This document shows positions 1-64,000 of a stretch of 64,000 bases of DNA, one piece after another. Source of the stretch: Methylobacterium sp. CB376 (GTDB lineage Bacteria; Pseudomonadota; Alphaproteobacteria; Rhizobiales; Beijerinckiaceae); contig NZ_CP121648.1 in the NCBI RefSeq assembly GCF_029714205.1, positions 62,001-126,000 of the forward strand. Reading direction: 5' to 3'. A program made the translations under genes and the position numbers. Position 1 is the stretch's first letter. Each line of letters opens with the position of its first letter. Below the pieces are notes generated by a model. The model saw only the letters and a program-made list of their open reading frames with translations. It searched no databases and was not told the origin of the DNA.

Positions 1-830
1 GAGGCGCGCGCGAAGATCTCCGCCGTCTCGGCCTTGTTGTCCTTGATGAAGGCGCAGGACTGATCGAGCGCGTCCAGGAAGGCCTGGGTCATCTTCGGGT
101 TCTGCTCGGTGAAGCGCCTGAGCGCGAAGACCACGTCGAGGGTGATCGGACCGAACAGCTCCGAGGCCTTCAGGATCGTGCGCACCTTGGGGTCGGCGCG
201 CTCCACCTGCGTGAAGGGCGGCGAGGCGAAGTGCGCCACGATCTCGGTCCGGCCCGAGAGCAGCGCCGCCACCGCCTCCGGGTGCGGCAGCCCGACCGTG
301 CTCGAATCGAGCTTGCCGTAATTCTCCGGGCCGAACTGCTTGGCCACCGCCATCTGCAGCACCACGGCGGCGAGCGAGGTCTTGATGCCCGGGATCGCGA
401 TCTTGTCCTTGGGCGTGAAGTCGGCGAGCGACTTGATCTCGGGCTTGTTCACGTTGAGGTCGAGGGCGGTGGTCGACATGCCCGAGACGCCGATCACCTC
501 GGTCTTGGGGCTGCCGCGGCCCTTCGACCAGAGCGCGAGGAAGCCCGGCGCCCCGGTGCCGGCGATGTCGAGGGAGCCGGCGATCATCGCGTCGTTGATG
601 ACGTTGCCGCCGTCGAGGGTGAGCCAGGTCACCTTGACGTCGCCGAGCCCGGCCCTGGCGGCCTGGGCCTCCAGGAACTTCTTCTCCTGCATGACGAAGA
701 GCGGCAGGTAGAGCACCCCGTAGCCCTTCGAGATCCGCACCTCGGACACCTCCGCCCGCAGCGGCGATGCCGCGAGCCCGAGCGCGAGGGCGGCCCCCGC
801 CGCCAGCCGAACCAGCCTGCGTCCGATCAT
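1..830 (-). CDS. NitT/TauT-type ABC transporter substrate-binding protein (3' end outside window)
   Basis: This is the periplasmic ligand-binding component of an aliphatic sulfonate, nitrate or taurine-type importer. The reverse strand reads continuously from an ATG at 828-830 to the window edge, giving about 276 residues. An N-terminal signal peptide (Arg-rich start, Ala/Leu-rich core, cleavage near LRA-EVS) precedes a fold with the family patterns VTWLTLDGGN, DIAGTGAPGFLALW and PHPEAVAALLSG. The permease and ATPase lie just upstream on the same strand (875-2550), so the three form one operon with the binding protein last. The ligand cannot be told from sequence. The C-terminus is cut by the window. 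Confidence 0.9.
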   Translation of the reverse strand, partial: MIGRRLVRLAAGAALALGLAASPLRAEVSEVRISKGYGVLYLPLFVMQEKKFLEAQAARAGLGDVKVTWLTLDGGNVINDAMIAGSLDIAGTGAPGFLALWSKGRGSPKTEVIGVSGMSTTALDLNVNKPEIKSLADFTPKDKIAIPGIKTSLAAVVLQMAVAKQFGPENYGKLDSSTVGLPHPEAVAALLSGRTEIVAHFASPPFTQVERADPKVRTILKASELFGPITLDVVFALRRFTEQNPKMTQAFLDALDQSCAFIKDNKAETAEIFARA

Positions 831-874
831 CTCTCGTTTCCTCTCCGTTGTGTCTTGTCGGGCCCGCGGCGCCG

Positions 875-1753
875 TCAGTGCTGCATGCCCCAGCGCCGAA
901 TGGTGCGCTTCTCGATGTTGGCGAAGATCACGTTCTCGACGAAGAGCCCGATCAGGATCACGGTGAACAGGCCGGCGAAGACGTTGGTGGTCTCGAGCGC
1001 GTTGCGGTTCTCGAAGATGTACCAGCCGAGCCCGCCCGAGCCCGAGGAGACGCCGAAGACCAGTTCGGCCGCGATCAGGGTGCGCCACGCGAAGGCCCAG
1101 CCGACCTTCAGGCCGGTGAGGATCGACGGGAAGGCCGCCGGGATCAGGATCGCGCGCACCAGCGAGAGGTTGCGCAGCCCGTAATTCAGCCCGACCATGC
1201 GCAGGGTGTTCGACACCGAGCGGAAGCCCGCATGGGTGTTGAGCGCGATCGCCCACAGCACCGAGTGGACGAGGACGAAGACCACGCTCCCCTGCCCCAG
1301 GCCGAACCAGATCAGCGCCAGCGGCAGGAGCGCGATCGCCGGCAGCGGGTTGAACATCGCGGTCAGCGTCTCGAGCAGGTCGGTGCCGATGCGCGAGCCG
1401 ATGGCGATCGTGGTGAGGAGGGCGGCGAGCCCGATCCCGATCCCGTAGCCGATCGCCAGGGTTTCGAGCGAGATCAGCGCCTTGCGGGGGATCTCGCCGC
1501 TCAGGATCGCGCTCCCGAAGGCCTCGACCGTGGCCCCGAAGGTCGGGAACAGGAGCGGGTTGTCGAGCCAGCGGCCGTAGACTTCCCAGAGGATGGCCAG
1601 GGCGGCGAGGACCACGCATTTGCGCAGCCAGCCCTGGCGGTAGAGGAGTTCGGGCAGCGACAGGCGCTGCTCGACCGCGACGGCGCCGGAGGCGGAGGTC
1701 TCGCGGACGATGTCCGGCCGCTGATCGAGGCCGAGGGTGCTGACTGTGCTCAT
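875..1753 (-). CDS. NitT/TauT-type ABC transporter permease
   Basis: A 292-residue inner-membrane permease that forms the channel of the importer encoded with its neighbours. After a polar N-terminus of about 45 residues there are roughly six hydrophobic segments. The cytoplasmic EAA-type loop that contacts the ATPase lies around residues 211-240 (LTGLKVGWAFAWRTLIAAEL), as in SsuC/TauC. The ATG at 1751-1753 is chosen because it gives the usual family length; the reading frame stays open upstream into the ATPase gene only as GC-rich background. It lies 26 bp downstream of the ATPase gene and 44 bp upstream of the binding-protein gene. Confidence 0.9.
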   Translation of the reverse strand: MSTVSTLGLDQRPDIVRETSASGAVAVEQRLSLPELLYRQGWLRKCVVLAALAILWEVYGRWLDNPLLFPTFGATVEAFGSAILSGEIPRKALISLETLAIGYGIGIGLAALLTTIAIGSRIGTDLLETLTAMFNPLPAIALLPLALIWFGLGQGSVVFVLVHSVLWAIALNTHAGFRSVSNTLRMVGLNYGLRNLSLVRAILIPAAFPSILTGLKVGWAFAWRTLIAAELVFGVSSGSGGLGWYIFENRNALETTNVFAGLFTVILIGLFVENVIFANIEKRTIRRWGMQH

Positions 1754-1779
1754 GGCGTCTCTCCCGGGCGGTCCGTCGT

Positions 1780-2550
1780 TCAGGCGAACAGCATGTCGTT
1801 GATGCGCGCTTCGAGGGCCCCCTGCGCGGCGGTGCCGAGCTCGGCCGGCGCGAGGCTGTTGAGTTCGGCCTTCACCTGCCCCGGATGGGGCGAGAGCAGC
1901 AGGATGCGGGTGCCGACCTTGATCGCCTCCTCGATCGAGTGGGTGACGAACAGCACGGTGAAGCGGGTATCCTCCCACAGGCGCAGCAGCTCGTCCTGCA
2001 TCTTGCGGCGGGTGAGCGCGTCGAGGGCCGCGAAGGGCTCGTCCATCAGCAGGATGTCGGGCTCCATCGCCATGCCGCGGGCGATGGCGACCCGCTGCTT
2101 CATGCCCCCTGACAGCATGTGCGGGTAGGAATCGGCGAATTTCGCCAGGCCGACCTTCTCGATATAGGCCATCGCGCGGTCGTTCGCCTCCGCCCCGGCG
2201 GCGCGGCCGCTCGCGGTGAGCGCGAAGGCGACGTTCTGCCGGACGGTCTTCCAGGGCAGGAGCTGGTCGAATTCCTGGAACACCATCATCCGGTCGGGGC
2301 CGGGCTCGGTGACCCTGCGGCCCTTGAGCCGGATCTCGCCCTCGACGGGGGTCAGGTAGCCGCCGATCGCCTTGAGCAGGGTCGACTTCCCGCAGCCGGA
2401 CGGGCCGAGCAGGATGTAGCGGTCGCCGGGCAGCACCTCGAAATCGACCCGGTAGGTCGCCGTGACGAGATGATCGGTCGTCTTGTACTGAAGCGTGACG
2501 CCCTGGACCGTGAGCAGCGGCTCCGGAACGAGGCTGGGGCGTACGTTCAT
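1780..2550 (-). CDS. NitT/TauT-type ABC transporter ATP-binding protein
   Basis: A 256-residue ABC ATPase that energises the importer. Walker A is GPSGCGKST at residues 49-57, the signature is LSGGMKQR, Walker B is ILLMDEPFAALD, and the H-loop is VTHSIEEA. The adaptor-like phrase PDRMMVFQEFDQLLPW is typical of the SsuB/TauB/NrtD group. The ATG at 2548-2550 gives a normal length. It is the first gene of the leftward operon and diverges from the response-regulator gene at 2665 across about 110 bp, which should hold both promoters. Confidence 0.92.
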   Translation of the reverse strand: MNVRPSLVPEPLLTVQGVTLQYKTTDHLVTATYRVDFEVLPGDRYILLGPSGCGKSTLLKAIGGYLTPVEGEIRLKGRRVTEPGPDRMMVFQEFDQLLPWKTVRQNVAFALTASGRAAGAEANDRAMAYIEKVGLAKFADSYPHMLSGGMKQRVAIARGMAMEPDILLMDEPFAALDALTRRKMQDELLRLWEDTRFTVLFVTHSIEEAIKVGTRILLLSPHPGQVKAELNSLAPAELGTAAQGALEARINDMLFA

Positions 2551-2664
2551 CACGGTCCCTCCCTGGATGTTCGAGGGCCCGCTTGGCCGGGCCTTGAGGG
2601 ATGCTGTAGGCTCGCAACCTGACGCCAACCTGACAGAAGAGGGGCGGGAGGGAGCGCCGGCCGG

Positions 2665-3342
2665 ATGCGGATCCTGCTCGTCGAGGACACGCGGGACCTG
2701 GGCGAGGCCATCGCGACGCGGCTGCGGGCGCTCGGCCACGCGGTCGATTGGGAGCGGGACGGCGCGGACGGCGACGCGGCCCTGCAGGTGCAGGCCTACG
2801 ACCTCGTCATCCTGGACGTGAACCTGCCCGGCCTCGACGGTTTCTCGGTGCTCAGGCGCCTGCGCGCCCGGCGCGGGCGCAGCCCCGTCCTGGTGCTGAC
2901 CGCCCGCTCCGAGGTGGACGACCGGGTCGGCGCCCTCGATCTCGGGGCGGACGACTACCTCGTGAAGCCCTTCGACTTCCGCGAGCTGGAGGCGCGGGTG
3001 CGGGCGCTGCTGCGGCGCCATTCGGGCCACGCCGACAACGCCATCGCGGTGGGCAACCTCGTCCTCGACCGGGCGGCCCGCAGCGCCCGGGTCGCCGGCC
3101 AGCCCCTCGACCTCACCCGCCGGGAATGGACCCTGATGGAGATCCTGGCGGCCCGGCCCGGCCGGATCTTCGGCAAGGCGGAACTGCTCGAGCGGGTGAC
3201 GAGCTTCGAGGAGGATGCGAGCGAGAACGCCGTCGAGCAGATCGTCGCCCGGCTGCGCCGCAAGCTCGCCCAGGCCGGCGCCGAGCCCGAGATCCGCACC
3301 CTGCGCGGGCTCGGCTACCAGGTCGTGTGGCCGCAGACGTGA
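2665..3342 (+). CDS. OmpR/TctD-family response regulator
   Basis: A 225-residue transcription factor with an N-terminal receiver domain and a C-terminal winged-helix DNA-binding domain. The acidic pocket is in ILLVED, the phospho-acceptor is Asp51 in LVILDVN, and the conserved Lys is Lys101 in DDYLVKPFD. The DNA-binding part carries LTRREWTLMEILAARPG and the C-terminal wing IRTLRGLGYQV. Its stop overlaps the GTG start of the kinase gene (GTGA at 3339-3342), so the pair is translationally coupled. The layout (regulator, kinase, binding protein) resembles TctDE-type carboxylate sensing. The divergent ABC importer is a plausible target, by position only. Confidence 0.93.
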   Translation: MRILLVEDTRDLGEAIATRLRALGHAVDWERDGADGDAALQVQAYDLVILDVNLPGLDGFSVLRRLRARRGRSPVLVLTARSEVDDRVGALDLGADDYLVKPFDFRELEARVRALLRRHSGHADNAIAVGNLVLDRAARSARVAGQPLDLTRREWTLMEILAARPGRIFGKAELLERVTSFEEDASENAVEQIVARLRRKLAQAGAEPEIRTLRGLGYQVVWPQT

Positions 3343-4727
3343 TCGCCCGCACCCCGTCCCTGTTCCTGCGCCTCGTCGGGGTGCTCGGGCTGGTGCTGGC
3401 CGTCGGGGCGGCCCTGCTGCTCGCCGCCGCCTGGACCTCGGCGCGGCTCGCCGCCGACGAGGCCTACGACCGGCTGCTCGTCGGCGCCGCCCTGCAGATC
3501 GCCGAGACCATCGCCAGCGACGGGCGCGAGGTCAGCGTCGATCCACCCTTCTCGGCCTTCGAGACCCTCGGCCTCGCCCCCCGCGACCGGATCTTCTACA
3601 AGGTGCTCGACCCGTCCGACCGCCTGCTCACCGGCAATGCCGACCTCGCCGTGACGGTCGATCGCGGCCGGCTCGGCGAGGGGCCGATCCTGCTCGACGG
3701 GACCCATCGCGGCGAGCCCGTCCGGGTCGTGGTGGCGGGCCGCTACGTGCCGGACGCCGCGCGGGCGGGCTTCGCCGCCGTGGTGGTGGCCCAGACCCGC
3801 GAGGCGCGCTCGGCGCTCGCCGCCGAACTGACCGCCAAGGCGAGCCTCCTCGTCGTCGCCATGAGCGCGCTCGCGCTCGGTGCCGTGATCGTGGCGGTGC
3901 GGGCGGCGCTGCGGCCGCTCGCGGCGATCGAGGGCGTGCTGGCGGGGCGCGGCCCCAACGACCTCGACCCGCTCGACGTGGCGGTGCCGCGCGAGATCCA
4001 CCTCCTCGTCGGCTCGATCAACCACTTCATGGGCCGGCTCTCCGGCCACATGGCGATCATGCGCCGCTTCATCGCCGACGCCGCCCACCAGATCCGCACG
4101 CCCCTCGCGGCCCTGTCCGCGCAGGTCGACCTGCTCTCGGCCGAGGACGACCCGAAGCGCCGCCGGGCCCAGGTCTCCCGCGTCCAGGCGCGCACGGCCG
4201 AGCTCGGGCGGCTGACGAACCAGCTCCTCAACCACGCCATGGTGATCCACCGGGCCCGGGCCGTGCCCCTCGCGCCGGTCGATCTCGCGGGGATCGCGCG
4301 CCAGACCCTGATCGACGCGATCCCGCTCTCGGGCGGGCGCCTGGTCGATATCGGCTACGATGGCCCGGACGAGGCGCTCCCGATCCGCGGCGACCCGATC
4401 GCCCTGCGCGAGGCGCTCGCGAACCTGATCCACAACGCCCTCAAGCACGGCGCCCCCCACCGCCTGACCGTGCGCACCCGGCGCGAGCCGGGCCGGGTCT
4501 CGGTCGAGGTGGTGGACGACGGGGCCGGCATCCCGGCCGCCGAGTGGGGGCGGGTGCGCGAGCCCTTCCAGGCCGCGACGGGAGGCGGGATCGGCTCGGG
4601 CCTCGGCCTCGCCATCGCGGCCGAGGTCGCGGCGGCCCATGGCGGCGAGATGCGCTTCGAATCGCGCTCCGACGAGGGATTCGCCGTGGTCCTGAGCTTT
4701 CCCGCCGCCGAGGAGGCGCCGCGGTGA
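3339..4727 (+). CDS. Sensor histidine kinase (TctE-like)
   Basis: A 462-residue membrane kinase expected to phosphorylate the regulator at 2665. A first transmembrane helix lies at about residues 8-35. The periplasmic domain has the sensor-kinase N-terminal pattern seen in TctE/QseC (DRIFYKVLDPSDRLLTGN). A second helix follows near LLVVAMSALALGAVIV, then a HAMP-like linker, then the DHp domain with phospho-acceptor His250 in FIADAAHQIRTPLAAL. The ATPase domain has an N box (NLIHNALKHG), G1 (VVDDGAGIP) and G2 (GSGLGLAI). The GTG at 3339 overlaps the regulator stop; a GTG at 3327 is also possible. Confidence 0.92.
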   Translation: MIARTPSLFLRLVGVLGLVLAVGAALLLAAAWTSARLAADEAYDRLLVGAALQIAETIASDGREVSVDPPFSAFETLGLAPRDRIFYKVLDPSDRLLTGNADLAVTVDRGRLGEGPILLDGTHRGEPVRVVVAGRYVPDAARAGFAAVVVAQTREARSALAAELTAKASLLVVAMSALALGAVIVAVRAALRPLAAIEGVLAGRGPNDLDPLDVAVPREIHLLVGSINHFMGRLSGHMAIMRRFIADAAHQIRTPLAALSAQVDLLSAEDDPKRRRAQVSRVQARTAELGRLTNQLLNHAMVIHRARAVPLAPVDLAGIARQTLIDAIPLSGGRLVDIGYDGPDEALPIRGDPIALREALANLIHNALKHGAPHRLTVRTRREPGRVSVEVVDDGAGIPAAEWGRVREPFQAATGGGIGSGLGLAIAAEVAAAHGGEMRFESRSDEGFAVVLSFPAAEEAPR

Positions 4728-5857
4728 GGCGCTCCCGCGGGCTCTCCGCCGGTCTCTCGGCCGGTCTCTCCGCTGCTCTCTCGGCCGCTTTCCTGGGCCT
4801 CGCCCCGGCCGCCGGCCACGAGGTGACGCGCTTTCCCGCCCCGGAATGGCCGCGCGTCGAGCTGACCATCCGCGCCGCCGCCGACCTCGACGTGATGGAG
4901 CCGCTGATCCGCGACTTCCAGGCGCTCTCCCCGGACGTGACGGTGATCTACGTCGAGTACGAGACGGCGGAGCTCTACGGCGAGGCCGCGGCGGCCTGCG
5001 GCGCGGGCCGCGCCTCGGGCTTCTCCGCCGACCTCGTGATCTCCTCCTCGGTCGATCACCTGGTGAAGCTCGCCAATGACGGCTGCGCCCGGGCCTACCG
5101 CTCCGCCGAGACGGCGCGCCTGCCGCCCTACGCGGTGTGGCGCGACGAGGTCTTCGGCTTCACGACCGAGCCCGCGGTGATCGCCTACCGGGTGGACCTC
5201 GTCCCGCCCGAGGACGTGCCCCGCAGCCGCCTCGAACTCGTCGACCTCCTGCGCGACAAGGCCGCCGCCTATGCGGGGCGGATCGGCTCCTACGACATCG
5301 CCGCCTCCGGGATCGGCTACCTGTTCGCGACCTACGACGCCCGCAGCGCCGCCACCTACGGCCGCCTCGTCGAGGCCTTCGGGCGGGCGCATCTCCGGGT
5401 CGCCTGCTGCACCAGCACCCTCATCGCGGATCTCGAGGCCGGCCGCCTCGCCATCGGCTACAACCTGCTCGGCTCCTACGTCTACGCGGCGATGCGCCGG
5501 GGGGCGAAGCTCGGGCTCGTGGTGCCGCGCGACTACGCGCTGGTGCTGGTCCGCGGCGCGCTGATCCCGGTGAGCGCGGTCCACGCCGCCGAGGGCTTCG
5601 CCTTCCTCGACTACCTGCTCTCGGCGCGCGGGCAGCGCCTCAGCCGAGAGAAGGCCTTCTTCTTCGGGCTCGACGGTCCGTTGCCGCCGGGCGTCGACGG
5701 CCCGCCGAGCCTCGCCGCGACGGGGGCCTTCCGGCCGATCGCGCTCGGCCCGGCCCTGCTCGCCGTGCAGGACCGGGCGCGTCGCGCCCGGTTCCTGGCG
5801 GAGTGGCGCCACTCGATCGGCCTCGACCGGGCGGCGCCCGCGCGCGGAGGACCCTGA
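4724..5857 (+). CDS. Periplasmic extracellular solute-binding protein coupled to the two-component pair
   Basis: A 377-residue type-II periplasmic binding-protein fold. The GTG at 4724 overlaps the kinase stop (GTGA), so it belongs to the same transcript. The N-terminus is a signal peptide built from a repeated LSAGLSAGLSAALSAA block. The mature part has ferric/iron(III)- or spermidine-type patterns: LDVMEPLIRDFQALSPDV near the start and SIGLDRAAPA at the end. No permease or ATPase follows, so it probably presents a ligand to the TctE-like kinase rather than feeding a transporter. That role is inferred from context; the ligand is unknown. Confidence 0.85.
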   Translation: MRRSRGLSAGLSAGLSAALSAAFLGLAPAAGHEVTRFPAPEWPRVELTIRAAADLDVMEPLIRDFQALSPDVTVIYVEYETAELYGEAAAACGAGRASGFSADLVISSSVDHLVKLANDGCARAYRSAETARLPPYAVWRDEVFGFTTEPAVIAYRVDLVPPEDVPRSRLELVDLLRDKAAAYAGRIGSYDIAASGIGYLFATYDARSAATYGRLVEAFGRAHLRVACCTSTLIADLEAGRLAIGYNLLGSYVYAAMRRGAKLGLVVPRDYALVLVRGALIPVSAVHAAEGFAFLDYLLSARGQRLSREKAFFFGLDGPLPPGVDGPPSLAATGAFRPIALGPALLAVQDRARRARFLAEWRHSIGLDRAAPARGGP

Positions 5858-5917
5858 GCATCATTCGCCGAAGTGGTCACCGGTTTGGCGGCAAAAATGA
5901 TTCGAAAACAAGAGTCC
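5858..5917. repeat. Hyphomicrobiales-type short intergenic repeat (probable)
   Basis: The stretch just after the binding-protein gene contains catcattcgccgaagtgg, then a caccgg core and an A-rich tail (gattcgaaaacaaga). It resembles short interspersed repeats common in rhizobial and Methylobacterium intergenic DNA, and shares the gaagtgg/accgg layout with 7845-7915 in this window. Assignment is from memory of that repeat class, without a search. Confidence 0.4.
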
Positions 5918-5946
5918 AAGCAGAATTGCGCCATGCAATTCTGCTT
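5918..5946. terminator. Perfect 12-bp inverted repeat between convergent genes
   Basis: The arms aagcagaattgc (5918-5929) and gcaattctgctt (5935-5946) are exact reverse complements around a 5-base loop. It sits between the convergent binding-protein gene (ends 5857) and the formate dehydrogenase remnant (ends 5971), so it may act as a bidirectional terminator. There is no long T tract. Confidence 0.55.
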
Positions 5947-5970
5947 CGTTGTTCGGGTGGGCGCTCCCGA

Positions 5971-6859
5971 TCAGGCCGCCTGAATCCGGCGGAGGGTCGC
6001 CTTCGTCTCCTGCATGCCGGAGACGGGGTCGAAGCCGAAGGTCGTGACCGTGTTGACGCTCTCGCCCAGCACCACCGGATCCGTGTCGCGCGGGTAGTAG
6101 CCCCGCATGTCCCTGCCCTGGTACCAGCCCGAGAAGTGGAACGGCATGAAGGCCACGCCCTTCGCCACCCGGTCGGTCACCAGCGCCTTCACCTTGGTCC
6201 TCTTCACCTTGGTCCTGGAGCCGTTCTCCGGGCCGTAGACCCAGACGAACTGCCCGTCCCTGATGCCGCGCTCGGCCGCGTCCTGCGTGTTCACCTCCAC
6301 GAACACGTCCTGCTGCAACTCGGCGAGCCAGGGGTTCGAGCGCGTCTCCTCGCCGCCGCCCTCGTACTCGACGAGGCGGCCCGACGACAGGATGATCGGG
6401 AAGTCCCTGGCGATGGCCCGGTCCACGGCCGCCTTCTGGACCGAGAAGCCGAGGTTCGGCACGCGGAACTGGCGCTCGTCGGGCCGGGTCGGCTACTTGG
6501 CGACGAGGTCGGGCCGGGGCGAGTCGATCGGCTCCCGGTGCACCGGCACCGGGTCGGGCAGGAGGATTCCTGGCCGACCCAGACCCCGTTCACCACCTCG
6601 GCCGTCACCGTGCAGCCGACCGAACAATGCGTGCAGATGTTCTTGCGGATCGTCACCTCGGGCCCGCTCACCGCCGAGCCGGCGGCCCGGGCGGCCCGGG
6701 CGGCGCGCAGGGCGCCGGGCCGCAGCGCGCCGAGGGCGGCGAGCCCGCCCGCGGTCAGCCCGGAGCGGCGCAGGAAGGCGCGCGGTCGAGGCGGGCGGCC
6801 TCGTCCCGGGGCGCCGCCGTTCCCCCGCCCCCGCCGGTGTCCCTGCGCGTGGTCAGCAT
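5971..6859 (-). pseudogene. Formate dehydrogenase alpha subunit remnant (Fdh3/FdnG-like)
   Basis: What remains is the N-terminus and C-terminus of a molybdenum/tungsten formate dehydrogenase catalytic subunit normally near 1000 residues. The 5' part encodes a Tat-like start (FLRRSGLTAGGLAALG) and the iron-sulfur motif ICTHCSVGCTVTAE ending at VWVGQE. The 3' part, from 6462, encodes the C-terminal cap (IILSSGRLVEYEGGGEETR, FMPFHFSGWYQGRD). Three lesions are visible: a one-base frameshift near 6782 before FLRRSG, loss of about 700 codons including the molybdopterin core at a junction near 6565, and a TAG at 6493-6495 where a Tyr is expected. It cannot make active enzyme. No beta or gamma subunit gene is nearby. 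Confidence 0.88.
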
Positions 6860-7189
6860 GCGGCCTGCTCCCGGTGGTGCCCCGCCCGGCCGAGCGTCCC
6901 TGTGCCGAGCGTTCCTGCACCAACCATCCCGGTTCGGGCCGCGGGCGCGTTCACCGGCGTTGAGCGGGGCGGGAGAATTCCGCGCCGCGCCCGGATCCGG
7001 ATCCCCGCCGGCTCAGCGGCCGCTCCCCGAACCGGCGCCGGCCCCGGTCCCGCCGGGCGGCACGGCGGCCGCGCCCGTGGTGCCCGTCGACAGGCTGCTG
7101 TGGCCCGCGCCCGGGGCTCATGCGCGTCTCCCTCCGTCGCTCCGGTCCGGGGCGGGCGTGATCGGCGCGCGATCCGGTGCCGCCGCGTC
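6860..7189. other. Gene-free stretch upstream of the formate dehydrogenase remnant
   Basis: About 330 bases with no convincing coding frame. Short open frames exist on both strands, as expected at this GC content, but none shows a ribosome binding site or family pattern. A Gly/Thr/Ser-rich tail (SSLSTGTTGAAAVPPGGTG on the reverse strand) could be leftover coding sequence. Probably decayed DNA from the former formate dehydrogenase locus. Confidence 0.4.
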
Positions 7190-7290
7190 TCAGGCGGAAT
7201 CCGATGGAATGCGTCGCCACGCGGATGTCGGCCTCGCTCACGCGCCGCGCGGGCGTGTCAGACGCGGTCCGGACGTGATCGTCCCGACAG
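7190..7290. repeat. Interspersed repeat, copy 1 (diverged), with weak hairpin
   Basis: A diverged member of the family seen best at 28857-28926. It keeps cgcggatgtcggc, ctcgctcacgcgccgcgcgg and a trailing palindrome-like part (ggtccggacgtgatcgtcccgaca, flanked by agacgc and gcgtct). It sits immediately after the stop of the YbhB-like gene (7295, leftward), where it may act as a terminator. Confidence 0.6.
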
Positions 7291-7294
7291 CGTC

Positions 7295-7759
7295 TCACCT
7301 CCGGAAGGTGGCGGTGAGTTCGGCCTCGCTGAGAATGTTCTCCCGGGCCACGTCCCAGACCTGCGCCGCCGAGGGCTGCCCGTCGAGGCCGAGATGCGCG
7401 ATGCCGAGCGCCAGCAACCGGAAGCGGTAGGTGTGGGGCGGGTCGCCGGGCGGCGGCGCCGGGCCGTCGTAATGGGCGTTGCGGAAACCGTTGACCGCGT
7501 GGGGCAGGCCCTCGACCGCCGCGCCCGAACTGCCGCCCTCGGGCAGGTGGCGCCGCTCGTGCGGGATGTCGTAGATCACCCAGTGCCGGAAGGACGGGGC
7601 CGGCGCGTCCGGATCCTCCAGGATCAGGACGAAGCTGCGCGTGTCCGGCGGCGGATTGCTCCAGGCGAGCGGCGGCGACAGGTTCTCGCCGTGCCGGGCG
7701 TAGCGGGACGGGAGCAGCGCCCCGTTCGCGAAGGCCGGGCTCGTCAGGGTGAAGGCCAT
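7295..7759 (-). CDS. YbhB/YbcL family (PEBP, Raf-kinase-inhibitor-like) protein
   Basis: A 154-residue member of the phosphatidylethanolamine-binding-protein fold found in bacteria as YbhB/YbcL. Diagnostic stretches are LSPPLAWSNPPPDTRSFVLI near the N-terminus, the DPDAP and HWVIYDIP ligand-pocket motifs in the middle, and PPHTYRFRLLALG towards the end. Length is normal and the ATG at 7757-7759 is the only sensible start. The physiological role of bacterial members is poorly defined. It stands alone, with a repeat on each side. Confidence 0.92.
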   Translation of the reverse strand: MAFTLTSPAFANGALLPSRYARHGENLSPPLAWSNPPPDTRSFVLILEDPDAPAPSFRHWVIYDIPHERRHLPEGGSSGAAVEGLPHAVNGFRNAHYDGPAPPPGDPPHTYRFRLLALGIAHLGLDGQPSAAQVWDVARENILSEAELTATFRR

Positions 7760-7844
7760 CGGGTCCTCCTCTGCATGCGGTCCTGAGCAGGCTTCACAAA
7801 TGCGGCCGCCGGTCCTGCGACGAAAACCTTGGGCCTATCGACGA

Positions 7845-7915
7845 TCTAGAGCGTCCTCCGACGAAGTGGATACCGGAACGTCGAAGAAAACGCGGCAAAA
7901 TCAATGACCTAGAGT
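7845..7915. repeat. Hyphomicrobiales-type intergenic repeat bounded by ctagag
   Basis: Starts tctagagcgtcctccgacg, continues with gaagtggataccgg and an A-rich gaagaaaacgcggcaaaatc, and ends cctagag. This form is a well-known small interspersed element in Methylobacterium and related genomes. It lies in the 227-bp space between the YbhB-like gene and the erythromycin-esterase-like gene. Function unknown. Confidence 0.5.
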
Positions 7916-7986
7916 AGGATCCGAGTGCAGCGTGATCGGGCGCTGCGCGTCGCGGACGACGCGCCGGGCTGCCAAAGCAGGCCCGC

Positions 7987-9297
7987 TCAGAGGCCGCTCG
8001 GGTAGGTCTCGCTCTCGCCCCGCCGGGGCGGGGCGCGGTCGAGCGGCGTCACGGCCGCCGTCTCCTCGAACCACAGGACGGCGTCGAACTGGTCGGGCAG
8101 CACGGCCTCGAAATAGTGGCTCTGCAACTCCGTGCGGGGCCGGTAGACGACGCCGATCGCCCGCTCGCGCCGGGGCGCCGCCCAGGCCTCGCGCAGGGCG
8201 GCAGCCCTCGGCTCGCGCAGGTCCAGGACGGCGCGGGGGAGGCCCGCCGCCCGGAACAGGGCCTCGTGGCTGTCCTCGCGCACCGGCCGCACGGTCATCA
8301 CTTCCATGGGCTCGTCCCAGTCGTGGGCGGCCGCCACGGTCCCGCGATCGGTGGCGAAGCCGACCAGCACCGCGTCCTCGCCGTAGGCGGTCTTGGCGAG
8401 TTCGCCGATGTTGAACTCGCCCTCCCAGCCCATCGCGGTCGCGCCCGCATGGCCGATATGCGAGTTGTGCGCCCAGACCACCGCCTTGGCGTGCCGCCCC
8501 ATCAGGTGCTGGAGCGTGTCGAACATGTGACGGTCGCGGATGTTCCACGACTCGACCGAGCCGCGATACATGATGCGGTAATACTGCTCGGCCGCCCGCA
8601 CGATGCGGGCGTTCTGGGCCGCGTCCAGGTAGGAATCCGGGTCGTCGGCCGCGTAGGCGGCGCGCTTCTCCTGCAGGTCCCGCAGGATCGCGGCGACCGC
8701 GTCCTCGCAGGGATGCTTGGCGCCGAACATCACCTCGCGCCCGTAGCGCTCGGGCTTGGCGTGCCAGGGCGAGAGGCAGCCGTAGCGCTCGCGCGCCTGC
8801 CGGGCGGCGGCGGGGTCGACCCGGTCGAGGTAGTCGAGCACCGCCGCCATCGAGGCGCCGAGGCTGTAGACGTCGAGGCCGCGCACGCGCACCTGATCCC
8901 CCGGCGGGCGCCCGGCATTGACGCTGCGCAGGCCCTCCGCGAGGGCGAGGACCTCGCGGTTGCGCCACATCCAGGTCGGGAAGCGCGCGAAGCCGCCGTC
9001 CGGGAACGGCGTCTCGGCCGCGCCGCGCAGGTAGCGGTCGATCCCGGCCGCGTCCGGCCAGTCGGCCTCGAACGCGACGATGCGGAAGCCGTGCTCCGCC
9101 ACCAGCCGCAGCGTCAGGGCGGCGCGCGCCTCGTAGAACTCGCGCGTGCCGTGCGTGGCCTCGCCGAGCAGCACCACCCGCGCCGCCGCGAAGCGGTCCG
9201 CGAGGGCGCCGAACCCGGGCTCGCTCGGCGGCGGCAGCGGCACCAGACGCTCCCGCAGGAGCCTGACAAGGTCCGCCTCGGCGGCTGGATCGGCCAT
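7987..9297 (-). CDS. Erythromycin esterase family protein
   Basis: A 436-residue EreA/EreB-like hydrolase. Active-site signatures are GEATHGTREFYEAR (Glu46, His49) and AHNSHIGHAGA, the His-rich loop of the family. The C-terminal part has the typical YRPRTELQSHYFEA and DQFDAVLWFEET. Chromosomal members of this family in soil and plant bacteria are mostly of unknown substrate, so macrolide resistance should not be assumed. It lies 37 bp downstream of an alpha/beta hydrolase gene on the same strand and is probably co-transcribed with it. Confidence 0.92.
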   Translation of the reverse strand: MADPAAEADLVRLLRERLVPLPPPSEPGFGALADRFAAARVVLLGEATHGTREFYEARAALTLRLVAEHGFRIVAFEADWPDAAGIDRYLRGAAETPFPDGGFARFPTWMWRNREVLALAEGLRSVNAGRPPGDQVRVRGLDVYSLGASMAAVLDYLDRVDPAAARQARERYGCLSPWHAKPERYGREVMFGAKHPCEDAVAAILRDLQEKRAAYAADDPDSYLDAAQNARIVRAAEQYYRIMYRGSVESWNIRDRHMFDTLQHLMGRHAKAVVWAHNSHIGHAGATAMGWEGEFNIGELAKTAYGEDAVLVGFATDRGTVAAAHDWDEPMEVMTVRPVREDSHEALFRAAGLPRAVLDLREPRAAALREAWAAPRRERAIGVVYRPRTELQSHYFEAVLPDQFDAVLWFEETAAVTPLDRAPPRRGESETYPSGL

Positions 9298-9334
9298 GCT
9301 TCAACCTCCGGTTGTATCGCGTGGCCGCGCGGGC

Positions 9335-10018
9335 TCAGGCGAGGAAGCGCCGGAACGCCTCCGCGACGAGCGGGCTCGGCACCGCGTGGCCGCCGCTGAA
9401 CGGCCGATAGGCGACGTCGTAGCCGTCCCGCGCCAGCGCGCCCGCCACCCGGTCGCCGCAGCGCGCGAAGGGCAGGACCGGGTCCTCCCGCCCGTGCGAG
9501 AGGAAGATCCGCGGCGTTCCCTCCCGGCGCGCGGGAGCGCAGAAGCCCGGCGAGAAGGCGAGGACGTCCCCGAACAGGGATCCGTTCGCGAGGCCGAGGG
9601 AGAGGGCGTAGGAGGCCCCGTCCGAGAAGCCCGCGACGGCGATGCGGGCGGGGTCGACGGCCTGGCGCGCGAAGAGCCGCCCGAGGGCCGCGTCCAGGAA
9701 GGCCACGTCCGGCCCGTAGCCGCGCTGGATCAGGTCCCAGGTCGCCCCCCGCGAATCCGGGACGAGGACCACGACCGCGTGCTGCTCCGCGCAGGACGCG
9801 ACCATCGGCAGGACGTCCGCGGACGAGGCGCCCGCCCCGTGCAGCATGACGAGGAGCGGCGGTCGCCGCCCCGGCGGCGCGACGCCCGGCACCTGGACGA
9901 GCCCGTCGCGGGTGCCGCCGAGGCCGATCGCATTCGTCCCGGCCGGGAGCCCGGGTCCCGCCGCCGCGTCGGGCCTCGCCATCAGGATGCCCTGCGCATG
10001 GGCGGCCGCCTCGGGCAT
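9335..10018 (-). CDS. Alpha/beta hydrolase, phospholipase/carboxylesterase type
   Basis: A 227-residue serine hydrolase. The oxyanion region is LLVMLHGAGASS, the nucleophile elbow is GFSDG, the catalytic Asp region is LSHGREDPVLPF and the catalytic His is in SGGHAVPSPL. It resembles the PlsC-independent phospholipase/carboxylesterase and dienelactone hydrolase group. The ATG at 10016-10018 is preferred; an in-frame ATG at 10058-10060 would add a basic, low-complexity tail. First gene of a probable two-gene operon with the erythromycin-esterase-like gene. Confidence 0.85.
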   Translation of the reverse strand: MPEAAAHAQGILMARPDAAAGPGLPAGTNAIGLGGTRDGLVQVPGVAPPGRRPPLLVMLHGAGASSADVLPMVASCAEQHAVVVLVPDSRGATWDLIQRGYGPDVAFLDAALGRLFARQAVDPARIAVAGFSDGASYALSLGLANGSLFGDVLAFSPGFCAPARREGTPRIFLSHGREDPVLPFARCGDRVAGALARDGYDVAYRPFSGGHAVPSPLVAEAFRRFLA

Positions 10019-10312
10019 GGTCGCGCTCCCGCTCGTCCCGCTGCCGCGATCCCGGCGCACGCGCCCGATCGCATGTCATCAAAGCAAGATCGGCGGCCGC
10101 TGTTCCTGGATTTTTGGCGTGAAGGGTGATCCGGACCGCGATTGATCTGCGTGAATTGCCGGCGGAACGGCCGCAACGGCGCGGCGCGTGGAGGATGGAC
10201 TGTGGCTCTGCTGATCCGGAACAGGAGGCCGGGTGACCCGTTGGTCAGGGCGGGTGCCGCGGGCCGCGACGGCCGGGGACCCGACCCGCTCCTTCCCTCA
10301 GGCGAGAGTGTC
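10019..10312. other. Divergent intergenic region
   Basis: About 294 bases between the leftward hydrolase gene and the rightward gene at 10313. It should hold both promoters. A half-match to an FNR-type box (ttgatctgcgtgaat near 10142) is present but the second half is poor. No gene seen. Confidence 0.35.
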
Positions 10313-10606
10313 ATGACGCAGACGAAACCGGAGCCGCGGCCCAACCTGAAGAGCTTCGACGCCTACGCGGACCGCAACGGCCAGGATTTCGGCCAGGACA
10401 GCCCGCTCGACGTGGCGAACCCGGAGGACCTGCAGCGGCGCATGAACGAGGAGCCCGACTGGGAGGCGGAGGTGGTCCGCATCGCCTCCGACCGGGCGCG
10501 CCTCGACGCCGTGTCGGGCGGCAGCGTCGGGACGGTCGAGGCGACCGAGGCGGAGACGCCGCCGGAAAATCTGAGGAAGCTCTCCGACCCCAGCTCGCGC
10601 GGCTGA
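10313..10606 (+). CDS. Small acidic hypothetical protein
   Basis: A 97-residue soluble protein with no recognised domain. It is hydrophilic and acidic, with the stretch DVANPEDLQRRMNEEPDWEA in the middle and a disordered Glu/Thr/Pro tail. The ATG at 10313 follows a purine-rich ggcgagag sequence. The reading frame is open further upstream, but that part is Arg/Gly-rich and unlike a protein start. A strong hairpin follows the stop. Probably lineage-specific. Confidence 0.65.
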   Translation: MTQTKPEPRPNLKSFDAYADRNGQDFGQDSPLDVANPEDLQRRMNEEPDWEAEVVRIASDRARLDAVSGGSVGTVEATEAETPPENLRKLSDPSSRG

Positions 10607-10616
10607 GGCGGAAGCG

Positions 10617-10642
10617 GCCCTCGGCGCCCGGGCGCCGAGGGC
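10617..10642. terminator. GC-rich hairpin between convergent genes
   Basis: The 26 bases are an exact palindrome (gccctcggcgcc then cg then ggcgccgagggc). It lies 11 bp after the stop of the gene ending at 10606 and 32 bp from the stop of the convergent MucR gene, so it is well placed as a bidirectional terminator. The T tract is weak. Confidence 0.6.
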
Positions 10643-10673
10643 CTCTCGCGTGGTGGAGGGCCGAGGCGCGGCC

Positions 10674-11075
10674 TCAGCGGCGGCGCCCGAGGCCGCTCGC
10701 CTTGGCGAGCTCGGAGCGCTGCGCCGCGTAGTTCGCCGCCACCATCGGGTAGTCGGGCGGGAGGCCCCACTTGTCCCGGTACTGCTCGGGCGTGAGCCCC
10801 CGCGTGCTCAGGTGACGCTTCAGGGACTTGTAGGGCCGGCCGTCCTCCAGCGAGATGATCGCGTCCGGCGTCACCGTCCTCTTGATCGGGATCGGCGGGA
10901 CCGGCCGCTCGGGCTCGGGAGCCGGCGGCTGCCCGAGCCGCCCGAGCTGGTCGTAGACGGCCTGGATCAGGGCCGGCAGTTCGGCCACCGGGACACTGTT
11001 GTGGGAGACGTAGGCCGCGATGATATCCGCCGCCATCGTAATCGGATCGAGCTCGGTTGCGTACTCGTCACTCAT
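10674..11075 (-). CDS. MucR/Ros family zinc-finger transcriptional regulator
   Basis: A 133-residue regulator of the alphaproteobacterial MucR/Ros family. The N-terminal helix DPITMAADIIAAYVSHNSV is the family oligomerisation region. The C-terminal part holds the recognisable DGRPYKSLKRHLSTRGLTPE and KWGLPPDYPMVAANYAAQRS. The usual first zinc ligand Cys of the Ros finger (C-x2-C) is absent: the segment reads VTPDAIISLEDGRPYKSL. This is as in other zinc-free MucR paralogues. MucR proteins silence AT-rich and surface/exopolysaccharide genes; targets here are unknown. Confidence 0.9.
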   Translation of the reverse strand: MSDEYATELDPITMAADIIAAYVSHNSVPVAELPALIQAVYDQLGRLGQPPAPEPERPVPPIPIKRTVTPDAIISLEDGRPYKSLKRHLSTRGLTPEQYRDKWGLPPDYPMVAANYAAQRSELAKASGLGRRR

Positions 11076-11192
11076 CGAACGTACCGGGGGTTGCAAACCT
11101 CGGCTGTCTGTGACCGGGCCACCGGTGTGTCAACTGGATTTCACCAGATAACGGCTAAACGTTGCTCGGGCGATGATCGCGGCGGGTGCGGT

Positions 11193-11486
11193 TCATTCAG
11201 ACGAGAGGTGGTGCGGGCGGGCGCTCGCCGGGTCCGCGGGGTCGTGCGCCGATGCGGAGGCCGATGCGGAGGATGGGGGCTGCGCGCGACCGGCCACCAG
11301 CGGCCACTCGGCCATGCGGGCGATCGGAATGCGGACTTCGAGCAGCAGGTCGTCGTCGAGGAGCCCCGGGGCGAGGGCGATCTGCGCCTCCGGGAAGGTG
11401 GCGAGGATGGCGGCCACCGCCGCGTCGATCTCGGCGTCGCGGTCGGGGCCGAACTCGATCAGCACGTGCTTCAGCAGACGGATCAT
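11193..11486 (-). CDS. Hypothetical protein
   Basis: A 97-residue protein of no recognised family. The first 65 residues look folded (IRLLKHVLIEFGPDRDAEID, then AQIALAPGLLDDDLLLEVRI, alternating helix and strand). The last 30 are Ser/Ala/Pro-rich and probably disordered. The ATG at 11484-11486 is chosen because the upstream in-frame residues are Arg/Ala-rich. Single gene downstream of the MucR promoter region on the same strand. Confidence 0.55.
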   Translation of the reverse strand: MIRLLKHVLIEFGPDRDAEIDAAVAAILATFPEAQIALAPGLLDDDLLLEVRIPIARMAEWPLVAGRAQPPSSASASASAHDPADPASARPHHLSSE

Positions 11487-11635
11487 CGCGCCTCTGTCGC
11501 ATGCCGGGCGCGCCGCCCGCCAGTGCGGCGCGGGCACGCTCGCGCCCGGCTCGGCGGCCGATCATGAACCGTCCGATCCCGTCTCGGGCGTGCCGCGGGC
11601 CGGCACGGGCTTTGCGCGCGCCGCACCCGACCGGG

Positions 11636-11764
11636 TCAGCGCCCGCGGTCGAGGAGCGGCCAGGCGAGGAGGAGCAGCGCCGAGACCGGGAGCGCCACCG
11701 TCGCGGGGGCCAGCATCAGGAGCCCCAGCGCCAGGATGGTCAGCAGAGCGGCGGCGAGGCGCAT
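11636..11764 (-). CDS. Very small membrane protein (42 residues)
   Basis: Two hydrophobic segments separated by a Pro (LLTILALGLLMLAP then VALPVSALLLLAWPLL) end in a charged LDRGR tail. The frame stays open upstream to 11896, but that extension is encoded by the interspersed repeat (MAEMGDGEAIRR) and is unlikely to be native protein. No family recognised. Confidence 0.45.
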   Translation of the reverse strand: MRLAAALLTILALGLLMLAPATVALPVSALLLLAWPLLDRGR

Positions 11765-11847
11765 CTGGGCGGACCTCCCCCTGGCGGCGCGCAGGACCAA
11801 CGCGCCGGGCGCCCGGGCGCTCCGCCCGGCCGCCCCGGGGCGGGCGG

Positions 11848-11945
11848 CGTCATCCGACATCCGACGGATTGCTTCGCCATCTCCCATTTCGGCCATGCGG
11901 ATGTCGGCTTCGCTCAGGCGCCGCGCTCAGGCGCCGCGCAGGCTC
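11848..11945. repeat. Interspersed repeat, copy 2
   Basis: Contains catccgacggattgcttcgc, then catctcccatttcggccatg, then cggatgtcggcttcgctcag and cgccgcgc, nearly identical to 28857-28926. The unit is directly followed by a long palindrome, as in the 28.9 kb copy. It lies downstream of the leftward gene at 11983-13077. Confidence 0.85.
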
Positions 11946-11986
11946 GTGATCCGGGATCCGCTTCGATCAAGCGGATCCCGGATCAC
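11946..11986. terminator. Perfect 18-bp stem hairpin at the stop of the secreted-protein gene
   Basis: Arms gtgatccgggatccgctt (11946-11963) and its exact reverse complement (11969-11986) flank the loop cgatc. The distal arm includes the stop codon of the leftward gene ending at 11983. This is a strong terminator or transcript-stabilising hairpin attached to a copy of the interspersed repeat. Confidence 0.7.
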
Positions 11987-13077
11987 TCGAGCGTGGGCCG
12001 CAGCACCTGCGCCTCGCGCTTGGTGGCGAGGATCAGGCTCGACTCGTCGGGCCGGTACCGGTAGCCGATGCCGAAGCCGAGCGGACGCGGCGGCTGCCGC
12101 CGGAACAGCTCGGCCAAGCGCGGCTGGTAGCGGCCGGCGAACAGGCCGATCGGGCCGGTGTAGCGGCCGTAGGGCCGCAGCTCCCACTCGGGCCCGAACA
12201 TCGCCGCCGGCACGCCGGTATCGTCCTGCAGCAGCGTCGAGGTCTGCCGCAGCAGGAAGCGGCGCACCTCCGAGAAATGGCCGTCGTGCATCAGGTAGGA
12301 GGCGCTCTTCACGAGCCCGTCGCCGATCCCGAGCCGCTCGCAGAAGGGCGCGAGCCCGCTCTTGGGGAAGCCGTCATTGTCCAGGTTGGCGCTGAAATAG
12401 TAGAGCGTCTGGTCGGGCCCGCCGGGGCGCGCGAAGGTGATGCGGACCCCAGGCGTCCCCGCCCCGGCGGCGGCTCCCGCATTCAGGGTTCCCTGCGGAT
12501 CGAGGTGCACGAACTCGACGCCGCGGATCGTCTTCCCGGCGCGGGCGAGGAAGACGTAGAGCACCGGCAGCGTCCCGGTCGCGGGGCTCGCCCGCAGGTC
12601 GTCGCGCATGCTGAGCGTGCGGAAGAAGCTGAAGTTCAGCACGGTGTGCAGCGAGGTCCTCAGGCTGCGCGTCACCGAAGCGAGGCTGCCGCGCGGCAGC
12701 TTCGCCGGGTCGGGCACGCTGCCGACCGGCTCGAGCCCGGCCAGCACGTAGGTCGAGGCGTCCGGGAAGAAGCTGTCCGCGTAGAGGAAGTCCGGCCCGC
12801 TGAACAGGTAGTAGACGGTGCCGCGGCGGGCCGTGAGGTTGGCCTGCGACCACGCCCGGATCTTCCCGAGCTGGCGCGTTTCGACCGTCCGGAAGGCGGC
12901 CGTGAAGGCGCCCGCGTGCTGCTTCCAGGCCGGGTCGGTTTCCAGCCGGGCGAGCATCGCGCCGGGCGGGGCCGGCATCCCGGCGAGGAAGCGCGCGGTC
13001 GCGTCCGGGCTCGGCGCCTCCGCGGCGGCGACGCCGAGGGGCAGGACCAGCAGGCTTGCGAGGAGGATCTGTCTCAT
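11983..13077 (-). CDS. Secreted hypothetical protein encoded with an APC permease
   Basis: A 364-residue exported protein with a clean signal peptide (MRQILLASLLVLPLGVAAAE). No domain is recognised with confidence. The body has patterns such as TVYYLFSGPDFLYADSFFPD and LYYFSANLDNDGFPKSGL, and ends with a basic segment. Its ATG overlaps the stop of the APC permease (ATGA at 13074-13077), so the two are translationally coupled and may act together. Similar proteins appear as 'hypothetical' in related genomes, as far as I can tell. Confidence 0.8.
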   Translation of the reverse strand: MRQILLASLLVLPLGVAAAEAPSPDATARFLAGMPAPPGAMLARLETDPAWKQHAGAFTAAFRTVETRQLGKIRAWSQANLTARRGTVYYLFSGPDFLYADSFFPDASTYVLAGLEPVGSVPDPAKLPRGSLASVTRSLRTSLHTVLNFSFFRTLSMRDDLRASPATGTLPVLYVFLARAGKTIRGVEFVHLDPQGTLNAGAAAGAGTPGVRITFARPGGPDQTLYYFSANLDNDGFPKSGLAPFCERLGIGDGLVKSASYLMHDGHFSEVRRFLLRQTSTLLQDDTGVPAAMFGPEWELRPYGRYTGPIGLFAGRYQPRLAELFRRQPPRPLGFGIGYRYRPDESSLILATKREAQVLRPTLE

Positions 13078-14417
13078 TGCGAGAGCGCCTTGCGTGCGTC
13101 GCCCTGCGGCTGCGCGGCGGCGAGCCCGAAGAGCAGGAGGCCGGCGAGCATCATCAGCAGGCCCGCGAGGGATTCGAGCGGCCGGACCGCGAGCAGGTGG
13201 ATCATCATGAACAGGGTCACGCCGAGGAAGATCGCCGGCGTGACCGGGTAGCCCCAGGCCCGGTAGGGCCGCGTCAGGTCGGGCCGCACGATCCGCAGCC
13301 GCACCAGCCCGAGCACGGTGAGGAAGGAGCAGAGCAGCAGGCAGACCTGGACGAAGTCGAGGACGGCCTCGAAGCTCCGGGTGAGGAGGAGCAGGCTGGC
13401 GATGCCCGCCTGCAGCACGATCGCGGCCCGGGGCACGCCGCCGGCGGAGCGCCGCGCCAGCGGCGCGAGGGGCGCGAAATCCTCCCCCATGGCGACGGTG
13501 ACCCGCGGCCCGATCCAGGTCATGGCGCCGATGGTCGGGATCAGGCCGGCGCAGATCAGCGCCCCGACGACCCGCCCGCCCTCCTCCCCGAAGATGTGCC
13601 GGCCCGCGATCAGCGCGACGTCGATCTGTCCCGCGAGCTCCGCGACCGGCGTCGTGGAGAGGAAGACGGCGTTGAGCGCGACGTAGAGCAGGATCACCGT
13701 CCCGGTGCCGAGGAGGAGCGCCCGCGGCAGGCTGCGCTGCGGCTCCCGGATCTCGCCCACGATGTAGGTGGCGGCGTTCCAGCCCGAATAGGCGTACATC
13801 ACGAAGACGAGGCTGACCGCGAAGGACGCGCTCAGCACCTCGGCGGGATCGAGCTGGCTCGGCGCGAAGCTGATCGGCTGCCCGCCGCCCCGCGCGAAGC
13901 CGGCCAGGATGAAGGCCAGGATGAGCGCGAGCTTGAGGAGCGTGAAGCCGACCTGGAAGGCCGTGCTGTGCCGCGCCCCGCGCAGGTGCACCGCCGCGAC
14001 CGCCCAGACGACGCCGAGGCCGAGGAGGAGCGGCGGGGCCTCGGGCAGGATCGCGCGGGCGTACTGGCCGAAGGCCATGGCCGCGAGCGCGACCGGTGCC
14101 GAGAAGCCGACCGTCGCCGACAGCCAGCCCGCCTGGAACCCCAGGGCCGGGCCGTAGCAGCGGGTGAGGAAATTGTACTCCCCGCTCGAGCGCGGGAACA
14201 TCGCGGCGAGTTCGGCGTAGCAGAACGCCCCGCACAGGGCGACGGCGCCCCCGATCACCCAGAGGAGGAGAAGGCCGAATCCGGACGAGATGTCCTTGAC
14301 CTGAAAGCCCAGGCTGGTGAACACGCCGACGCCGACCATGTCGGCGACCACGATGCTCGTGGCGGCCAGGGTGGTGATCGTCGCGGCCGGCCGGGATGCT
14401 GTGGGAGGCTCAGTCAT
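13074..14417 (-). CDS. APC-superfamily amino acid permease
   Basis: A 447-residue membrane transporter with about twelve hydrophobic segments. The first helix carries the family signature VVADMVGVGVFTSLGFQV. Further matches are CYAELAAMFPRSSGEYNFL (helix 3 region), YAYSGWNAATYIVGEI (helix 6), and the C-terminal LTRPYRAWGYPVTPAIF. The ATG at 14415-14417 removes 11 residues from the longest frame and gives a normal start. Substrate is unknown; amino acids or polyamines are likely. First gene of a two-gene operon with the secreted protein at 11983. Confidence 0.92.
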   Translation of the reverse strand: MTEPPTASRPAATITTLAATSIVVADMVGVGVFTSLGFQVKDISSGFGLLLLWVIGGAVALCGAFCYAELAAMFPRSSGEYNFLTRCYGPALGFQAGWLSATVGFSAPVALAAMAFGQYARAILPEAPPLLLGLGVVWAVAAVHLRGARHSTAFQVGFTLLKLALILAFILAGFARGGGQPISFAPSQLDPAEVLSASFAVSLVFVMYAYSGWNAATYIVGEIREPQRSLPRALLLGTGTVILLYVALNAVFLSTTPVAELAGQIDVALIAGRHIFGEEGGRVVGALICAGLIPTIGAMTWIGPRVTVAMGEDFAPLAPLARRSAGGVPRAAIVLQAGIASLLLLTRSFEAVLDFVQVCLLLCSFLTVLGLVRLRIVRPDLTRPYRAWGYPVTPAIFLGVTLFMMIHLLAVRPLESLAGLLMMLAGLLLFGLAAAQPQGDARKALSQ

Positions 14418-14621
14418 GACTGGTGTCCACGCCGGCCTCGAAAAAGCCACAGCCGCTATTCTTAAAGGATGAGCAGTTTACAAGCCGTATCCGCGCGCGG
14501 TTTTCGAATGAACACGGCCGCGTGCGGAGGAGAAGAGCGGGTCCGGTAAGACATCATTAACCATGTTCCGGCCATCGTCCGGCGGTCGGTGACGCGTCCG
14601 GGCGGGGCGGGACGGCGAGCG

Positions 14622-15989
14622 ATGGGCGGGCAGATGGGCAGCGGGACCGGTCGGCGCCTCCCCGGCGAAGCGGGGCCTGAGACCCTCGTCGGGGCCTGGC
14701 TCCGGGCGGGCCACCGCGCCACCTCCCTGCGCGGCGCCGTCGCGGTGTGCGGCCCGGTGCCGTGGCCGGACGGGCCGGGCGACGCCGTCCCGTCGCCCGG
14801 CGCGGGCCTCCTGCCCTTCCGCCGCCCCACGACCCCGGCGGCCCGCTGGCGGCGCCGGAACCGCCACGTCGCCGCCGCGGCGCTGCTCGCCTTCCTGGGC
14901 GAGACGGCGGCCTGCCGGTCCCTCGTCGAGCCGTCGGCCGCGCCCGCCCCGCTCGCCGCCGCGCCCGCGCCCCCTGAGCGCTCCGCGGTCCTGGAGCGCT
15001 CCGCGACCCGGGAGCGCGCCGCGGTCGAGTCCCCCTCCGCGCCGGAGGAGCGCCCCGCCCGCGCGGGCGAGGTCGCGACGCCCGCGCCCGCGCGCCGGCC
15101 CGGCTTCGCCGGCACGACCGAACTCGTCGCCTTCGCGACGGCTCCGTTCCCGTACGACGGCGCGGTGCCCGAGCGCGGTCCCTTCCTCGACGTGGTCCGG
15201 GACGGGGCGCGCGGCCACCGCACCGCCCGCGGCCAGGTGCTGTGGGAGAGCGAGACCTTCAACGACAGCCGGGTGCTGATGCATGTTCCGGCGGGGTTCG
15301 ACCCGAACCGGCCGGCGGTGCTCGTCCTGTACTATCACGGGCACGGGGCGATCCTGGGCCGCGACGTGCTGCTGCGCCAGCGCCTGCCCGCGCAGGTGAC
15401 GGGCGCGGGCGTCAACGCGGTCCTGCTGGCCCCGCAATTCGCGGTCGATGCCCGCGATTCGAGCGCGGGACGGTTCTGGGAGCCGGGAGGTTTCGGCCGC
15501 TTCCTCGACGAGGCCGCCTCGCGGCTGGCGGAGCGGACGGGCGCCCCGCGCGGGCTCTTCGCCACGATGCCGGTCGTGCTCGTCGCCTATAGCGGCGGCT
15601 TCGCCCCGGCGGCCTGGAGCCTCAGGGACGCGGCCGGCGCGCGCCGCGTGCGCGGCGTCGTCCTCCTCGACGCCCTCTACGGCGAGGCCGACACTTACGC
15701 GGCCTTCGCGGCGCGCGGCGGCGGCCGTTTCCTGGTCAGCGCCTACACGCGGTTCACGGAGGCGCGCAACGCCGAGCTGGAGCGCGGCCTCGCCCGGCGC
15801 GGGGTGAGTGTCGGCCGGCAACTCCCCGAGACCCTCGCGGGCGGGGCGACCTTCCTTCCCGCCGGCCCCGACGTGACCCACGCCGATTTCGTCACGCAGG
15901 CCTGGGCCGAGGACCCGGTCGCCGACATCCTGCGCCGCCTGCCCCTCGACCGGCCGAGCGACGCCTCCCTCGCGGCCCTCGGGCGCTGA
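14622..15989 (+). CDS. Secreted/lipoprotein-like alpha/beta hydrolase-fold protein
   Basis: A protein of about 455 residues. The first 170 are low in complexity and Ala/Pro/Arg-rich, with a hydrophobic stretch (HVAAAALLAFLGETAAC) that could be a membrane anchor or lipoprotein signal. The C-terminal 280 residues look like an alpha/beta hydrolase: PAVLVLYYHGHGAILGRDVL, then VVLVAYSGGFAPAAWSL with a GxSGG-like elbow (YSGG), and DVTHADFV near the end. The start is uncertain: ATG 14622, ATG 14634 and GTG 14589 are in frame. Substrate unknown. Confidence 0.7.
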   Translation: MGGQMGSGTGRRLPGEAGPETLVGAWLRAGHRATSLRGAVAVCGPVPWPDGPGDAVPSPGAGLLPFRRPTTPAARWRRRNRHVAAAALLAFLGETAACRSLVEPSAAPAPLAAAPAPPERSAVLERSATRERAAVESPSAPEERPARAGEVATPAPARRPGFAGTTELVAFATAPFPYDGAVPERGPFLDVVRDGARGHRTARGQVLWESETFNDSRVLMHVPAGFDPNRPAVLVLYYHGHGAILGRDVLLRQRLPAQVTGAGVNAVLLAPQFAVDARDSSAGRFWEPGGFGRFLDEAASRLAERTGAPRGLFATMPVVLVAYSGGFAPAAWSLRDAAGARRVRGVVLLDALYGEADTYAAFAARGGGRFLVSAYTRFTEARNAELERGLARRGVSVGRQLPETLAGGATFLPAGPDVTHADFVTQAWAEDPVADILRRLPLDRPSDASLAALGR

Positions 15990-16068
15990 GGCAGGGGCCT
16001 CCCCGCAGCAGGTTGTATTCTCCGTCTTACGCACGCAGGGCGCGTGGCTCGCCGCGCGCCCGCGCGCT

Positions 16069-16785
16069 ATGCTGGGCCGGAGGGACGGACAGAGGCCGGA
16101 CGTGCGGGTTCTGAGACGGATGGCGCGGCGTTTGGTCGGGCGGGCGGGAGGTCCGCGGGCCGCGCAGGCGGACGAGGCCGAGGCGATCCGGCGCTCGGGC
16201 CTCCTCGACGTCAATTACTACCTGATGGAGGGACAGGACGTCCTGGCGGCCGGCCTCGACCCGGTGGTTCATTTCTGCGAATTCGGCTGGCGGGAGGGCC
16301 GCCGCCCCAACCTCTGCTTCGACCCGGCCTGATACCGGGCGCGCTACCTCGCGCGGGCGCCGCGGGCGGGTTCCCTCGCCAATCCCCTCGCCCATTACCT
16401 CGCCGGGGGCGAGGCGGCGGGCTGCCGGCCGATCGCGTATTTCGACCCGGCCTGGTACCGGCGGACCTACGGCGTCCCGGCCGGCACGACCGCCCTCGCC
16501 CATTACCTCGCGCATCGCCGCTCCCAGCGCGTCGCGCCGAACCCGCATTTCGACCTCGCCTACTACCTCGCGCGGCACGGGCGGGAGATCGGCCCGAACC
16601 GCGATCCCTTCGCGCATCTCCTGCGCTGCGGGGCGACCCGCGACCTCGACCCGTCGCCGCAATTCGACTCCGCCGCCTACCGGCGGGCCGCCATGCCGGC
16701 GGCCGCGACCGGCCCCGCGGACCTCACCGCGCACGAACTCCGCGTTCCCCTGGTGCACTTCCTCGACGCCTCGGCCCACCCCTGA
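16069..16785 (+). pseudogene. FD-x-x-Y-Y/L repeat protein interrupted by one TGA
   Basis: The frame encodes four to five copies of a roughly 45-residue unit of the type (L/F)D..YYL......AG.DPV.HF...GWREGRRPN. This unit is often found at the N-terminus of glycosyltransferases and related surface-glycan proteins. A single TGA at 16330-16332 replaces the Trp expected in FDPA-W-YR; the same motif later reads FDPAWYRRTYG. After it the frame is open to a natural stop at 16783-16785 and keeps the repeat. Either a recent nonsense mutation or a sequencing error. Intact length would be about 238 residues. Confidence 0.75.
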
Positions 16786-16805
16786 CGGGCGCGGGCCCCG
16801 TCAGG
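16781..16805. terminator. Hairpin overlapping two convergent stop codons
   Basis: cctgacggg (16781-16789) and cccgtcagg (16797-16805) are exact reverse complements around a 7-base loop. The arms contain the stop of the rightward repeat-protein frame and the stop of the leftward permease gene. Confidence 0.5.
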
Positions 16806-17592
16806 CGAGCCGGTCGAGGCGCAGGCGCTGGCGGTCGTCGGTCAGGGCGCGGCGGGCCAGGAGGGCGGTCGCGAGGGCCGCGAGGCCGCTCGCGCCGGCG
16901 AGCAGGAACAGCAGCAGGATCTGGTACTTCACCGCCTCGACCGGGTCCATGCCGGCCAGGATCTGCCCGGTCATGATCCCGGGCAGCGTGATGATGCCGG
17001 CGGCCGACATCTGGTTGATGACCGGCAGGAGCCCGCGGCGGACGGCCGTGCGGACGGGGCCCGCGACGGCCTCGGCGAAGGGCACGCCGAGCCCGAGCTG
17101 GGCCTCGATCGCCGCCCGCTCCCGCCGGACCCCGCCGAGCAGGCTGTCGAGCGTGAGGCTGGCGGCGTTCAGCACCGAGCCGAGCACGATGCCGGCGAGC
17201 GGGATCGCGTAGCGGGGATCGTACCAGGGCGTCGGGCGGATCGCCGTCGCGAGGGCGAGGCCGCAGGTCGCCGCCGTGGCGAGGAGCACGCCGCCGAGGC
17301 CGATGCCCTCGGTGACGAGGCCGCGGAAGCGCTGCTCGGGCCGCGCCGCCACCTCGCGCGCCGCCACGAGGCTCATCGCCAGCACCAGCACGAGGGTCGC
17401 GCGCGGGTCGTCGAGGGCGAAGACGAGGCGCAGCAGGTAGCCGACGCCGATCAGCTGGACGACCATCCGGGCCGCCGCCAGGGCGATCTGGCGGTGGAGG
17501 TCCAGGCGCAGGGCGAGCGAGAGGCCCGCATCCAGCACCACCAGGGCGGCCGCGAGGGCGAGGTCGGCGGCGCCGAGGCTGATCGGCGTCAC
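16801..17592 (-). CDS. FetB/YbbM-like ABC transporter permease
   Basis: A 263-residue inner-membrane protein of the FetB (YbbM, UPF0014) family with about seven hydrophobic segments. Family marks are MVVQLIGVGYLLRLVF, AGIVLGSVLNAASLTLDSLL, LPVINQMSAAGIITLPGIMT and GQILAGMDPVEAVKYQI. E. coli FetAB is linked to iron homeostasis under oxidative stress. The GTG at 17590-17592 overlaps the stop of the ATPase gene (GTGA), so the two are coupled. Confidence 0.9.
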   Translation of the reverse strand: MTPISLGAADLALAAALVVLDAGLSLALRLDLHRQIALAAARMVVQLIGVGYLLRLVFALDDPRATLVLVLAMSLVAAREVAARPEQRFRGLVTEGIGLGGVLLATAATCGLALATAIRPTPWYDPRYAIPLAGIVLGSVLNAASLTLDSLLGGVRRERAAIEAQLGLGVPFAEAVAGPVRTAVRRGLLPVINQMSAAGIITLPGIMTGQILAGMDPVEAVKYQILLLFLLAGASGLAALATALLARRALTDDRQRLRLDRLA

Positions 17593-18260
17593 GCCACCGC
17601 CTCGAGCCGCCGGCCCGCCATCCGCAGGCGCCGCGCGGCGAGCCGTCCGCTCTGCGCCGAGTCGTGCGAGACCATCAGGACGATCGTCCCCGCTGCCGCC
17701 CGCTCGCGCAGCACGGCCTCGACGGACGCGGTCGCGACCGGATCGAGGGGGCCGGTCGGCTCGTCGAGCAGCAGGGCCGGCGGGGTCAGGACCAGGGCGC
17801 GGATCAGCGCGAGGCGCTGGCGCTCGCCCGTCGAGAGGGTGGCGACCGGGCCGTCGAGGCAGCCGGCCGGAAGGCCGAGCCGCGCGGCGAGGGAGGCGGC
17901 CGCGCCGCGCCGCCCGGGCGCGAAATGCGCGGCCCCGGTCTCGCCCCACCAGCCGGATTCGGCCGCCACGTAGGGAACGAGCCGGCGCCATTCCGGGGCC
18001 GGCATCGCCGCGCGGCAGCGCCCGTCGAGCCGCACGCGCCCGCAATTCACGTCGAGATCGGCGATCATGCGCAGGAACAGGCTCTTGCCGGCACCCGAGG
18101 GGCCCGCGATGGTCACGATCTCCCCGGGCGCGACGGACAGGTCGAACGGGCCGGCGAGCGGGCTGCGCAGCGCCTCCACCTGCAGGCCGCGCGGGCCCTC
18201 GCGCTCCCTGCCCGGCCCGGGCGCCGGGGCGTCCGTCCGCCCCCGTGCTGCGATGCTCAA
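17589..18260 (-). CDS. FetA/YbbL-like ABC transporter ATP-binding protein
   Basis: A 223-residue ABC ATPase partner of the FetB-like permease. Walker A is GPSGAGKSL, the signature is LSTGERQRLAL, Walker B is ALLLDEPTGPLD and the H-loop is MVSHDSAQ. Compared with many ABC ATPases the helical domain is short. The N-terminal 25 residues are Pro/Arg/Gly-rich, so a later start is possible, but none is better supported. Confidence 0.87.
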   Translation of the reverse strand: MSIAARGRTDAPAPGPGREREGPRGLQVEALRSPLAGPFDLSVAPGEIVTIAGPSGAGKSLFLRMIADLDVNCGRVRLDGRCRAAMPAPEWRRLVPYVAAESGWWGETGAAHFAPGRRGAAASLAARLGLPAGCLDGPVATLSTGERQRLALIRALVLTPPALLLDEPTGPLDPVATASVEAVLRERAAAGTIVLMVSHDSAQSGRLAARRLRMAGRRLEAVA

Positions 18261-18482
18261 TCCCGGCCTCCTCCGCCCGCCGCGCCGGCCCCGTTTAGCG
18301 CGGCGCGGGCGCCGTGCCAGCGCCGGACGTCACGGCCACCGCCGCGGCGGGCCGCCGGCCGCCCACGCGCCGGCCGGCCTCCTCATCCCCCACAGCTACG
18401 ATTCGTCGCGCGTTGCCGCTCTGTTCCCGTGCGTTGATGCAGCGCCGCGGCCACGGCGCGGCAGCGACGCGAAGGGGTGTGG

Positions 18483-19703
18483 ATGAGCGGGAACGGCGTG
18501 ATCGGGGCCGCGGAGCGGGAATCGGTGCTGGAGCGGCAGCGGACCCTGAAGATGGCGAGGTCGGCCCACGCCTACGTGCGGGGCAACACCCTGAAATTCT
18601 ACGAGTGGCTGGGTACCCTCGCGCGCGGCACCCTGCCCGAGGGGCCGCCGGTCTGGATCTGCGGCGACTGCCACCTGGGCAATCTCGGTCCGCTGGCCGA
18701 TGCGGAGGGCCGGGTCGAGATCCAGATCCGCGACCTCGACCAGACGGTCATCGGCAACCCGACCCACGATCTCGTGCGGCTCGGCCTGTCCCTCGCCAGC
18801 GCCGCCCGCGGCTCGAACCTGCCGGGCGTCGTCACGGCGCGGATGCTCGACGAGATGGTCCGCGGCTACGCGCTCGGCCTCGCCGGCCCCGCGGCGCGGG
18901 AGGGCGCGCAGGAGGCCGCCCAGGAGGCCGCGCAGGAGCCCGAGGTGGTCAGGGTGGTCCGCCGCCGCGCCCTCGGGCGGCGCTGGAAGCACCTCGCCCG
19001 CGAGCGGCTGAAGGATGTCGAGCCGGCGATCCCCCTCGGCCGCAAGTTCTGGGCCCTGGAGCCGACCGAGCGCGAGGCCATCGAGGCGCTCTTCCGCAGC
19101 GAGGGCGTGCGCGACCTCGTCCTGGCGCTCAACCGGCGCAGCCCGCAAGCGGAGGTGCGCCTGATCGACGCCGCCTACTGGATGAAGGGCTGCAGCTCGC
19201 TCGGCTTCCTGCGCTACGCGGCGCTGGTGCGCATCGCCGAGCCCGAGGGGCGCAGCCTCGCCCTGGTCGACCTGAAGGAGGCCGTGCGGGCCGCCGCGCC
19301 GCCGGCGCCCGGCGTTCGGATGCCCGAGGATCCCGCCGAGCGGGTCGTGGCGGGCGCGCGGGCCCTGTCGCCGGCCCTCGGCGAGCGCATGCTGCCGGCC
19401 CGGCTCCTCGGCCGCCCGGTCGTGCTGCGCGAACTTCTGCCCCAGGATCTCAAGCTCGACGTGGACCAGTTCAGCCGCGAGGAGGCCGTCGCGGCGGCCC
19501 ATTACCTCGCCCGCGTGGTCGGCCGGGCGCATGGCGGGCAGATGCCCGAGGCCGACCGCGCGGCGTGGCGGGAGGAGGTGCTGCGCGACCGGCGCCAGGC
19601 CGATGGCGCGCCGTCCTGGCTGTGGTCGAGCGTCGTCGAGCTCGCGGGGCGCCACGAGGTCGGCTACCTGGAGCATTGCCGGCGCTATGCCGAGGCCGCC
19701 TGA
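18483..19703 (+). CDS. DUF2252 family protein
   Basis: A 406-residue member of DUF2252, a kinase-like fold of unknown function common in actinobacteria and alphaproteobacteria. Recognisable family segments are VWICGDCHLGNLGPL, IQIRDLDQTVIGNPTHDLVR (metal/ATP-site-like HD and D residues) and LLPQDLKLDVDQF. An in-frame microrepeat (EAAQEAAQEP) lies near residue 145. The ATG at 18483 is preferred over an upstream GTG. The 3' end overlaps the convergent binding-protein fragment by 19 bp. Confidence 0.87.
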   Translation: MSGNGVIGAAERESVLERQRTLKMARSAHAYVRGNTLKFYEWLGTLARGTLPEGPPVWICGDCHLGNLGPLADAEGRVEIQIRDLDQTVIGNPTHDLVRLGLSLASAARGSNLPGVVTARMLDEMVRGYALGLAGPAAREGAQEAAQEAAQEPEVVRVVRRRALGRRWKHLARERLKDVEPAIPLGRKFWALEPTEREAIEALFRSEGVRDLVLALNRRSPQAEVRLIDAAYWMKGCSSLGFLRYAALVRIAEPEGRSLALVDLKEAVRAAAPPAPGVRMPEDPAERVVAGARALSPALGERMLPARLLGRPVVLRELLPQDLKLDVDQFSREEAVAAAHYLARVVGRAHGGQMPEADRAAWREEVLRDRRQADGAPSWLWSSVVELAGRHEVGYLEHCRRYAEAA

Positions 19704-19915
19704 CCGCGGCGCCCCGCATCGGCCGGCCCTCGGCGGCCCGTCCCGAGGGGCTCCATATCCGGGGCGAGGGCCCGGCAGGCGGCCGCGAAGCCGCCCGCGC
19801 TGACGACCCGGATCTCGGCCGCGCGGGCGGCCCCGCCCGCCAGGATCGCGGCCCCGCCCGCCAGGAGCGCGGCCGAGCGCGCGAGGGCGCGGCACAGGAG
19901 GGTGCGACGGATCAC
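19685..19915 (-). pseudogene. N-terminal remnant of a molybdate/solute-binding protein
   Basis: The 76-codon frame starts with a clear signal peptide (Ala/Leu-rich, ending GGAARAAEIRVVSAGGF). It is followed by the first strand-helix of a ModA-like binding protein (AEIRVVSAGGFAAACRALAP). After DMEP it turns into low-complexity Gly/Arg/Ala sequence and stops inside the neighbouring DUF2252 gene. Normal family length is about 250 residues, so roughly 200 are missing. Read as a truncated gene; there is no cognate permease or ATPase nearby. Confidence 0.7.
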
Positions 19916-20005
19916 GGGCCTTCTCCTTCGAGGCGGGAGGACGTCGCGGGAGCGAGGCGCCCGAACCGCGCGCCCGTCGAGCCGAGCCGTCCTGCGGCCC
20001 CTCCG

Positions 20006-20410
20006 TCAGGCCTGGAACTCGGGATCCACCGGGATCTGCATCGCGGTGACGAGGGCGTTGGTCTCGGACGCCATGCCGATCACGGCGAGCAACTCGCCGT
20101 GCTGCGCCTCGCTCATGCCCTTGGCGCGCGCCGCGGCGGTGTGCGAGTGGATGCAGTAGCTGCAGCCGTTCGCGGTCGACACCGCGATGTAGATCAGCTC
20201 CTTGGTCAGCGGGTCGAGGGCGCCGTCCGCCGCCATCACCTGCTTGAGGCTCCTCCAGATGCGCTCCAGCACCGCGGGCTGGTTGGCCAGGCCGCGCCAG
20301 AAGTTGTTGATGAAGGGAGAGCCGCGCGTCGCCCGGATGTCGTCGAACACCGCCTTGACGCGCGGATCGGCCTCGGCCTCGCCGTCGCTCCACAATCTCA
20401 CGGTCGCCAT
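20006..20410 (-). CDS. Carboxymuconolactone decarboxylase (AhpD-like) family protein
   Basis: A 134-residue all-helical protein of the CMD/AhpD-like family. The family core LTKELIYIAVSTANGCSYCI has the single Cys of the active-site motif (SYCIHSH) with its following His, and the first Cys of the usual CxxC is also present (GCSYC). It may be a peroxidase-like or thiol-disulfide protein. The ATG at 20408-20410 gives normal length. Upstream on the same strand is the DUF4186 gene. Confidence 0.9.
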   Translation of the reverse strand: MATVRLWSDGEAEADPRVKAVFDDIRATRGSPFINNFWRGLANQPAVLERIWRSLKQVMAADGALDPLTKELIYIAVSTANGCSYCIHSHTAAARAKGMSEAQHGELLAVIGMASETNALVTAMQIPVDPEFQA

Positions 20411-20443
20411 GCCCTCGCGCTCCTCGCTGGTCGGGGTTCGGGC

Positions 20444-20890
20444 TCAACGCTGCCGGAACAGGGGGAGCGCGTCCACCGAGGCGTCGGGCGCGCTCCCGGC
20501 GCCCGGCGCCTGCCCCAACTCCTGCGCCTGCCCCAACTCCGGTGCCTGGGCGCGCAGCCAGCGCGCGAGGGCCGCCACGACGTGGTCCTGCTCGGCCGGT
20601 GTGAGCGGGCGGCCGGGCGGGATGCGGTGCCACTTCGCCAGGCAGCCCCGGCAGCAGGTTGCCGTGGCGTGCTGGGCGACGAAGACGGGGTGGCCCCGGA
20701 ACGGCGTCTGCTTGCCGTCCCGGTCCGGTCGGGCCGGCGCGAGGCGCCGCGCCACGAAGTCCCGCGCATGGGCGGTCATCCCGGCCCACCCGATCCGGCG
20801 AAGGACGTCCCGCTCGGCCGCTCCCAGGCCGAAGCGCCGCCGGAAGGCCGAGTGCGGGAGCCGGTCGAACACCTCGTCGAGCGACCGCAT
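20444..20890 (-). CDS. DUF4186 domain protein
   Basis: A 148-residue protein. Residues 1-115 match DUF4186, seen in FRLGAKER-like GLGAAERDVLRRIG, GKQTPFRGHPVFVAQHATAT and CCRGCLAKWHRIPPGRPLT. The CCxxC and His residues could bind metal. The C-terminus has a repeated ELGQAQELGQA block from a short DNA duplication. Function unknown. The ATG at 20888-20890 is chosen since the longer frame adds a basic tail. It lies 33 bp upstream of the AhpD-like gene and is probably in its operon. Confidence 0.85.
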   Translation of the reverse strand: MRSLDEVFDRLPHSAFRRRFGLGAAERDVLRRIGWAGMTAHARDFVARRLAPARPDRDGKQTPFRGHPVFVAQHATATCCRGCLAKWHRIPPGRPLTPAEQDHVVAALARWLRAQAPELGQAQELGQAPGAGSAPDASVDALPLFRQR

Positions 20891-20991
20891 CGCTGAGCCC
20901 TCCCCACTTCCTCGCAATCGGATGCCCGCCCGGGAGCGGCGGCGCAAGCCGGAGGCGGCGCCGGCCCGGCCTTATCTCTCCCGGTTCTCTC

Positions 20992-21022
20992 TTGCTTCGA
21001 ACAGCCTTTCCCGACGTATAAT
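20992..21022 (+). promoter_or_regulatory. Sigma70-like promoter for the gene at 21041
   Basis: A perfect TATAAT (21017-21022) and a TTGCTT (20992-20997) are separated by 19 bases, two more than ideal. An AGGAGGG ribosome binding site follows at 21028-21034, six bases before the ATG at 21041. Confidence 0.45.
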
Positions 21023-21040
21023 GGCCCAGGAGGGCGGGCC

Positions 21041-21247
21041 ATGACCAGACATACTCAGATCACGCGTGCCAATCGTTGCCGCGATACGACACGCGAGAGG
21101 CTGTGGCGCAACCTGATGGTGCGTGAGGTAGACCTTCGATGCTTGGCGCGGTCGATGGAAGCGCTGTCGAGATCCTATGCATTGCTGAATCAGCCGCTCT
21201 CTTCCGCCTGGGCCGGTGCGCCGAGGCCGCGCCTGCCGCGCCCGTGA
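21041..21247 (+). CDS. Small basic hypothetical protein
   Basis: A 68-residue protein of no known family. It is basic in the first half (RANRCRDTTRERLWRNLMVR), followed by a helix-like segment (LRCLARSMEALSRSYALLNQ). A strong AGGAGGG ribosome binding site six bases before the ATG and a perfect TATAAT upstream support it as real. Its GC content is lower than that of neighbouring genes, which could mean a recent or transferred origin. Confidence 0.55.
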   Translation: MTRHTQITRANRCRDTTRERLWRNLMVREVDLRCLARSMEALSRSYALLNQPLSSAWAGAPRPRLPRP

Positions 21248-21287
21248 GGGTGGCCACCGGGGCCGCGCCGGGCGGCCCCGGTGGCCA

Positions 21288-21866
21288 TCAGGCCGTCCCG
21301 AGCAGGTCGAGGATCCGGCGGCGGGCCTCGACCAGGGCGGGATCATCGCGGTGGCGCGGGCAGGGATGGTCGTGGGCGAGATCCGCCCGGATGCGTGCCG
21401 GCCGGTCCGAGAACACCAGAACGCGACCGGCGAGCATCGGCGCCTCCTCGACGTCGTGGGTGACCAGGAGGGCGGCGAAGCCCTTCTCCTGCCAGAGCCG
21501 CAGCAATTCGGCCTGCATGGTCAGGCGGGTCAGCGAGTCGAGTTTGCCCAGGGGCTCGTCAAGGAGCAGCAGCGGCGGCTCGTTCACGAGGGCGCGGGCG
21601 AGCGCCACGCGCTGGGCCATGCCGCCCGAGAGCTGATGCGGGAAGGCGTCCGCGAAGGGCGACAGCCCGACCAGCGCCAGGGCGGCGGCGGCGCGGTCGC
21701 GGGCCAGGACGCCGCTTGCCTCCGGCCCGACCGCCACGTTCCCGGCGACGCTGCGCCAGGGATAGAGGGCTGGGTCCTGGAACACCACGCCCCGCGACGG
21801 GTGAGGCCCCTCCAGGGGGGCGCCGTTCACCGCCCGGGTCGCCTCGGGGACGTGGAGCGCGCGCGA
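21288..21866 (-). pseudogene. NitT/TauT-type ABC ATPase missing its Walker A region
   Basis: The reverse frame encodes the last 190 or so residues of an SsuB/TauB-like ATPase: VVFQDPALYPWRSVAGNVAV (Q-loop), LSGGMAQRVALARAL (signature), LLLLDEPLGKLDSLTR (Walker B) and VTHDVEEAPMLAGRV. The roughly 60 residues that should carry Walker A are absent; upstream sequence turns into unrelated Arg-rich translation by 21870. An ATPase without Walker A cannot bind ATP, so this is read as a 5'-truncated gene. The matching permease and binding protein are not nearby. Confidence 0.75.
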
Positions 21867-22121
21867 CCGCTCGGTCCGCGCGTCAAGGTCGCGGCGCCGC
21901 CGCGTTGCGGGCCGACACCGTATCGGTTGCGTATCGACACTCGCGGGAACTTTCCGTTGCCCGGCTCGCGCCCTCGGCGCAGCTCGATCGACTGCCTGTA
22001 AATTTTTTATCAGCGGGAAATAGTCAGCGTCAACGAGACGAATATATTCTTGTAACGAGAGATCTTGGTAATTTCATCCTCGCGGCGCGGGCCGGGGAGG
22101 AGGCCGACCCGCGCGCCGGCC
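21867..22121. other. AT-richer gene-free stretch
   Basis: About 255 bases with clearly lower GC (for example gtaaattttttatcagcggg and gacgaatatattcttgtaac). No gene or strong hairpin was recognised. It separates the truncated ATPase from the end of the universal stress protein gene and may be the trace of the deletion that removed the rest of that ABC operon. Confidence 0.4.
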
Positions 22122-22979
22122 TCAATGGGCCATCAGGACCGGGATCTCCGCCCGCGCCACCACGTGCCTTGTCACGCCGCCGAGCAGGAGCTGGCGCACG
22201 CGGCTATGCGTGAAGGCCCCCATCGCGAGCAGGGTCGCGCCGCGCCGCGCGGCCTCCGCCAGGATCCCCTCCCCCTCGGTCTCGCCGGGCGCGAGGCGCA
22301 CCCGGGCCGAGTCGGCCTGGATGCCGTGCCAGTGCAGATAGGCGCCGAGGTCGGCGAGCCGGGTCTCGCCGCTGCGGGCCGTCTCGGCCTCGATCACCGT
22401 GACGCGGTCCGCCTCGTGCAGGAGGGCGATCGACTGCGCGACGAGGTGCGTCGCCTCCAGGCTGCCGTTCCAGGCGATCACCACGTGGCGCAGCAGGTCG
22501 TCCGGCACGGCCTCGCCGACCATCAGGACCGGCCGCCCGACCGCGAACAGGGCCGTGTCGAAGGCGGCCTCGGTGAAGGGCGTCCCGGCCCGCGGCCGCC
22601 CCACCACGACGAGGTCGTGGATGCGCCCGAGCATGGTCAGGGCGTGGTCCGCGTCGCCCTCGACCTCCGTCCAGCGCAGGAAGGTGGCGTCGAGGCGCTC
22701 GGGCGCGTCGGCGAGCGGGATCCCCTCCCGGCCGCACCAGGCGGCGACGCGCTCGCGCGCCTGCGCGGCGGCGAGGCGCTGCCCCTCCTTGATCGCCGAG
22801 ACGGTCAGGGAGGAGGCGGGCAGCCCGGCGAGCGGGGCCAGGACCTGCTCCACCGTCGGGGCGAGATAGGCCACGGTGACGTGGGCGCGAAGCCGCCGCG
22901 CGAGCCGCCCCGCGGCGTCGAGCGCGGGCGATGGGTCGAGGTCGGCCGCGAGCGGCACCAGAATGCAGCGCATCACCAT
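22122..22979 (-). CDS. Universal stress protein, two UspA domains
   Basis: A 285-residue tandem UspA protein. The first domain covers about residues 1-145 (begins ILVPLAADLDPSPALDAAGR, ends DLVVVGRPRAG). The second covers about residues 155-285 (HVVIAWNGSLEATHLVAQSI, ending with LLLGGVTRHVVARAEIPVLM). The ATP-type motif GxRxxGxxxxxLLGGVTRHV is only partly kept. An FNR/FixK-like box lies at 23030-23043, about 50 bp upstream of the ATG, so oxygen-dependent control is likely; such control is common for Usp genes in alphaproteobacteria. Confidence 0.9.
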   Translation of the reverse strand: MVMRCILVPLAADLDPSPALDAAGRLARRLRAHVTVAYLAPTVEQVLAPLAGLPASSLTVSAIKEGQRLAAAQARERVAAWCGREGIPLADAPERLDATFLRWTEVEGDADHALTMLGRIHDLVVVGRPRAGTPFTEAAFDTALFAVGRPVLMVGEAVPDDLLRHVVIAWNGSLEATHLVAQSIALLHEADRVTVIEAETARSGETRLADLGAYLHWHGIQADSARVRLAPGETEGEGILAEAARRGATLLAMGAFTHSRVRQLLLGGVTRHVVARAEIPVLMAH

Positions 22980-23029
22980 GGTTCGTCTCCTCCGATCCCC
23001 GGAGGATGCGCCCGTCCGCCGCCGCTGCC

Positions 23030-23043
23030 TTGCGCCGGATCAA
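23030..23043. promoter_or_regulatory. FNR/FixK-like box upstream of the universal stress protein gene
   Basis: ttgcgccggatcaa fits the FixK-type consensus TTG(A/C)(T/G)C-N2-G(A/C)TCAA. It sits between the ABC permease gene end and the stress-protein start. It is one of three such sites near this gene group. Confidence 0.5.
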
Positions 23044-23067
23044 TCTCCGCGTGTGGACGCGCCGCTT

Positions 23068-24207
23068 TCAGCCGCGCGCCGCCGCGTCCGCGGCGAGGCG
23101 GAAGCGGCGCAGGGCGAGCACCAGGAAGAGGCCGCCCATCAGCGCGATCAGCACGAGCCGCGGCCAGACCACGCCGAACCCCGCCCCGCGGTAGAGGATC
23201 GCCTGCGCGAAGGCGACGTAGTGCACCGTCGGCGAGGCCTGCAGGATCCGGGCGAGCCAGGCCGGCATGCTCTCCAGCGGCGTGTTGCTGCCCGACAGCA
23301 TGGCGAGCGGCAGGTAGACGAGGAGGTAGAGCAGGCCGAGCTGCGGCATCGAGCGGGCGAGCGTGCCGAGGAACAGGCCCACCGCCGTCGCGAAGAACAG
23401 GTAGACCGCGGTGCCGGTTAGGAAGAGCGGCACGGAGCCGGCGATGGGCACGTGCAGCAGCCGGCGCACCACGATCTCGACCGAGGCCGCCACCGCCACG
23501 AGGATGACCGCGCCGTTGGCCCAGACCTTCGCCATCGCGATCTCGAAGGGCCGCACGGGCATCACCAGCAGGTGGTCGAGGGTGCCGTGCTCGCGCTCGC
23601 GCACGATCGCCGCGCCCGCCAGGATGATGGCCAGCATGGTGACGTTGTTGATGATGCCCATCACGCTGGTGAACCAGGGCGTCTCGGTGTTGGGATTGTA
23701 GGCGACCCGCGACGCGAGGGTGACCGGCGCGGGCCCGGCCCGCCCGGCCCGGGCGAGGAAGCCCGAGATCTCCTCGAGGATGATCTGCTGCGCGTAGGAG
23801 GCGCCGAGCCCGGCCTGCACCATGGCGGTGGCGTCGATGTCGAGCTGGAGGGCGGCGGGGCGCCGGTCGAGGAGGTCGCGCTCGAAATTCGGCGGGATGT
23901 CGAGGACCAGGGTGTAGCGCCCGGCATTCATCGCCGGGACGATGTCGCGCTCCGCCAGCGGCTGCGGCCGGCGGAAGACCGGCGGCAGGAAGGCGCCGGC
24001 GATGCGGCGCGAGAGGGCGGAGCGGTCCTCGTCGACGATCCCCACCGAGGCGTTGCGGACCTCCTGCGAGCTGCTCTGCGCCTGCATCAGGATCGCGAGC
24101 GAGAAGCTGTAGATCACGAGGCCGAGCATCACGGTGTCGCGCAGGACGCTGCGCAGCTCCTTGGTGCCGAGCCAGAAGATGGTGAGGGCGGAGCGCATCG
24201 GGCCCAT
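23068..24207 (-). CDS. ABC-2 type permease (YhhJ-like)
   Basis: A 379-residue membrane protein of the ABC-2 family. There is one N-terminal transmembrane segment, a large extracytoplasmic domain (roughly residues 50-180), then five segments including VMGIINNVTMLAIILAGAAI, VREREHGTLDHLLVMPV and LLVYLPLAMLSGSNTPLESM. It resembles the YhhJ half of the E. coli YhiI-RbbA-YhhJ set. It starts 3 bp after the stop of the upstream ABC fusion gene. Confidence 0.9.
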   Translation of the reverse strand: MGPMRSALTIFWLGTKELRSVLRDTVMLGLVIYSFSLAILMQAQSSSQEVRNASVGIVDEDRSALSRRIAGAFLPPVFRRPQPLAERDIVPAMNAGRYTLVLDIPPNFERDLLDRRPAALQLDIDATAMVQAGLGASYAQQIILEEISGFLARAGRAGPAPVTLASRVAYNPNTETPWFTSVMGIINNVTMLAIILAGAAIVREREHGTLDHLLVMPVRPFEIAMAKVWANGAVILVAVAASVEIVVRRLLHVPIAGSVPLFLTGTAVYLFFATAVGLFLGTLARSMPQLGLLYLLVYLPLAMLSGSNTPLESMPAWLARILQASPTVHYVAFAQAILYRGAGFGVVWPRLVLIALMGGLFLVLALRRFRLAADAAARG

Positions 24208-24210
24208 GCC

Positions 24211-26946
24211 TCAGCGCTCCTGCCGGGGCAGCATCAGGAGCGCGAGCCCGGTCAGCGCCGGCACGAACAGCGCGAGGGCGACGAGGTTCGGGGCGAGGTC
24301 CGCCAGGCCGAGACCCTTGGTGAAGGTGCCGACGCTCAGCGGCAGGTAGTAGGTCATCGGGAAGAGGCCGCCGATCACCCGCGCCCCGCCCGCCAGGGAG
24401 GAGACCGGGACCAGCATGCCGGCGAACATCGTCGCCGGCACCACGGTCAGGATCGCGGTGCCGAACAGGGCCGCGATCTGCGTGCGCGCGAAGGTCGAGA
24501 CCAGCATCCCGTACGCGGTCGTCGCCGTCACGTAGAGCAGGGTCCCGGCCGCCAGCGTCGCGAGGCTGCCCTTGAGCGGCACGCGGAACACGAGTTCCGC
24601 CATGGCGAGCATCAGCCCGAAATTCAGCATGGCCAGCGCCACGTAGGGCAGCTGCTTGCCGACCAGGAATTCGAGGCGCGTCACCGGCGTGACGAACAGG
24701 TTGGTAATCGAGCCGAGCTCCCGCTCCCGCACCACGGCGAGCGCCATCAGGATCGCCGGGATCAGGGCGAGCTGGAGCGCGATCTGGGCCGGCACCATCG
24801 CGTAGACGCTATTGAAGCTCTGGTTGTACTTGAAGCGCAGCGCGACCTCGGCCGGGGGGCCGGGGCGCGGGGGCACCCGCAGCAGCCTGTCCTCCAGCGC
24901 GCTCTCGTTCAGCGCCGAGAGGTAGCCCCGGATCGTCTGGGCGACGAAGGGCCGCGCGCCGTCGATCCAGGCGCCGACCTCGGTCGGGCGGCCATGGGCG
25001 AGGTCGCGGCCGAAATGCGGGGGGATCTCCAGCGCCGCCGCGATCTCGCCGCTGGCGAGCCGGCGCGCGAGTTCGGCGTCGTCGGCGAGCGGCGCCCGCT
25101 CCTCGAAGTACGGCGACCCGCGCAGGGCCGACAGGTAGGCGCGGCTGGCGTGGCTGTGGTCGCGGTCGAGCACCGCGAAGGTGAGGCTGTTCACGTCGGT
25201 CGAGATGCCGAAGCCGAAGACCAGCATCAGGAAGCTCGTGCCCAGGATCGCGAAGCCGAGGCGGACGCGGTCGCGCAGGAGTTCGAGCGTCTCGCGGATC
25301 GCGCAGGCCCGCAGGCGGCGCAGGCTGAAGGCCCGCGCCGGCCCGGCCCGGGGCGCCTCCCGGGGGGCGATCCAGGCGGGCGGGCCCGCGGCGGCGCCGC
25401 GCTCGGCGGCGGCCTCCTCCAGGCAGGCGATGAAGGCCTCCTCCAGGCTCGCCGCGCCCCGCGCCCGGATCAGGCCCGCGGGCGTGTCGGTCGCCAGCAC
25501 CCGGCCGGCATCCATCAGGGCGATGCGGTCGCAGCGCTCCGCCTCGTTCATGAAATGGGTCGAGACGAAGATCGTGACGCCGCGGCGGCGCGCGAGGTCG
25601 GTGAGGAGGTCCCAGAACTGGTCGCGGGCGATCGGGTCGACGCCGGAGGTCGGCTCGTCGAGGATCAGCAGGTCCGGCGCGTGCACGATGGCGACCGCCA
25701 GGGACAGCCGCTGGCGCAGGCCGAGGGGCAGGTCCTCGGCCGCGTGGTCGGCATGGTCGGCGAGGCCGCATTCCGCGATCAGCTCGGCGACCCGGGCCCG
25801 CGCGGCCGCGGCCGGCAGGCCGAACAGGCGCGCGTGCAGGTCGAGGTTCTGCCGGACGGTGAGTTCGGCGTAGAGCGAGAAGGCCTGCGACATGTAGCCG
25901 ACCCGCTTGCGGGTCGCGAGGTCGCCCGGATCGAGCGGCCGGCCGAACAGCAGCGCCTCGCCCTCGCTCGGCGGCAGCAGCCCGGTCAGCATCTTCATGG
26001 TCGTGGTCTTGCCGCAGCCGTTCGAGCCGAGGAAGCCGAAGATCTCCCCGCGCCCGATGCTGAAGTTCACCCGGTCGACCGCCGTGAAGGCGCCGAAGCG
26101 GCAGGTCAGGCCCCGCGCCGTGATGATCGGCTCGCCCGCACCCTGCGGCCGCGGCGGCGCGGGGGCGCGGGGCGCGGGCGGCGCCCCGTCCGAGATCAGC
26201 GCCACGAAGGCCGCCTCGATGTCGTGCGTGCCGGTCGCCCGCTTCAGCGCGGCGGCCGAGCCCGTGGCGACGATCCGGCCCGCATTCATCGCCACGAGCC
26301 AGTCGAACCGCTCCGCCTCCTGCATGTAGGCGGTCGCCACCAGCACCGAGAGGCCGGGGCGGCTCTCGCGGATCCGGTCGATCAGGATCCAGAACTGGCG
26401 GCGGGAGAGCGGGTCGACGCCGGTCGTGGGCTCGTCGAGGATCAGCAGGTCGGGCTCGTGGATCAGCGCGCAGCACAGCCCGAGCTTCTGCTTCATCCCG
26501 CCCGACAGCTTGCCGGCCGGGCGGTCCGCGAAGGGCGCGAGCCCGGTCGCGGCGAGGAGCGCGCCGATGCGCGCCTCCCGCTCCGGCCCGGCCTGCCCGA
26601 ACAGGCGCGCGAAGGTCAGGATGTTCTCGCGGATGCTGAGGTCCGGATAGAGGTTCCGCCCGAGCCCCTGGGGCATGTAGGCGACGCGCGGGCAGATCGC
26701 CGCCCGGTGGGCGGGATCGGCGATGTCGCCGCCGAGCACGCGGGCCCGGCCCTGCTGGATCCGCCGCGCCCCGGCCAGGATCGCGAGCAGCGAGGACTTG
26801 CCGACGCCGTCCGGGCCGATCAGCCCGACGACGCACCCCGCCGGGAGCGACAGCGTGACCGCGTCGAGGGCGCGGCGCTTGCCGTAGCGATGCGAGAGCC
26901 CCTCGACGCGGGCGACGGGGCCGGCATCCGGTGCGGCCCGCGTCAT
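24211..26946 (-). CDS. RbbA-like fused ABC protein (two ATPase domains plus ABC-2 permease)
   Basis: A 911-residue fusion. ATPase domain 1 (about residues 10-235) has Walker [10 protein letters not shown] and signature [11 protein letters not shown]. ATPase domain 2 (about 270-510) has Walker [11 protein letters not shown] and signature [11 protein letters not shown]. The rest is an ABC-2 permease with an N-terminal helix ([20 protein letters not shown]), a large periplasmic loop and five helices. This layout is that of RbbA, described as ribosome-associated in E. coli but more likely an exporter with YhiI and YhhJ. The ATG overlaps the HlyD-like gene stop (ATGA at 26943-26946). Confidence 0.92.
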
Positions 26947-28256
26947 CGGGCGCTCGCCAGCGGCAGGCTCGGCGGCGCGCTCGGGGCGAGGCGCGCCGGC
27001 CAGGCGGCGGCGGCGTCGGTGCGCACGTAGCCGATCCCGGGCAGCCCCGCCCGCACCAGGGCCTCGCGGCCCTTCAGGCGCTCCGGATCGACGCGCAGGC
27101 GGATGCGGAACATCAGCTTGTCGCGCTCGTCGCGGGTCTCGACGGTCTTGGGCGTGAACTGCGCGCGGCTCGCCACGAACACCACCTTGGCCGGGATGAC
27201 GTGGTCCGGATAGGCGTCGAGGACGATGCGTCCCTCGGCCCCGAGCGTCACCCGCCCGGCCTCGGCGGTCGGCAGGTACAGGTCCATGTAGACGTAGCCG
27301 GCATCCAGCATGGTGAGGACCTTGCCGCCCGCGGCGAGCACCTCGCCGACATTGGCGATCCGGTACTGGATCGGCCCGTCGCGGGGGGCGGTCAGGGAAT
27401 TGTCCGCGATGTTGACCCGGTAGAAGTCGACGCTGTGGCGGGCGGCATCGAGGGCGTGGCGGGTCGCCCCGACCCGGGCCGCGGCGGCGTCGCGCGCCGC
27501 GACGGCGCCCGCGGCCGCTTCCCGGGCGGCCGCCAGGGCGTGCTCGGCCGCGCCGATCCGGGCGCGGGCCGCGGCCTCCGCCGCGAGGGCAACGTCCACG
27601 ACCTGCTGGCGGGTATCGAGGGTCTCGTGGGTGGCGAAGCCCTTGCCCACGAGGGTGCTGGTGCGCGCCAGTTCCTGCTTGGCGAGCCGCAGCCGGCTCT
27701 GCTCCTGCTGCAGGTTGGCATTCGCCTCGTCGAGGGCGCGCTGGGCCCTGGCGACCGTCGCCTCGCTGCTGCGGATGGCGGTCTCCTGCTGGGCGAGGGT
27801 CCTGTCGGCCTCCTCGACCGCCTGGGCGGCCTGGCCGGCCATCGCCTCGGCCTGGCCCATCTGCGCCTGCAGGTCCCGCGTGTCCATGACGGCCACGACC
27901 TGACCGGCCCGGACGAGGTCGCCCTCGTCGGCGAGGACCTGGGCGAGGCGCCCGGCGAACTTCGTGCTGATGTCGATCTCGTCGGCTTCGAGGCGGCCGT
28001 TCCCCTGCGCGAAACCCGCGGGAAGCCAGGGCTGGTGGGCGCGCCACCACGCGTAGCCCCCGCCGCCCGCCCCGAGCAGGAGCGCGGCGAGGACGGCGAA
28101 GCGCAGGGCTCGCCGGGCGGCGGGGATGCGCGGGACGGGGCGGGGCGCGGCCGCGGGCGGCGGCGGCACGGGCACGAGGGATCGGGCGGCGGATGCCGGC
28201 CCGTCCGGCCGCACCGAGACCTCGGGCGACGCCTCGGCAGGGGGGGAGGTGGTCAC
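26943..28256 (-). CDS. HlyD-family periplasmic adaptor (YhiI-like)
   Basis: A 437-residue membrane-fusion protein that would link the RbbA/YhhJ-like ABC pair to the outer membrane. A cytoplasmic Pro/Ala-rich tail of about 50 residues is followed by a single transmembrane helix ([20 protein letters not shown]). Next come a lipoyl half-motif ([20 protein letters not shown]), a long Ala/Gln/Glu-rich coiled-coil region, and the second lipoyl half and beta-barrel ([20 protein letters not shown]). First gene of the leftward operon; two FNR/FixK-like boxes lie upstream at 28439-28512. Confidence 0.9.
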
Positions 28257-28438
28257 GATCGCTCCTCTCGCGGTGGTCCGGGGAAGCGGTGCCTCCGGCA
28301 GGGTCGAGGATCGGGCCGGCGCGGCGCCCGAGCCGGTTCGGGCGGCGCGGCCGCCGAGTCCCGACCCCTCGCGCGGATGGCCCGACCGAGCGCCGGATCA
28401 CCATGCCCGCAGGATAGGGACCGCTGCGGCGCACGGGA

Positions 28439-28452
28439 TTGATCTGGATCAG
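28439..28452. promoter_or_regulatory. FNR/FixK-like box, near-perfect
   Basis: ttgatctggatcag differs from the consensus TTGATCNNGATCAA only in the last base. It is centred about 190 bp upstream of the HlyD-like start and about 120 bp upstream of the ATG at 28568. Confidence 0.55.
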
Positions 28453-28498
28453 GGGGCGTGCCCCCCGCGCGCGGCAACGTCCGGCTGGACGCGCCCGC

Positions 28499-28512
28499 TT
28501 GCGCTGGATCAA
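28499..28512. promoter_or_regulatory. FNR/FixK-like box, second site
   Basis: ttgcgctggatcaa fits TTGCGC-N2-GATCAA, a common FixK variant. It is centred about 62 bp upstream of the ATG at 28568, a position that suits a class II activated promoter with a short leader. Confidence 0.5.
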
Positions 28513-28567
28513 TGCCCGCGCGAGCGGGCGCGCCATGGTCGCTGCTTCGAGGTGCGGGATTGCTCGA

Positions 28568-28783
28568 ATGCGCAGGTTCACGGTCGATTTTCGCAAGGTC
28601 GTCTCGGACGACACCGGGCACGAGCGCTGCGTCCTGCAATGGACCTGCGTCGTCCGCGGCTTCTCGGAGGCCCAGGCCATCCGGGAGGCCAAGCTGATGC
28701 TGTGCCACAGCCTGGGCGTGGCGGATTGGCGGGTCCGGGCCGACAGCTGTCAGGCGCGCGAGATCGCCGACAAGGTGGCGTGA
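28568..28783 (+). CDS. Small hypothetical protein behind an FNR/FixK-like site
   Basis: A 71-residue soluble protein with well-patterned sequence ([20 protein letters not shown], then [20 protein letters not shown]). It contains three Cys (positions about 20, 26 and 46) plus one near the C-terminus. No family recognised. The ATG at 28568 is preferred since the longer frame upstream is Arg-rich and would run through the regulatory boxes. Co-location with FNR-type sites suggests expression under low oxygen. Confidence 0.65.
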
Positions 28784-28785
28784 TC

Positions 28786-28932
28786 CGCAATCCGACGGAT
28801 TGCGTCGCGATGCGGATGTCGGCATCTCACGCGCCGCGCGGGCTGGTCATACGACATCCGACGGATTGCTTCGCCATCTCCCATTTCGGCCATGCGGATG
28901 TCGGCTTCGCTCACGCGCCGCGCGGGCTTGGG
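28786..28932. repeat. Interspersed repeat, copies 3 and 4 in tandem
   Basis: A short partial unit (28786-28850: aatccgacggattgcgtcgc, cggatgtcggcatctcacgc) is followed by a full unit (28857-28926: catccgacggattgcttcgc, catctcccatttcggccatg, cggatgtcggcttcgctcac, gcgccgcgcgggc). The full unit is nearly identical to the copy at 11848-11945 and is directly followed by a palindrome. Confidence 0.85.
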
Positions 28933-28965
28933 ATCCGCTGTCCGGACGATCACCGGACAGCGGAT
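28933..28965. terminator. Perfect 13-bp stem hairpin between convergent genes
   Basis: atccgctgtccgg (28933-28945) and ccggacagcggat (28953-28965) flank a 7-base loop. It lies between the genes ending at 28783 (rightward) and 28975 (leftward), and abuts the interspersed repeat as in the 11.9 kb copy. Confidence 0.65.
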
Positions 28966-28974
28966 GAGACGGGT

Positions 28975-30045
28975 TCAGGCCGGATCCGCCGCGCCGGGAG
29001 CGGCCGCGCGCCGCAGGATCCAGTCGAGGATCCCGGGCCAGAGCCGCGCATGGGCCGCGGGCCCGACCAGGGGCCCGAGATGCTGCAGCATCGGGCCGGG
29101 CTCGCCCTCGTAGGTCAGCAGCTCGGCGGGCGGGCCGGCGACCGCGGCGAGGCCGCGGCGCAGGGACTCGGGCGGGACGATGAGGCCGGAGGGATTGAGC
29201 ACGGCCAGGATCGGCGCCCTCACTCCGGCGAGCCCGACCCTGTGCGCGCCGACCCGCAGCGTGCCGGCCAGGAACCGGTCCTCCCGGTACAGCTGGGCCA
29301 GCACGTCCTCGAAGAACGGCCCGGGCAGCGCGAACTCGTCGAGGGCCCAGCGGGCCACGCGGGCATGCACCGCGAGCGCGAGCGGATCGCCGAGGCAGGC
29401 GGCGAGATCGAGGGCCGGCTGGAGGCGGAACACCTCCGGTGCGGCCTGCAGGCTGAGCGCGGTGATGACCGATCCGGGCACCGGGTCGCCGAGGGTCGCG
29501 CGCAACCCGGCCAGGTCGGGGATCTCGCGCGCGGCCCGGGCGAGCGGCCCGCCGGCCTCCCCGAAGGCGAGCGGCGCGTCGAGGAGGACGAGTCCGGCCA
29601 CCGCGCCAGGGTGACGCGCCGCGCAGATCGCCGCGAGGGTGCCGCCCAGCGAGTGGCCGGCGAGGATGGGCGCGGCCCCGCCCGTCTCGGCCGCGATCGC
29701 GGCCAGCGCCTCGCTCGGGATGCGGTCGGCGTAGTCGGCGAGGCCCCAGCGATCCTCCGGCGCGGCCGGATCGCGCCACGCGACGAGGTAGACGCGCAGG
29801 CCGCGCGCGAGGCAGCGCCGCACCACGCTCACCGGCGGCATCAGGTCCCAGATGTAGGGCCGCTTGAAGGGCGCGGGACAGATCAGCAGGACGGGCCCGT
29901 CTTCCCGCTCGCGCGCGTGGTAGGCCCGCAGCTGCGCGCCGGGCAGGTCCGCGACGCTCCGCCAGGGCGTTTCCTGCGGCCCGTAGCCGAGCGCGTCGGC
30001 CATCCGCCCAGTCTGGCGGCGCATCTCGTCCAGCCACGCCGTCAC
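28975..30045 (-). CDS. PHA-synthase/depolymerase-like alpha/beta hydrolase
   Basis: A protein of about 356 residues with the layout of short PhaC-like hydrolases. The early strand-turn reads GPVLLICPAPFKRPYIWDL, followed by VYLVAWRDPAAPEDRWGLAD, close to the PhaC W-x-x-P-x3-D region. The nucleophile elbow is AGHSLGGTLAA, Ser rather than the Cys of true PHA synthases. The catalytic Asp/His region would be near APILAVLNPSGLIVPPES and GPMLQHLGP. It therefore more likely hydrolyses an ester than polymerises. Start uncertain: GTG 30045 or ATG 30024. Confidence 0.75.
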   Translation of the reverse strand: MTAWLDEMRRQTGRMADALGYGPQETPWRSVADLPGAQLRAYHAREREDGPVLLICPAPFKRPYIWDLMPPVSVVRRCLARGLRVYLVAWRDPAAPEDRWGLADYADRIPSEALAAIAAETGGAAPILAGHSLGGTLAAICAARHPGAVAGLVLLDAPLAFGEAGGPLARAAREIPDLAGLRATLGDPVPGSVITALSLQAAPEVFRLQPALDLAACLGDPLALAVHARVARWALDEFALPGPFFEDVLAQLYREDRFLAGTLRVGAHRVGLAGVRAPILAVLNPSGLIVPPESLRRGLAAVAGPPAELLTYEGEPGPMLQHLGPLVGPAAHARLWPGILDWILRRAAAPGAADPA

Positions 30046-30200
30046 GCGCGCCCGAGGCTCCCGCGCGGCGCGCCGAGGGGATCCTGGCGCCGCGGGCCGC
30101 GCATCGGGGACAACGGCGGCGCCGGCGCGGAGTTGCGCCCCCGCCGGGCGCGCCGCAACCGGGCTTTCGCCGCCGTCGCCCGCGGCACGGCGCGCTCCCG

Positions 30201-32015
30201 TCAGGCCGCGTCCATCACGGCCTCGCCGGACAGCCCCTCCGCCTGCAAGTGCCACATCTGCGCGAACAGGCCGCCCGCCTGGCGCAGGTCCCGCACCGTC
30301 CCGTCCTCGACGATGCGGCCCTCGTTGACCACCAGGATCCGGTCGAAGGCGGTCAGCGTCGACAGGCGGTGGGCCACCGCGATCACCGTGTGGTCGCGCA
30401 TCAGCCGCACGAGCGCGGCCTGGATCGCCATCTCGGTCTCGGTGTCGAGGGCCGAGGTGGCCTCGTCGAGGAGCAGGATCGGGGCGCGCTTGAGCAGGGC
30501 GCGGGCGATGCCGATGCGCTGGCGCTGCCCGCCGGAGAGGCGCGCGCCCCGCTCGCCCACGATCGTGTCGTAGCCCTCGGGCAGGCGGCGCACGAAGCCG
30601 TCGCAGGACGCCGCCCGGGCCGCCGCGCACACCGCCTCGGCGCTCGCCTCCGGCCGCGCGAAGCGGATGTTGTCCATCACCGAGCGGTGCAAGAGCCCGA
30701 TCTCCTGCGGGACGACCGCGAGCGCCGCGCGCAGCGAATCCTGGCTCACCCCCGCGATCGGCTGGCCGTCGATGCGGATCTCGCCCTCGTCCACGTCGTG
30801 GAGCCGCTGGAGCAGCTGCACGAGGGTCGACTTGCCCGCCCCCGAGGGCCCGACGATGCCGACCTTCTGGCCCGCCGGGATGGTGAGGCTGACCTCCCGC
30901 AGCGCGGGCCGGCCCGGCCCGTACGCGAAGGTGACGTTCGCGAGCGTGATCGCCCCGCCGCGCGACCGCAGGGCGGGCGCGGCGGGCGCGTCCCGCACGG
31001 TGCAGGGCTTGGCGATCACCGCGAGCGTCTCCTCGATGAAGCCGAAATGCTGGGCGAGGTCGACCAGCGAGAGCGCCATGTCCTTCGAGGAGTGCAGGAT
31101 CCGCAGGGTCAGGCTCGCCACCAGCACGACGCTGCCCGCGCTCGCGCCGCCGCGGCTCCACAGGACGAGGGTCCAGGACAGGATGCCGGCCGCCAGGACC
31201 CAGAGCGCGACGTCGTGGATGAGGCGCGCCTTCTCCAGGTAGAGCCAGCTGCGGCGCTGGGCCGCCGCCTCGCGCCGGAAGCCGGCCTCCAGCCGCGCCC
31301 GCTCGCGGCTCCGGGCCGAGAAGGCCTTCACGGTCCACATCTGCGTGATGGTGTCGACGAGGTCGCCGGCGATCGTCGCCGCCTCGCCCGAATAGGCGCG
31401 GTGGAGCGGCCGGCCCCGGGCGCCGAACCAGATCAGCCCGCCCGTGACGACCAGGATCAGGGCGACGAGCGCCAGGGTGAGGAATCCGTCGAGGCTCGCG
31501 AACACGACGACGGCGCCCGCCACGTCGACGACCGGCGGGACGATGCGCCAGACCAGGGTGTTGACGAGGGCGCCGACATTGCCGGCCGTCGCGGTGATGC
31601 GCTGGCCGAGCGACCCGGCGAGGTTCTCGGCGAAGTAGCGCATCGCCTGGCCACCGAGGTGGTCGAACAGCTCGGCGCGCAGGTCGACCCCGACGCCCAC
31701 CGTGGTGCGGCAGGTCAGCCAGCCGGTCAGGCGGGCGAGCGCCGCCTCCAGGGCGATCAGCACCAGGAACAGGGCGAGCGCCGCGAGGGCGGCCCGCCCG
31801 AGTTCCGGCGGTCCGGCGAGGGCGTCGACCAGGAGCTTCAGCCCGACCTGCTGCCCGACCCCGCAGGACGCGCAGGCGACGACGAGCAGGAACAGCAGGC
31901 CGAAATGCCAGCGCCACGCGCGCAGGTGGCGCAGGATGAAGCGCCCGCCGCTCTGCAGATGCGCCGGCCCGGCCCCCTCCTCCGCAATCCCCGCCGCTCC
32001 CGCTTCAGGCCGCAT
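30201..32015 (-). CDS. ABC exporter, fused permease-ATPase (MsbA-like)
   Basis: A 604-residue half-transporter. Residues 40-330 hold six transmembrane helices (first [20 protein letters not shown]). The ATPase at the C-terminus has Walker [10 protein letters not shown], signature [15 protein letters not shown], Walker [13 protein letters not shown] and H-loop VAHRLSTL. Exporters of this class move lipids, glycolipids or drugs as homodimers. It overlaps the upstream glycoside hydrolase gene by 11 bp, so the two are co-transcribed. With the glycosyltransferase and mutase genes nearby, a glycan or glycolipid cargo is plausible but unproven. Confidence 0.9.
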
Positions 32016-33198
32016 CGGTCTCCTCCTGCGCGGAGCCGGCGAAGCGGGCCCGCTGCTCGCGGATCTCGCGGGCGAGCGGGCCGTCCGTCCGGCGCGCGCC
32101 CGCCTCGTCGGGGGCCGAGAGGAGCCCCACCGCGCAGGGCCGCTCGTTCTCCCAGCCCGGATAGTCGAGGATCGGGTAGAGGCAGATCCCGAGCACCGGC
32201 ACGCCCGCGGCGCGCGCCGCCCGCACCTCGCCGCAGACGTAGTGGAGCCAGGCCGGCCGCGCGCTGCCCTCCGCCCCCGTCTCGGCGACCAGGAGCGGCC
32301 GGCCGTAGCGCGCATGCGCCTCGGCGAGGAGGGCCCGGAAGGGCCGGTAGGCGTGGTGGCCGAGCGGGACGGTGCCGCCGCCATGGACCCACTGGTTGTC
32401 CGGGTAGAAGTTGAGGCCCACCACGTCGAGCGCGTCCGGACCGCCGCCGAGGTCGGGGGCGAGCCGGCCGCTCGCCATGTCGAGCGCCTCGTACTGCACC
32501 TCCCGGTAGGCGGCCGCCGCCGCCGCGCTGCCCGCCTCGGGGCCGCCGACCACGTGGATCGCCGGCTCGGCGTGCGGGAACCGGGCCTCCGGCTCGACCT
32601 CGCGCACCGCCCGGGTCGCCGCCAGGGAAGCGCGCACGAGCTGGCGCTTCAGCGCCGCCCCGCAGCCGGTCGCGCAGGGCCCGATCCGGCCGACCTCGCC
32701 GCCGGCCCAGGCCCAGTAGGAGATCTCGTTCACCGGGCACAGGAACGGGGGCGCGCCGGAGACTGCCCGCACCTGCCGCGCCGCCGCGGCCGCGAAGGCG
32801 GCGAAGCGGCTCACGAAGGCCTCCGACCAGATGTCGAGATCGTCGGGCCAGCCGTAATGGCAGAGGTCCCAGATCACCCGCATCCCGGCCTCGCGCGCCG
32901 CCTCCAGCAGCGGCAGGGCGCTCGACCAGTCGTAGCGCCCGGGCTCCGCCTCGATGCGGTGCCAGCGCAGGCCGTCGCGGGCGGCCAGGAGGCCGTGCCG
33001 CGCCAGGGCGCGGTAATCGGCGAGCGCGTGCCGGTCGTGCCCGGTCGCCGCCAGGAGGTCGAGGCGCCGCCCGTCGGCGCGGCGATGCGTGGAGCACTCG
33101 AAGCCGCCCAGGAACACGCTCCCGAACGGCGAACCGGGTGCGGGCGCCCTCGTCGGTGGGCAGATCATGGGCGGGCAGATCATGGGCGGGCAGATCAT
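32005..33198 (-). CDS. GH1-like glycoside hydrolase (beta-glucosidase type)
   Basis: A 397-residue TIM-barrel hydrolase. The catalytic acid/base is Glu158 in CPVNEISYWAW and the nucleophile is Glu306 in PLLVAETGAEG. Other clan-A marks are WHRIEAEPGRYDW and LDVVGLNFYPDNQW. No signal peptide, so it probably acts in the cytoplasm. The start is ambiguous because a 15-bp tandem repeat supplies three in-frame ATGs (protein begins MICPPMICPPMICPP); the real core starts near FGSVFLGGFECS. It overlaps the ABC exporter gene and diverges from the glycosyltransferase gene. Confidence 0.8.
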   Translation of the reverse strand: MICPPMICPPMICPPTRAPAPGSPFGSVFLGGFECSTHRRADGRRLDLLAATGHDRHALADYRALARHGLLAARDGLRWHRIEAEPGRYDWSSALPLLEAAREAGMRVIWDLCHYGWPDDLDIWSEAFVSRFAAFAAAAARQVRAVSGAPPFLCPVNEISYWAWAGGEVGRIGPCATGCGAALKRQLVRASLAATRAVREVEPEARFPHAEPAIHVVGGPEAGSAAAAAAYREVQYEALDMASGRLAPDLGGGPDALDVVGLNFYPDNQWVHGGGTVPLGHHAYRPFRALLAEAHARYGRPLLVAETGAEGSARPAWLHYVCGEVRAARAAGVPVLGICLYPILDYPGWENERPCAVGLLSAPDEAGARRTDGPLAREIREQRARFAGSAQEETDAA

Positions 33199-33202
33199 GG
33201 GC
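33158..33202. repeat. 15-bp tandem repeat (three copies) carrying start codons
   Basis: Three exact copies of gggcagatcatgggc. On the reverse strand each copy holds an in-frame ATG of the GH1-like gene, giving a choice of three starts spaced five codons apart. Confidence 0.85.
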
Positions 33203-33566
33203 CCGCCGGCCCCGCGGGGACGGGCACGGGCGCCGCGGTCCGGCCGGTGCGCCCGCTGCCGCCATCCCCCCGTTCAAGCATCGCCCGACGCCCCGCACCG
33301 GGCCCGATCGCCCGCGACCCTGTCAAATCGGTGCGCCGCCGCACCGTTCCGCGATGCTGACCGGAAAGATCTGATCCCGCAGATACGGCTCAAAATAAAC
33401 ATAAATCGACCTTGGCTCAGAGACTTCTTCGGCTGCGCCGAAGCCAGCACATCCACATTCAACTGCGTTAATCGGTCCGGGAAAAATAGATCTGGCCGCT
33501 CGCAGAACCGAGCCTTCGGCTTTGGCGTTGAGGGTCGGCCTGCGGGACCAGCATGAAGGGCACGAC
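33203..33566. other. Divergent intergenic region with AT-rich segment
   Basis: The DNA between the GH1-like gene (leftward) and the glycosyltransferase gene (rightward). The right half is AT-richer (for example gctcaaaataaacataaatc near 33391) and includes a small hairpin, cttcggc-tgc-gccgaag, at 33427-33443. It should hold both promoters. AT-rich DNA like this is typical of MucR-bound surface-glycan promoters, which is only a suggestion here. No gene seen. Confidence 0.5.
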
Positions 33567-34814
33567 GTGAACGATATGCGCCTGACCAGCAGCATCACGG
33601 GGGCTGCGCCGGGGCTCTTGGACGACCAGCCTGTGGAACCCCCTTTGCTGCCGCCGGAGGGCGCGGCGCGCGGCCTGCTGGTGTGCTTCTCCCACCTGCG
33701 CTGGGCCTTCGTCTGGCAGCGGCCGCAGCACCTGCTCACCCGCGCCGCCCGGCACTTCGACGTGCTCTTCGTCGAGGAGCCGGTCTTCGAGCCCGGCGGC
33801 AGCGACCGGCTCCGGGTCGAGGCGGTCGCCCCGGGCATCGACGTCGCCGTGCCGGTCGTCGACCCCGCCCGCGCCTGCGCGGCCGACCCGATCCAGGCCC
33901 AGCTCATCGGCGACCACCTGCGCCGGCGCGAGGCCGCCGCCCGGGTGTTCTGGTACTACACCCCCGCCGCGATCAGCGTCTCCGCCGAGCTGCCGCGCGA
34001 CCTCACCGTCTACGACAACATGGACGAGCTCTCCGCCTTCCGCGGCGCCTCGCCCGACCTGATCGCCCAGGAGGCCGAGCTCCTGTCCCGGGCCGACCTC
34101 GTCTTCACGGGCGGGCGCAGCCTCTACGAGGCCAAGCGCGGGGCGCATCCCAGCGTCCACTGCTTCCCCTCCTCGGTCGACGCGGCCCATTTCCGCCAAG
34201 CCCGCGACGCCGCCCGGCCCGACCCCGGCGACCAGGCCGCGATCCCGCATCCCCGCATCGGCTTCTTCGGCGTCATCGACGAGCGCCTCGACCGCGACCT
34301 CCTCGGCGCGCTCGCGGATCTGCGGCCGGACTGGCAGGTCGTGATGATCGGGCCGGTGGTGAAGATCGACCCGGAGAGCCTGCCGCGGCGGGCCAACATC
34401 CACTGGCTCGGCTCCAAACCCTACGCGGCCCTGCCCGACTACCTGCACCACTGGGATCTCGGGCTGATGCCCTTCGCGCGCAACGAGGCGACGCGGTTCA
34501 TCAGCCCGACCAAGACGCCGGAATTCCTGGCCGCGGGCCTGCGCGTGGTCTCGACGCCGATCCTGGACGTGCTGCGCGACTACGGCGAGGCCGGTCTCGT
34601 GGCGATCGCCGACTCGCCGCGCAGCGTGGCGCTCTCGATCGAGGCGCTGCTGGCCCAGCCGCGGCAGGCGTGGCTGGAGCGGGTGGACCGGCACCTGGCG
34701 GGCGGTTCGTGGGATCGCACCTACGAAGCCATGCATGCGCTGATGCGGGCGGGCCTGCGGCGGCGCGAGGCCGCCTCCCCCGCCCTTCTGCACTCGGCCG
34801 CCTCCCCGGCCTGA
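33567..34814 (+). CDS. GT4/GT1-like glycosyltransferase
   Basis: A 415-residue GT-B fold enzyme. The N-terminal domain reads GLLVCFSHLRWAFVWQRPQH, the signature of a Methylobacterium/rhizobial group of such enzymes, then DVLFVEEPVFEPGG and VFWYYTPAAISV. The C-terminal domain has PRIGFFGVIDERLDRDLL, VVMIGPVVKIDPESLPRRAN, IHWLGSKPYAALPDYLHHWD and FISPTKTPEFLAAGLRVVST, where the last Glu-containing loop binds the sugar nucleotide. The GTG at 33567 is chosen because gaagggc lies about 8 bases upstream; ATG 33576 is also possible. It is followed by UDP-galactopyranose mutase, 29 bp on. Confidence 0.9.
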   Translation: MNDMRLTSSITGAAPGLLDDQPVEPPLLPPEGAARGLLVCFSHLRWAFVWQRPQHLLTRAARHFDVLFVEEPVFEPGGSDRLRVEAVAPGIDVAVPVVDPARACAADPIQAQLIGDHLRRREAAARVFWYYTPAAISVSAELPRDLTVYDNMDELSAFRGASPDLIAQEAELLSRADLVFTGGRSLYEAKRGAHPSVHCFPSSVDAAHFRQARDAARPDPGDQAAIPHPRIGFFGVIDERLDRDLLGALADLRPDWQVVMIGPVVKIDPESLPRRANIHWLGSKPYAALPDYLHHWDLGLMPFARNEATRFISPTKTPEFLAAGLRVVSTPILDVLRDYGEAGLVAIADSPRSVALSIEALLAQPRQAWLERVDRHLAGGSWDRTYEAMHALMRAGLRRREAASPALLHSAASPA

Positions 34815-34843
34815 CGCCTCCTCCCGCCCAGGGGTCAAGACAC

Positions 34844-36016
34844 ATGTACGATTGGCTGATCGTGGGCGCGGGCTTCGCCGGCAGCGTGCTCGCGGAGCGG
34901 CTCGCGAGCCGGCGCGGCGAGCGCGTCCTCATCATCGACCGGCGCAACCACGTCGGCGGCAACGCCTACGACCGCCTGGACGAGGCGGGCGTGCTGATCC
35001 ACCAGTACGGGCCGCACATCTTCCACACCAACGCGGAGGCGGTCGTCGCCTACCTGTCGCAGTTCACCGCCTGGCGGCCCTACGAGCACCGGGTGCTGGC
35101 GCAGGTGGACGGCATGCTGGTGCCGATCCCGATCAACCTCGACACGGTCAACCGCCTCTACGGCCTCTCGCTCACCTCGGAGGAGCTGGAGGCGTGGTTC
35201 GCGGCGCGGGCCGAGCCGGTGACGGAGATCCGGACCTCGGAGGACGTGGTGGTCTCGGCCGTGGGCCGCGATCTCTACGAGAAGTTCTTCCGCGGCTACA
35301 CGCGCAAGCAATGGGGGCTGGACCCGTCCGAACTGGACCGGCAGGTGACCGCGCGGGTGCCCACGCGCACGAACCGGGACGACCGCTACTTCACCGACAC
35401 GTTCCAGGCCATGCCGGCCCAGGGCTACACGCGGATGTTCGAGCGGCTCCTCGCTCATCCGAACATCCACGTCATGACGAACGCGGATTACCGCAGCGTG
35501 CGGGACGTGATCCCGCACCGGCGGGTGATCTATACCGGCCCGATCGACGAGTATTTCGATTTCCGCTTCGGCCGGCTTCCCTACCGCTCCCTGCGCTTCG
35601 TGCACGTGACCCGGGACGCGGATTGCCACCAGCCGGTGGCGGTGGTGAACTACCCGCAGGGCGAGGCCTACACGCGCATCACCGAGTACAAGCACCTCAC
35701 CGGGCAGGAGCACCCGCGGACCTCGCTCACCTACGAGTATCCGTGCGCGGAGGGCGACCCCTACTACCCGGTGCCGCGGGCCGAGAACCAGGCCCTGTTC
35801 AAGCGCTACGAGCGATTGGCGCGGGCGGAGCCGGACGTCTGGTTCGTGGGGCGGCTCGCGACCTACCGCTACTACAACATGGACCAGATCGTCGGCCAGG
35901 CGCTCGCCACCTTCCGCCGCCTCGACGAGGCCCTGGGCGGACCCGCCCAGCGGATTCAGCCGGCCCCCCGCGCGACGCCGCGCCGGCCCGCGGCCGCGCT
36001 CCCGCCCGCCGAGTAG
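34844..36016 (+). CDS. glf: UDP-galactopyranose mutase
   Basis: A 390-residue FAD enzyme that converts UDP-galactopyranose to UDP-galactofuranose. The Rossmann motif is IVGAGFAGSVLAERLA at residues 6-21. Then come NHVGGNAYDRLDEAGVLIHQ, YGPHIFHTNAEAVVAYLSQF, FFRGYTRKQWGLDPSELDRQ and RYFTDTFQAMPAQGYTRMF, with RRVIYTGPIDEYFDFRFG further on. The C-terminus has FVGRLATYRYYNMDQIVGQA, all strong Glf marks. The tail after residue 370 is Pro/Ala/Arg-rich and not conserved. It implies that galactofuranose is used in a surface glycan built by this gene group. Confidence 0.96.
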   Translation: MYDWLIVGAGFAGSVLAERLASRRGERVLIIDRRNHVGGNAYDRLDEAGVLIHQYGPHIFHTNAEAVVAYLSQFTAWRPYEHRVLAQVDGMLVPIPINLDTVNRLYGLSLTSEELEAWFAARAEPVTEIRTSEDVVVSAVGRDLYEKFFRGYTRKQWGLDPSELDRQVTARVPTRTNRDDRYFTDTFQAMPAQGYTRMFERLLAHPNIHVMTNADYRSVRDVIPHRRVIYTGPIDEYFDFRFGRLPYRSLRFVHVTRDADCHQPVAVVNYPQGEAYTRITEYKHLTGQEHPRTSLTYEYPCAEGDPYYPVPRAENQALFKRYERLARAEPDVWFVGRLATYRYYNMDQIVGQALATFRRLDEALGGPAQRIQPAPRATPRRPAAALPPAE

Positions 36017-36093
36017 GCGCGCGGGCCGCGCGCCGCGCCGCGCGGAGCCGCCCGGCGAGGAACAAGCCCGCGCTCCCGCGAGATGACGGCCGC

Positions 36094-37608
36094 ATGACCG
36101 ACGACCGCGCTCTCGATCCCGACTGCTCCCTCGCGGACGGGCCGTCGCCCTCCCCCCGACCCGACCCCGCGCCGGCCCGAACGGCCGGCGCCCGCGGCGG
36201 CCGGCTGCCCTGGATCCGCGTCGCCGGACCGGGCATTCCCTATTTCGAGACCGAGACCGGCGCCGCCTGGACGCCGGTCGGCCAGAACGACGCGATCAGC
36301 TGGCACGAGCTCGAAGGCCTGTTCGGCCGCCGCGACCTCGCCGCCGCCGAGGCCCACCTGCGGCACTTGGCGGATCACGGCGTCACCTGCCTGCGCCTGA
36401 TGCTCGAATACGCGCAGGTGCGCCACCGCTACATCGAGCGCCCGGTCGGCCGCTTCGTCCCGGCCATGGTCCGCCTCTGGGACGACCTCTTCGCCCTGTG
36501 CGAGACCGTCGGCCTGCGCATCCTGCTCACGCCCTTCGACACGTTCTGGATGTGGCTGCACTGGCACCGCCATCCCTACAACCGGCGCCACGGGGGCCCG
36601 CTCGCGGAGCCGTCGCGGTTCCTGCTCGACCCGCAGGTGCGGGAGGCGATCAAGAACCGGCTCGCCTTCGCGGTCGCGCGCTGGGGCGGCTCGGGCGCGC
36701 TGTTCGCCTGGGACCTCTGGAACGAGATCCACCCGGCCCATGCGGAGGGTTCGGCGGAGGGGTTCGCGCCCTTCATCGCGGATCTGAGCCGGCACGTGCG
36801 CGCCCTGGAGACGAGGCTCTACGGGCGCGCGCATCCGCAGACCGTGTCGCTGTTCGGACCCGAGCTGGGCTGGCGGCCCCATCTGGGGCTGGAGGAGCCG
36901 ATCTTCCGCCACCCCGACCTCGATTTCGCGACGCTGCACATCTACGCCGAGGGCACGATCGACGATCCGCGCAACACCGTCGAGCCGGCGATCGCGATGG
37001 GGCGGATCGTGCGCGAGGGCCTGGCGCAGATCCGCGACGGCCGGCCCTTCCTCGACAGCGAGCACGGCCCGATCCACAGCTTCAAGGACCGGCGCCTCAC
37101 CCTGCCGGAGCCGTTCGACGACGAGTATTTCCGCCACATGCAATGGGCGCACCTGGCGAGCGGCGGGGCCGGCGGCGGGATGCGCTGGCCGAACCGCCAC
37201 CCGCACAGCCTGACGGCCGGGATGCGCGCGGCCCAGCGCGGCCTTTCCGGCTTCCTGCCCCTGATCGACTGGCGCCGCTTCCGGCGCCGCAACCTGAGCG
37301 GGGACCTCGGCGATCCCGGGCCGGGCGCGGCCCTCTTCGCCTGCGGCGACGCGGAGCAGGCCGTGATCTGGTGCCTGCGCGCCGATTCCCTGGCGCCGGA
37401 CGGCCGCTTGCGCCGGGACGCGGCGCCCCTCGGCATCCGCCTCGCGCTGCCGGGCCTGCGGGCCGGGCGCTACGCCCTCACCGCCTGGGACACGCGGGCC
37501 GGCCGGCCGTGCGGCCGCCGGGAGGTGACGGCGCGCGACGGGGTGGCGACCGAGATCGAGCCGCCGCCCTTCGTCACCGACGTGGCGCTCGCCGTGCGGC
37601 GGGTCTGA
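36094..37608 (+). CDS. GH5/GH2-like glycoside hydrolase (cellulase superfamily)
   Basis: A 504-residue TIM-barrel hydrolase. The acid/base is Glu211 in FAWDLWNEIHPAHA and the nucleophile is Glu323 in PFLDSEHGPIHSF, spaced as in clan A. Other marks are AISWHELEGLFGRRD, HGVTCLRLMLEYAQV and WRPHLGLEEPIFRHPDLDFATLH. A C-terminal beta-sandwich-like part (about residues 410-504) follows the barrel. No signal peptide; the first 45 residues are Pro-rich. The ATG at 36094 is preceded by cgagatgacggcc. Third gene of the rightward glycan operon after the glycosyltransferase and glf. Confidence 0.85.
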   Translation: MTDDRALDPDCSLADGPSPSPRPDPAPARTAGARGGRLPWIRVAGPGIPYFETETGAAWTPVGQNDAISWHELEGLFGRRDLAAAEAHLRHLADHGVTCLRLMLEYAQVRHRYIERPVGRFVPAMVRLWDDLFALCETVGLRILLTPFDTFWMWLHWHRHPYNRRHGGPLAEPSRFLLDPQVREAIKNRLAFAVARWGGSGALFAWDLWNEIHPAHAEGSAEGFAPFIADLSRHVRALETRLYGRAHPQTVSLFGPELGWRPHLGLEEPIFRHPDLDFATLHIYAEGTIDDPRNTVEPAIAMGRIVREGLAQIRDGRPFLDSEHGPIHSFKDRRLTLPEPFDDEYFRHMQWAHLASGGAGGGMRWPNRHPHSLTAGMRAAQRGLSGFLPLIDWRRFRRRNLSGDLGDPGPGAALFACGDAEQAVIWCLRADSLAPDGRLRRDAAPLGIRLALPGLRAGRYALTAWDTRAGRPCGRREVTARDGVATEIEPPPFVTDVALAVRRV

Positions 37609-37662
37609 TCCGGGTCTCGCCTGACCGATGGGGTTGGCCGTGCCGGACGGGCGGCGGACGAC

Positions 37663-37685
37663 CCCCGCTCCGGCCGCCAGCGGGG
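37663..37685. terminator. Short hairpin between convergent genes
   Basis: ccccgct (37663-37669) and agcgggg (37679-37685) are reverse complements with a 9-base loop, between the glycoside hydrolase gene end (37608) and the convergent cyclic-nucleotide-binding gene end (37692). Confidence 0.35.
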
Positions 37686-37691
37686 CCCGCC

Positions 37692-38225
37692 TCACGGGCG
37701 CGCGTCGAGGAGCCCGATCATGCGGTTGAAGCGCTCGCCCGCCACGAAGACCGTGTCCATGATGGCGGGGTCGAGCTCGTCGGGCGAGAGGGCGCCGTCG
37801 TCGGCGAGGCCGATCCCGGGCCGCGGCGGGCGGGCCGCGCGCAGGCGGTCGGCCAGGAACATCGCCAGCGCCCGGTAGAAGCGCGCGGCGAAGCCGATAT
37901 CGGCGTCGAGCCGGCGCTGCAGCACCTCCCGGTCGAGGAAGAGCGCCGCGCCCGGACCGCGGGCCGTGATCGTCGCCGAGGCCGGCGCGGAATCGACCAG
38001 CGACACCTCGCCCACCACCTCGCCGACGCCGAGCCGCGCGATCTCGCCGTGCCCCTCCGCGGTGACGGCCAGCACGCCGTCGAGGATCAGGATCAGGGAT
38101 CGGGTGCGGTCGCCCTCGGCGATCAGCACCTCGCCGTCGCGCAGCGCGCGCCGGGTCGCGGTCCGGGCGATCCAGGCGACGTCCTCGTCGGTGAGAATCC
38201 CGAACAGGTAGAGGACCTTGCGCAT
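37692..38225 (-). CDS. Cyclic-nucleotide-binding domain protein of the peptide-export operon
   Basis: A 177-residue protein, last gene of the NHLM-type export operon. Residues 15-125 form a cNMP-binding barrel: LRDGEVLIAEGDRTRSLILI, then LGVGEVVGEVSLVDSAPASA, which matches the phosphate-binding cassette (GE-x-x-x-x-x-PASA) but lacks the usual Arg after it. The last 50 residues have no DNA-binding domain. Cyclic-nucleotide domains recur beside or within NHLM transporters, so it may gate export. The start at 38223-38225 lies 11 bp after the ABC2 gene stop. Confidence 0.85.
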   Translation of the reverse strand: MRKVLYLFGILTDEDVAWIARTATRRALRDGEVLIAEGDRTRSLILILDGVLAVTAEGHGEIARLGVGEVVGEVSLVDSAPASATITARGPGAALFLDREVLQRRLDADIGFAARFYRALAMFLADRLRAARPPRPGIGLADDGALSPDELDPAIMDTVFVAGERFNRMIGLLDARP

Positions 38226-38236
38226 CGCGGGCTGTC

Positions 38237-41182
38237 CTACAGGAGCTGGCGCCGGGCGAAGTCGGCGAACAGGCCGGGCGCGGCGGCGAGGTCGTCGAAG
38301 GTGCCGGACTGGACGATGCGCCCCTCGGCCAGCACGACGATCCGGTCGGCCTCCCGCACCGTGCTCAGCCGGTGGGCGATCACGATCCGGGTGACGTTGA
38401 GGGCGCCGAGCGAGGCGCTCACCACCGCCTGCGAGCGGTTGTCGAGGGCGCTCGTCGCCTCGTCGAAGAGCAGGATCCGCGGCCGCCGCGCGATGGCGCG
38501 GGCGATCAGCAGGCGCTGGCGCTGGCCTCCCGAGAGCGTGTTCACCCCCTCGGCCACCACCGTGTGCATGCCCATCGGCATCGCCCGGATGTCCCCCTCC
38601 AGCCCCGCCATCCGGGCCGCCTCCCAGGCCTGCTCCAGGGGGAGCTGCACGCCGCCGCAGATATTCTCGTAGAGGCTGCCGGTGGTGAGCCGGCCGTTCT
38701 GGAGCACGACCCCGAGCTGGCGGCGCACGGCGCTGACGTCGAGGGTGTCGAGCGCCTTGCCGTCGTAGAAGACGGCGCCGGATTCCGGCGCCTCGAAGCC
38801 GAGCAGCAGGCGCAGGAGCGAGGATTTGCCGCTGCCGGAGGGCCCGACGATCGCCACGTACTCGCCGGCCGCGATCCGCAGCGACACCGCGTCGAGCACG
38901 GGCGGGCCGGAGGCGCCGTAGCGGAAGGTCAGGCGCGAGACCTCGATCGCGCCCGAGAGGTCGCCCGGGGGCTTGCGGTCGTCGGCGATCTCCGCCTCCG
39001 CGGCGAGGAGCGGCCGCATCCGCGTGAGGTGCGGGATCGCCACCAGCGCCTCGCTCAGGCCCGCCGCGAAGGCCCCGATCGCCCCCATCGTCTGGCCGAA
39101 GGCGGCGAAGAAGCCGAGGAAGGCGCCGAGATTCTGGGTCAGCGTGCTGCCGAGGGTCGAGGCCGCGGCGAAGATCGCGAGCGTCGCGAGCGTCGGGAGG
39201 GCGGTCTCCGCGATGCTGAGCCCGTTGGCGATCCGCTGGGCCGCCAGGAAGTGGCCCTTCTGCTCCGTGAACAGCCGCGACCACACCGCGAGCGCCCGCA
39301 CGGTGGCGCCGGCCACCCGCAGCTTGCCGATCCCGGCGAAGAGCTGGAGCACGAAGCCCTGAACCCGGCCCTGGCCGTTGAAGGCGCGGCTCTCGTGGTA
39401 GAGGCGCAACCCGCTCGCCGCCAGGATCAGGACCCCGCGCAGGAGCGCGAGCGCGACCGCGATCAGCGCCAGCACGGGGTCGTAGACCAGCATCAGGGCG
39501 ATGCTGAACAGGCCGAACATCCCGGCGAGCAGGCTGCGCAGGGTGCGCCCGGTGAGGAGGCGGCGCACCGCGTCGATCCCCATCGCCCGGTCGACGAGGT
39601 CGCCCACGGTGTGGTCGCGGAACAGGGCGGCGCGCAGGCGCAGCAGCCGGTCGATCATCGCGGCCTGCAGCGTCCAGTCGATCAGCCCCTCCAGGCGCAG
39701 CATCGCGAGGCTCTCGGCGGCCTGCACGGCGGCCGCCGCCAGCGCCGTGACCGCGAGCGCGATCGCGCAGACCGTGATCTGGTCGAGTTCGCTGCGCGGG
39801 ATCGCGGAATTGACGAGCGCCTGGGTGATCAGCGGCACGACCAGGGTGAGGAGCCCCATCAGCACCGCCGGCACCGCGACCGAGGCGAGGTTGCCCCTGG
39901 CCCGCCGGGCCGCGAAGGCGAGGAGGTCGCGGAAGCTCAGGGCGCGGCCGGGCAGCGTCGGGTAGAAGCCCGCCGCCTCCGGGCCGAGCTCGGCGGCGAG
40001 CGCCGCGTCGACCCGCCGCCGCTCCCCGGTGGCGGGATCCACCATCAGGTAGGCGCGGCGCTCGCGCAGGAGCGCCACGGGCGCGCCCGCCTCGCCCCGC
40101 CACGCCAGGAGCGGCCCGGCATCCTGCCGCCACCACTCCGCCCGCAGCAGGACGCGGCGGACCCGCAGCCGCGAGGCGCGGGCGATCTCGACCACGTCGC
40201 GGTAGTCCCGCGCGGTCCGCACCCGGCCGGCCGGGCGGGTGAGCGGCGCCGCCATGGTCCCGGCCACGAGGGCGCAGGCCGCCATCAGCGGGTCCTCGGG
40301 ATCGACCGCGGCGGGCGGGGCGTCCCGGCGCACCACGATGCTCCCGAGGCGCCCGAACAGCTCGGCCGCGCGGGCGGCGTCGAGGTCGGCGCGGCGGGCG
40401 AGCCGCGCGGCGTCGCGGGTCGGCTGGCCGGCGGCCTCCCCGTGCAGGGCGGCGGCGGCGGCGCGGTGGAAGCGGTCGACGGCCAGGGCCAGGAGGTCGC
40501 CCTCCGGGGCCGCGCAGGGCGAGAGCCGGCAGCCCTCCGGCCCGGCCTGGGCCCAGAGGCCGGCCCCGAGGGGGGCCGGCGGGTCGCCCGGCCGGTAGGC
40601 GGGGGCCTGGCCGGCGATCGCCGCGCTCCCCTCCTCGACGACGACCCAGCGCAGGGCCCGGGCCGGCCCCCGCCGCCGCTCCCCGGGCTCCAGCGCCTCG
40701 CCGGAAGCGGCCTCCCGGATGTCCCAGGCCGGGTGCGGACCCGCGACCAGCGCCGCGAGGCCCAGGACCCAGCCCTCGCAGAGGGGCCCGATCTCGGCCT
40801 GCGCCGCCTCGCGCACCGCGGTGCCGGGCGTGCCGACCGCGATGATCTCCAGGCGCTCGCCGCCCGCGCCCGCGTCGGCGGGGACCGGCAGGATGATCCC
40901 GCCGCTCTCGATTCGCAGCAGGTGCCGGCGCGGGCCCGCGACGGCACCGTCGCGGCTGCGCAGCGCGAACAGGTCGGCGTGCCCGCTCGCCACGACGAGC
41001 GGCGCGCCGAGGGAGGCGAGGCGCTCCGGCCGGCGCCCGTCGAGGGGTTGGGCAGGCGCCTCGGCGGGAACTGGCGCCGCGGGGAGCGGCGCTTGGGCGG
41101 GAACTGGCGCCGCGGGGAGCGGCGCTTGGGCGCCGGCCGGCCCGACCAGGGCGAGCCCGCCCTTCGCAAGCGGCTCGCTCAC
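38237..41182 (-). CDS. NHLM bacteriocin system ABC transporter (second ABC, NHLM_micro_ABC2-like)
   Basis: A 981-residue protein. Residues 1-60 are Pro/Ala repeats, 60-400 form an N-terminal region without peptidase residues (cNMP-like or degenerate), and 410-700 hold six transmembrane helices (NLASVAVPAVLMGLLTLVVP). The ATPase has Walker A GPSGSGKSS, signature [15 protein letters not shown] and Walker [13 protein letters not shown]. It should pair with the C39-peptidase ABC upstream to export the peptide made by the divergent genes. The GTG at 41180-41182 overlaps the upstream stop (GTGA). A 33-bp duplication lies in the N-terminal repeats. Confidence 0.88.
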   Translation of the reverse strand: MSEPLAKGGLALVGPAGAQAPLPAAPVPAQAPLPAAPVPAEAPAQPLDGRRPERLASLGAPLVVASGHADLFALRSRDGAVAGPRRHLLRIESGGIILPVPADAGAGGERLEIIAVGTPGTAVREAAQAEIGPLCEGWVLGLAALVAGPHPAWDIREAASGEALEPGERRRGPARALRWVVVEEGSAAIAGQAPAYRPGDPPAPLGAGLWAQAGPEGCRLSPCAAPEGDLLALAVDRFHRAAAAALHGEAAGQPTRDAARLARRADLDAARAAELFGRLGSIVVRRDAPPAAVDPEDPLMAACALVAGTMAAPLTRPAGRVRTARDYRDVVEIARASRLRVRRVLLRAEWWRQDAGPLLAWRGEAGAPVALLRERRAYLMVDPATGERRRVDAALAAELGPEAAGFYPTLPGRALSFRDLLAFAARRARGNLASVAVPAVLMGLLTLVVPLITQALVNSAIPRSELDQITVCAIALAVTALAAAAVQAAESLAMLRLEGLIDWTLQAAMIDRLLRLRAALFRDHTVGDLVDRAMGIDAVRRLLTGRTLRSLLAGMFGLFSIALMLVYDPVLALIAVALALLRGVLILAASGLRLYHESRAFNGQGRVQGFVLQLFAGIGKLRVAGATVRALAVWSRLFTEQKGHFLAAQRIANGLSIAETALPTLATLAIFAAASTLGSTLTQNLGAFLGFFAAFGQTMGAIGAFAAGLSEALVAIPHLTRMRPLLAAEAEIADDRKPPGDLSGAIEVSRLTFRYGASGPPVLDAVSLRIAAGEYVAIVGPSGSGKSSLLRLLLGFEAPESGAVFYDGKALDTLDVSAVRRQLGVVLQNGRLTTGSLYENICGGVQLPLEQAWEAARMAGLEGDIRAMPMGMHTVVAEGVNTLSGGQRQRLLIARAIARRPRILLFDEATSALDNRSQAVVSASLGALNVTRIVIAHRLSTVREADRIVVLAEGRIVQSGTFDDLAAAPGLFADFARRQLL
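41064..41129. repeat. 33-bp tandem duplication inside the ABC2 gene
   Basis: Two exact copies of a 33-base unit beginning gcgggaactggcgccgcggg (41064-41096 and 41097-41129). In frame it repeats 11 residues (AQAPLPAAPVP), so the reading frame is kept. Confidence 0.9.
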
Positions 41183-43362
41183 GACTGGGCCAGGAGCGCC
41201 GCGTAGGCGCCCTCCCGGGCGAGGAGTTCCTCGTGCCGGCCGCGCTCGGCGATGCGCCCGCGCTCCAGCACGATGATCTCGTCGCAGTCGCGGATCGTGC
41301 TGAGCCGGTGCGCGATGATGATGCAGGTGCAGCCGCGCCGCCTCAGGTTGTCGTCGATGATCTTCTCCGTCACCGGATCGAGGGCGGCCGTGGCCTCGTC
41401 GAGGACGAGGACGGAGGGGTTCTGCACCAGGGCGCGGGCGATCTCGATGCGCTGGCGCTGGCCGCCGCTGAAATTCGCGCCGCCCTCCAGCACGTGGCCG
41501 TCGTAATTGCCGGGCCGCGTCGCGACCTCGCCGTGGACCGCCGCGTCCTTGAGGGCCAGCGAGAGGTCGGGCTCGGGCACGGTCGGGTCCCAGAGGGTGA
41601 GGTTGTCCCGCACGCTGCCCTCGAACAGGACGATGTCCTGGTCGACGTAGGCGACCGACTGGGCGAAGACCTCCGGCGGGATGTCGGCGAGGCGCCGCCC
41701 GTCGAGGCGCACCTCCCCCGACCAGGGCCGGTTGAGCCCGCAGATCAGCCGCCCGAGGGTCGACTTGCCGCTCCCCGAGAGGCCGACCAGGGCGACGCGG
41801 CTGCCCGGCTCGATGGTGATCGAGACATCCTGCAGCAGGGGCGGCTCCAGGATCGCGTAGCCGAAGGACACGCCGACCAGTTCGACCCGCCCGACGAGCC
41901 GCGGCGGCGGCGGCGGCAGGGCGGGATCCGGCTCCGGCCGCTCGACCGGGTAGTTGTAGACGTCGTCGAGGCGCTCCAGCCCGCCCTTGATGATCTGGAT
42001 GCTGCCGATCTGGCCGACCAGGGCCGTGATCGGCTCGGAGAAGCTCGCCATCAGCGACTGGAAGGCGATGAGGCCGCCGAGGGTCAGCGAACCCTCGGTG
42101 ACCCGCAGGCCGCCGATGCCCAGGATCGCCGCCGTGGTGAGGCCGGAGAGCAGGGTCGGCACCGTGTCGAGCCAGGCCGAGGTGGCGCCGAGCTCCTGCT
42201 CGGCGTTGAGGGCGCGGGCCTGGATGCCGGCCCAGTGCCCGAAGGCCTCGTCCTCCAGCCCGCTCGCCTTGAGGGTCTCGATGGTGCGCACCGCCCCGAT
42301 CGTGCTGCCCAGGAGCTTGCCGCGCTCCATGGCGAGGCTGCGGCTGAGATCCTCGCGGCGCCGCCCGATCAGGTGGAGGGCGAGCACGTTGAGCAGGGAC
42401 AGCGCCACGCCGATCACCGCCAGGAGCAGGTCGTAGACCGCCATCGCGGCGGCGAAGAAGACCAGGGAGGTCAGGGAGAGCGCGTTGCTGACGAGGCCGC
42501 CCGAGAGCAGGCGCGCGATCTGCTCGTTGGTGGAGACCCGGTTGGCGATGTCGCCGGCGTGGCGCTGGGCGAAGAACTCCATCGGCAGCGCGAGGACGTG
42601 CCAGAGGAAGCGGCTGGTCATCACCACGGCGAGCTTCGTCTGCAGCCGCGTCATCAGCGACAGCTGCAGGGCGGTGACGCCGGCCCGGAACAGGGCGGTG
42701 AGGCCCATCCCGATCAGCAGCGGCGTCAGCCAGCCCGGGGTGTTCTGGATCAGGATCTCGTCGATGAAGATCTTGGTGAAGCCCGGGATCAGGATGCCCG
42801 GGACGATCAGCGCGAGGCTCACCGCGACGAGCAGGCCGACCGCCGCGCGGGAGGCGCCGAGTTCGCGCAGGAGCAGCCGGAAGCCCTGCGGCTTGCGGCC
42901 GATCCGGCGGAACTCCTCGGTCGGCTCCATGGCGAGGGCGACGCCCGTGAAGGCGAGGTCGAGTTCCTGCATGGTGACGCGGCGGCGCCCCATGGCCGGG
43001 TCGTTGATGAAGGCGTGCTCCCCGCGGATCCCCTCCAGCACCACGAAGTGGTTGAAGTTCCAGTGGATGATGCACGGCATCGGCAGGTCGTGCAGGGTCG
43101 TCGGCTCCTTGCGGAAGCCCTTGGCGGCGAGCCCGAAGCCCCGCGCCGCCTTGACGATGTTGCTGGCCTTGCTGCCGTCGCGGGAGACCCCGCAGGCCAC
43201 CCGCAGCTGCTCCAGGGGCACGAAGGCGCCGTGATGGGCGAGCACCATGGCGAGCGCCGCGGCCCCGCACTCCACCGCCTCCATCTGGAGCACGGTCGGG
43301 GTGGCGGGCGGGCGGCCCCGGCCGGGCCAGGGCAGCAGGCGGCGCAGGGCGGCGGCGCTCAT
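41179..43362 (-). CDS. NHLM bacteriocin system peptidase/permease/ATPase (C39 PCAT)
   Basis: A 727-residue peptidase-containing ABC transporter that would cut the leader after the Gly-Gly motif and export the core. The C39 domain (about residues 20-135) has catalytic Cys32 in AVECGAAALAMVLAHHG, His105 in FNHFVVLEG and Asp121 in FINDPAMGRR. Residues 165-440 are six transmembrane helices. The ATPase has Walker A GLSGSGKST, signature [15 protein letters not shown], Walker B VLVLDEATAALD and H-loop IAHRLSTI. All catalytic residues are present. It is the second gene of the export operon, 6 bp downstream of the HlyD-like gene. Confidence 0.94.
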   Translation of the reverse strand: MSAAALRRLLPWPGRGRPPATPTVLQMEAVECGAAALAMVLAHHGAFVPLEQLRVACGVSRDGSKASNIVKAARGFGLAAKGFRKEPTTLHDLPMPCIIHWNFNHFVVLEGIRGEHAFINDPAMGRRRVTMQELDLAFTGVALAMEPTEEFRRIGRKPQGFRLLLRELGASRAAVGLLVAVSLALIVPGILIPGFTKIFIDEILIQNTPGWLTPLLIGMGLTALFRAGVTALQLSLMTRLQTKLAVVMTSRFLWHVLALPMEFFAQRHAGDIANRVSTNEQIARLLSGGLVSNALSLTSLVFFAAAMAVYDLLLAVIGVALSLLNVLALHLIGRRREDLSRSLAMERGKLLGSTIGAVRTIETLKASGLEDEAFGHWAGIQARALNAEQELGATSAWLDTVPTLLSGLTTAAILGIGGLRVTEGSLTLGGLIAFQSLMASFSEPITALVGQIGSIQIIKGGLERLDDVYNYPVERPEPDPALPPPPPRLVGRVELVGVSFGYAILEPPLLQDVSITIEPGSRVALVGLSGSGKSTLGRLICGLNRPWSGEVRLDGRRLADIPPEVFAQSVAYVDQDIVLFEGSVRDNLTLWDPTVPEPDLSLALKDAAVHGEVATRPGNYDGHVLEGGANFSGGQRQRIEIARALVQNPSVLVLDEATAALDPVTEKIIDDNLRRRGCTCIIIAHRLSTIRDCDEIIVLERGRIAERGRHEELLAREGAYAALLAQS

Positions 43363-43368
43363 CCGGCT

Positions 43369-44637
43369 TTACCCGGCGAGGCCGGTGAGGCGCTTGAGCA
43401 TCGGCACGACGAGGTCGAGCGGGCGGTGCTGGCGCGTGGTGATCTCGGCCCGCACCAGCGTGCCGCTGGTCAGGCGCAGGTCGGGGCCCCGCCCCACCGC
43501 CCAGGCGTAGCCGCTCGCCGTCGCGGGGTCGGGCTGCAGCCGCACCAGGGCCGCGTAGGGCGCGCCCTCCTGCGAGAAGCGGCTCACCAGGCGGTCGTTG
43601 TGCAGCACCGCCGCCATGCCCTGCGGGGTGATCGGGAAGTCGGAGATCGACACCACGCTGCCGACCAGGGTGCCGTATTCCTCGCGCTTGACGGTGCTGG
43701 GCTCGAGCCGGGTCTCCATGCCGGGCTTCACGGTCTTGCCCTTGTCGGCCGGGATGTAGACCACCGCCTCCAGCGCCTTGCCCTCGCTCTCGACCGCGAT
43801 CACCGGCATGCCGACCGTGAGGACGGAGCCCGGCGAGACCTTGACCTCCAGGACCCGCCCGTCGATCGGGCTGAGCACCTGGGTGTTGCGGCCGAGCTCC
43901 CCGGCGAGCTGCTCCATCTGGCGGCGGGTGTCGTTGAGGCGGAACTGCGAGTCCTGCAATTCGCGCTCGCGCTGGGTCTCCAGATCGGTCTTCTGGGTGC
44001 GCAGCTTCAGCACCTCGTTCTGCGCGTCCTCGCGCCGCTGGCGCGCCTCCGTCAGCTCGCGGCGCCGGTCCTCGACCACCCGGCGCGTGGTGATGCCCTT
44101 GCCGAGCAGCGTCTCCAGGTTCCTCACCTCGGTCGACAGATACTCGATGCGCTGATCGGTGGCGTGGACGATCTGGTCGAAGGCCTCCTCCAACTTGGCG
44201 AAGTTGCGGGCCTTGGCGGCGAGCTCGTCCTTGACCTTGGCCCGCAGGGTGGCGTGCTCGCGCTCGCGCTCGCGATGGACCTCGACGGCGGCGCGGTGGC
44301 GCTCCTCGATGTCGGTCTGGGCGATGCGGGCCACCGGCTGGCCCTGGACGACCCGGTCGCCGGCCGCCACCTCGATCGCCGCGAGCCGGCCCGAGGCGGC
44401 CGAGACCGCGTCGACCACGCGCCCGCCGACGCTCACCAGGATGCCCTCGCCGGCCGCGCGCGTCGGCACGCGCCCGACCACGCTCCAGGTCAGGGCCGAG
44501 ACGAGCAGCAGCGCCACCGTGCCGGCGAGGATCCAGTCGGCGGGCTTGGTGATGCGGACGAGGTGGTCGAGCTGCTCGGGCGAGGCGGCGCGCTCGAGCG
44601 CGATCGGCCGGAATGCCCGCTGCGGGGATGAACTCAT
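43369..44637 (-). CDS. NHLM bacteriocin system secretion protein (HlyD-like adaptor)
   Basis: A 422-residue membrane-fusion protein, first gene of the export operon. A short cytoplasmic tail (QLDHLVRITKPADW) and one transmembrane helix (ILAGTVALLLVSALTWSVVG) lead into a lipoyl half (GRLAAIEVAAGDRVVQGQPV). A long charged coiled coil (about residues 115-260) is followed by the second lipoyl half (TQVLSPIDGRVLEVKVSPGS) and the beta-barrel. The opening (PEQLDHLVRITKP) is typical of NHLM-associated adaptors. The ATG at 44635-44637 lies in the last unit of a 14-bp tandem repeat. It diverges from the biosynthetic genes. Confidence 0.93.
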   Translation of the reverse strand: MSSSPQRAFRPIALERAASPEQLDHLVRITKPADWILAGTVALLLVSALTWSVVGRVPTRAAGEGILVSVGGRVVDAVSAASGRLAAIEVAAGDRVVQGQPVARIAQTDIEERHRAAVEVHREREREHATLRAKVKDELAAKARNFAKLEEAFDQIVHATDQRIEYLSTEVRNLETLLGKGITTRRVVEDRRRELTEARQRREDAQNEVLKLRTQKTDLETQRERELQDSQFRLNDTRRQMEQLAGELGRNTQVLSPIDGRVLEVKVSPGSVLTVGMPVIAVESEGKALEAVVYIPADKGKTVKPGMETRLEPSTVKREEYGTLVGSVVSISDFPITPQGMAAVLHNDRLVSRFSQEGAPYAALVRLQPDPATASGYAWAVGRGPDLRLTSGTLVRAEITTRQHRPLDLVVPMLKRLTGLAG

Positions 44638-44695
44638 GGCGAGGGACTCACGGCGAGGGGCTCACGGCAAGGAACTCACGGCAATGGACTCACGG
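44626..44695. repeat. Five 14-bp tandem repeats at the start of the export operon
   Basis: On the + strand the units are ggatgaactcatgg, cgagggactcacgg, cgaggggctcacgg, caaggaactcacgg and caatggactcacgg. Read on the coding strand each is (C)CGTGAGTYC..: the adaptor's own ATGAG start is in the first unit and each other unit carries a GTGAG. The extra units therefore duplicate the start-codon region in the 5' leader, in different frames. Confidence 0.9.
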
Positions 44696-44884
44696 CGCCT
44701 CGCCCGGACCGGGTCGCTCCCGGCCGCAGAGACGGCCCGCAATCGCCGTTGCGGCGCCGCGCGGAATCTCCTCCGGATGGCCGGTACACGCGCGGCCGAG
44801 TGTAGTAGAATTTCGCCCCGTGACCACCCTGAACCTTGCCGGACCCGGTCCGGACTGGGACAGAGTGCCCGGGAGGAGTCCGCG

Positions 44885-45412
44885 ATGCGGAGTGCACTTG
44901 GCGCAGATCGGCGGCGGGCCCGACCCGCCCGGCCGCCGCGGCCCGCCGCGCTGGCGGCCCTCCTGCTCCTCGCGCTCCCGCCCGGCGCGGTCGCGCGGGT
45001 GCTCTCCGACGGGGACCTCGCCAGCGTCGCGCGGATCAAGCCCCTGTTCACCGCCGTGCTCAGCGACGTCGCGCGCTCGGCCCAGAGCCCGGACCTGTCC
45101 GCCCCGGACGGGGATTGCCTGCGCTCGACCCTGCGCTCGCTCATGCAGATCTCCGACGAGCTGAAGGGATACGAATCGCTCATCACCATCGAGGGTGAGA
45201 TCACGGATTTCGGCGACGACGAATCCCTGCGCAGCGTGCTGCGCTTCGCCGTCGAGAACGCGCTCAAGATCCTCGACACCGAGCGCCGCCGGCTCGGAGA
45301 GTTGTCCGATACCTGCTCGCGTTCCCCGCTCGCGGCCGGGAAGACACGCCAAGCGCTCCAGTTCATCGACAGCACGCAGGCGATCCTGCGCGCGGTACAG
45401 CCCAGGCTGTGA
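44885..45412 (+). CDS. Exported hypothetical protein at the head of the RiPP biosynthetic operon
   Basis: A 175-residue protein with an N-terminal signal sequence (basic start, then AALAALLLLALPPGAVA). The mature 135 residues look all-helical (SVARIKPLFTAVLSDVARSA, LRSTLRSLMQISDELKGYES), with three Cys including DGDCLRSTL and DTCSRS. No family recognised. It lies in the divergent region between the exporter and the maturation enzymes, 101 bp upstream of the first radical SAM gene, so it may be a periplasmic accessory or immunity-type protein. That is positional inference. Confidence 0.7.
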   Translation: MRSALGADRRRARPARPPRPAALAALLLLALPPGAVARVLSDGDLASVARIKPLFTAVLSDVARSAQSPDLSAPDGDCLRSTLRSLMQISDELKGYESLITIEGEITDFGDDESLRSVLRFAVENALKILDTERRRLGELSDTCSRSPLAAGKTRQALQFIDSTQAILRAVQPRL

Positions 45413-45513
45413 CCGGGCGGCACTGATCCCAGGTTGCGGGACTTTACTTTCTACCAAGATTTCAGTTAGTCTCCACAAGTCGGCTTCGGCACCATCGCGG
45501 CGGAGCAACCCCT

Positions 45514-47469
45514 GTGACATTCTCGGAACAGGTTCTTCTGGTGGTGCCGCCGGTTCTCTATCCCGGCATTCCGACCCTCGGGCCGAGCGTTCTTGTGCCG
45601 GCTCTGCGACGGGCTGGCCTCTCCGCGCGGGTTCACTACGCAAATCTGGCATTCGCGGCGCGGTTCGGGTTCGATCTCTGCGCCCGCATCGCCGGCTCGC
45701 GCACGCTGATCGGCGAGGCGATCTTCCTCGGGGCAGCCTTCCCGGAGAAGGCGGAGGCGCTGGAGCGCATCCTCGCCCTGCTGCGGCAGGACGCGGAGGC
45801 CGACGCCAAGCTGCGCCAGCTCGTGCGCCCGGCCGCGCCGGAGGACGAGGAGGTGGCCCGCGTCGTCGCGGCCATTCCGGACTTCATCGCCGAGACGGCG
45901 CGGCGGCTCGTGGCCGGCGCGCCGCGCATCGTCGGCTTCTCGACCATGGTGCAGCAGACCATGGCGAGCATCGCCCTCGCCCGCGAGGTCAAGCGGCTGC
46001 GGCCCGACATCGTGACGGTGCTGGGGGGCGCCAACGCGGCGGAGCCGATCGGCAGCGCGCTGATCGAGCTGACGGGCGTGTTCGACGCCGTGTTCTCGGG
46101 CGAGTCGGACATCGAGTTCCCGCGCTTCTGCCGCAGGCTCGTGGACGAGGGCACCCTGCCCGCGACCCGGATCATCCGCGGGCGCGGCATTCCCCGCCTC
46201 GACGACGTGCCGGCCCCCGATTACGACGATTACTTCGCCGAACTCGCACCCCTGAAGGCGACCGACCCGGTCGCCGCGACGGCGCCGCACTTCCTGATCT
46301 TCGAATCCTCGCGCGGCTGCTGGTGGGGCGACAAGAAGACCTGCACCTTCTGCGGCTACAACTTCCCCGGCACGCAGTACCGCGCCAAGTCCCCGGAGCG
46401 GGTCGTGAGCGAGCTCGAGGGACTGATCGGGCGCTACGGGGTCGGAAAGTTCTACGCCAGCGACAACATCATGGCGAAGGACTTCCCGAAGGGCGTGCTC
46501 GACGCGCTCGCCGAGCGCGGCACGCCCTGCGCGCTCAGCTACGAGGTGAAGTCGCCGATCCGGCCCGAGGATCTCGACCGCTTCGTGCGCGCCGGCATCT
46601 TCGAGATCCAGCCCGGGATCGAGTCCTTCTCGACCCGGATCCTCAAGAGCATGGACAAGGGGGTGAGCGGGATCGACAACATCCGCGTCCTGCGCGACGC
46701 CACGACCCGCTCCCTGCGCGTGATCTGGAACATCCTGACCGCGATCCCGGGCGAGACGCGCGCGGATTACGAGGAGATGCTGCCGCTGCTGCCGCTCCTG
46801 GAGCACCTGCGGCCGCCGACCCGCTGGGGCCCGATCCGGATCTCCCGCTACTCGCCCTACCACAACGAGCCGGAGCGGTTCGGCATCACCGGCCTGCGGG
46901 CCTGGCAGGCCTATTACGAACTCTACGGGGATTACGCGGAGCGGATCGCCCTGCACTTCTTCGGCGAGTACCGCACCGAGTTCATGGACGCGCCCGACCT
47001 CGTGGCGGCCCTCGACCGGCAGGTCCAGGCCTGGACCGAGGCCTGGGCGGCCCCGGGCGGGCCGCCGCGGCTGAGCCTGCAGCGCCTCGGCGGGGGCTGG
47101 CTCCAGGTCACCGACACGCGGCGCTGCGCCAAGGTCGGCGCCTGCCTGCTCGCGCCGGACCTCGCCCGGGTGCTCGATTCGGTGCAGATGCCGGTCTCCG
47201 AGCCGCGGGTGCCGGAGGCGGATCGCGAGCGCCTCGGCCACCTCGTCTCGCTCGGCTTCGTGCTTCGCCACGAGCAGCGCTACGTCTCGCTGGTCACCGA
47301 GCCGGCGCTGGGCGAGGCCCTGATCGCCGAGCGGGAGCAGAGCCTCGCGCGGCGCGCGGCGGCCGAGTCGCCGGCCTCCCCCTTGCCGGCCTTCAGCCTC
47401 GGCGCGCTGCGCGTCGGCACGGAGCGGCCCGTCCTGGTGCCGGAGCACGGCGAGACCCTGCGCCTCTGA
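45514..47469 (+). CDS. Bacteriocin-type RiPP maturation radical SAM protein (rSAM_ocin_1-like)
   Basis: A 651-residue B12-binding radical SAM protein. Residues 1-200 form the cobalamin-type N-terminal domain (PPVLYPGIPTLGPSVLVPAL, then IVTVLGGANAAEPIGSALIE). The radical SAM domain has Cys269, Cys277 and Cys280 in CWWGDKKTCTFCGYN. This CX7CX2C spacing, with the WWG, marks the RiPP maturation radical SAM protein 1 family (TIGR03975 as I recall). The reaction is probably C-methylation or a related peptide modification. The GTG at 45514 follows gcggagc, a reasonable ribosome binding site. Confidence 0.92.
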   Translation: MTFSEQVLLVVPPVLYPGIPTLGPSVLVPALRRAGLSARVHYANLAFAARFGFDLCARIAGSRTLIGEAIFLGAAFPEKAEALERILALLRQDAEADAKLRQLVRPAAPEDEEVARVVAAIPDFIAETARRLVAGAPRIVGFSTMVQQTMASIALAREVKRLRPDIVTVLGGANAAEPIGSALIELTGVFDAVFSGESDIEFPRFCRRLVDEGTLPATRIIRGRGIPRLDDVPAPDYDDYFAELAPLKATDPVAATAPHFLIFESSRGCWWGDKKTCTFCGYNFPGTQYRAKSPERVVSELEGLIGRYGVGKFYASDNIMAKDFPKGVLDALAERGTPCALSYEVKSPIRPEDLDRFVRAGIFEIQPGIESFSTRILKSMDKGVSGIDNIRVLRDATTRSLRVIWNILTAIPGETRADYEEMLPLLPLLEHLRPPTRWGPIRISRYSPYHNEPERFGITGLRAWQAYYELYGDYAERIALHFFGEYRTEFMDAPDLVAALDRQVQAWTEAWAAPGGPPRLSLQRLGGGWLQVTDTRRCAKVGACLLAPDLARVLDSVQMPVSEPRVPEADRERLGHLVSLGFVLRHEQRYVSLVTEPALGEALIAEREQSLARRAAAESPASPLPAFSLGALRVGTERPVLVPEHGETLRL

Positions 47470-47539
47470 CGCGAGGCTCGGTTCGGGGACCTGGTCGCTT
47501 GGCGACGGCCGGATCCCGCGTGACACGAAAGGCGGCCCG

Positions 47540-47905
47540 ATGAACCGCGAGAAGGGACATCCGGTCCAGGCGACCGTGACCTGCATCCGGGGCACCTGCA
47601 ATGCCGGGCACCGGGTCGGCGACGTGCTGCCCGTCAGCGCCCGCAACACGGCCGGGATGTGCGGCTACCTCTACCACGCCGCCCATCCGGCGATCCTGAT
47701 GCTGCAATTCGGCGGCGCCGTGCCCTGGGGGCCGGCCGACCGGGTGGTGCTGAACTGTCCCGATCCCGTCAACCTCCTCACGGTGGAGCTGCGCCGCCTG
47801 CCGGAGGGCGTCCCGGGCGAGGCGCCCGCGGCGGAGGCGGCGCCCGCCTCGGCCGAGGCGGCGCCGGTCCGGCTCGGCCGGGTCGTGTGCCGGGTCGAGG
47901 GCTGA
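47540..47905 (+). CDS. TIGR04076-like small protein
   Basis: A 121-residue protein. Residues 8-90 match the TIGR04076 pattern: VTCIRGTCNAGHRVGDVLPV, GMCGYLYHAAHPAILMLQFG, VVLNCPDPVNLLTVELRRL, with Cys at the positions usual for the family. The C-terminal 30 residues are Ala/Pro/Glu-rich. The family has no known function but occurs widely in anaerobe and radical-SAM contexts. It lies 70 bp after the first radical SAM gene, and its TGA overlaps the next ATG (TGATG at 47903-47907), so it is coupled to the prenyltransferase gene. Confidence 0.82.
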   Translation: MNREKGHPVQATVTCIRGTCNAGHRVGDVLPVSARNTAGMCGYLYHAAHPAILMLQFGGAVPWGPADRVVLNCPDPVNLLTVELRRLPEGVPGEAPAAEAAPASAEAAPVRLGRVVCRVEG

Positions 47906-49026
47906 TGGGCGCCGCCACCCGCTTCGAGGCCGCCGCCCGGACCCTGCGGGCGGTGGCGGCGGCGGCGGGGTTCCCGCCGGCCGCGCGCGAGGAGGCCGTG
48001 GCCTGCGCCCGGCTCCTCGCGGCCTCCTGGGCCGACGAGCCCCTCGCCGCGCCGCCGCCCTGGTCGGGGCTCGGGGCCGACGCGAGCGGCTTCGACGCCT
48101 CGCTGGTCCTCGACGGGACCCGGCGCGAGGTGCGCGTCACGGTCGAGGCGCAGGGGCGCCCGGCGACGCCCGCGCGCTATCTCGCGGCGGCGCGCGCCCT
48201 CTCGGAGCACTTGGCGGAACGCCACGGGGCGGACCTGTCGCGGCTGGCTTCGCTGCTGCCGCTCTTCGCGCGGCCCGACCCGCGGGCGGCGGGGGTGCTC
48301 TGGCACGGCGCCGTCCTGGCGCCGGGCCGGGCGCCCTGGTTCAAGGTCTACCTGCACCTGATGGCCCCGGGCCGGGCGCGCGCCCGCGCGACCGCGGAGG
48401 CCGCCCTCGACCGCCTCGGCCTCGCCCCGGCCTGGCCCGGCCTCGCCGCGCGGCTCGCGCCCGAGGACGAGCCGCTCTTCCTCAGCCTCGACCTCGTGCC
48501 CGGCCCGGAGGCGCGGGTGAAGCTCTACGTCCGGCACGGCTGGGCGGGGCCGGAGACGCTCGCCGCACCCCACGATCCCGCCTTCTCCGGCGAGGTCCTG
48601 GCCTTCGTGCGGGGGCTCGCCGGGGACGGCCCGATCCGGCGCGGCGCGCTCACCGCCTTCCACCTGCGCCCGGGCCGCGCCGAGCCCTCGCACGTGACCA
48701 CGCATCTGCGCCTCTACCCGCACTGCGCCCGATCCGACGCGGTGCTCGCCGCGCGGCTGACGCGGGCGCTCGACCGCCTCGGCCTGCCCGCCGCCCCCTA
48801 CCGCGCCGCCCTGGCGGCGCTCGCCCCCGGCGGGCTCGACGGGGAGGAGGGCCTGCACGGCTGGGCCTCCCTGCAGCGGCACGGGGCGCGGCCGGCGGTC
48901 AGCGTCTACGTCTCGCCCCGCCTCTACCTCGCGCGCTTCGGCCCGGTCGCCCTCGATCCGGAGCGGCTCTGGCCCTCGCCCGTGCCGGCGGCGGCCCTGC
49001 GGGAGGATGCATGCGCGTCGCCCTGA
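47905..49026 (+). CDS. DMATS-type (ABBA-fold) aromatic/tryptophan prenyltransferase
   Basis: A 373-residue protein that aligns by eye over its whole length with bacterial tryptophan dimethylallyltransferases such as PriB. Shared blocks are REVRVTVEAQG (Arg77, diphosphate-binding), WFKVYLHL (Lys147, Tyr149), LFLSLDL then ARVKLYVRH (Lys206, Tyr208), TTHLRLY, and PAVSVYVSPRLY (Tyr335). These K-x-Y and Y residues form the diphosphate cage in the family. The conserved indole-contacting Glu (usually EFSL) is Asp64 here (FDASL). It likely attaches an isoprenoid to an aromatic residue. The precursor 2.2 kb downstream ends in its only Trp, the obvious acceptor. It overlaps the next radical SAM gene by 16 bp. 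Confidence 0.88.
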   Translation: MGAATRFEAAARTLRAVAAAAGFPPAAREEAVACARLLAASWADEPLAAPPPWSGLGADASGFDASLVLDGTRREVRVTVEAQGRPATPARYLAAARALSEHLAERHGADLSRLASLLPLFARPDPRAAGVLWHGAVLAPGRAPWFKVYLHLMAPGRARARATAEAALDRLGLAPAWPGLAARLAPEDEPLFLSLDLVPGPEARVKLYVRHGWAGPETLAAPHDPAFSGEVLAFVRGLAGDGPIRRGALTAFHLRPGRAEPSHVTTHLRLYPHCARSDAVLAARLTRALDRLGLPAAPYRAALAALAPGGLDGEEGLHGWASLQRHGARPAVSVYVSPRLYLARFGPVALDPERLWPSPVPAAALREDACASP

Positions 49027-51161
49027 TCTTCCCGCCCGCGACCGACCCGCGCGCGCCGCATCTCGGCCTGCCCTGCCTCGCGGCGGTGCTGCGGGAAGCC
49101 GGGATCCGGACCGACCTGATCGACGCCGATATCGGGGGCCTCACCGCGCTCCTGGGCGCCGAGAGCGTGGCCGCGTCCCTCGCCCGCCTCCGCCGCGGGG
49201 GGGCGCGGGACGGCGGCGCCGCGCGCCTCCTCGCCCGCGGCGAGGCCCTGGTCGAGGCGGTGCCGCGCGCCCTCGCGACCCTGCGCGACCCGGAGCGCTT
49301 CTACGACGTCCACGCCTTCCACGCCGCCCGCGAGACGATCCTCGACGGGCTCGACCTCGTCTCGGCGGCGGCGCCGCGCCCCGTCCGCTACGACCTCTGC
49401 CCGATCCGCTACGAGGTCGAGGGCGTCGACGAGCAGAGTCTCGGCGACCTGATCGCGGTCACGGCCGACCCGGACGCCAACCTGTTCGAGGCGCATTGGC
49501 GCAGCGACCTCTTCCCGGCCCTCGACGCGGATCGGCCCGACCTCGTCGGGATCTCGATCGTCAACCGCCAGCAGATCCTGCCCGGGCTCACCCTCGCCCG
49601 GCGCCTGCGCGCCCGGGGCCTGTTCGTGGTGCTGGGCGGCACCGTCTTCACCAAGTTCGTGAGCGAACTCCTCGCCCGGCCGGACTTCTTCGCCCATTTC
49701 GCCGACGGCGTGATCGCCTACGAGGGCGAGACCGCGATCCTCGAACTCGCCGCCCAGCTCGACGGGGCGCGCGACTTCGCCAAGGTCCCGAACTTCCTGC
49801 ACGTGGCGGAGGGGCGGGTGCGGATGGGGCCGACCCACGTCGAGGACGTGGATGCCCTGCCGACCCCGGACTTCGCCGGCCTGCCGCTCGCCGGCTACCT
49901 CGCCCCTGCGCCGATCCTGCCGATCCTCGTCGGCAAGGGTTGCTACTTCAACGCCTGCAAGTTCTGCGACATACCCTTCATCAACCACGTCTCGCGCAAG
50001 CCCTACCGGATCCGCCGGCCCGAGCGGATCGCGCAGGACATCCTCACCCTCAACGCGCGCTTCGGCTGCCGCCACTTCGAGTTCACCGACGAGGCGCTGC
50101 CGCCGCGCCTCCTCGACGGCGTCGCCGACGCCCTCGGCGCCGAGGCCGCGTCCCGCGGCCTCTCCTTCACGGGCTACGCGCGGCTGGAGCCGGGCTTCAC
50201 CGCGCCCCTGTGCGCCAAGCTCGCCCGCATGGGCTTCCGCAAGCTCTTCTTCGGCCTCGAATCCGGCGACCAGGCCACCCTCGACCACATGCGCAAGGGC
50301 ATCCGCCTGGAGAATGTCCGCCCGGTGCTCGGCCATTGCCGGGAGGCCGGGATCCACTTCCACGTCTTCTCGATCATCGGCTTCCCGGAGGAGACGGAGG
50401 CGAGCGCGCGCCGCACCCTCGGCTTCTTCGAGGACCATGCCGACCTGATCGACCATCCCGGCAACAGCTTCGACCTCCACCCGTTCGGCCTCGAATTGCG
50501 CACGCGCTACTTCGCGGAGGCCGAGGCGCTCGGGCTCGGGCTGCCGCGGGAGGCCCTCGCCAAGGATTTCGTCATCGGCCTGCGCGGCGGCTGGGACAAC
50601 AGCCGCGGCCTGTCGGAGGCGCGGGTGATCGACCTCGTGGAGCGCTACAACACGGTGCTGCGGCGCCTCTTCGCGCGCTTCCACAACGCCCCGATGCACC
50701 TCTGGCCGGGCTTCGAGGAATACGCCCTGCTCTACGCGAGCCGCTACCCGGAGGGCGCCTTCCCCTACCGCACCGCGCTGCCCGAGGCGGGCGTGCCCTT
50801 CCGGCTCACCTGGAATCCCGCCGCCGCCCTGCTGCGCCGCGACGGGCGGGTGCAGGTCGCCTCGCGCTGGAAGGCCGTCGAACTCGACGAGCGCGCCTTC
50901 CGGGCCCTCGGGGCCGAGCGGGTGCGGACCATGCAGGATCTGATCCGGGACTGCGTCGCGGCGGGCCTCGTCCGCCCGGACGACGCCCCGGAGGAGCGCC
51001 TGCGCGGCGCCCTCCACGACCTGATCGGGCACCGGCTCCTCCAGCTCGTGCTGGCGCAGCCGGGGCCGGCCGAGTCCCGCGCCGACCGGCGGCATGCGAG
51101 CGAGTTGTGCGCCATGGAACCGCAAGCGCCCGAAGCGGAACTCGCGGGCTCGACTTGGTGA
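49011..51161 (+). CDS. B12-binding radical SAM RiPP maturation enzyme A
   Basis: A 716-residue protein. The N-terminal B12-type domain begins MRVALIFPPATDPRAPHLGL and continues to about residue 230 (VVLGGTVFTKFVSELL). The radical SAM cluster ligands are Cys311, Cys316 and Cys319 in GKGCYFNACKFCDIP (CX4CX2C). Further marks are FTDEALPPRLLDGVADALG, LFFGLESGDQATLDHMRKG and FSIIGFPEETEASARRT, typical of this B12-radical SAM group. It is a close paralogue of the enzyme at 51663, and the two genes flank the precursor gene. Likely C-methylation of unactivated carbons in the peptide, inferred from the family. Confidence 0.9.
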   Translation: MRVALIFPPATDPRAPHLGLPCLAAVLREAGIRTDLIDADIGGLTALLGAESVAASLARLRRGGARDGGAARLLARGEALVEAVPRALATLRDPERFYDVHAFHAARETILDGLDLVSAAAPRPVRYDLCPIRYEVEGVDEQSLGDLIAVTADPDANLFEAHWRSDLFPALDADRPDLVGISIVNRQQILPGLTLARRLRARGLFVVLGGTVFTKFVSELLARPDFFAHFADGVIAYEGETAILELAAQLDGARDFAKVPNFLHVAEGRVRMGPTHVEDVDALPTPDFAGLPLAGYLAPAPILPILVGKGCYFNACKFCDIPFINHVSRKPYRIRRPERIAQDILTLNARFGCRHFEFTDEALPPRLLDGVADALGAEAASRGLSFTGYARLEPGFTAPLCAKLARMGFRKLFFGLESGDQATLDHMRKGIRLENVRPVLGHCREAGIHFHVFSIIGFPEETEASARRTLGFFEDHADLIDHPGNSFDLHPFGLELRTRYFAEAEALGLGLPREALAKDFVIGLRGGWDNSRGLSEARVIDLVERYNTVLRRLFARFHNAPMHLWPGFEEYALLYASRYPEGAFPYRTALPEAGVPFRLTWNPAAALLRRDGRVQVASRWKAVELDERAFRALGAERVRTMQDLIRDCVAAGLVRPDDAPEERLRGALHDLIGHRLLQLVLAQPGPAESRADRRHASELCAMEPQAPEAELAGSTW

Positions 51162-51176
51162 ACCTCGACTCCTCTG

Positions 51177-51205
51177 TTGCGTACCAGTTGAGTAAGGAGT
51201 ATTAT
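51177..51205 (+). promoter_or_regulatory. Sigma70-like promoter for the precursor gene
   Basis: TTGCGT (51177-51182), exactly 17 bases, then TATTAT (51200-51205), five of six matches to the -10 consensus. It starts just after the upstream enzyme gene stop, and transcription would begin about 30 bp before the precursor ATG. It lies in a locally AT-rich patch unlike the surrounding DNA. Confidence 0.55.
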
Positions 51206-51241
51206 TGTTTCGTAGTGCCCAGCAAAATCGGGAGAGGCCGG

Positions 51242-51592
51242 ATGTCCGAGCAAAATCAACAGCCGAACGGCTTGGTGATCACCGATGGAGGTGGTAATTA
51301 TTACTATCTTCGGCCCGAGATTCTGGCCCAGACGAAGATGCCCGACGAAGACGTGCAGAAGTTGAAGTCGGGTCTCGCGGCGTCGTCGGCCGGCAAGGAC
51401 GAGGAATTGAGCGGCGCGGCGCTGGAAGCGGTGGCGGGCGGCGCCGGCATCGGCGGCGGCATTCAGCTGCCGGGCGTGGTGCAGATCCCGAGCTTCAATA
51501 TCGGCTCGCTCACGGCATCCTTGACGCACAGCAAGCCGGGTCTTCCCGATCTCGGCAAGGTGATGTCCTCGACCGTGATGTGCCCCTGGTGA
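51242..51592 (+). CDS. RiPP precursor peptide with C-terminal Cys-Pro-Trp
   Basis: A 116-residue peptide. Residues 1-67 look like a leader: NGLVITDGGGNYYYLRPEIL, a helical MPDEDVQKLKSGL, then ELSGAALEAVAGG, the Gly-Gly cleavage motif of Nif11/NHLP-type leaders. The predicted core (68-116) is Gly-rich, then has nine Ser/Thr (84, 89, 91, 93, 95, 97, 109, 110, 111), one Cys (114) and one Trp (116, the last residue). The Ser/Thr suit the LanB dehydratase, and the lone Trp suits the prenyltransferase. The ATG at 51242 has gggagagg upstream and its own promoter. No close family is recognised. Confidence 0.85.
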   Translation: MSEQNQQPNGLVITDGGGNYYYLRPEILAQTKMPDEDVQKLKSGLAASSAGKDEELSGAALEAVAGGAGIGGGIQLPGVVQIPSFNIGSLTASLTHSKPGLPDLGKVMSSTVMCPW

Positions 51593-51598
51593 GCCGGT

Positions 51599-51628
51599 TC
51601 CGGCGCGGGACGGCCGCCCCGCGCCGGA
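51599..51628 (+). terminator. Hairpin just after the precursor gene (partial terminator or attenuator)
   Basis: tccggcgcggg (51599-51609) and cccgcgccgga (51618-51628) form an 11-bp perfect stem with an 8-base loop, starting 7 bp after the precursor stop. No T tract follows, so read-through into the downstream enzymes is likely. Such hairpins are common after RiPP precursors and raise precursor over enzyme dosage. Confidence 0.6.
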
Positions 51629-51662
51629 TCGCCCGTGACTCCCCGCGTCCTTATCGGTCCCC

Positions 51663-53780
51663 ATGGCAAGGGTCGCTCTCATCTATCCCCCCGGGGGTGA
51701 CCCGCGCGCCCCGCGCCTGCCGCTGCCCGCGCTGGCGGCGGCCCTGCGCCCGGCCGGGGTGGCGGTCGACCTGTTCGACCTCGACCTCGAGGGCGTGCTG
51801 GCCCTGCTGCGGCCCGAGCGCCTGCGGCGCGCCGCCGCCGCGCTCGCCGCCCGCCCGCGCCCCGAGCCCGATTCCGCCCTCGGCCGCCTCGCCGCCCTGG
51901 CGCCGGACCTGCCCGACACGATCGAGGACGCGCTCGCGACGATCCGCGACCCGGTGCGCTTCGCCGATCCCTGGCGGCTCAACGCGGCCCGCGAGCGGAT
52001 CTACGACGCCCTCGACCTCGTCTCCGCGGCCGCGCCCCGGCGCCTGCGCTACCAGACCGAGGTGCTGCGCTACGAGGTCGAGGGGGTCGATCCGAGCCGC
52101 CTGTCCGACCTCCTCGCGGTGACCGCCGACCCGGCCGCCAACCTGTTCGAGGAGCATTGGAGCGAGGAGGTCTTCCCCCGGCTGGAGGCGGGCGGGGCCT
52201 ACGACCTCGTCGGCATCTCCCTGACCCTGCGCTGGCAGCTCATCCCCGGCCTGTCGCTGGCGCGGCGGCTGAGGGCCCGCGGGCACCGGGTGGTGCTCGG
52301 CGGCACCGCCATCGCCAAGGTCGGCGAGGCCCTCGCCGGCTGCCCGGCCTTCTTCGCGGCCTTCGCGGAGGCCGTCGTGACCCGCGAGGGCGAGGCGGCG
52401 ATGCTGGCCCTCCTCGACGCGCTCGCCGGCGACGGGGATCTCGGGCGCGTGCCGAACCTGCTCTACCGCGCGGGCGACAGGGTCGTCGCCACGCCGACGC
52501 GGGTCGAGGACTACGCCGCCAACCCGACGCCCGACTTCGACGGCCTGCCCCTCGACCGCTACCTCAGCCCGCACCTCGTCCTGCCGGTGATGCTGGGCAA
52601 GGGCTGCTACCACGACGAGTGCAGCTTCTGCGACATACCCTTCATCAACCGGATCTCGCCCAAGCGCTACCGGCTGCGGCGGCCCGAGACGGTGGCGGAG
52701 GACATCGACCACCTGGCCGAGCGGCACGGCTGCCGCCACTTCCTCCTCGCCGACGAGGCCCTGCCCCCCCGCGTGCTCGGGCGCGTCGCCGAGGCGCTGG
52801 AGGCGCGCGGGCGCACCGACTGCGTCTTCTCGGGCTACGCGCGGCTGGAGCCGGGCTTCACCCGCGACCTCTGCGACCGGCTCGCCCGGGTCGGGATGCG
52901 GCGGCTCTATTTCGGCCTCGAATCCGCCGACCAGGACACCCTCGACCGGATGCGCAAGGGCATCCGGGTCGAGCACGCGGCGCCGGTCCTGCGCCATTGC
53001 CGCGAGGCCGGGATCCGCTTCCACGTCTTCTCGATAGTCGGCTTCCCGGGCGAGACCGAGGCCAGCGCCCGGCGCACCCTCGCCTTCTTCGAGGAGAATG
53101 CCGAGCTGTTCGACGATCCGGGCTGCACCCTCGACGTGCACGAGCTGGAGATCCTGACCGACACCCCCTACTTCGCCGACCCGGACGCCTACGGCATCCG
53201 CTTCCTCGTCCCCACGGAGGGCCGCGACTTCCTGTTCGGCGTCGGCACCGCCTGGGAGAGCACGCCCGGGCTCACCCGGCCGCAGATCGCCGCCCTGCTC
53301 GACGAGGCCGGAGCGCGGCTGGGGCCCCTCCTCGCCCGCTGCCACGCCTGGCCCCCGGTGCTGTGGCCGGCCCCGGAGGAATGGGCGCTCTGCGCGGCGG
53401 GCGCGTGGTTCGGCCGCGACCTGCCCGACCGGCTCGACCTGCCCGGCCCCGCCGACCCGCGCCGCCTGCGCCTCGCCTGGAACCCGGCCGCCTGGGTGCG
53501 CCGGGAGGGCGGCCTCTGCCGGATCGCCTCGCGCCGCGGCGCCCTCGTCCTCGACGCGGAGTGGTTCCGCCGCCTCGGCGAGACGCCGGGCTTTCGCACC
53601 AGCGCCGAGATCCTGCGCGATCTCGCCGGGCCCGGCGCCTCGCCCGACGACCTGCGCCGCACCCGCGACACCCTCACCGCCCTGCTGCGCCAGCGCCTGC
53701 TCGAACTCCATCCGGAGCCCGAGCCGGCCACCGAAGCCCAGATTCCCCGGCCGCGGCTCCCGGAGGCCGCCTGTGCCTGA
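51663..53780 (+). CDS. B12-binding radical SAM RiPP maturation enzyme B
   Basis: A 705-residue paralogue of the enzyme at 49011; the two share layout and many blocks (starts MARVALIYPPGGDPRAPRLP). The radical SAM ligands are Cys315, Cys320 and Cys323 in GKGCYHDECSFCDIP. Matching blocks are LADEALPPRVLGRVAEALE, LYFGLESADQDTLDRMRKG and FSIVGFPGETEASARRTLA. An extended C-terminal part (RLRLAWNPAAWVRREGGLCR) is also seen in enzyme A. The pair probably arose by duplication and may act on different positions of the precursor. It overlaps the next gene by 8 bp. Confidence 0.9.
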   Translation: MARVALIYPPGGDPRAPRLPLPALAAALRPAGVAVDLFDLDLEGVLALLRPERLRRAAAALAARPRPEPDSALGRLAALAPDLPDTIEDALATIRDPVRFADPWRLNAARERIYDALDLVSAAAPRRLRYQTEVLRYEVEGVDPSRLSDLLAVTADPAANLFEEHWSEEVFPRLEAGGAYDLVGISLTLRWQLIPGLSLARRLRARGHRVVLGGTAIAKVGEALAGCPAFFAAFAEAVVTREGEAAMLALLDALAGDGDLGRVPNLLYRAGDRVVATPTRVEDYAANPTPDFDGLPLDRYLSPHLVLPVMLGKGCYHDECSFCDIPFINRISPKRYRLRRPETVAEDIDHLAERHGCRHFLLADEALPPRVLGRVAEALEARGRTDCVFSGYARLEPGFTRDLCDRLARVGMRRLYFGLESADQDTLDRMRKGIRVEHAAPVLRHCREAGIRFHVFSIVGFPGETEASARRTLAFFEENAELFDDPGCTLDVHELEILTDTPYFADPDAYGIRFLVPTEGRDFLFGVGTAWESTPGLTRPQIAALLDEAGARLGPLLARCHAWPPVLWPAPEEWALCAAGAWFGRDLPDRLDLPGPADPRRLRLAWNPAAWVRREGGLCRIASRRGALVLDAEWFRRLGETPGFRTSAEILRDLAGPGASPDDLRRTRDTLTALLRQRLLELHPEPEPATEAQIPRPRLPEAACA

Positions 53781-54174
53781 CGCCCTCGCCCCCGATCGCC
53801 CCGGCGCCGCCGGCTGGTTCGGCCCCCGCCCGGTCGAGCCGCTCACCGCCTGCGGGGAGACCGTCGCCGTCGTGCGCAAGAAGGCCCTGCTGCGGCTCCT
53901 CGCCCGGCGGGAGGCCGCGCGGCTCGGGCTCCGCGCCACGCCCGAGCAGGTCCGGGAGACGGAGAGCCAGTTCCGGCTGTGCTTCGGGCTCGCCGCGGCG
54001 GAGGATCTCGCGGGCTGGCTCGCCGAGAGCGGCCTCGATCCGGCCGGCTTCGCCGAGGCGATGCGGGACTTCACCCTGGTGCGCCTGCTGGAGGAGAGCC
54101 TCGCCCCCGAGATCGACCGCCTCGCCGCCGCGCAGGTCGCGGTCGGCACCGCCCGCCTGCGTCCGGGGGCCTGA
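53773..54174 (+). CDS. SurA-N/PpiC-related small maturation protein
   Basis: A 133-residue protein with a helical pattern like the N-terminal domain of SurA/PpiC chaperones: LLARREAARLGLRATPEQVR, then FGLAAAEDLAGWLAESGLDP and FAEAMRDFTLVRLLEESLAP. No peptidyl-prolyl isomerase domain follows. Families of PpiC-related 'peptide maturation' proteins are known beside bacteriocin operons; it may bind the leader or core. The TGA of enzyme B lies inside its start region (8-bp overlap), and the LanB C-domain gene starts 4 bp after its stop. Function is inferred from the fold pattern and context. Confidence 0.65.
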   Translation: MPDALAPDRPGAAGWFGPRPVEPLTACGETVAVVRKKALLRLLARREAARLGLRATPEQVRETESQFRLCFGLAAAEDLAGWLAESGLDPAGFAEAMRDFTLVRLLEESLAPEIDRLAAAQVAVGTARLRPGA

Positions 54175-54178
54175 CCCG

Positions 54179-55087
54179 ATGGCGCGCGCGGGCCGCTCCT
54201 GGCTGCAGGTGAATGTCGGCCTGTCCCGCGAGCGCGGCTCGGCGCTGCCGGCCGCCCGCGCCCTCCTCGGGGAGATCGGCGACGCCCTGCCCGGGTGGCG
54301 CAGGACGCGCCTCCTCTCGGCCTTCCTGTTCCAGCGCAAGCCGCCGGACCTGCGCCTGCGCTTCCGGGGCGACCGCGACCGGCTGCTCGCGGAGCTGCGC
54401 CCGATCCTCGCGCGGCACGTGGCCGAGGGCAGGGTCACGCGGCACTTCGTCAGCGTCTACGAGCCGGAGGCGCGGCTGTTCGGCGGGGCGCAGGCCATGG
54501 AGGCCGTGCACGGGTTCTGGGAGGCCGACAGCCGGCTCTGGATCGCCGTCGACCGGCTCATCGCCGAGAAGGCCCTGACCATCCCCTACCCGTCGCTGCT
54601 GACCGCGATCCTCAACGAGACGGCGTGGCGCAGCCTCGGCGACGGCGCCGAGGTCTGGGACACGTGGTGCAACCTCCTCGTCCTGCTGCGGGCGCCGGCC
54701 GAGGGCGCGCCCGCCGGGGACGCGCCGCCGCTCCCGGCCTCCCCGCCGATCCATCTCGACGGGCTCCGGACCAGCGCCGGCCCGGCGGAGGCGGCGATCC
54801 TCGACGCCTACGGAGAGGCGGCCGGGCAGCTCGCGGCCGGGCTGCTGCGGAGCTGGGAGCGCGGGCGCCTCGCCTGCGGCTTGCGGGCCCTCCTGGCGAC
54901 GGCCGCCCTCTTCACCCTCAACCGGCACGGCTTCGGCCAGGCCCGCGCGGTGCCGCTGGTGCGCGCCGTGGCGGCCTCCTGGGACGGCCGCAGCCTCCTG
55001 CGCGGCGCCCTGCCCGAGCCGCATCCGGGCGCCTTCCACCCGGCCCGGCACCCGGATCGCGGGGCGATCCGGCAGGGTGCCGGATGA
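54179..55087 (+). CDS. LanB C-domain / thiopeptide-type bacteriocin biosynthesis protein (SpaB_C-like)
   Basis: A 302-residue protein of the elimination half of LanB dehydratases. Matches are SWLQVNVGLSRERGSALPAA, FLFQRKPPDLRLRFRGDRDR, TRHFVSVYEPEARLFGGAQA and MEAVHGFWEADSRLWI. In split LanB systems it removes glutamate from glutamylated Ser/Thr to give dehydroamino acids, or catalyses a cycloaddition in thiopeptides. It comes before the N-domain gene, with which it overlaps (ATGA at 55084-55087). The order is reversed compared with fused LanB. Confidence 0.87.
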   Translation: MARAGRSWLQVNVGLSRERGSALPAARALLGEIGDALPGWRRTRLLSAFLFQRKPPDLRLRFRGDRDRLLAELRPILARHVAEGRVTRHFVSVYEPEARLFGGAQAMEAVHGFWEADSRLWIAVDRLIAEKALTIPYPSLLTAILNETAWRSLGDGAEVWDTWCNLLVLLRAPAEGAPAGDAPPLPASPPIHLDGLRTSAGPAEAAILDAYGEAAGQLAAGLLRSWERGRLACGLRALLATAALFTLNRHGFGQARAVPLVRAVAASWDGRSLLRGALPEPHPGAFHPARHPDRGAIRQGAG

Positions 55088-57672
55088 GCGCGGTGCGGGG
55101 GCTCGGCCCGGCGATCCTGCGCGTCGCGGGCTGGCCGATCGAGACCCTGGCGCCGCTGCGCGCGGCGGCCCTGACGAACCGGGTCGATGCCTGGATCGCG
55201 CGGGACGAGGCGCTCCTGCGCGAGGGGGCGGCCCTGGCCGGCGAGGTGCGGGCGGCGTTGCGGGGCGCGGAGGATCCGGCGCGGCGCGGGGCGCTCCTCG
55301 ACCTGGCGCGGGCCCTGCGGCGCTCGGCGCGCCCCCTGCCGGCCGCGGCGGTCGGGCGGCTCTGGGGCGATCCCTCGCTCGGCGAGGCCGTTCGGGGAGC
55401 CGCCGCGTCCCGCCTCGCCCACGCGGCCGAGCGGGCCGGCATCGACGCGGCGCACGCGGCGGAACTCGCCCGCGCGGGGGCGGCCCTCGAGGCCGTCGCC
55501 CGCGAGGAGCGCTTTCGGCGCGCCCTCTGCCTCGCCAGTCCCTCGGTCTTCCGCCGCCTGACGGATCCGCCGGGCGACGCGCGCGGCCGGCGCCGGCTCG
55601 CCGCGAGCCTGCACCGCTACCTGATGCGGGCGGTCGGCCGCGCGACGCCGAACGGCCTCTGGGCCGGCATCGTCCTCGAGGACGCGGGCGGGGGAGAGGA
55701 CGTGGGCGGGGGCGAGGACGCGCGATGGTGCGCGCGGGGCCCGCTCGCGGTCGCGCCCGCCCCGGCCGTCACCCGCGTCGCCCCGGTGCTGCACCTGTTC
55801 GCGCGGATCCTGGAGGCGCGCGGCCGCGCCCGGCCCTGGATCGACGCGACCGCCTGGCGCCTCAACCCGACGCTGCGGCGCGCGGGGGCCGCGTGGCTGT
55901 TCGGCACGGTCGCGGAGGGGATCTGGGTCACCCGGCAGGTCGCCGACCACGCGCCGCTCGGCCACCTCCGCGCCGCCCTGGCGCCCGGGGAGGAGGCGGC
56001 GCCCGACGCGATCGCCGACGCGCTGCGCCGCCGCGATCCGGCGCTCCCGGACGAGACCGCGCGGGCCTGGGTCGAGGCCTGGATCGGCGCCGGGATCCTG
56101 TCCCCGTCGACCGCCCTGCCGGGCTTCTACGCGGATCCCTGGCAGGCCCTCGACGGGATCGTCGCCGCCCTGCCCGCGGGCGAGGCCGAGAGCTGGCGCG
56201 CGGTCCGCGCCGCCCTCGCGCGGATCGCGGCGGAGATCGAGGCGGGGATCGAGACCCTCTCGGCCGAGGCCCTGCGGGCGCGGCTCGACGCGGCCCGGGC
56301 GCCGGTGGCCGCCCTGCTGGCCGGCTACGGCCTGGCGCTGCCGGACGGGGCGGACGTGCTCGCGCTCGACCGCACGGCGCCGTTCCGCTTCGCCCTGTCG
56401 CGGGACCTCGCCGCCGCGATCGAGGCGCGGATCCGCGCGGCCTGGGCCTTCGACCGCTTCGGCCTCGGCGCCGTCGAGGCGGAGATCGAGACGGAGCGCC
56501 TCTTCGGCCCGATCGCCCCGGGCTGCACGGTTCCCCTCGGGGATTTCCTCGCGCCGGAGGCGGAGGCGGAGGCGGGCCTCGGGCGCCGCGCCCGCACCTG
56601 GGAGGAGCGCGCGGCGGCCCCGCCCGGCAGCGACCTCGCCCGGCGCGCCCGCGAGGCCTTCGGGCGCTGGGAGCGCGTCCTCGCGCCCGATCCCGCGGCG
56701 CGCCGCCTCGCCCTGCCGGAGCCGGAGCCGGAGCCTGAGCCGGGCCCGGGCGGGGAGCCCCTTCCCGCGGGCTCGGCCCTCCTCCTCGTCGATGCGGACG
56801 GGCGCCTGCGGCTCGGCGGGATCACGCCGGAGCCCGCCTTCTTTCACGGGCGCTTCGCCGCCCTCCTGGGCGCGGCGTTGGACGGGTCGGACGCCTTCCT
56901 CGACTGGCTGCGGGGCGCCCTGCGCGGAATCGAGGCGCGCCACCCCGTGCGCTTCTGCGACATCGCCATCCGCAACCACCGGGCGCCGAACGTCACGGCC
57001 CGGCCCGCCAGCGCGCGGCGGGCGCTCGACCCGCTCGCGGGCGGCGGCGAGGCCCTGCGCGGGCTCGGGATCGGCCGCGACGCGCGCGGCCGGCCGGCCC
57101 TGCACGCCGCCGGCCTGCCCGAGCGGCTCGTCCCGGCCGCCCGCACCGCCGCCTCCCTCGCCGGGCTCGACCGCATCGCCTGGCTCCTGTCCTCGGTGTC
57201 CCTCTGCCTCGGCCGCCCATCCCTGATGGCGCCGATCCCGCCGCTCGCCCGCGAGGTGGCGGAGTGGCGCCACCTGCCGCGGCTCCTCCTCGGCGAGACC
57301 GTCCTCGGCCCGGAGCGCTGGACGCCGCGGGAGGCCGTGGGCGCCGGCCTCGCGGCCGCCCGGGGGGCCGAGCGCTTCGTGATCTGGCGCCGCTTCGCGC
57401 GCGAGGCCGGGCTCCCCGCCCTCCTCTACGCCTTCGCGGGACGCGGCGAGACCGAGGTGCTGCTGGCGGCTGACAGCCCGCTCGCGATCGACCTCCTCGG
57501 CCAGGACCTCGCGGCCCACGGCCCGGCGCTTCGCCTCCAGGAACTGCTCCCGGATCCGAGCGGCTTCGTGGTCCGGGACGAGGCCGGGCGCCGCTACCTC
57601 GCAGAACTCGCCGTGGCCTGGGCGGGGGACGACGCATTCTGGGCCGGGCTCGCCCCCGCGGCGGAGGCGTGA
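55084..57672 (+). CDS. LanB N-domain lantibiotic dehydratase (glutamylation)
   Basis: An 862-residue LanB-type dehydratase large domain that uses Glu-tRNA to glutamylate Ser/Thr of the precursor. Family blocks are LASPSVFRRLTDPPGDARGR (S/T-rich loop), YLMRAVGRATPNGLWAGIVL (the R-x-TP-x-GL motif), and late RPSLMAPIPPLAREVAEWRH then AREAGLPALLYAFAGRGETE. The C-terminal elimination domain is absent and is supplied by the gene at 54179. A short in-frame repeat (GGGEDVGGGEDA) lies near residue 200. Last gene of the rightward RiPP operon. Confidence 0.9.
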   Translation: MSAVRGLGPAILRVAGWPIETLAPLRAAALTNRVDAWIARDEALLREGAALAGEVRAALRGAEDPARRGALLDLARALRRSARPLPAAAVGRLWGDPSLGEAVRGAAASRLAHAAERAGIDAAHAAELARAGAALEAVAREERFRRALCLASPSVFRRLTDPPGDARGRRRLAASLHRYLMRAVGRATPNGLWAGIVLEDAGGGEDVGGGEDARWCARGPLAVAPAPAVTRVAPVLHLFARILEARGRARPWIDATAWRLNPTLRRAGAAWLFGTVAEGIWVTRQVADHAPLGHLRAALAPGEEAAPDAIADALRRRDPALPDETARAWVEAWIGAGILSPSTALPGFYADPWQALDGIVAALPAGEAESWRAVRAALARIAAEIEAGIETLSAEALRARLDAARAPVAALLAGYGLALPDGADVLALDRTAPFRFALSRDLAAAIEARIRAAWAFDRFGLGAVEAEIETERLFGPIAPGCTVPLGDFLAPEAEAEAGLGRRARTWEERAAAPPGSDLARRAREAFGRWERVLAPDPAARRLALPEPEPEPEPGPGGEPLPAGSALLLVDADGRLRLGGITPEPAFFHGRFAALLGAALDGSDAFLDWLRGALRGIEARHPVRFCDIAIRNHRAPNVTARPASARRALDPLAGGGEALRGLGIGRDARGRPALHAAGLPERLVPAARTAASLAGLDRIAWLLSSVSLCLGRPSLMAPIPPLAREVAEWRHLPRLLLGETVLGPERWTPREAVGAGLAAARGAERFVIWRRFAREAGLPALLYAFAGRGETEVLLAADSPLAIDLLGQDLAAHGPALRLQELLPDPSGFVVRDEAGRRYLAELAVAWAGDDAFWAGLAPAAEA

Positions 57673-57684
57673 GACGAGATCCGT

Positions 57685-57735
57685 ATCATGCGCGTTCCGG
57701 ACGTGATCGCCCGGACAGCGGATGACGGCTGGTCC
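57685..57735. repeat. Degenerate copy of the repeat-associated palindrome
   Basis: agatccgtatcatgcgcg, ttccggacgtgatcgcccgg and acagcggatgacgg resemble the palindrome next to the 28.9 kb repeat (atccgctgtccggacgatca). The stem is imperfect. It lies between convergent ends of the LanB gene (57672) and the cellulose operon (57739), so it may act as a terminator. Confidence 0.45.
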
Positions 57736-57738
57736 CTC

Positions 57739-58806
57739 TTACCAGCCGAAGGGCGGCGGTGCCGGGCCGCGATAGGCCTGGGCCGGCAATTCGCCCGAGA
57801 TCGGCTCGGCGCGGGCGGGCGGGCGCGGCGCGGGGGCCGCCTCGGGCATGCGGCCGATCCCGGGGGTCGGGAGGGTATCCGTGATGAAGCGGGGCTGGGC
57901 GAGCGTGGCGCCGGCCGGCCCCGGGCGGGGTACCGCGGGCGGCGCCAGGGAGGCGGCCGCCGGCGGGCCGGCGGGCGGCGCGAGGTAGGTCGGGGTCGCG
58001 GCCCGGTCCGGGGCGGCGGGCCGCGGGGCGACCGGCGCGGCCGCCATCGCCGGCGGGACGGCCGCCGCGGGCGGGACCGCGGCCGGCGCGGCCGCCAGGA
58101 CGCGACGGGATGCCGGCCGGCGGCGCGGGGGCGCGTCCGCCGGCACGGGACCGTCGGACCCGAGCCGCAGGCGCGCGAGATTCTCGATCAGCGCCTCGGA
58201 CGGCGTGCCCGCGCGGCGGCACTGGTGGATGCGCAGCGAGGCGGTGACGGGCGAGGCGGCGGGCGGGAAGGCCGCGCCGAGGCTCGGCACCGCCTCGATC
58301 CACTGCCACGCGTAGACGCAGCGCTCGTTCTGGGCGAAGCCCATCGGCCCGTAGGCGTTCCGGGCCGGGCGCGACGAGATCCGGTAGCCCGATCCTCCGG
58401 CCAGCGCCGCCAGTTCCGCCGCGATGCCCGAGCGCGTCGGCTTGGCCATGGCGGGCCCGTCCACGGCCCCGCGGCGGCGCAGCGCGAGGTCGATCCAGCC
58501 CTCGCCACCCCCGCCCCGCGGGCCGAAGCTGATCCGCTGGCGCAGGCCCTGCGAGTAGCCGTCGACCTGGATGGACTGCCCGGCCTCGGCGCCCGGCAGG
58601 TGCACGAGGGCCTGCGACCGGGCCGAGCCGTTGAGCGAGCTGAAGGACGTGGCGCTCTCCGCGCCGCGCAGGACGCGCCGGCCGCTGCCCGACGCGGTGC
58701 AGGCGGCGAGCGACGCCGCCGCGGCGGCGAGTGCGACCATCCGGAGGGACGCCGCGGCGAGGGAGGGACGGGGCGAGGTCATGGGCGATCCGGAAGCTGC
58801 GCTCAC
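57739..58806 (-). CDS. bcsN: Cellulose biosynthesis protein BcsN
   Basis: A protein of about 350 residues, last gene of the cellulose operon. A lipoprotein signal ends at LAACTASGSG (lipobox LAAC). The folded part has RRVLRGAESATSFSSLNGSA, RNAYGPMGFAQNERCVYAWQ and IHQCRRAGTPSEALIENLA, the pattern of alphaproteobacterial BcsN as I recall it. The last 130 residues are Pro/Ala-rich. BcsN is needed for cellulose formation in agrobacteria; its biochemical role is unclear. The GTG at 58804-58806 overlaps the upstream stop (GTGA); ATG 58780-58782 is the alternative. Confidence 0.75.
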   Translation of the reverse strand: MSAASGSPMTSPRPSLAAASLRMVALAAAAASLAACTASGSGRRVLRGAESATSFSSLNGSARSQALVHLPGAEAGQSIQVDGYSQGLRQRISFGPRGGGGEGWIDLALRRRGAVDGPAMAKPTRSGIAAELAALAGGSGYRISSRPARNAYGPMGFAQNERCVYAWQWIEAVPSLGAAFPPAASPVTASLRIHQCRRAGTPSEALIENLARLRLGSDGPVPADAPPRRRPASRRVLAAAPAAVPPAAAVPPAMAAAPVAPRPAAPDRAATPTYLAPPAGPPAAASLAPPAVPRPGPAGATLAQPRFITDTLPTPGIGRMPEAAPAPRPPARAEPISGELPAQAYRGPAPPPFGW

Positions 58807-60730
58807 CGCATCGCGGCGGGCGGCGCGTCGAAGAGGCCGAAGCGATCTCCGTCGCGGGTCTGGGTGGGGCGGGCGGGGCCGGCCGGGGCGGCGGCTCCCT
58901 CGGCCTGCGCGATGGTTCCGACCGCGGGGGCGGCAGGCCGTCCTGCGGGCTCGCCCGGTCCGAGCCGTTCCAGCTCGGCAGCAGGGCGTAGCCGTAGCGC
59001 TCGTAGGGCATCGGCCCGACCCCGGGGACCCGGCGGGCCACCAGCGGCGGCGGCCCCGCGCGGAGGTCGCGCAGGGCGTCCCGCTCGCCGCCCTTCTCGC
59101 CCGCGGGCTGGGCGGTGAAGCGCAGCGGGTTCTCCGGCGCGACCGCCTGGGGGAACTCGCCGCGGCGGACGGGCAGGACCGTCTCGGGGGCGGCCGCGGT
59201 CGGCTTCGGCACGCGGGGCGCGGCCGGCCGGGTCAGGGCCGCGCGCTGGGGCGCGGGGCCCGAGCGGGGGGGCGCGCAGGGGCCCGGATCGGCGCCCTCG
59301 TCCTGCGCCGTGAACAGGAGCCCGACCACCTTCGGGAACAGCCCGTCGTAGCGGTTCACGATTTCCAGGAACTCGCGGTTGCGCTTCTGCCGGGTCAGCG
59401 AGAGGGCGTAGCCGAGGATCGCGGCCTCGCGGGGCTTCCAGGCGCTCGCCCGCTCGAACCACTCCGCGGCGGCGTCGAACTGGCAGGCATTGTAGGCGTA
59501 CCAGCCGAGCGCCTGGGCGCCCTCGCCCGAGCCGGTCGCGAGGACGAGCTTGGCGAAGCGGTCCAGGCGCGGCGCCTCCAGGGGTGCCACCGGGGACTGG
59601 GTGAGACGGCGCTCCAGCAGGTCCATGTAGAGGGCCGTGTTGGTGACCGATCCCTCGCGCCACGCGAAGGCGACCTCCTCGGCGTCGCGCTCCTGCCCGA
59701 CCTCGCGCAGCGAGAGGGCGAGCCCGGTCGCGACGGTGGCCCTGCCCCCGCGGGCGATCGCGCCCTTGAACCAGTCCAGCGCCTCGCGGAATTGCCGCCG
59801 CTTGTAGGCGTACCAGCCGAGCAGGCTGAACTGGTCCGGCTCGCCGAGCTTGCGCACGTGGTCGCTCAGGGCGGCGAGGTCGGCCGGCTCGATCCGGCCC
59901 ACCGGCTCGTCGTGCAGGATGGCGGCGATGCGGGCGCGGGTCACGTCGAGGCGCAGCGCCGCGAACTCGTTGCTCCCGTCCGCGGCCGGCTGACCGAGGG
60001 CGAGGAGCGGCTCGACCTGGCCGATCGGCAGGGTCGCCATCGCCTTCTGGATCGTCGCGAGGCGCAGGGCGGATTCCTTCTGCCCCGCCAGGATGCCCCG
60101 GTAGAGGCTCGCGGCCTGGCCGGGATCGCCGCCGCGGGCGTAGGCTTCCGCGACGAGCCAGGCGATGTCGATGTCGAGGTCGCGCATCGCCTCCGGCACC
60201 GCCCGGACCCGGGCGATCACCTCCGGCCAGGCGCCCTCGCGGGCCGCGGCCTTGACCTCGCTGCGCAGCGTGCCGCGGTTGAGCTTGCGGGCGAGGTCGT
60301 CCGAGGGCTGCCAGCCGGGATCGCTCGCCTGGCGGGCCGCGATCGCGGCGCGCAGGTCGTTGAACCGGCCGGCCGTGAACAGGTCCCACATCGGGGCCTC
60401 CTCGGGCGGGCTCGGGCGGATGGAATCGAGGTCCGCCGGAACCTTCCAGTTCGGGTAGCGGCGGCGCAGGCGGGCGATCTCGGCCTGGACCCGGTCGGAT
60501 TGGCGCTGGGCGGCGTAGAAGCGCAGCGCGCTCTCGTCGACGATCTCGGCATCCTCGGCCGGCGCGCCGTCCCTGCCGAGGATCACGGGCGCGCGCCGCT
60601 CGTCGAGCTGGATCACCCCGACCGGGGCAGTCGGAGCCTCCGCCCGCGCGGCGCCCCCGCCCGCGGCGAGGAGCGCCGCGAGCATCGCGGCCCGTCGCGA
60701 CGGCGCTCCGGAACTCAGCGCCCAAGGCAT
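58803..60730 (-). CDS. TPR-containing cellulose-operon protein with a probable frameshift
   Basis: About 640 residues. It has a signal peptide, then TPR-like helical pairs (LGWYAYKRRQFREALDWFKG, LGWYAYNACQFDAAAEWFER), as in the periplasmic part of BcsC; no outer-membrane barrel. Up to YGYALLPSWNGSDRASP (near 58945) one frame is coding. The expected tail (PAAPAVGTIAQAEGAAAPAG to FGLFDAPPAAMR) continues in the next frame and ends at 58803, overlapping the bcsN GTG. One G missing at about 58940-58945 would explain this. Without correction the frame runs over bcsN to 57686. Either a real lesion or a sequencing error. Confidence 0.7.
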
Positions 60731-61896
60731 GACGCGTACCTCATGTTGACGGCGGCGAGGGCCAGGAGCTGGAGCGTCGCCGGGTAGTAGTTCTGCGGCG
60801 AGGTCGGGTCGGGAAGGGCGGGCGGCAGCGAGGCCGTGCCGGCCGCGCAGGCGGTGAGGGCCGCGACCGCGAGGTAGCCGGGCTCCTGCATCCGTCCGAC
60901 GACGTCGTTGCTCGCGGTGTCGACCACCGGCAGGCCCGAGGCGCCGACCTCGGCCCAGGCCTTCACGAAGGGGGCGTAGTAGCGGCGCTCCGCGATGCCC
61001 GCCATGGCGAGGTAGAGCGGCACCCGGACCGCGTTGTAGGAGAAGACCGGGGGGAAGCCGGCCGCCGCTTTCGGCTCGCCCCCGCGCAGCGAGGTCCACT
61101 CGACCGGCAGCGCCGCCTCCCCGAACCGCGCCCGCAGCGCGAGGTCGAGGCCGGCCGCGCTGAGCCGGGCCCAGTCGAATTCGGGCGCCACCGCGGGCAG
61201 GCGCGCCAGGGCGGGGAAGATCCAGTAGGACAGGTTGATCACCGGCCCATCCGCCCGGTCCTCGGCCGAGAACCCGGCCATGCCCGGCAGGAGCAGGGCC
61301 GCGCCCTCGGAGCGGAACAGCACCGTGCGGCGGCCGATATCGACGGCGATGCGCCGTGCCGCGAGGCGGTAGCCCTCGTCCTGCCAGGCGTCCGCGGCCT
61401 CGATGAGGGCCCAGGCCACCAGGAGGTCGCCGTCGGTGGCGTTGTTCATGTCGGCGACGCCCGGGCGCTTGTCCGGCTCCCAGCGCCAGGCCAGCAGGGA
61501 ATCGTCCCGGACCATGAGGTTGGCGCGGGTCCAGTCCCAGATCCGCTGGAAGGCGTCGCGGTCCCCGGCCGCGACGGCGAGCAGCATGCCGTAGCCCTGC
61601 CCCTCGCTGTGGCTGATGCGGCCGTTGGCCGTGTCGACGACGCGGCCCTGGTCGGTGACGAAGCGCGCCTTGTAGGCGCGCCACGCCGCCCCGTTGCCGA
61701 GGGCGTTGTGGAGCGACGCCGGCTCGCCAGTCCGGTTCTCGCCAGTCCGGCTCTCGCCATCACGGTTCTTGGCGTCGCGCGCGCGGGGCGGCGGCTCGGC
61801 GGCGCCCGGCTGCTGGGCGAGGCCTGGCCGGGCGCCGCCCAGCGCGGCGCTGCCCAGGATCAGGATCGTCGCCGCGAGGCGCAGGAAGGATCTCAT
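60715..61896 (-). CDS. bcsZ: Endo-1,4-beta-glucanase BcsZ (GH8)
   Basis: A 393-residue periplasmic GH8 cellulase of bacterial cellulose operons. The signal peptide runs to about residue 27. The catalytic region begins WRAYKARFVTDQGRVVDTAN, with the acid Glu in ISHSEGQGYGMLLAVAAGDR. The GH8 Asp motif is NNATDGDLLVAWALIEAADA. Further on, GPVINLSYWIFPAL and FSYNAVRVPLYLAMAGI also fit. Length is normal apart from a short repeat-derived insertion after the signal (DGESRTGENRTGEP). It trims or edits glucan chains during export. The start overlaps the bcsB stop (ATGA). Confidence 0.94.
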   Translation of the reverse strand: MRSFLRLAATILILGSAALGGARPGLAQQPGAAEPPPRARDAKNRDGESRTGENRTGEPASLHNALGNGAAWRAYKARFVTDQGRVVDTANGRISHSEGQGYGMLLAVAAGDRDAFQRIWDWTRANLMVRDDSLLAWRWEPDKRPGVADMNNATDGDLLVAWALIEAADAWQDEGYRLAARRIAVDIGRRTVLFRSEGAALLLPGMAGFSAEDRADGPVINLSYWIFPALARLPAVAPEFDWARLSAAGLDLALRARFGEAALPVEWTSLRGGEPKAAAGFPPVFSYNAVRVPLYLAMAGIAERRYYAPFVKAWAEVGASGLPVVDTASNDVVGRMQEPGYLAVAALTACAAGTASLPPALPDPTSPQNYYPATLQLLALAAVNMRYASCLGR

Positions 61897-64000
61897 CGGG
61901 GGGCTCCGGTGCCGCGGTCGGGGTCGCCGCGCCGCCCCGTGCCGGTGCGCCCGACGCCGCGCAGCATGGCCGAGGTGGACAGGCCGAGGGCGGCCGCCGA
62001 GGCCAGGATGATCAGCGCGAAGGCGTTCGGATTGGACGAGAACCAGCCCGCCACGATCAGCCGGAGATTCTCGAAGCTGCGGGGCGCCGTCTCGACGAGG
62101 ATCGCGTGCCGCGCCGCGTAGGTGCGGACCGCGCCGTCATTGCCGTCGAGCACGGCCACCCGCCCTTCGAGCCGGTCCCACACCGACGGCGCGGTCAGGC
62201 AGGTCACCGAGGCCTGCAGCGCCGCCGGGGTCGGCGCCGTGAAGACCGTGAGCGTCGCGTCGGGGTCGCGCCCCATCAGGCCCTGCCCGGCGATCAGGGA
62301 GGTGCGGGCATCCACCTCGATCTCCGCCTCGCGGACCTGCGCGTCGAGCCAGCGCGAGGCCGCCGCGACCGCCTCCTGGAGGACGGCGCCGAGCCGCGCG
62401 CCGATCCCCGCGAGGCCGTCCTCGCCCGCGCCCGCCCCGCGCAGGGAGGCGCCCCAGGAGGTGACGAGGTCGGCGGCCTGCGCGCGCGCCGAGGAGCGCC
62501 CGCGCTGGGCCACCGCGATGCTGCGCGACGGGGCGGCCGGGAGCGCGCAGGCGGGAGGGATGTCGGAGCGCAGGCGGTCGAGGCTCAGGCCCCCGCCCTG
62601 GCCGGCCGGCTGCGGGATCTCGGCGCCGGCCTGCGCGGCCCGCCCCTGCCAGATCTGCTGCACCTGCTGCGGGTCGAGCCCGACGGTGCGCAGCAGGTCG
62701 GGATCGAGCGTGCGGACCGGCCCGACGACCACGGTCGGGCCCCGCCTCTCCGCCGCGCGCTCGGTGGCGAGTTCGAAGTCGATCGGGCGGCCCGCCGCCA
62801 GGGCGAGGCGCACCGCGATCGTGGCGGCGGCCGACATCGAGGCCCGGTCGGGCGCCGGCACGACGAGGCGCGGCCGCCGCGGCGCATCGCGATAGGGCGC
62901 GCCGCCGCCCGCCGTCGCGGCGAGGTCCGGCAGCCGCAGCGCCCGCGCCAGCCGCGGGAAGGCCACCTTGGTCTCGCCGAGGAACAGGAAGCGCTTGCGG
63001 TCCGCCTCCGCGTCGCTGCAGGCGCGGTCCGAGGCGGCGGGCAGCAGCGCCGTGACGTCGACGCGGTTGCGGCCGGGCCGCCAGCGCCCGAGCGGCAGGC
63101 CGATCTGCGCGTCGCGGAACACCTCGCCCTCGGCGCGCGGCAGCGGCGCGCTCGCCGCGTTGCGCCGGTTGACGTCGACGATCACCTGCGCCTCCGGGTC
63201 GAGGCCGGCGGCGTAGCCGCCCTCCAGCGTCAGGACGACCTTGCCGTAATCCGCCGCGATCACGTCGCTCGGCAGGACCACGTCGAAGCCGGCCCGGAAC
63301 AGCCGTCCGCTGAATTCGCGGTTCTGCAGGCCGAGATCGGCGAGGCGCAGCGTCTCGCCGCCCCGGATCTCGGCGCCGCGCGCGAGGGCGAGCGCCCGCA
63401 ACCCCTGCGGGCTCCCGACCGGCTCATGGGCCGCCGAGGCGGTGACCGCCTCGGCGGCGGCGTCGAGATCCGCCGGGGCGGTGCCCGGGACGATCAGGGT
63501 CGTGGCCCGGGTCGCCTGGGCCGGCAGGACGGTCAGCGGCTGGCCGCTCGCCACCTCGCCGGCCTCGACATTGGCGACCTCGCGCAGCTCGTCGGGACTC
63601 GCGACCACGAGGTTCAGGCCCGAGGGTCCCTGCTGCGCCGATCCGAACTCGACCGCCACGTGGCTGTAGCCGCCGGCCAGCGCGACGCGCTGCACGAGGC
63701 CGATGATGCGCTCGAAGGTCTCGAAGGTCGGCCGGCTGCGGAGCATCACCCGGATCGGGACGACGCCGCGCGGATCGGGCGGGACCGCGGCGAGGTCGCG
63801 CAGGCTCTGGGCGGTCCCGGTGCCCGGCGGCAGCACGAAGCCGGTCCAGGACGGGTCGACCTGGGTCCAGAGCTCGTAGGTCGCCGGCAGGCTGCAATCG
63901 ACCCGGTGGCGCTGGACGGCCGCGACCGCGACGGCGTTGTAGCCGGGCCTGAGCAGGCCGGGCGGCACGTCGAACTCGACGACCCGCACGGCGCTCGGGG
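61893..64000 (-). CDS. bcsB: Cellulose synthase periplasmic regulatory subunit BcsB (5' end outside window)
   Basis: The C-terminal 702 residues of BcsB. Visible parts are a carbohydrate-binding-like jelly roll (FDVPPGLLRPGYNAVAVAAV, then LPATYELWTQVDPSWTGFVL) and a flavodoxin-like domain (PIRVMLRSRPTFETFERIIG, SGLNLVVASPDELREVANVE). A second such pair follows, and a single C-terminal transmembrane helix (FALIILASAAALGLSTSAML) anchors it beside BcsA. The frame is open to the window edge without the signal peptide, so the start lies beyond 64000. First visible gene of the leftward bcsB-bcsZ-TPR-bcsN order. Confidence 0.94.
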   Translation of the reverse strand, partial: PSAVRVVEFDVPPGLLRPGYNAVAVAAVQRHRVDCSLPATYELWTQVDPSWTGFVLPPGTGTAQSLRDLAAVPPDPRGVVPIRVMLRSRPTFETFERIIGLVQRVALAGGYSHVAVEFGSAQQGPSGLNLVVASPDELREVANVEAGEVASGQPLTVLPAQATRATTLIVPGTAPADLDAAAEAVTASAAHEPVGSPQGLRALALARGAEIRGGETLRLADLGLQNREFSGRLFRAGFDVVLPSDVIAADYGKVVLTLEGGYAAGLDPEAQVIVDVNRRNAASAPLPRAEGEVFRDAQIGLPLGRWRPGRNRVDVTALLPAASDRACSDAEADRKRFLFLGETKVAFPRLARALRLPDLAATAGGGAPYRDAPRRPRLVVPAPDRASMSAAATIAVRLALAAGRPIDFELATERAAERRGPTVVVGPVRTLDPDLLRTVGLDPQQVQQIWQGRAAQAGAEIPQPAGQGGGLSLDRLRSDIPPACALPAAPSRSIAVAQRGRSSARAQAADLVTSWGASLRGAGAGEDGLAGIGARLGAVLQEAVAAASRWLDAQVREAEIEVDARTSLIAGQGLMGRDPDATLTVFTAPTPAALQASVTCLTAPSVWDRLEGRVAVLDGNDGAVRTYAARHAILVETAPRSFENLRLIVAGWFSSNPNAFALIILASAAALGLSTSAMLRGVGRTGTGRRGDPDRGTGAPR

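What the first reader, a model, noticed from the sequence alone, without database searches (positions are those of the whole stretch)
47905..51592. Tryptophan-type prenyltransferase paired with a precursor whose only Trp is its last residue
Seen: the 373-residue protein carries the DMATS diphosphate-cage K-x-Y pairs (Lys147/Tyr149, Lys206/Tyr208) and Arg77; the 116-residue precursor has exactly one Trp, at position 116, within CPW. Known: bacterial and fungal DMATS enzymes prenylate free Trp or small indoles, and in RiPPs prenylation is known from cyanobactin (PagF/KgpF-type) and ComX-type (ComQ) enzymes, which are unrelated to DMATS. Inference: this would be a DMATS enzyme acting on a ribosomal peptide C-terminus. 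The usual indole-contacting Glu is Asp64, which fits a changed acceptor.
Basis: partly seen in the sequence, partly recalled or inferred. Interest (0 to 1): 0.95.

Follow-up and report, generated by a model that had tools for sequence, protein, structure and literature searches.

The report
Peptide-tail tryptophan prenylated by DMATS enzyme
A Methylobacterium gene cluster holds a gene for an enzyme of the ergot-alkaloid type (DMATS family) beside a small peptide whose last four residues, ending in tryptophan, are the same in 104 of the 106 family members found; the enzyme likely attaches an isoprenoid to that final tryptophan, which would be an unusual way of lipidating a ribosome-made peptide.

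The parts
47905..49026 (+). DMATS-family prenyltransferase, 373 aa
51242..51592 (+). RiPP precursor, 116 aa, tail STVMCPW
   Evidence: 104 of 106 family members end MCPW
51572..51589 (+). conserved tail T-V-M-C-P-W (inferred core; Trp116 inferred prenylation site)
   Evidence: the only exact match of the tail pattern in this genome
45514..47469 (+). rSAM1: radical SAM enzyme of the RiPP C-methyltransferase model, CX7CX2C
   Evidence: TIGR03975 660.8 bits (cut-off 281.85); Pfam B12-binding 24.9, under its cut-off of 32.1; motif
47540..47905 (+). TIGR04076-family protein, 121 aa; its stop codon shares one base with the DMATS start codon
   Evidence: 52.4 bits (cut-off 33); junction
49011..51161 (+). 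rSAM2: B12-binding/radical SAM enzyme, CX4CX2C; overlaps the end of the DMATS gene by 16 bases
   Evidence: Pfam Radical_SAM 52 bits, B12-binding 33.3 (cut-off 32.1)
51663..53780 (+). rSAM3: radical SAM enzyme, about 50% identical to rSAM2, CX4CX2C
   Evidence: Pfam Radical_SAM 76.3 bits, B12-binding 17.9 (under cut-off)
53773..54174 (+). 133-aa conserved protein, distantly similar to the C-terminal part of a TfuA protein
   Evidence: 51-52% identical in two other clusters; 5e-8 to the TfuA end in the Rhodoplanes contig
54179..55087 (+). elimination half of a split lanthipeptide dehydratase
   Evidence: Lant_dehydr_C 49.5 bits (cut-off 24.4); TIGR03891 55.2 (cut-off 48.45)
55084..57672 (+). 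glutamylation half of a split lanthipeptide dehydratase
   Evidence: Lant_dehydr_N 66.1 bits (cut-off 28); no NCBIfam match
43369..44637 (-). NHLP-system HlyD-type secretion protein
   Evidence: TIGR03794 300.6 bits (cut-off 156.2)
41179..43362 (-). NHLP-system C39 peptidase/ABC exporter
   Evidence: TIGR03796 1076.1 bits (cut-off 853.3); Peptidase_C39
38237..41104 (-). NHLP-system second ABC exporter subunit (the start was chosen by hand and is not a start codon; the true start may differ)
   Evidence: TIGR03797 927.3 bits (cut-off 709.4)
44885..45412 (+). 175-aa conserved protein with a signal-like N-terminus by eye (start inferred)
   Evidence: 67% and 60% identical in the Rhodoplanes and Bradyrhizobium clusters; no Pfam match

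Best explanation
The 47905-49026 gene encodes a DMATS-family protein (fold predicted) that likely prenylates the indole of Trp116, the last residue of the precursor encoded two genes downstream, as one of several predicted modifications of a short conserved tail, T-[VI]-M-C-P-W. Inferred order: the leader brings the enzymes to the peptide; the split dehydratase would dehydrate Thr111 (and perhaps Ser110); one or more of the three radical SAM enzymes would C-methylate or otherwise modify the tail; the DMATS would transfer dimethylallyl or geranyl from primary metabolism to Trp116; the NHLP-type exporter would cut after VAGG and export the product. Shown by sequence: family membership, cluster content, tail conservation. 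Predicted: fold. Inferred: acceptor, donor, order and product.
For: DMATS membership: Pfam, PDB sequences and predicted fold. Arg77, Lys147, Tyr149, Arg204, Lys206, Tyr208 and Tyr335 are kept in 23 of 23 rows (their role as diphosphate cage is recalled). Gene overlaps put the DMATS inside the operon. The tail is constant while the spacer drifts. Trp is the only aromatic residue invariant after the leader in the 38-row alignment; of the 47 spacers (of 104) that my GG pattern delimited, 0 hold Trp, 7 Tyr, 25 Phe and 37 His. Co-occurrence: 2 of 111 genus genomes have the DMATS and the same 2 have the precursor; 1 of 397 order genomes has each, the window's own. Of 391 genomes in the family of the Rhodoplanes genome 2 have the precursor, and both carry a DMATS in the cluster; of 203 of that family searched with Trp_DMAT, 1 matched, the Rhodoplanes genome (the answer does not show whether the Bradyrhizobium one was among the 203). 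The Bradyrhizobium cluster has a different DMATS at a different place but the same tail. Precedent: DMATS-type enzymes prenylate the Trp of daptomycin (PMC13290415, passages), and PalQ prenylates a conserved C-terminal Trp of a RiPP.
Against: No activity data. Met, Cys and Pro of the tail are as invariant as Trp (104 of 104 each) and Thr nearly so (103), so conservation alone does not single out the DMATS substrate. Only three lineages and one same-species copy were read as DNA; the contexts of the other relatives, including the Nif11-leader ones, were not seen, so the share of precursors that go with a DMATS is unknown. The clade has changed positions that are conserved in comparators (Glu to Asp64, Tyr to His267, Pro to Arg269), and NCBIfam's DMATS model is not reached (70.5 bits, cut-off 163.85). 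rSAM1 and TIGR04076 are missing from the Bradyrhizobium cluster, so not all parts are needed. No model of the enzyme-peptide complex was made.
Confidence: 0.68

Rival explanations
1. The DMATS prenylates free tryptophan or another small indole, and the invariant Trp of the precursor is kept for another reason, such as recognition or modification by a radical SAM enzyme or the dehydratase.
For: The solved bacterial relatives listed are described as Trp or indole enzymes; the whole tail, not only Trp, is invariant.
Against: No gene identified in the cluster points to small-indole chemistry, though several have no known function; DMATS matches are rare in the genomes searched yet sit in these clusters; two different DMATS types accompany the same tail.
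Confidence: 0.17
2. The DMATS acts on the peptide but not on Trp116: for example it S-prenylates Cys114 or modifies a leader Tyr.
For: Cys114 is invariant in 104 of 104 tails; the clade has unusual positions Asp64, His267 and Arg269; fold relatives include the histidine enzyme FunA and DMATS1 solved with Tyr.
Against: The nearest solved relatives are described as Trp or indole enzymes; the Bradyrhizobium enzyme keeps the canonical residues with the same tail.
Confidence: 0.08
3. The tail is a scaffold from which a small molecule is made, for example a prenylated Pro-Trp unit released from the C-terminus, so that the peptide itself is not the product.
For: The tail is short, terminal and constant whatever the leader and spacer; some distant precursors, such as P0102 and P0108, have no GG site and keep the tail.
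Against: No gene recognised here would release such a unit; an NHLP-type peptide exporter is present.
Confidence: 0.07

Closest known systems
PalQ/PalX of Paenibacillus alvei (PMC10853753, passages read)
   Same: RiPP precursor with a conserved C-terminal Trp that is prenylated
   Different: PalQ belongs to the isoprene synthase superfamily and its cluster has three genes; here the enzyme is of the DMATS family and the cluster adds dehydratase and radical SAM genes
MppC (lanthipeptide prenyltransferase, PMC12715784, parts 1 and 2 of 3 read)
   Same: alpha-beta-beta-alpha soluble enzyme acting on a Trp in a lanthipeptide core; Nif11-like leader, as in some relatives here
   Different: MppC is placed in one family with the cyanobactin enzymes; its heptapeptide core is cyclised by a class II lanthionine synthetase; here there is a split class I type dehydratase and no LanC-like gene
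Bacterial DMATS enzymes CymD, MpnD, TleC, PriB, IptA
   Same: family, fold and most of the conserved positions tested
   Different: they are described as Trp or indole enzymes; this clade has Asp64, His267 and Arg269 and the window's member sits in a RiPP operon
Cyanobactin prenyltransferases (PagF, KgpF, LimF)
   Same: prenylate ribosomal peptides; same barrel fold by PMC13290415 (passages)
   Different: low sequence similarity to ABBA aromatic enzymes and leader-independent, by the papers read; no cyanobactin-type family was hit here
Trp-prenylated lasso peptides (reported in PMC13352647, passages read)
   Same: RiPP with prenylated Trp
   Different: different scaffold; the enzyme family could not be read here, so it may or may not be DMATS

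Membership tests
DMATS / Trp_DMAT aromatic prenyltransferases | Pfam Trp_DMAT over gathering score | tested here: met
   34.8 bits, cut-off 25; Bradyrhizobium cluster enzyme 62.5
DMATS / Trp_DMAT aromatic prenyltransferases | NCBIfam TIGR03429 over its curated cut-off | tested here: not met
   70.5 bits, cut-off 163.85; Bradyrhizobium enzyme 101.8
DMATS / Trp_DMAT aromatic prenyltransferases | barrel fold of solved DMATS enzymes | tested here: met
DMATS / Trp_DMAT aromatic prenyltransferases | cage residues and the indole-contacting Glu (roles recalled) | tested here: inconclusive
   Arg77, Lys147, Tyr149, Arg204, Lys206, Tyr208, Tyr335 in 23 of 23; Asp64, His267, Arg269 in 23 of 23 where comparators have Glu (6 of 6), Tyr (5 of 6), Pro (6 of 6)
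DMATS / Trp_DMAT aromatic prenyltransferases | prenyl transfer to an indole | not testable with these tools
   needs an assay
Cyanobactin (F-family) prenyltransferases | sequence match to a cyanobactin-type family | tested here: inconclusive
   only Trp_DMAT and TIGR03429 matched at E up to 0.1; that the libraries hold a cyanobactin-type model was not checked
trans-IDS-like prenyltransferases (ComQ, PalQ) | all-helical isoprenoid synthase fold (recalled) | tested here: not met
   the model has ten strands of three or more residues in alternation with helices and matches the DMATS barrel; no other Pfam match
Class I lanthipeptides | LanB dehydratase, both halves | tested here: met
   Lant_dehydr_N 66.1 bits; Lant_dehydr_C 49.5; TIGR03891 over cut-off
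Class I lanthipeptides | LanC-type cyclase | tested here: not met
   no LANC_like match in the whole genome held (the control search rang in 1 of 14 genomes)
RiPP precursors of the NHLP or Nif11 leader type | leader matches the family model | tested here: not met
   window precursor: no Pfam or NCBIfam match; relatives P0117, P0122, P0129 pass Pfam Nif11, but P0117 and P0122 stay under NCBIfam TIGR03798's cut-off (28.3 and 29.4, cut-off 32.3)
NHLP-type export system | TIGR03794, TIGR03796, TIGR03797 over cut-offs | tested here: met
RiPP radical SAM C-methyltransferases (TIGR03975) | model cut-off | tested here: met
   rSAM1 660.8 over 281.85; rSAM2 (95.3) and rSAM3 (107) do not reach it

The most novel reading that the evidence does not exclude
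A widespread, undescribed RiPP class built on one near-invariant hexapeptide core, T-[VI]-M-C-P-W, carried by unrelated leaders (one of them Nif11-type), dehydrated and C-methylated, and capped by DMATS enzymes that left small-molecule metabolism, perhaps twice, to prenylate the last Trp of a ribosomal peptide.
Probability: 0.5. Interest if true: 0.87.

Novelty: new variant of a known kind. Interest (0 to 1): 0.76.

Why it matters
DMATS enzymes are classic small-indole catalysts. If one has become a peptide-modifying enzyme that reads a six-residue tail, it gives a new route to site-selective C-terminal Trp lipidation, a natural experiment on how an indole pocket opens to a peptide (Asp64, His267 and Arg269 are invariant in this clade), and a genome-mining hook (terminal T[VI]MCPW) for a RiPP family whose genes combine dehydration, radical SAM modification and prenylation.

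Tried and rejected
Considered and set aside: cyanobactin-type or ComQ-type enzyme; plain class I lanthipeptide (no LanC-like match in the genome); a single LanB of the PEARL type (recalled) because both dehydratase halves are present.

Searches that gave nothing or little: precursor relatives in viral contigs (6 stretches matched a pattern, none confirmed) and the tail pattern there (0); plasmids with the precursor and two distant relatives (none). The DMATS in plasmids gave one Calothrix match at 29%; the annotation around it names no RiPP gene, but most of its features read hypothetical protein. rSAM2 in plasmids gave 47 records, all under 60% identity; in the one that I opened (Rhizobium phaseoli) the annotation names no RiPP operon. 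PHROGs gave nothing. The precursor model is mostly low confidence (pLDDT 58.5). Tail pattern in 378 phylum genomes: only the window's own. PagF-type structures are not among the 50 rows shown, which says nothing for or against.

Tree: the 23-row clade is solid (100/100), but the place of the Bradyrhizobium enzyme is unresolved, long branches are flagged, and the letter make-up of the window's enzyme differs from the alignment's, so 'recruited twice' is not shown.

Limits: one search scored only the 7995 candidates sharing most words, so distant DMATS were missed. Comparators are 4 of the 9 PDB sequences plus two loci. Contig-length coincidence (103036 and 6321 bases) suggests two more DMATS-precursor pairs but is weak. 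My GG pattern delimited 47 of 104 spacers and missed others that do have a GG.

Papers: statements on what is not in print rest in the open library only. Not read: PMC11197979 (lasso-peptide Trp modifications), PMC11484575 (ribosomal peptides with polycyclic isoprenoids) and the review 10.1039/d5np00075k, none of them held, and the collinodin paper 10.1021/acscatal.5c01005, seen only as a reference and not looked up.

Full report
Observation. The TIGR04076 stop codon shares its last base with the first base of the DMATS start codon, and the DMATS gene overlaps rSAM2 by 16 bases, so the DMATS lies within the operon.

The precursor. A sequence search gave 38 proteins, its own entry included, and a profile search 106. 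Of the 106, 104 end MCPW; Thr is at -6 in 103 of 104 and Val or Ile at -5 in 103 of 104. The two others have an altered and an unrelated end. Leaders range from the window's type to Nif11 domains (P0117, P0122 and P0129 over the Pfam cut-off, P0130 just under; P0117 and P0122 are under NCBIfam's Nif11 cut-off), and some distant ones such as P0102 and P0108 have no GG site. The tail is thus the constant part. The mean share of the commonest symbol is 0.45 in the spacer and 0.96 in the tail on 38 sequences. The paper search for STVMCPW, TVMCPW, STIMCPW and MCPW found 33 papers; papers holding more of the terms are ranked first and the 10 listed hold MCPW alone and are unrelated by title, so no paper of that library prints the longer strings.

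The cluster. rSAM1 is TIGR03975 over cut-off. All three radical SAM proteins have B12-binding matches, over the Pfam cut-off of 32.1 only in rSAM2 (33.3; rSAM1 24.9, rSAM3 17.9). rSAM2 and rSAM3 share a CX4CX2C motif that is kept in two other clusters. The dehydratase is split into Lant_dehydr_N and Lant_dehydr_C. No LanC-like protein is found in the whole genome, so lanthionine rings are not assumed. The exporter genes on the other strand are the NHLP set, all three over their cut-offs.

Other clusters. A Rhodoplanes MAG has all 13 genes compared, with the DMATS 57% identical, and a TfuA gene downstream. A Bradyrhizobium contig (its length, 66765, equals that of the contig of P0038, named B. 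forestalis by its source) has the exporter genes, the 175-aa protein, rSAM2, a DMATS of 36% identity, the precursor, rSAM3, the 133-aa protein and both dehydratase halves. It lacks rSAM1 and TIGR04076 in the 30 kb read; elsewhere in that genome only a 38% partial match to rSAM1 was found. Its DMATS (Trp_DMAT 62.5 bits) lies after rSAM2 instead of before it and keeps Glu, Tyr and Pro. In the tree the 23-row clade is supported 100/100, while the place of the Bradyrhizobium enzyme is unresolved.

Rarity and co-occurrence. DMATS: 2 of 111 genus genomes, 1 of 397 of the order, 1 of 203 in the family of the Rhodoplanes genome by Trp_DMAT. Precursor: the same 2 of 111, the same 1 of 397, 2 of 391 in the family of the Rhodoplanes genome. 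Tail pattern: 1 of 378 phylum genomes, the window's own. Where I could read DNA around a precursor a DMATS was present; that is three lineages plus one same-species copy, and the remaining relatives were seen as proteins only.

Mechanism. I infer that the tail is the substrate of the tailoring enzymes and that the DMATS prenylates Trp116. The case rests on enzyme family, operon position, an invariant terminal indole, rare joint occurrence, and the same tail beside two different DMATS types. Donor and regiochemistry are open. The dehydratase would act on Thr111, and the radical SAM enzymes may methylate the tail; neither is shown.

Known ground. C-terminal Trp prenylation of a RiPP is known for PalQ (passages) and lanthipeptide Trp prenylation for MppC (parts 1 and 2 of 3). 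The review passages read give three groups of prenyltransferases, eukaryotic, cyanobactin and trans-IDS-like, and mention ABBA-type indole enzymes as tools on daptomycin. I found no report of a DMATS-family enzyme serving a RiPP in the searches listed under Tried and rejected, but four papers that bear on it were not read, and one could already describe such an enzyme. Hence 'new variant of a known kind'.

Noticed in passing
49011-51161 and 51663-53780: rSAM2 and rSAM3 carry a CX4CX2C motif (CYFNACKFC, CYHDECSFC) that is kept in the Rhodoplanes and Bradyrhizobium clusters; rSAM1 has CX7CX2C. That CX3CX2C is the usual radical SAM motif is recalled.
   Followed up: partly
53773-54174; L016:866-1114: The 133-aa protein resembles the C-terminal part (weakly SurA-like, under cut-off) of a TfuA protein encoded downstream in the Rhodoplanes contig, which hints at a shared partner module.
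   Followed up: partly
51162-51241: The gap before the precursor has 51% GC against 73-76% in rSAM2 and rSAM3, possibly a promoter region of its own; the sigma-70 scan of 51100-51800 found no site.
   Followed up: partly
L012:13135-14415: The Bradyrhizobium cluster holds a DUF455 gene on the opposite strand between its DMATS and its precursor.
   Followed up: no
L011:7407-8495: A Calothrix plasmid has a DMATS-like gene (29% identical), annotated as hypothetical, near a dimethylaniline monooxygenase and an SDR gene.
   Followed up: no
44885-45412: A 175-aa protein with a signal-like N-terminus is conserved at 60-67% in two other clusters and has no Pfam match.
   Followed up: partly
60715-63989: Cellulose-type genes (GH8 and BcsB) lie on the other strand beyond the cluster.
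   Followed up: no
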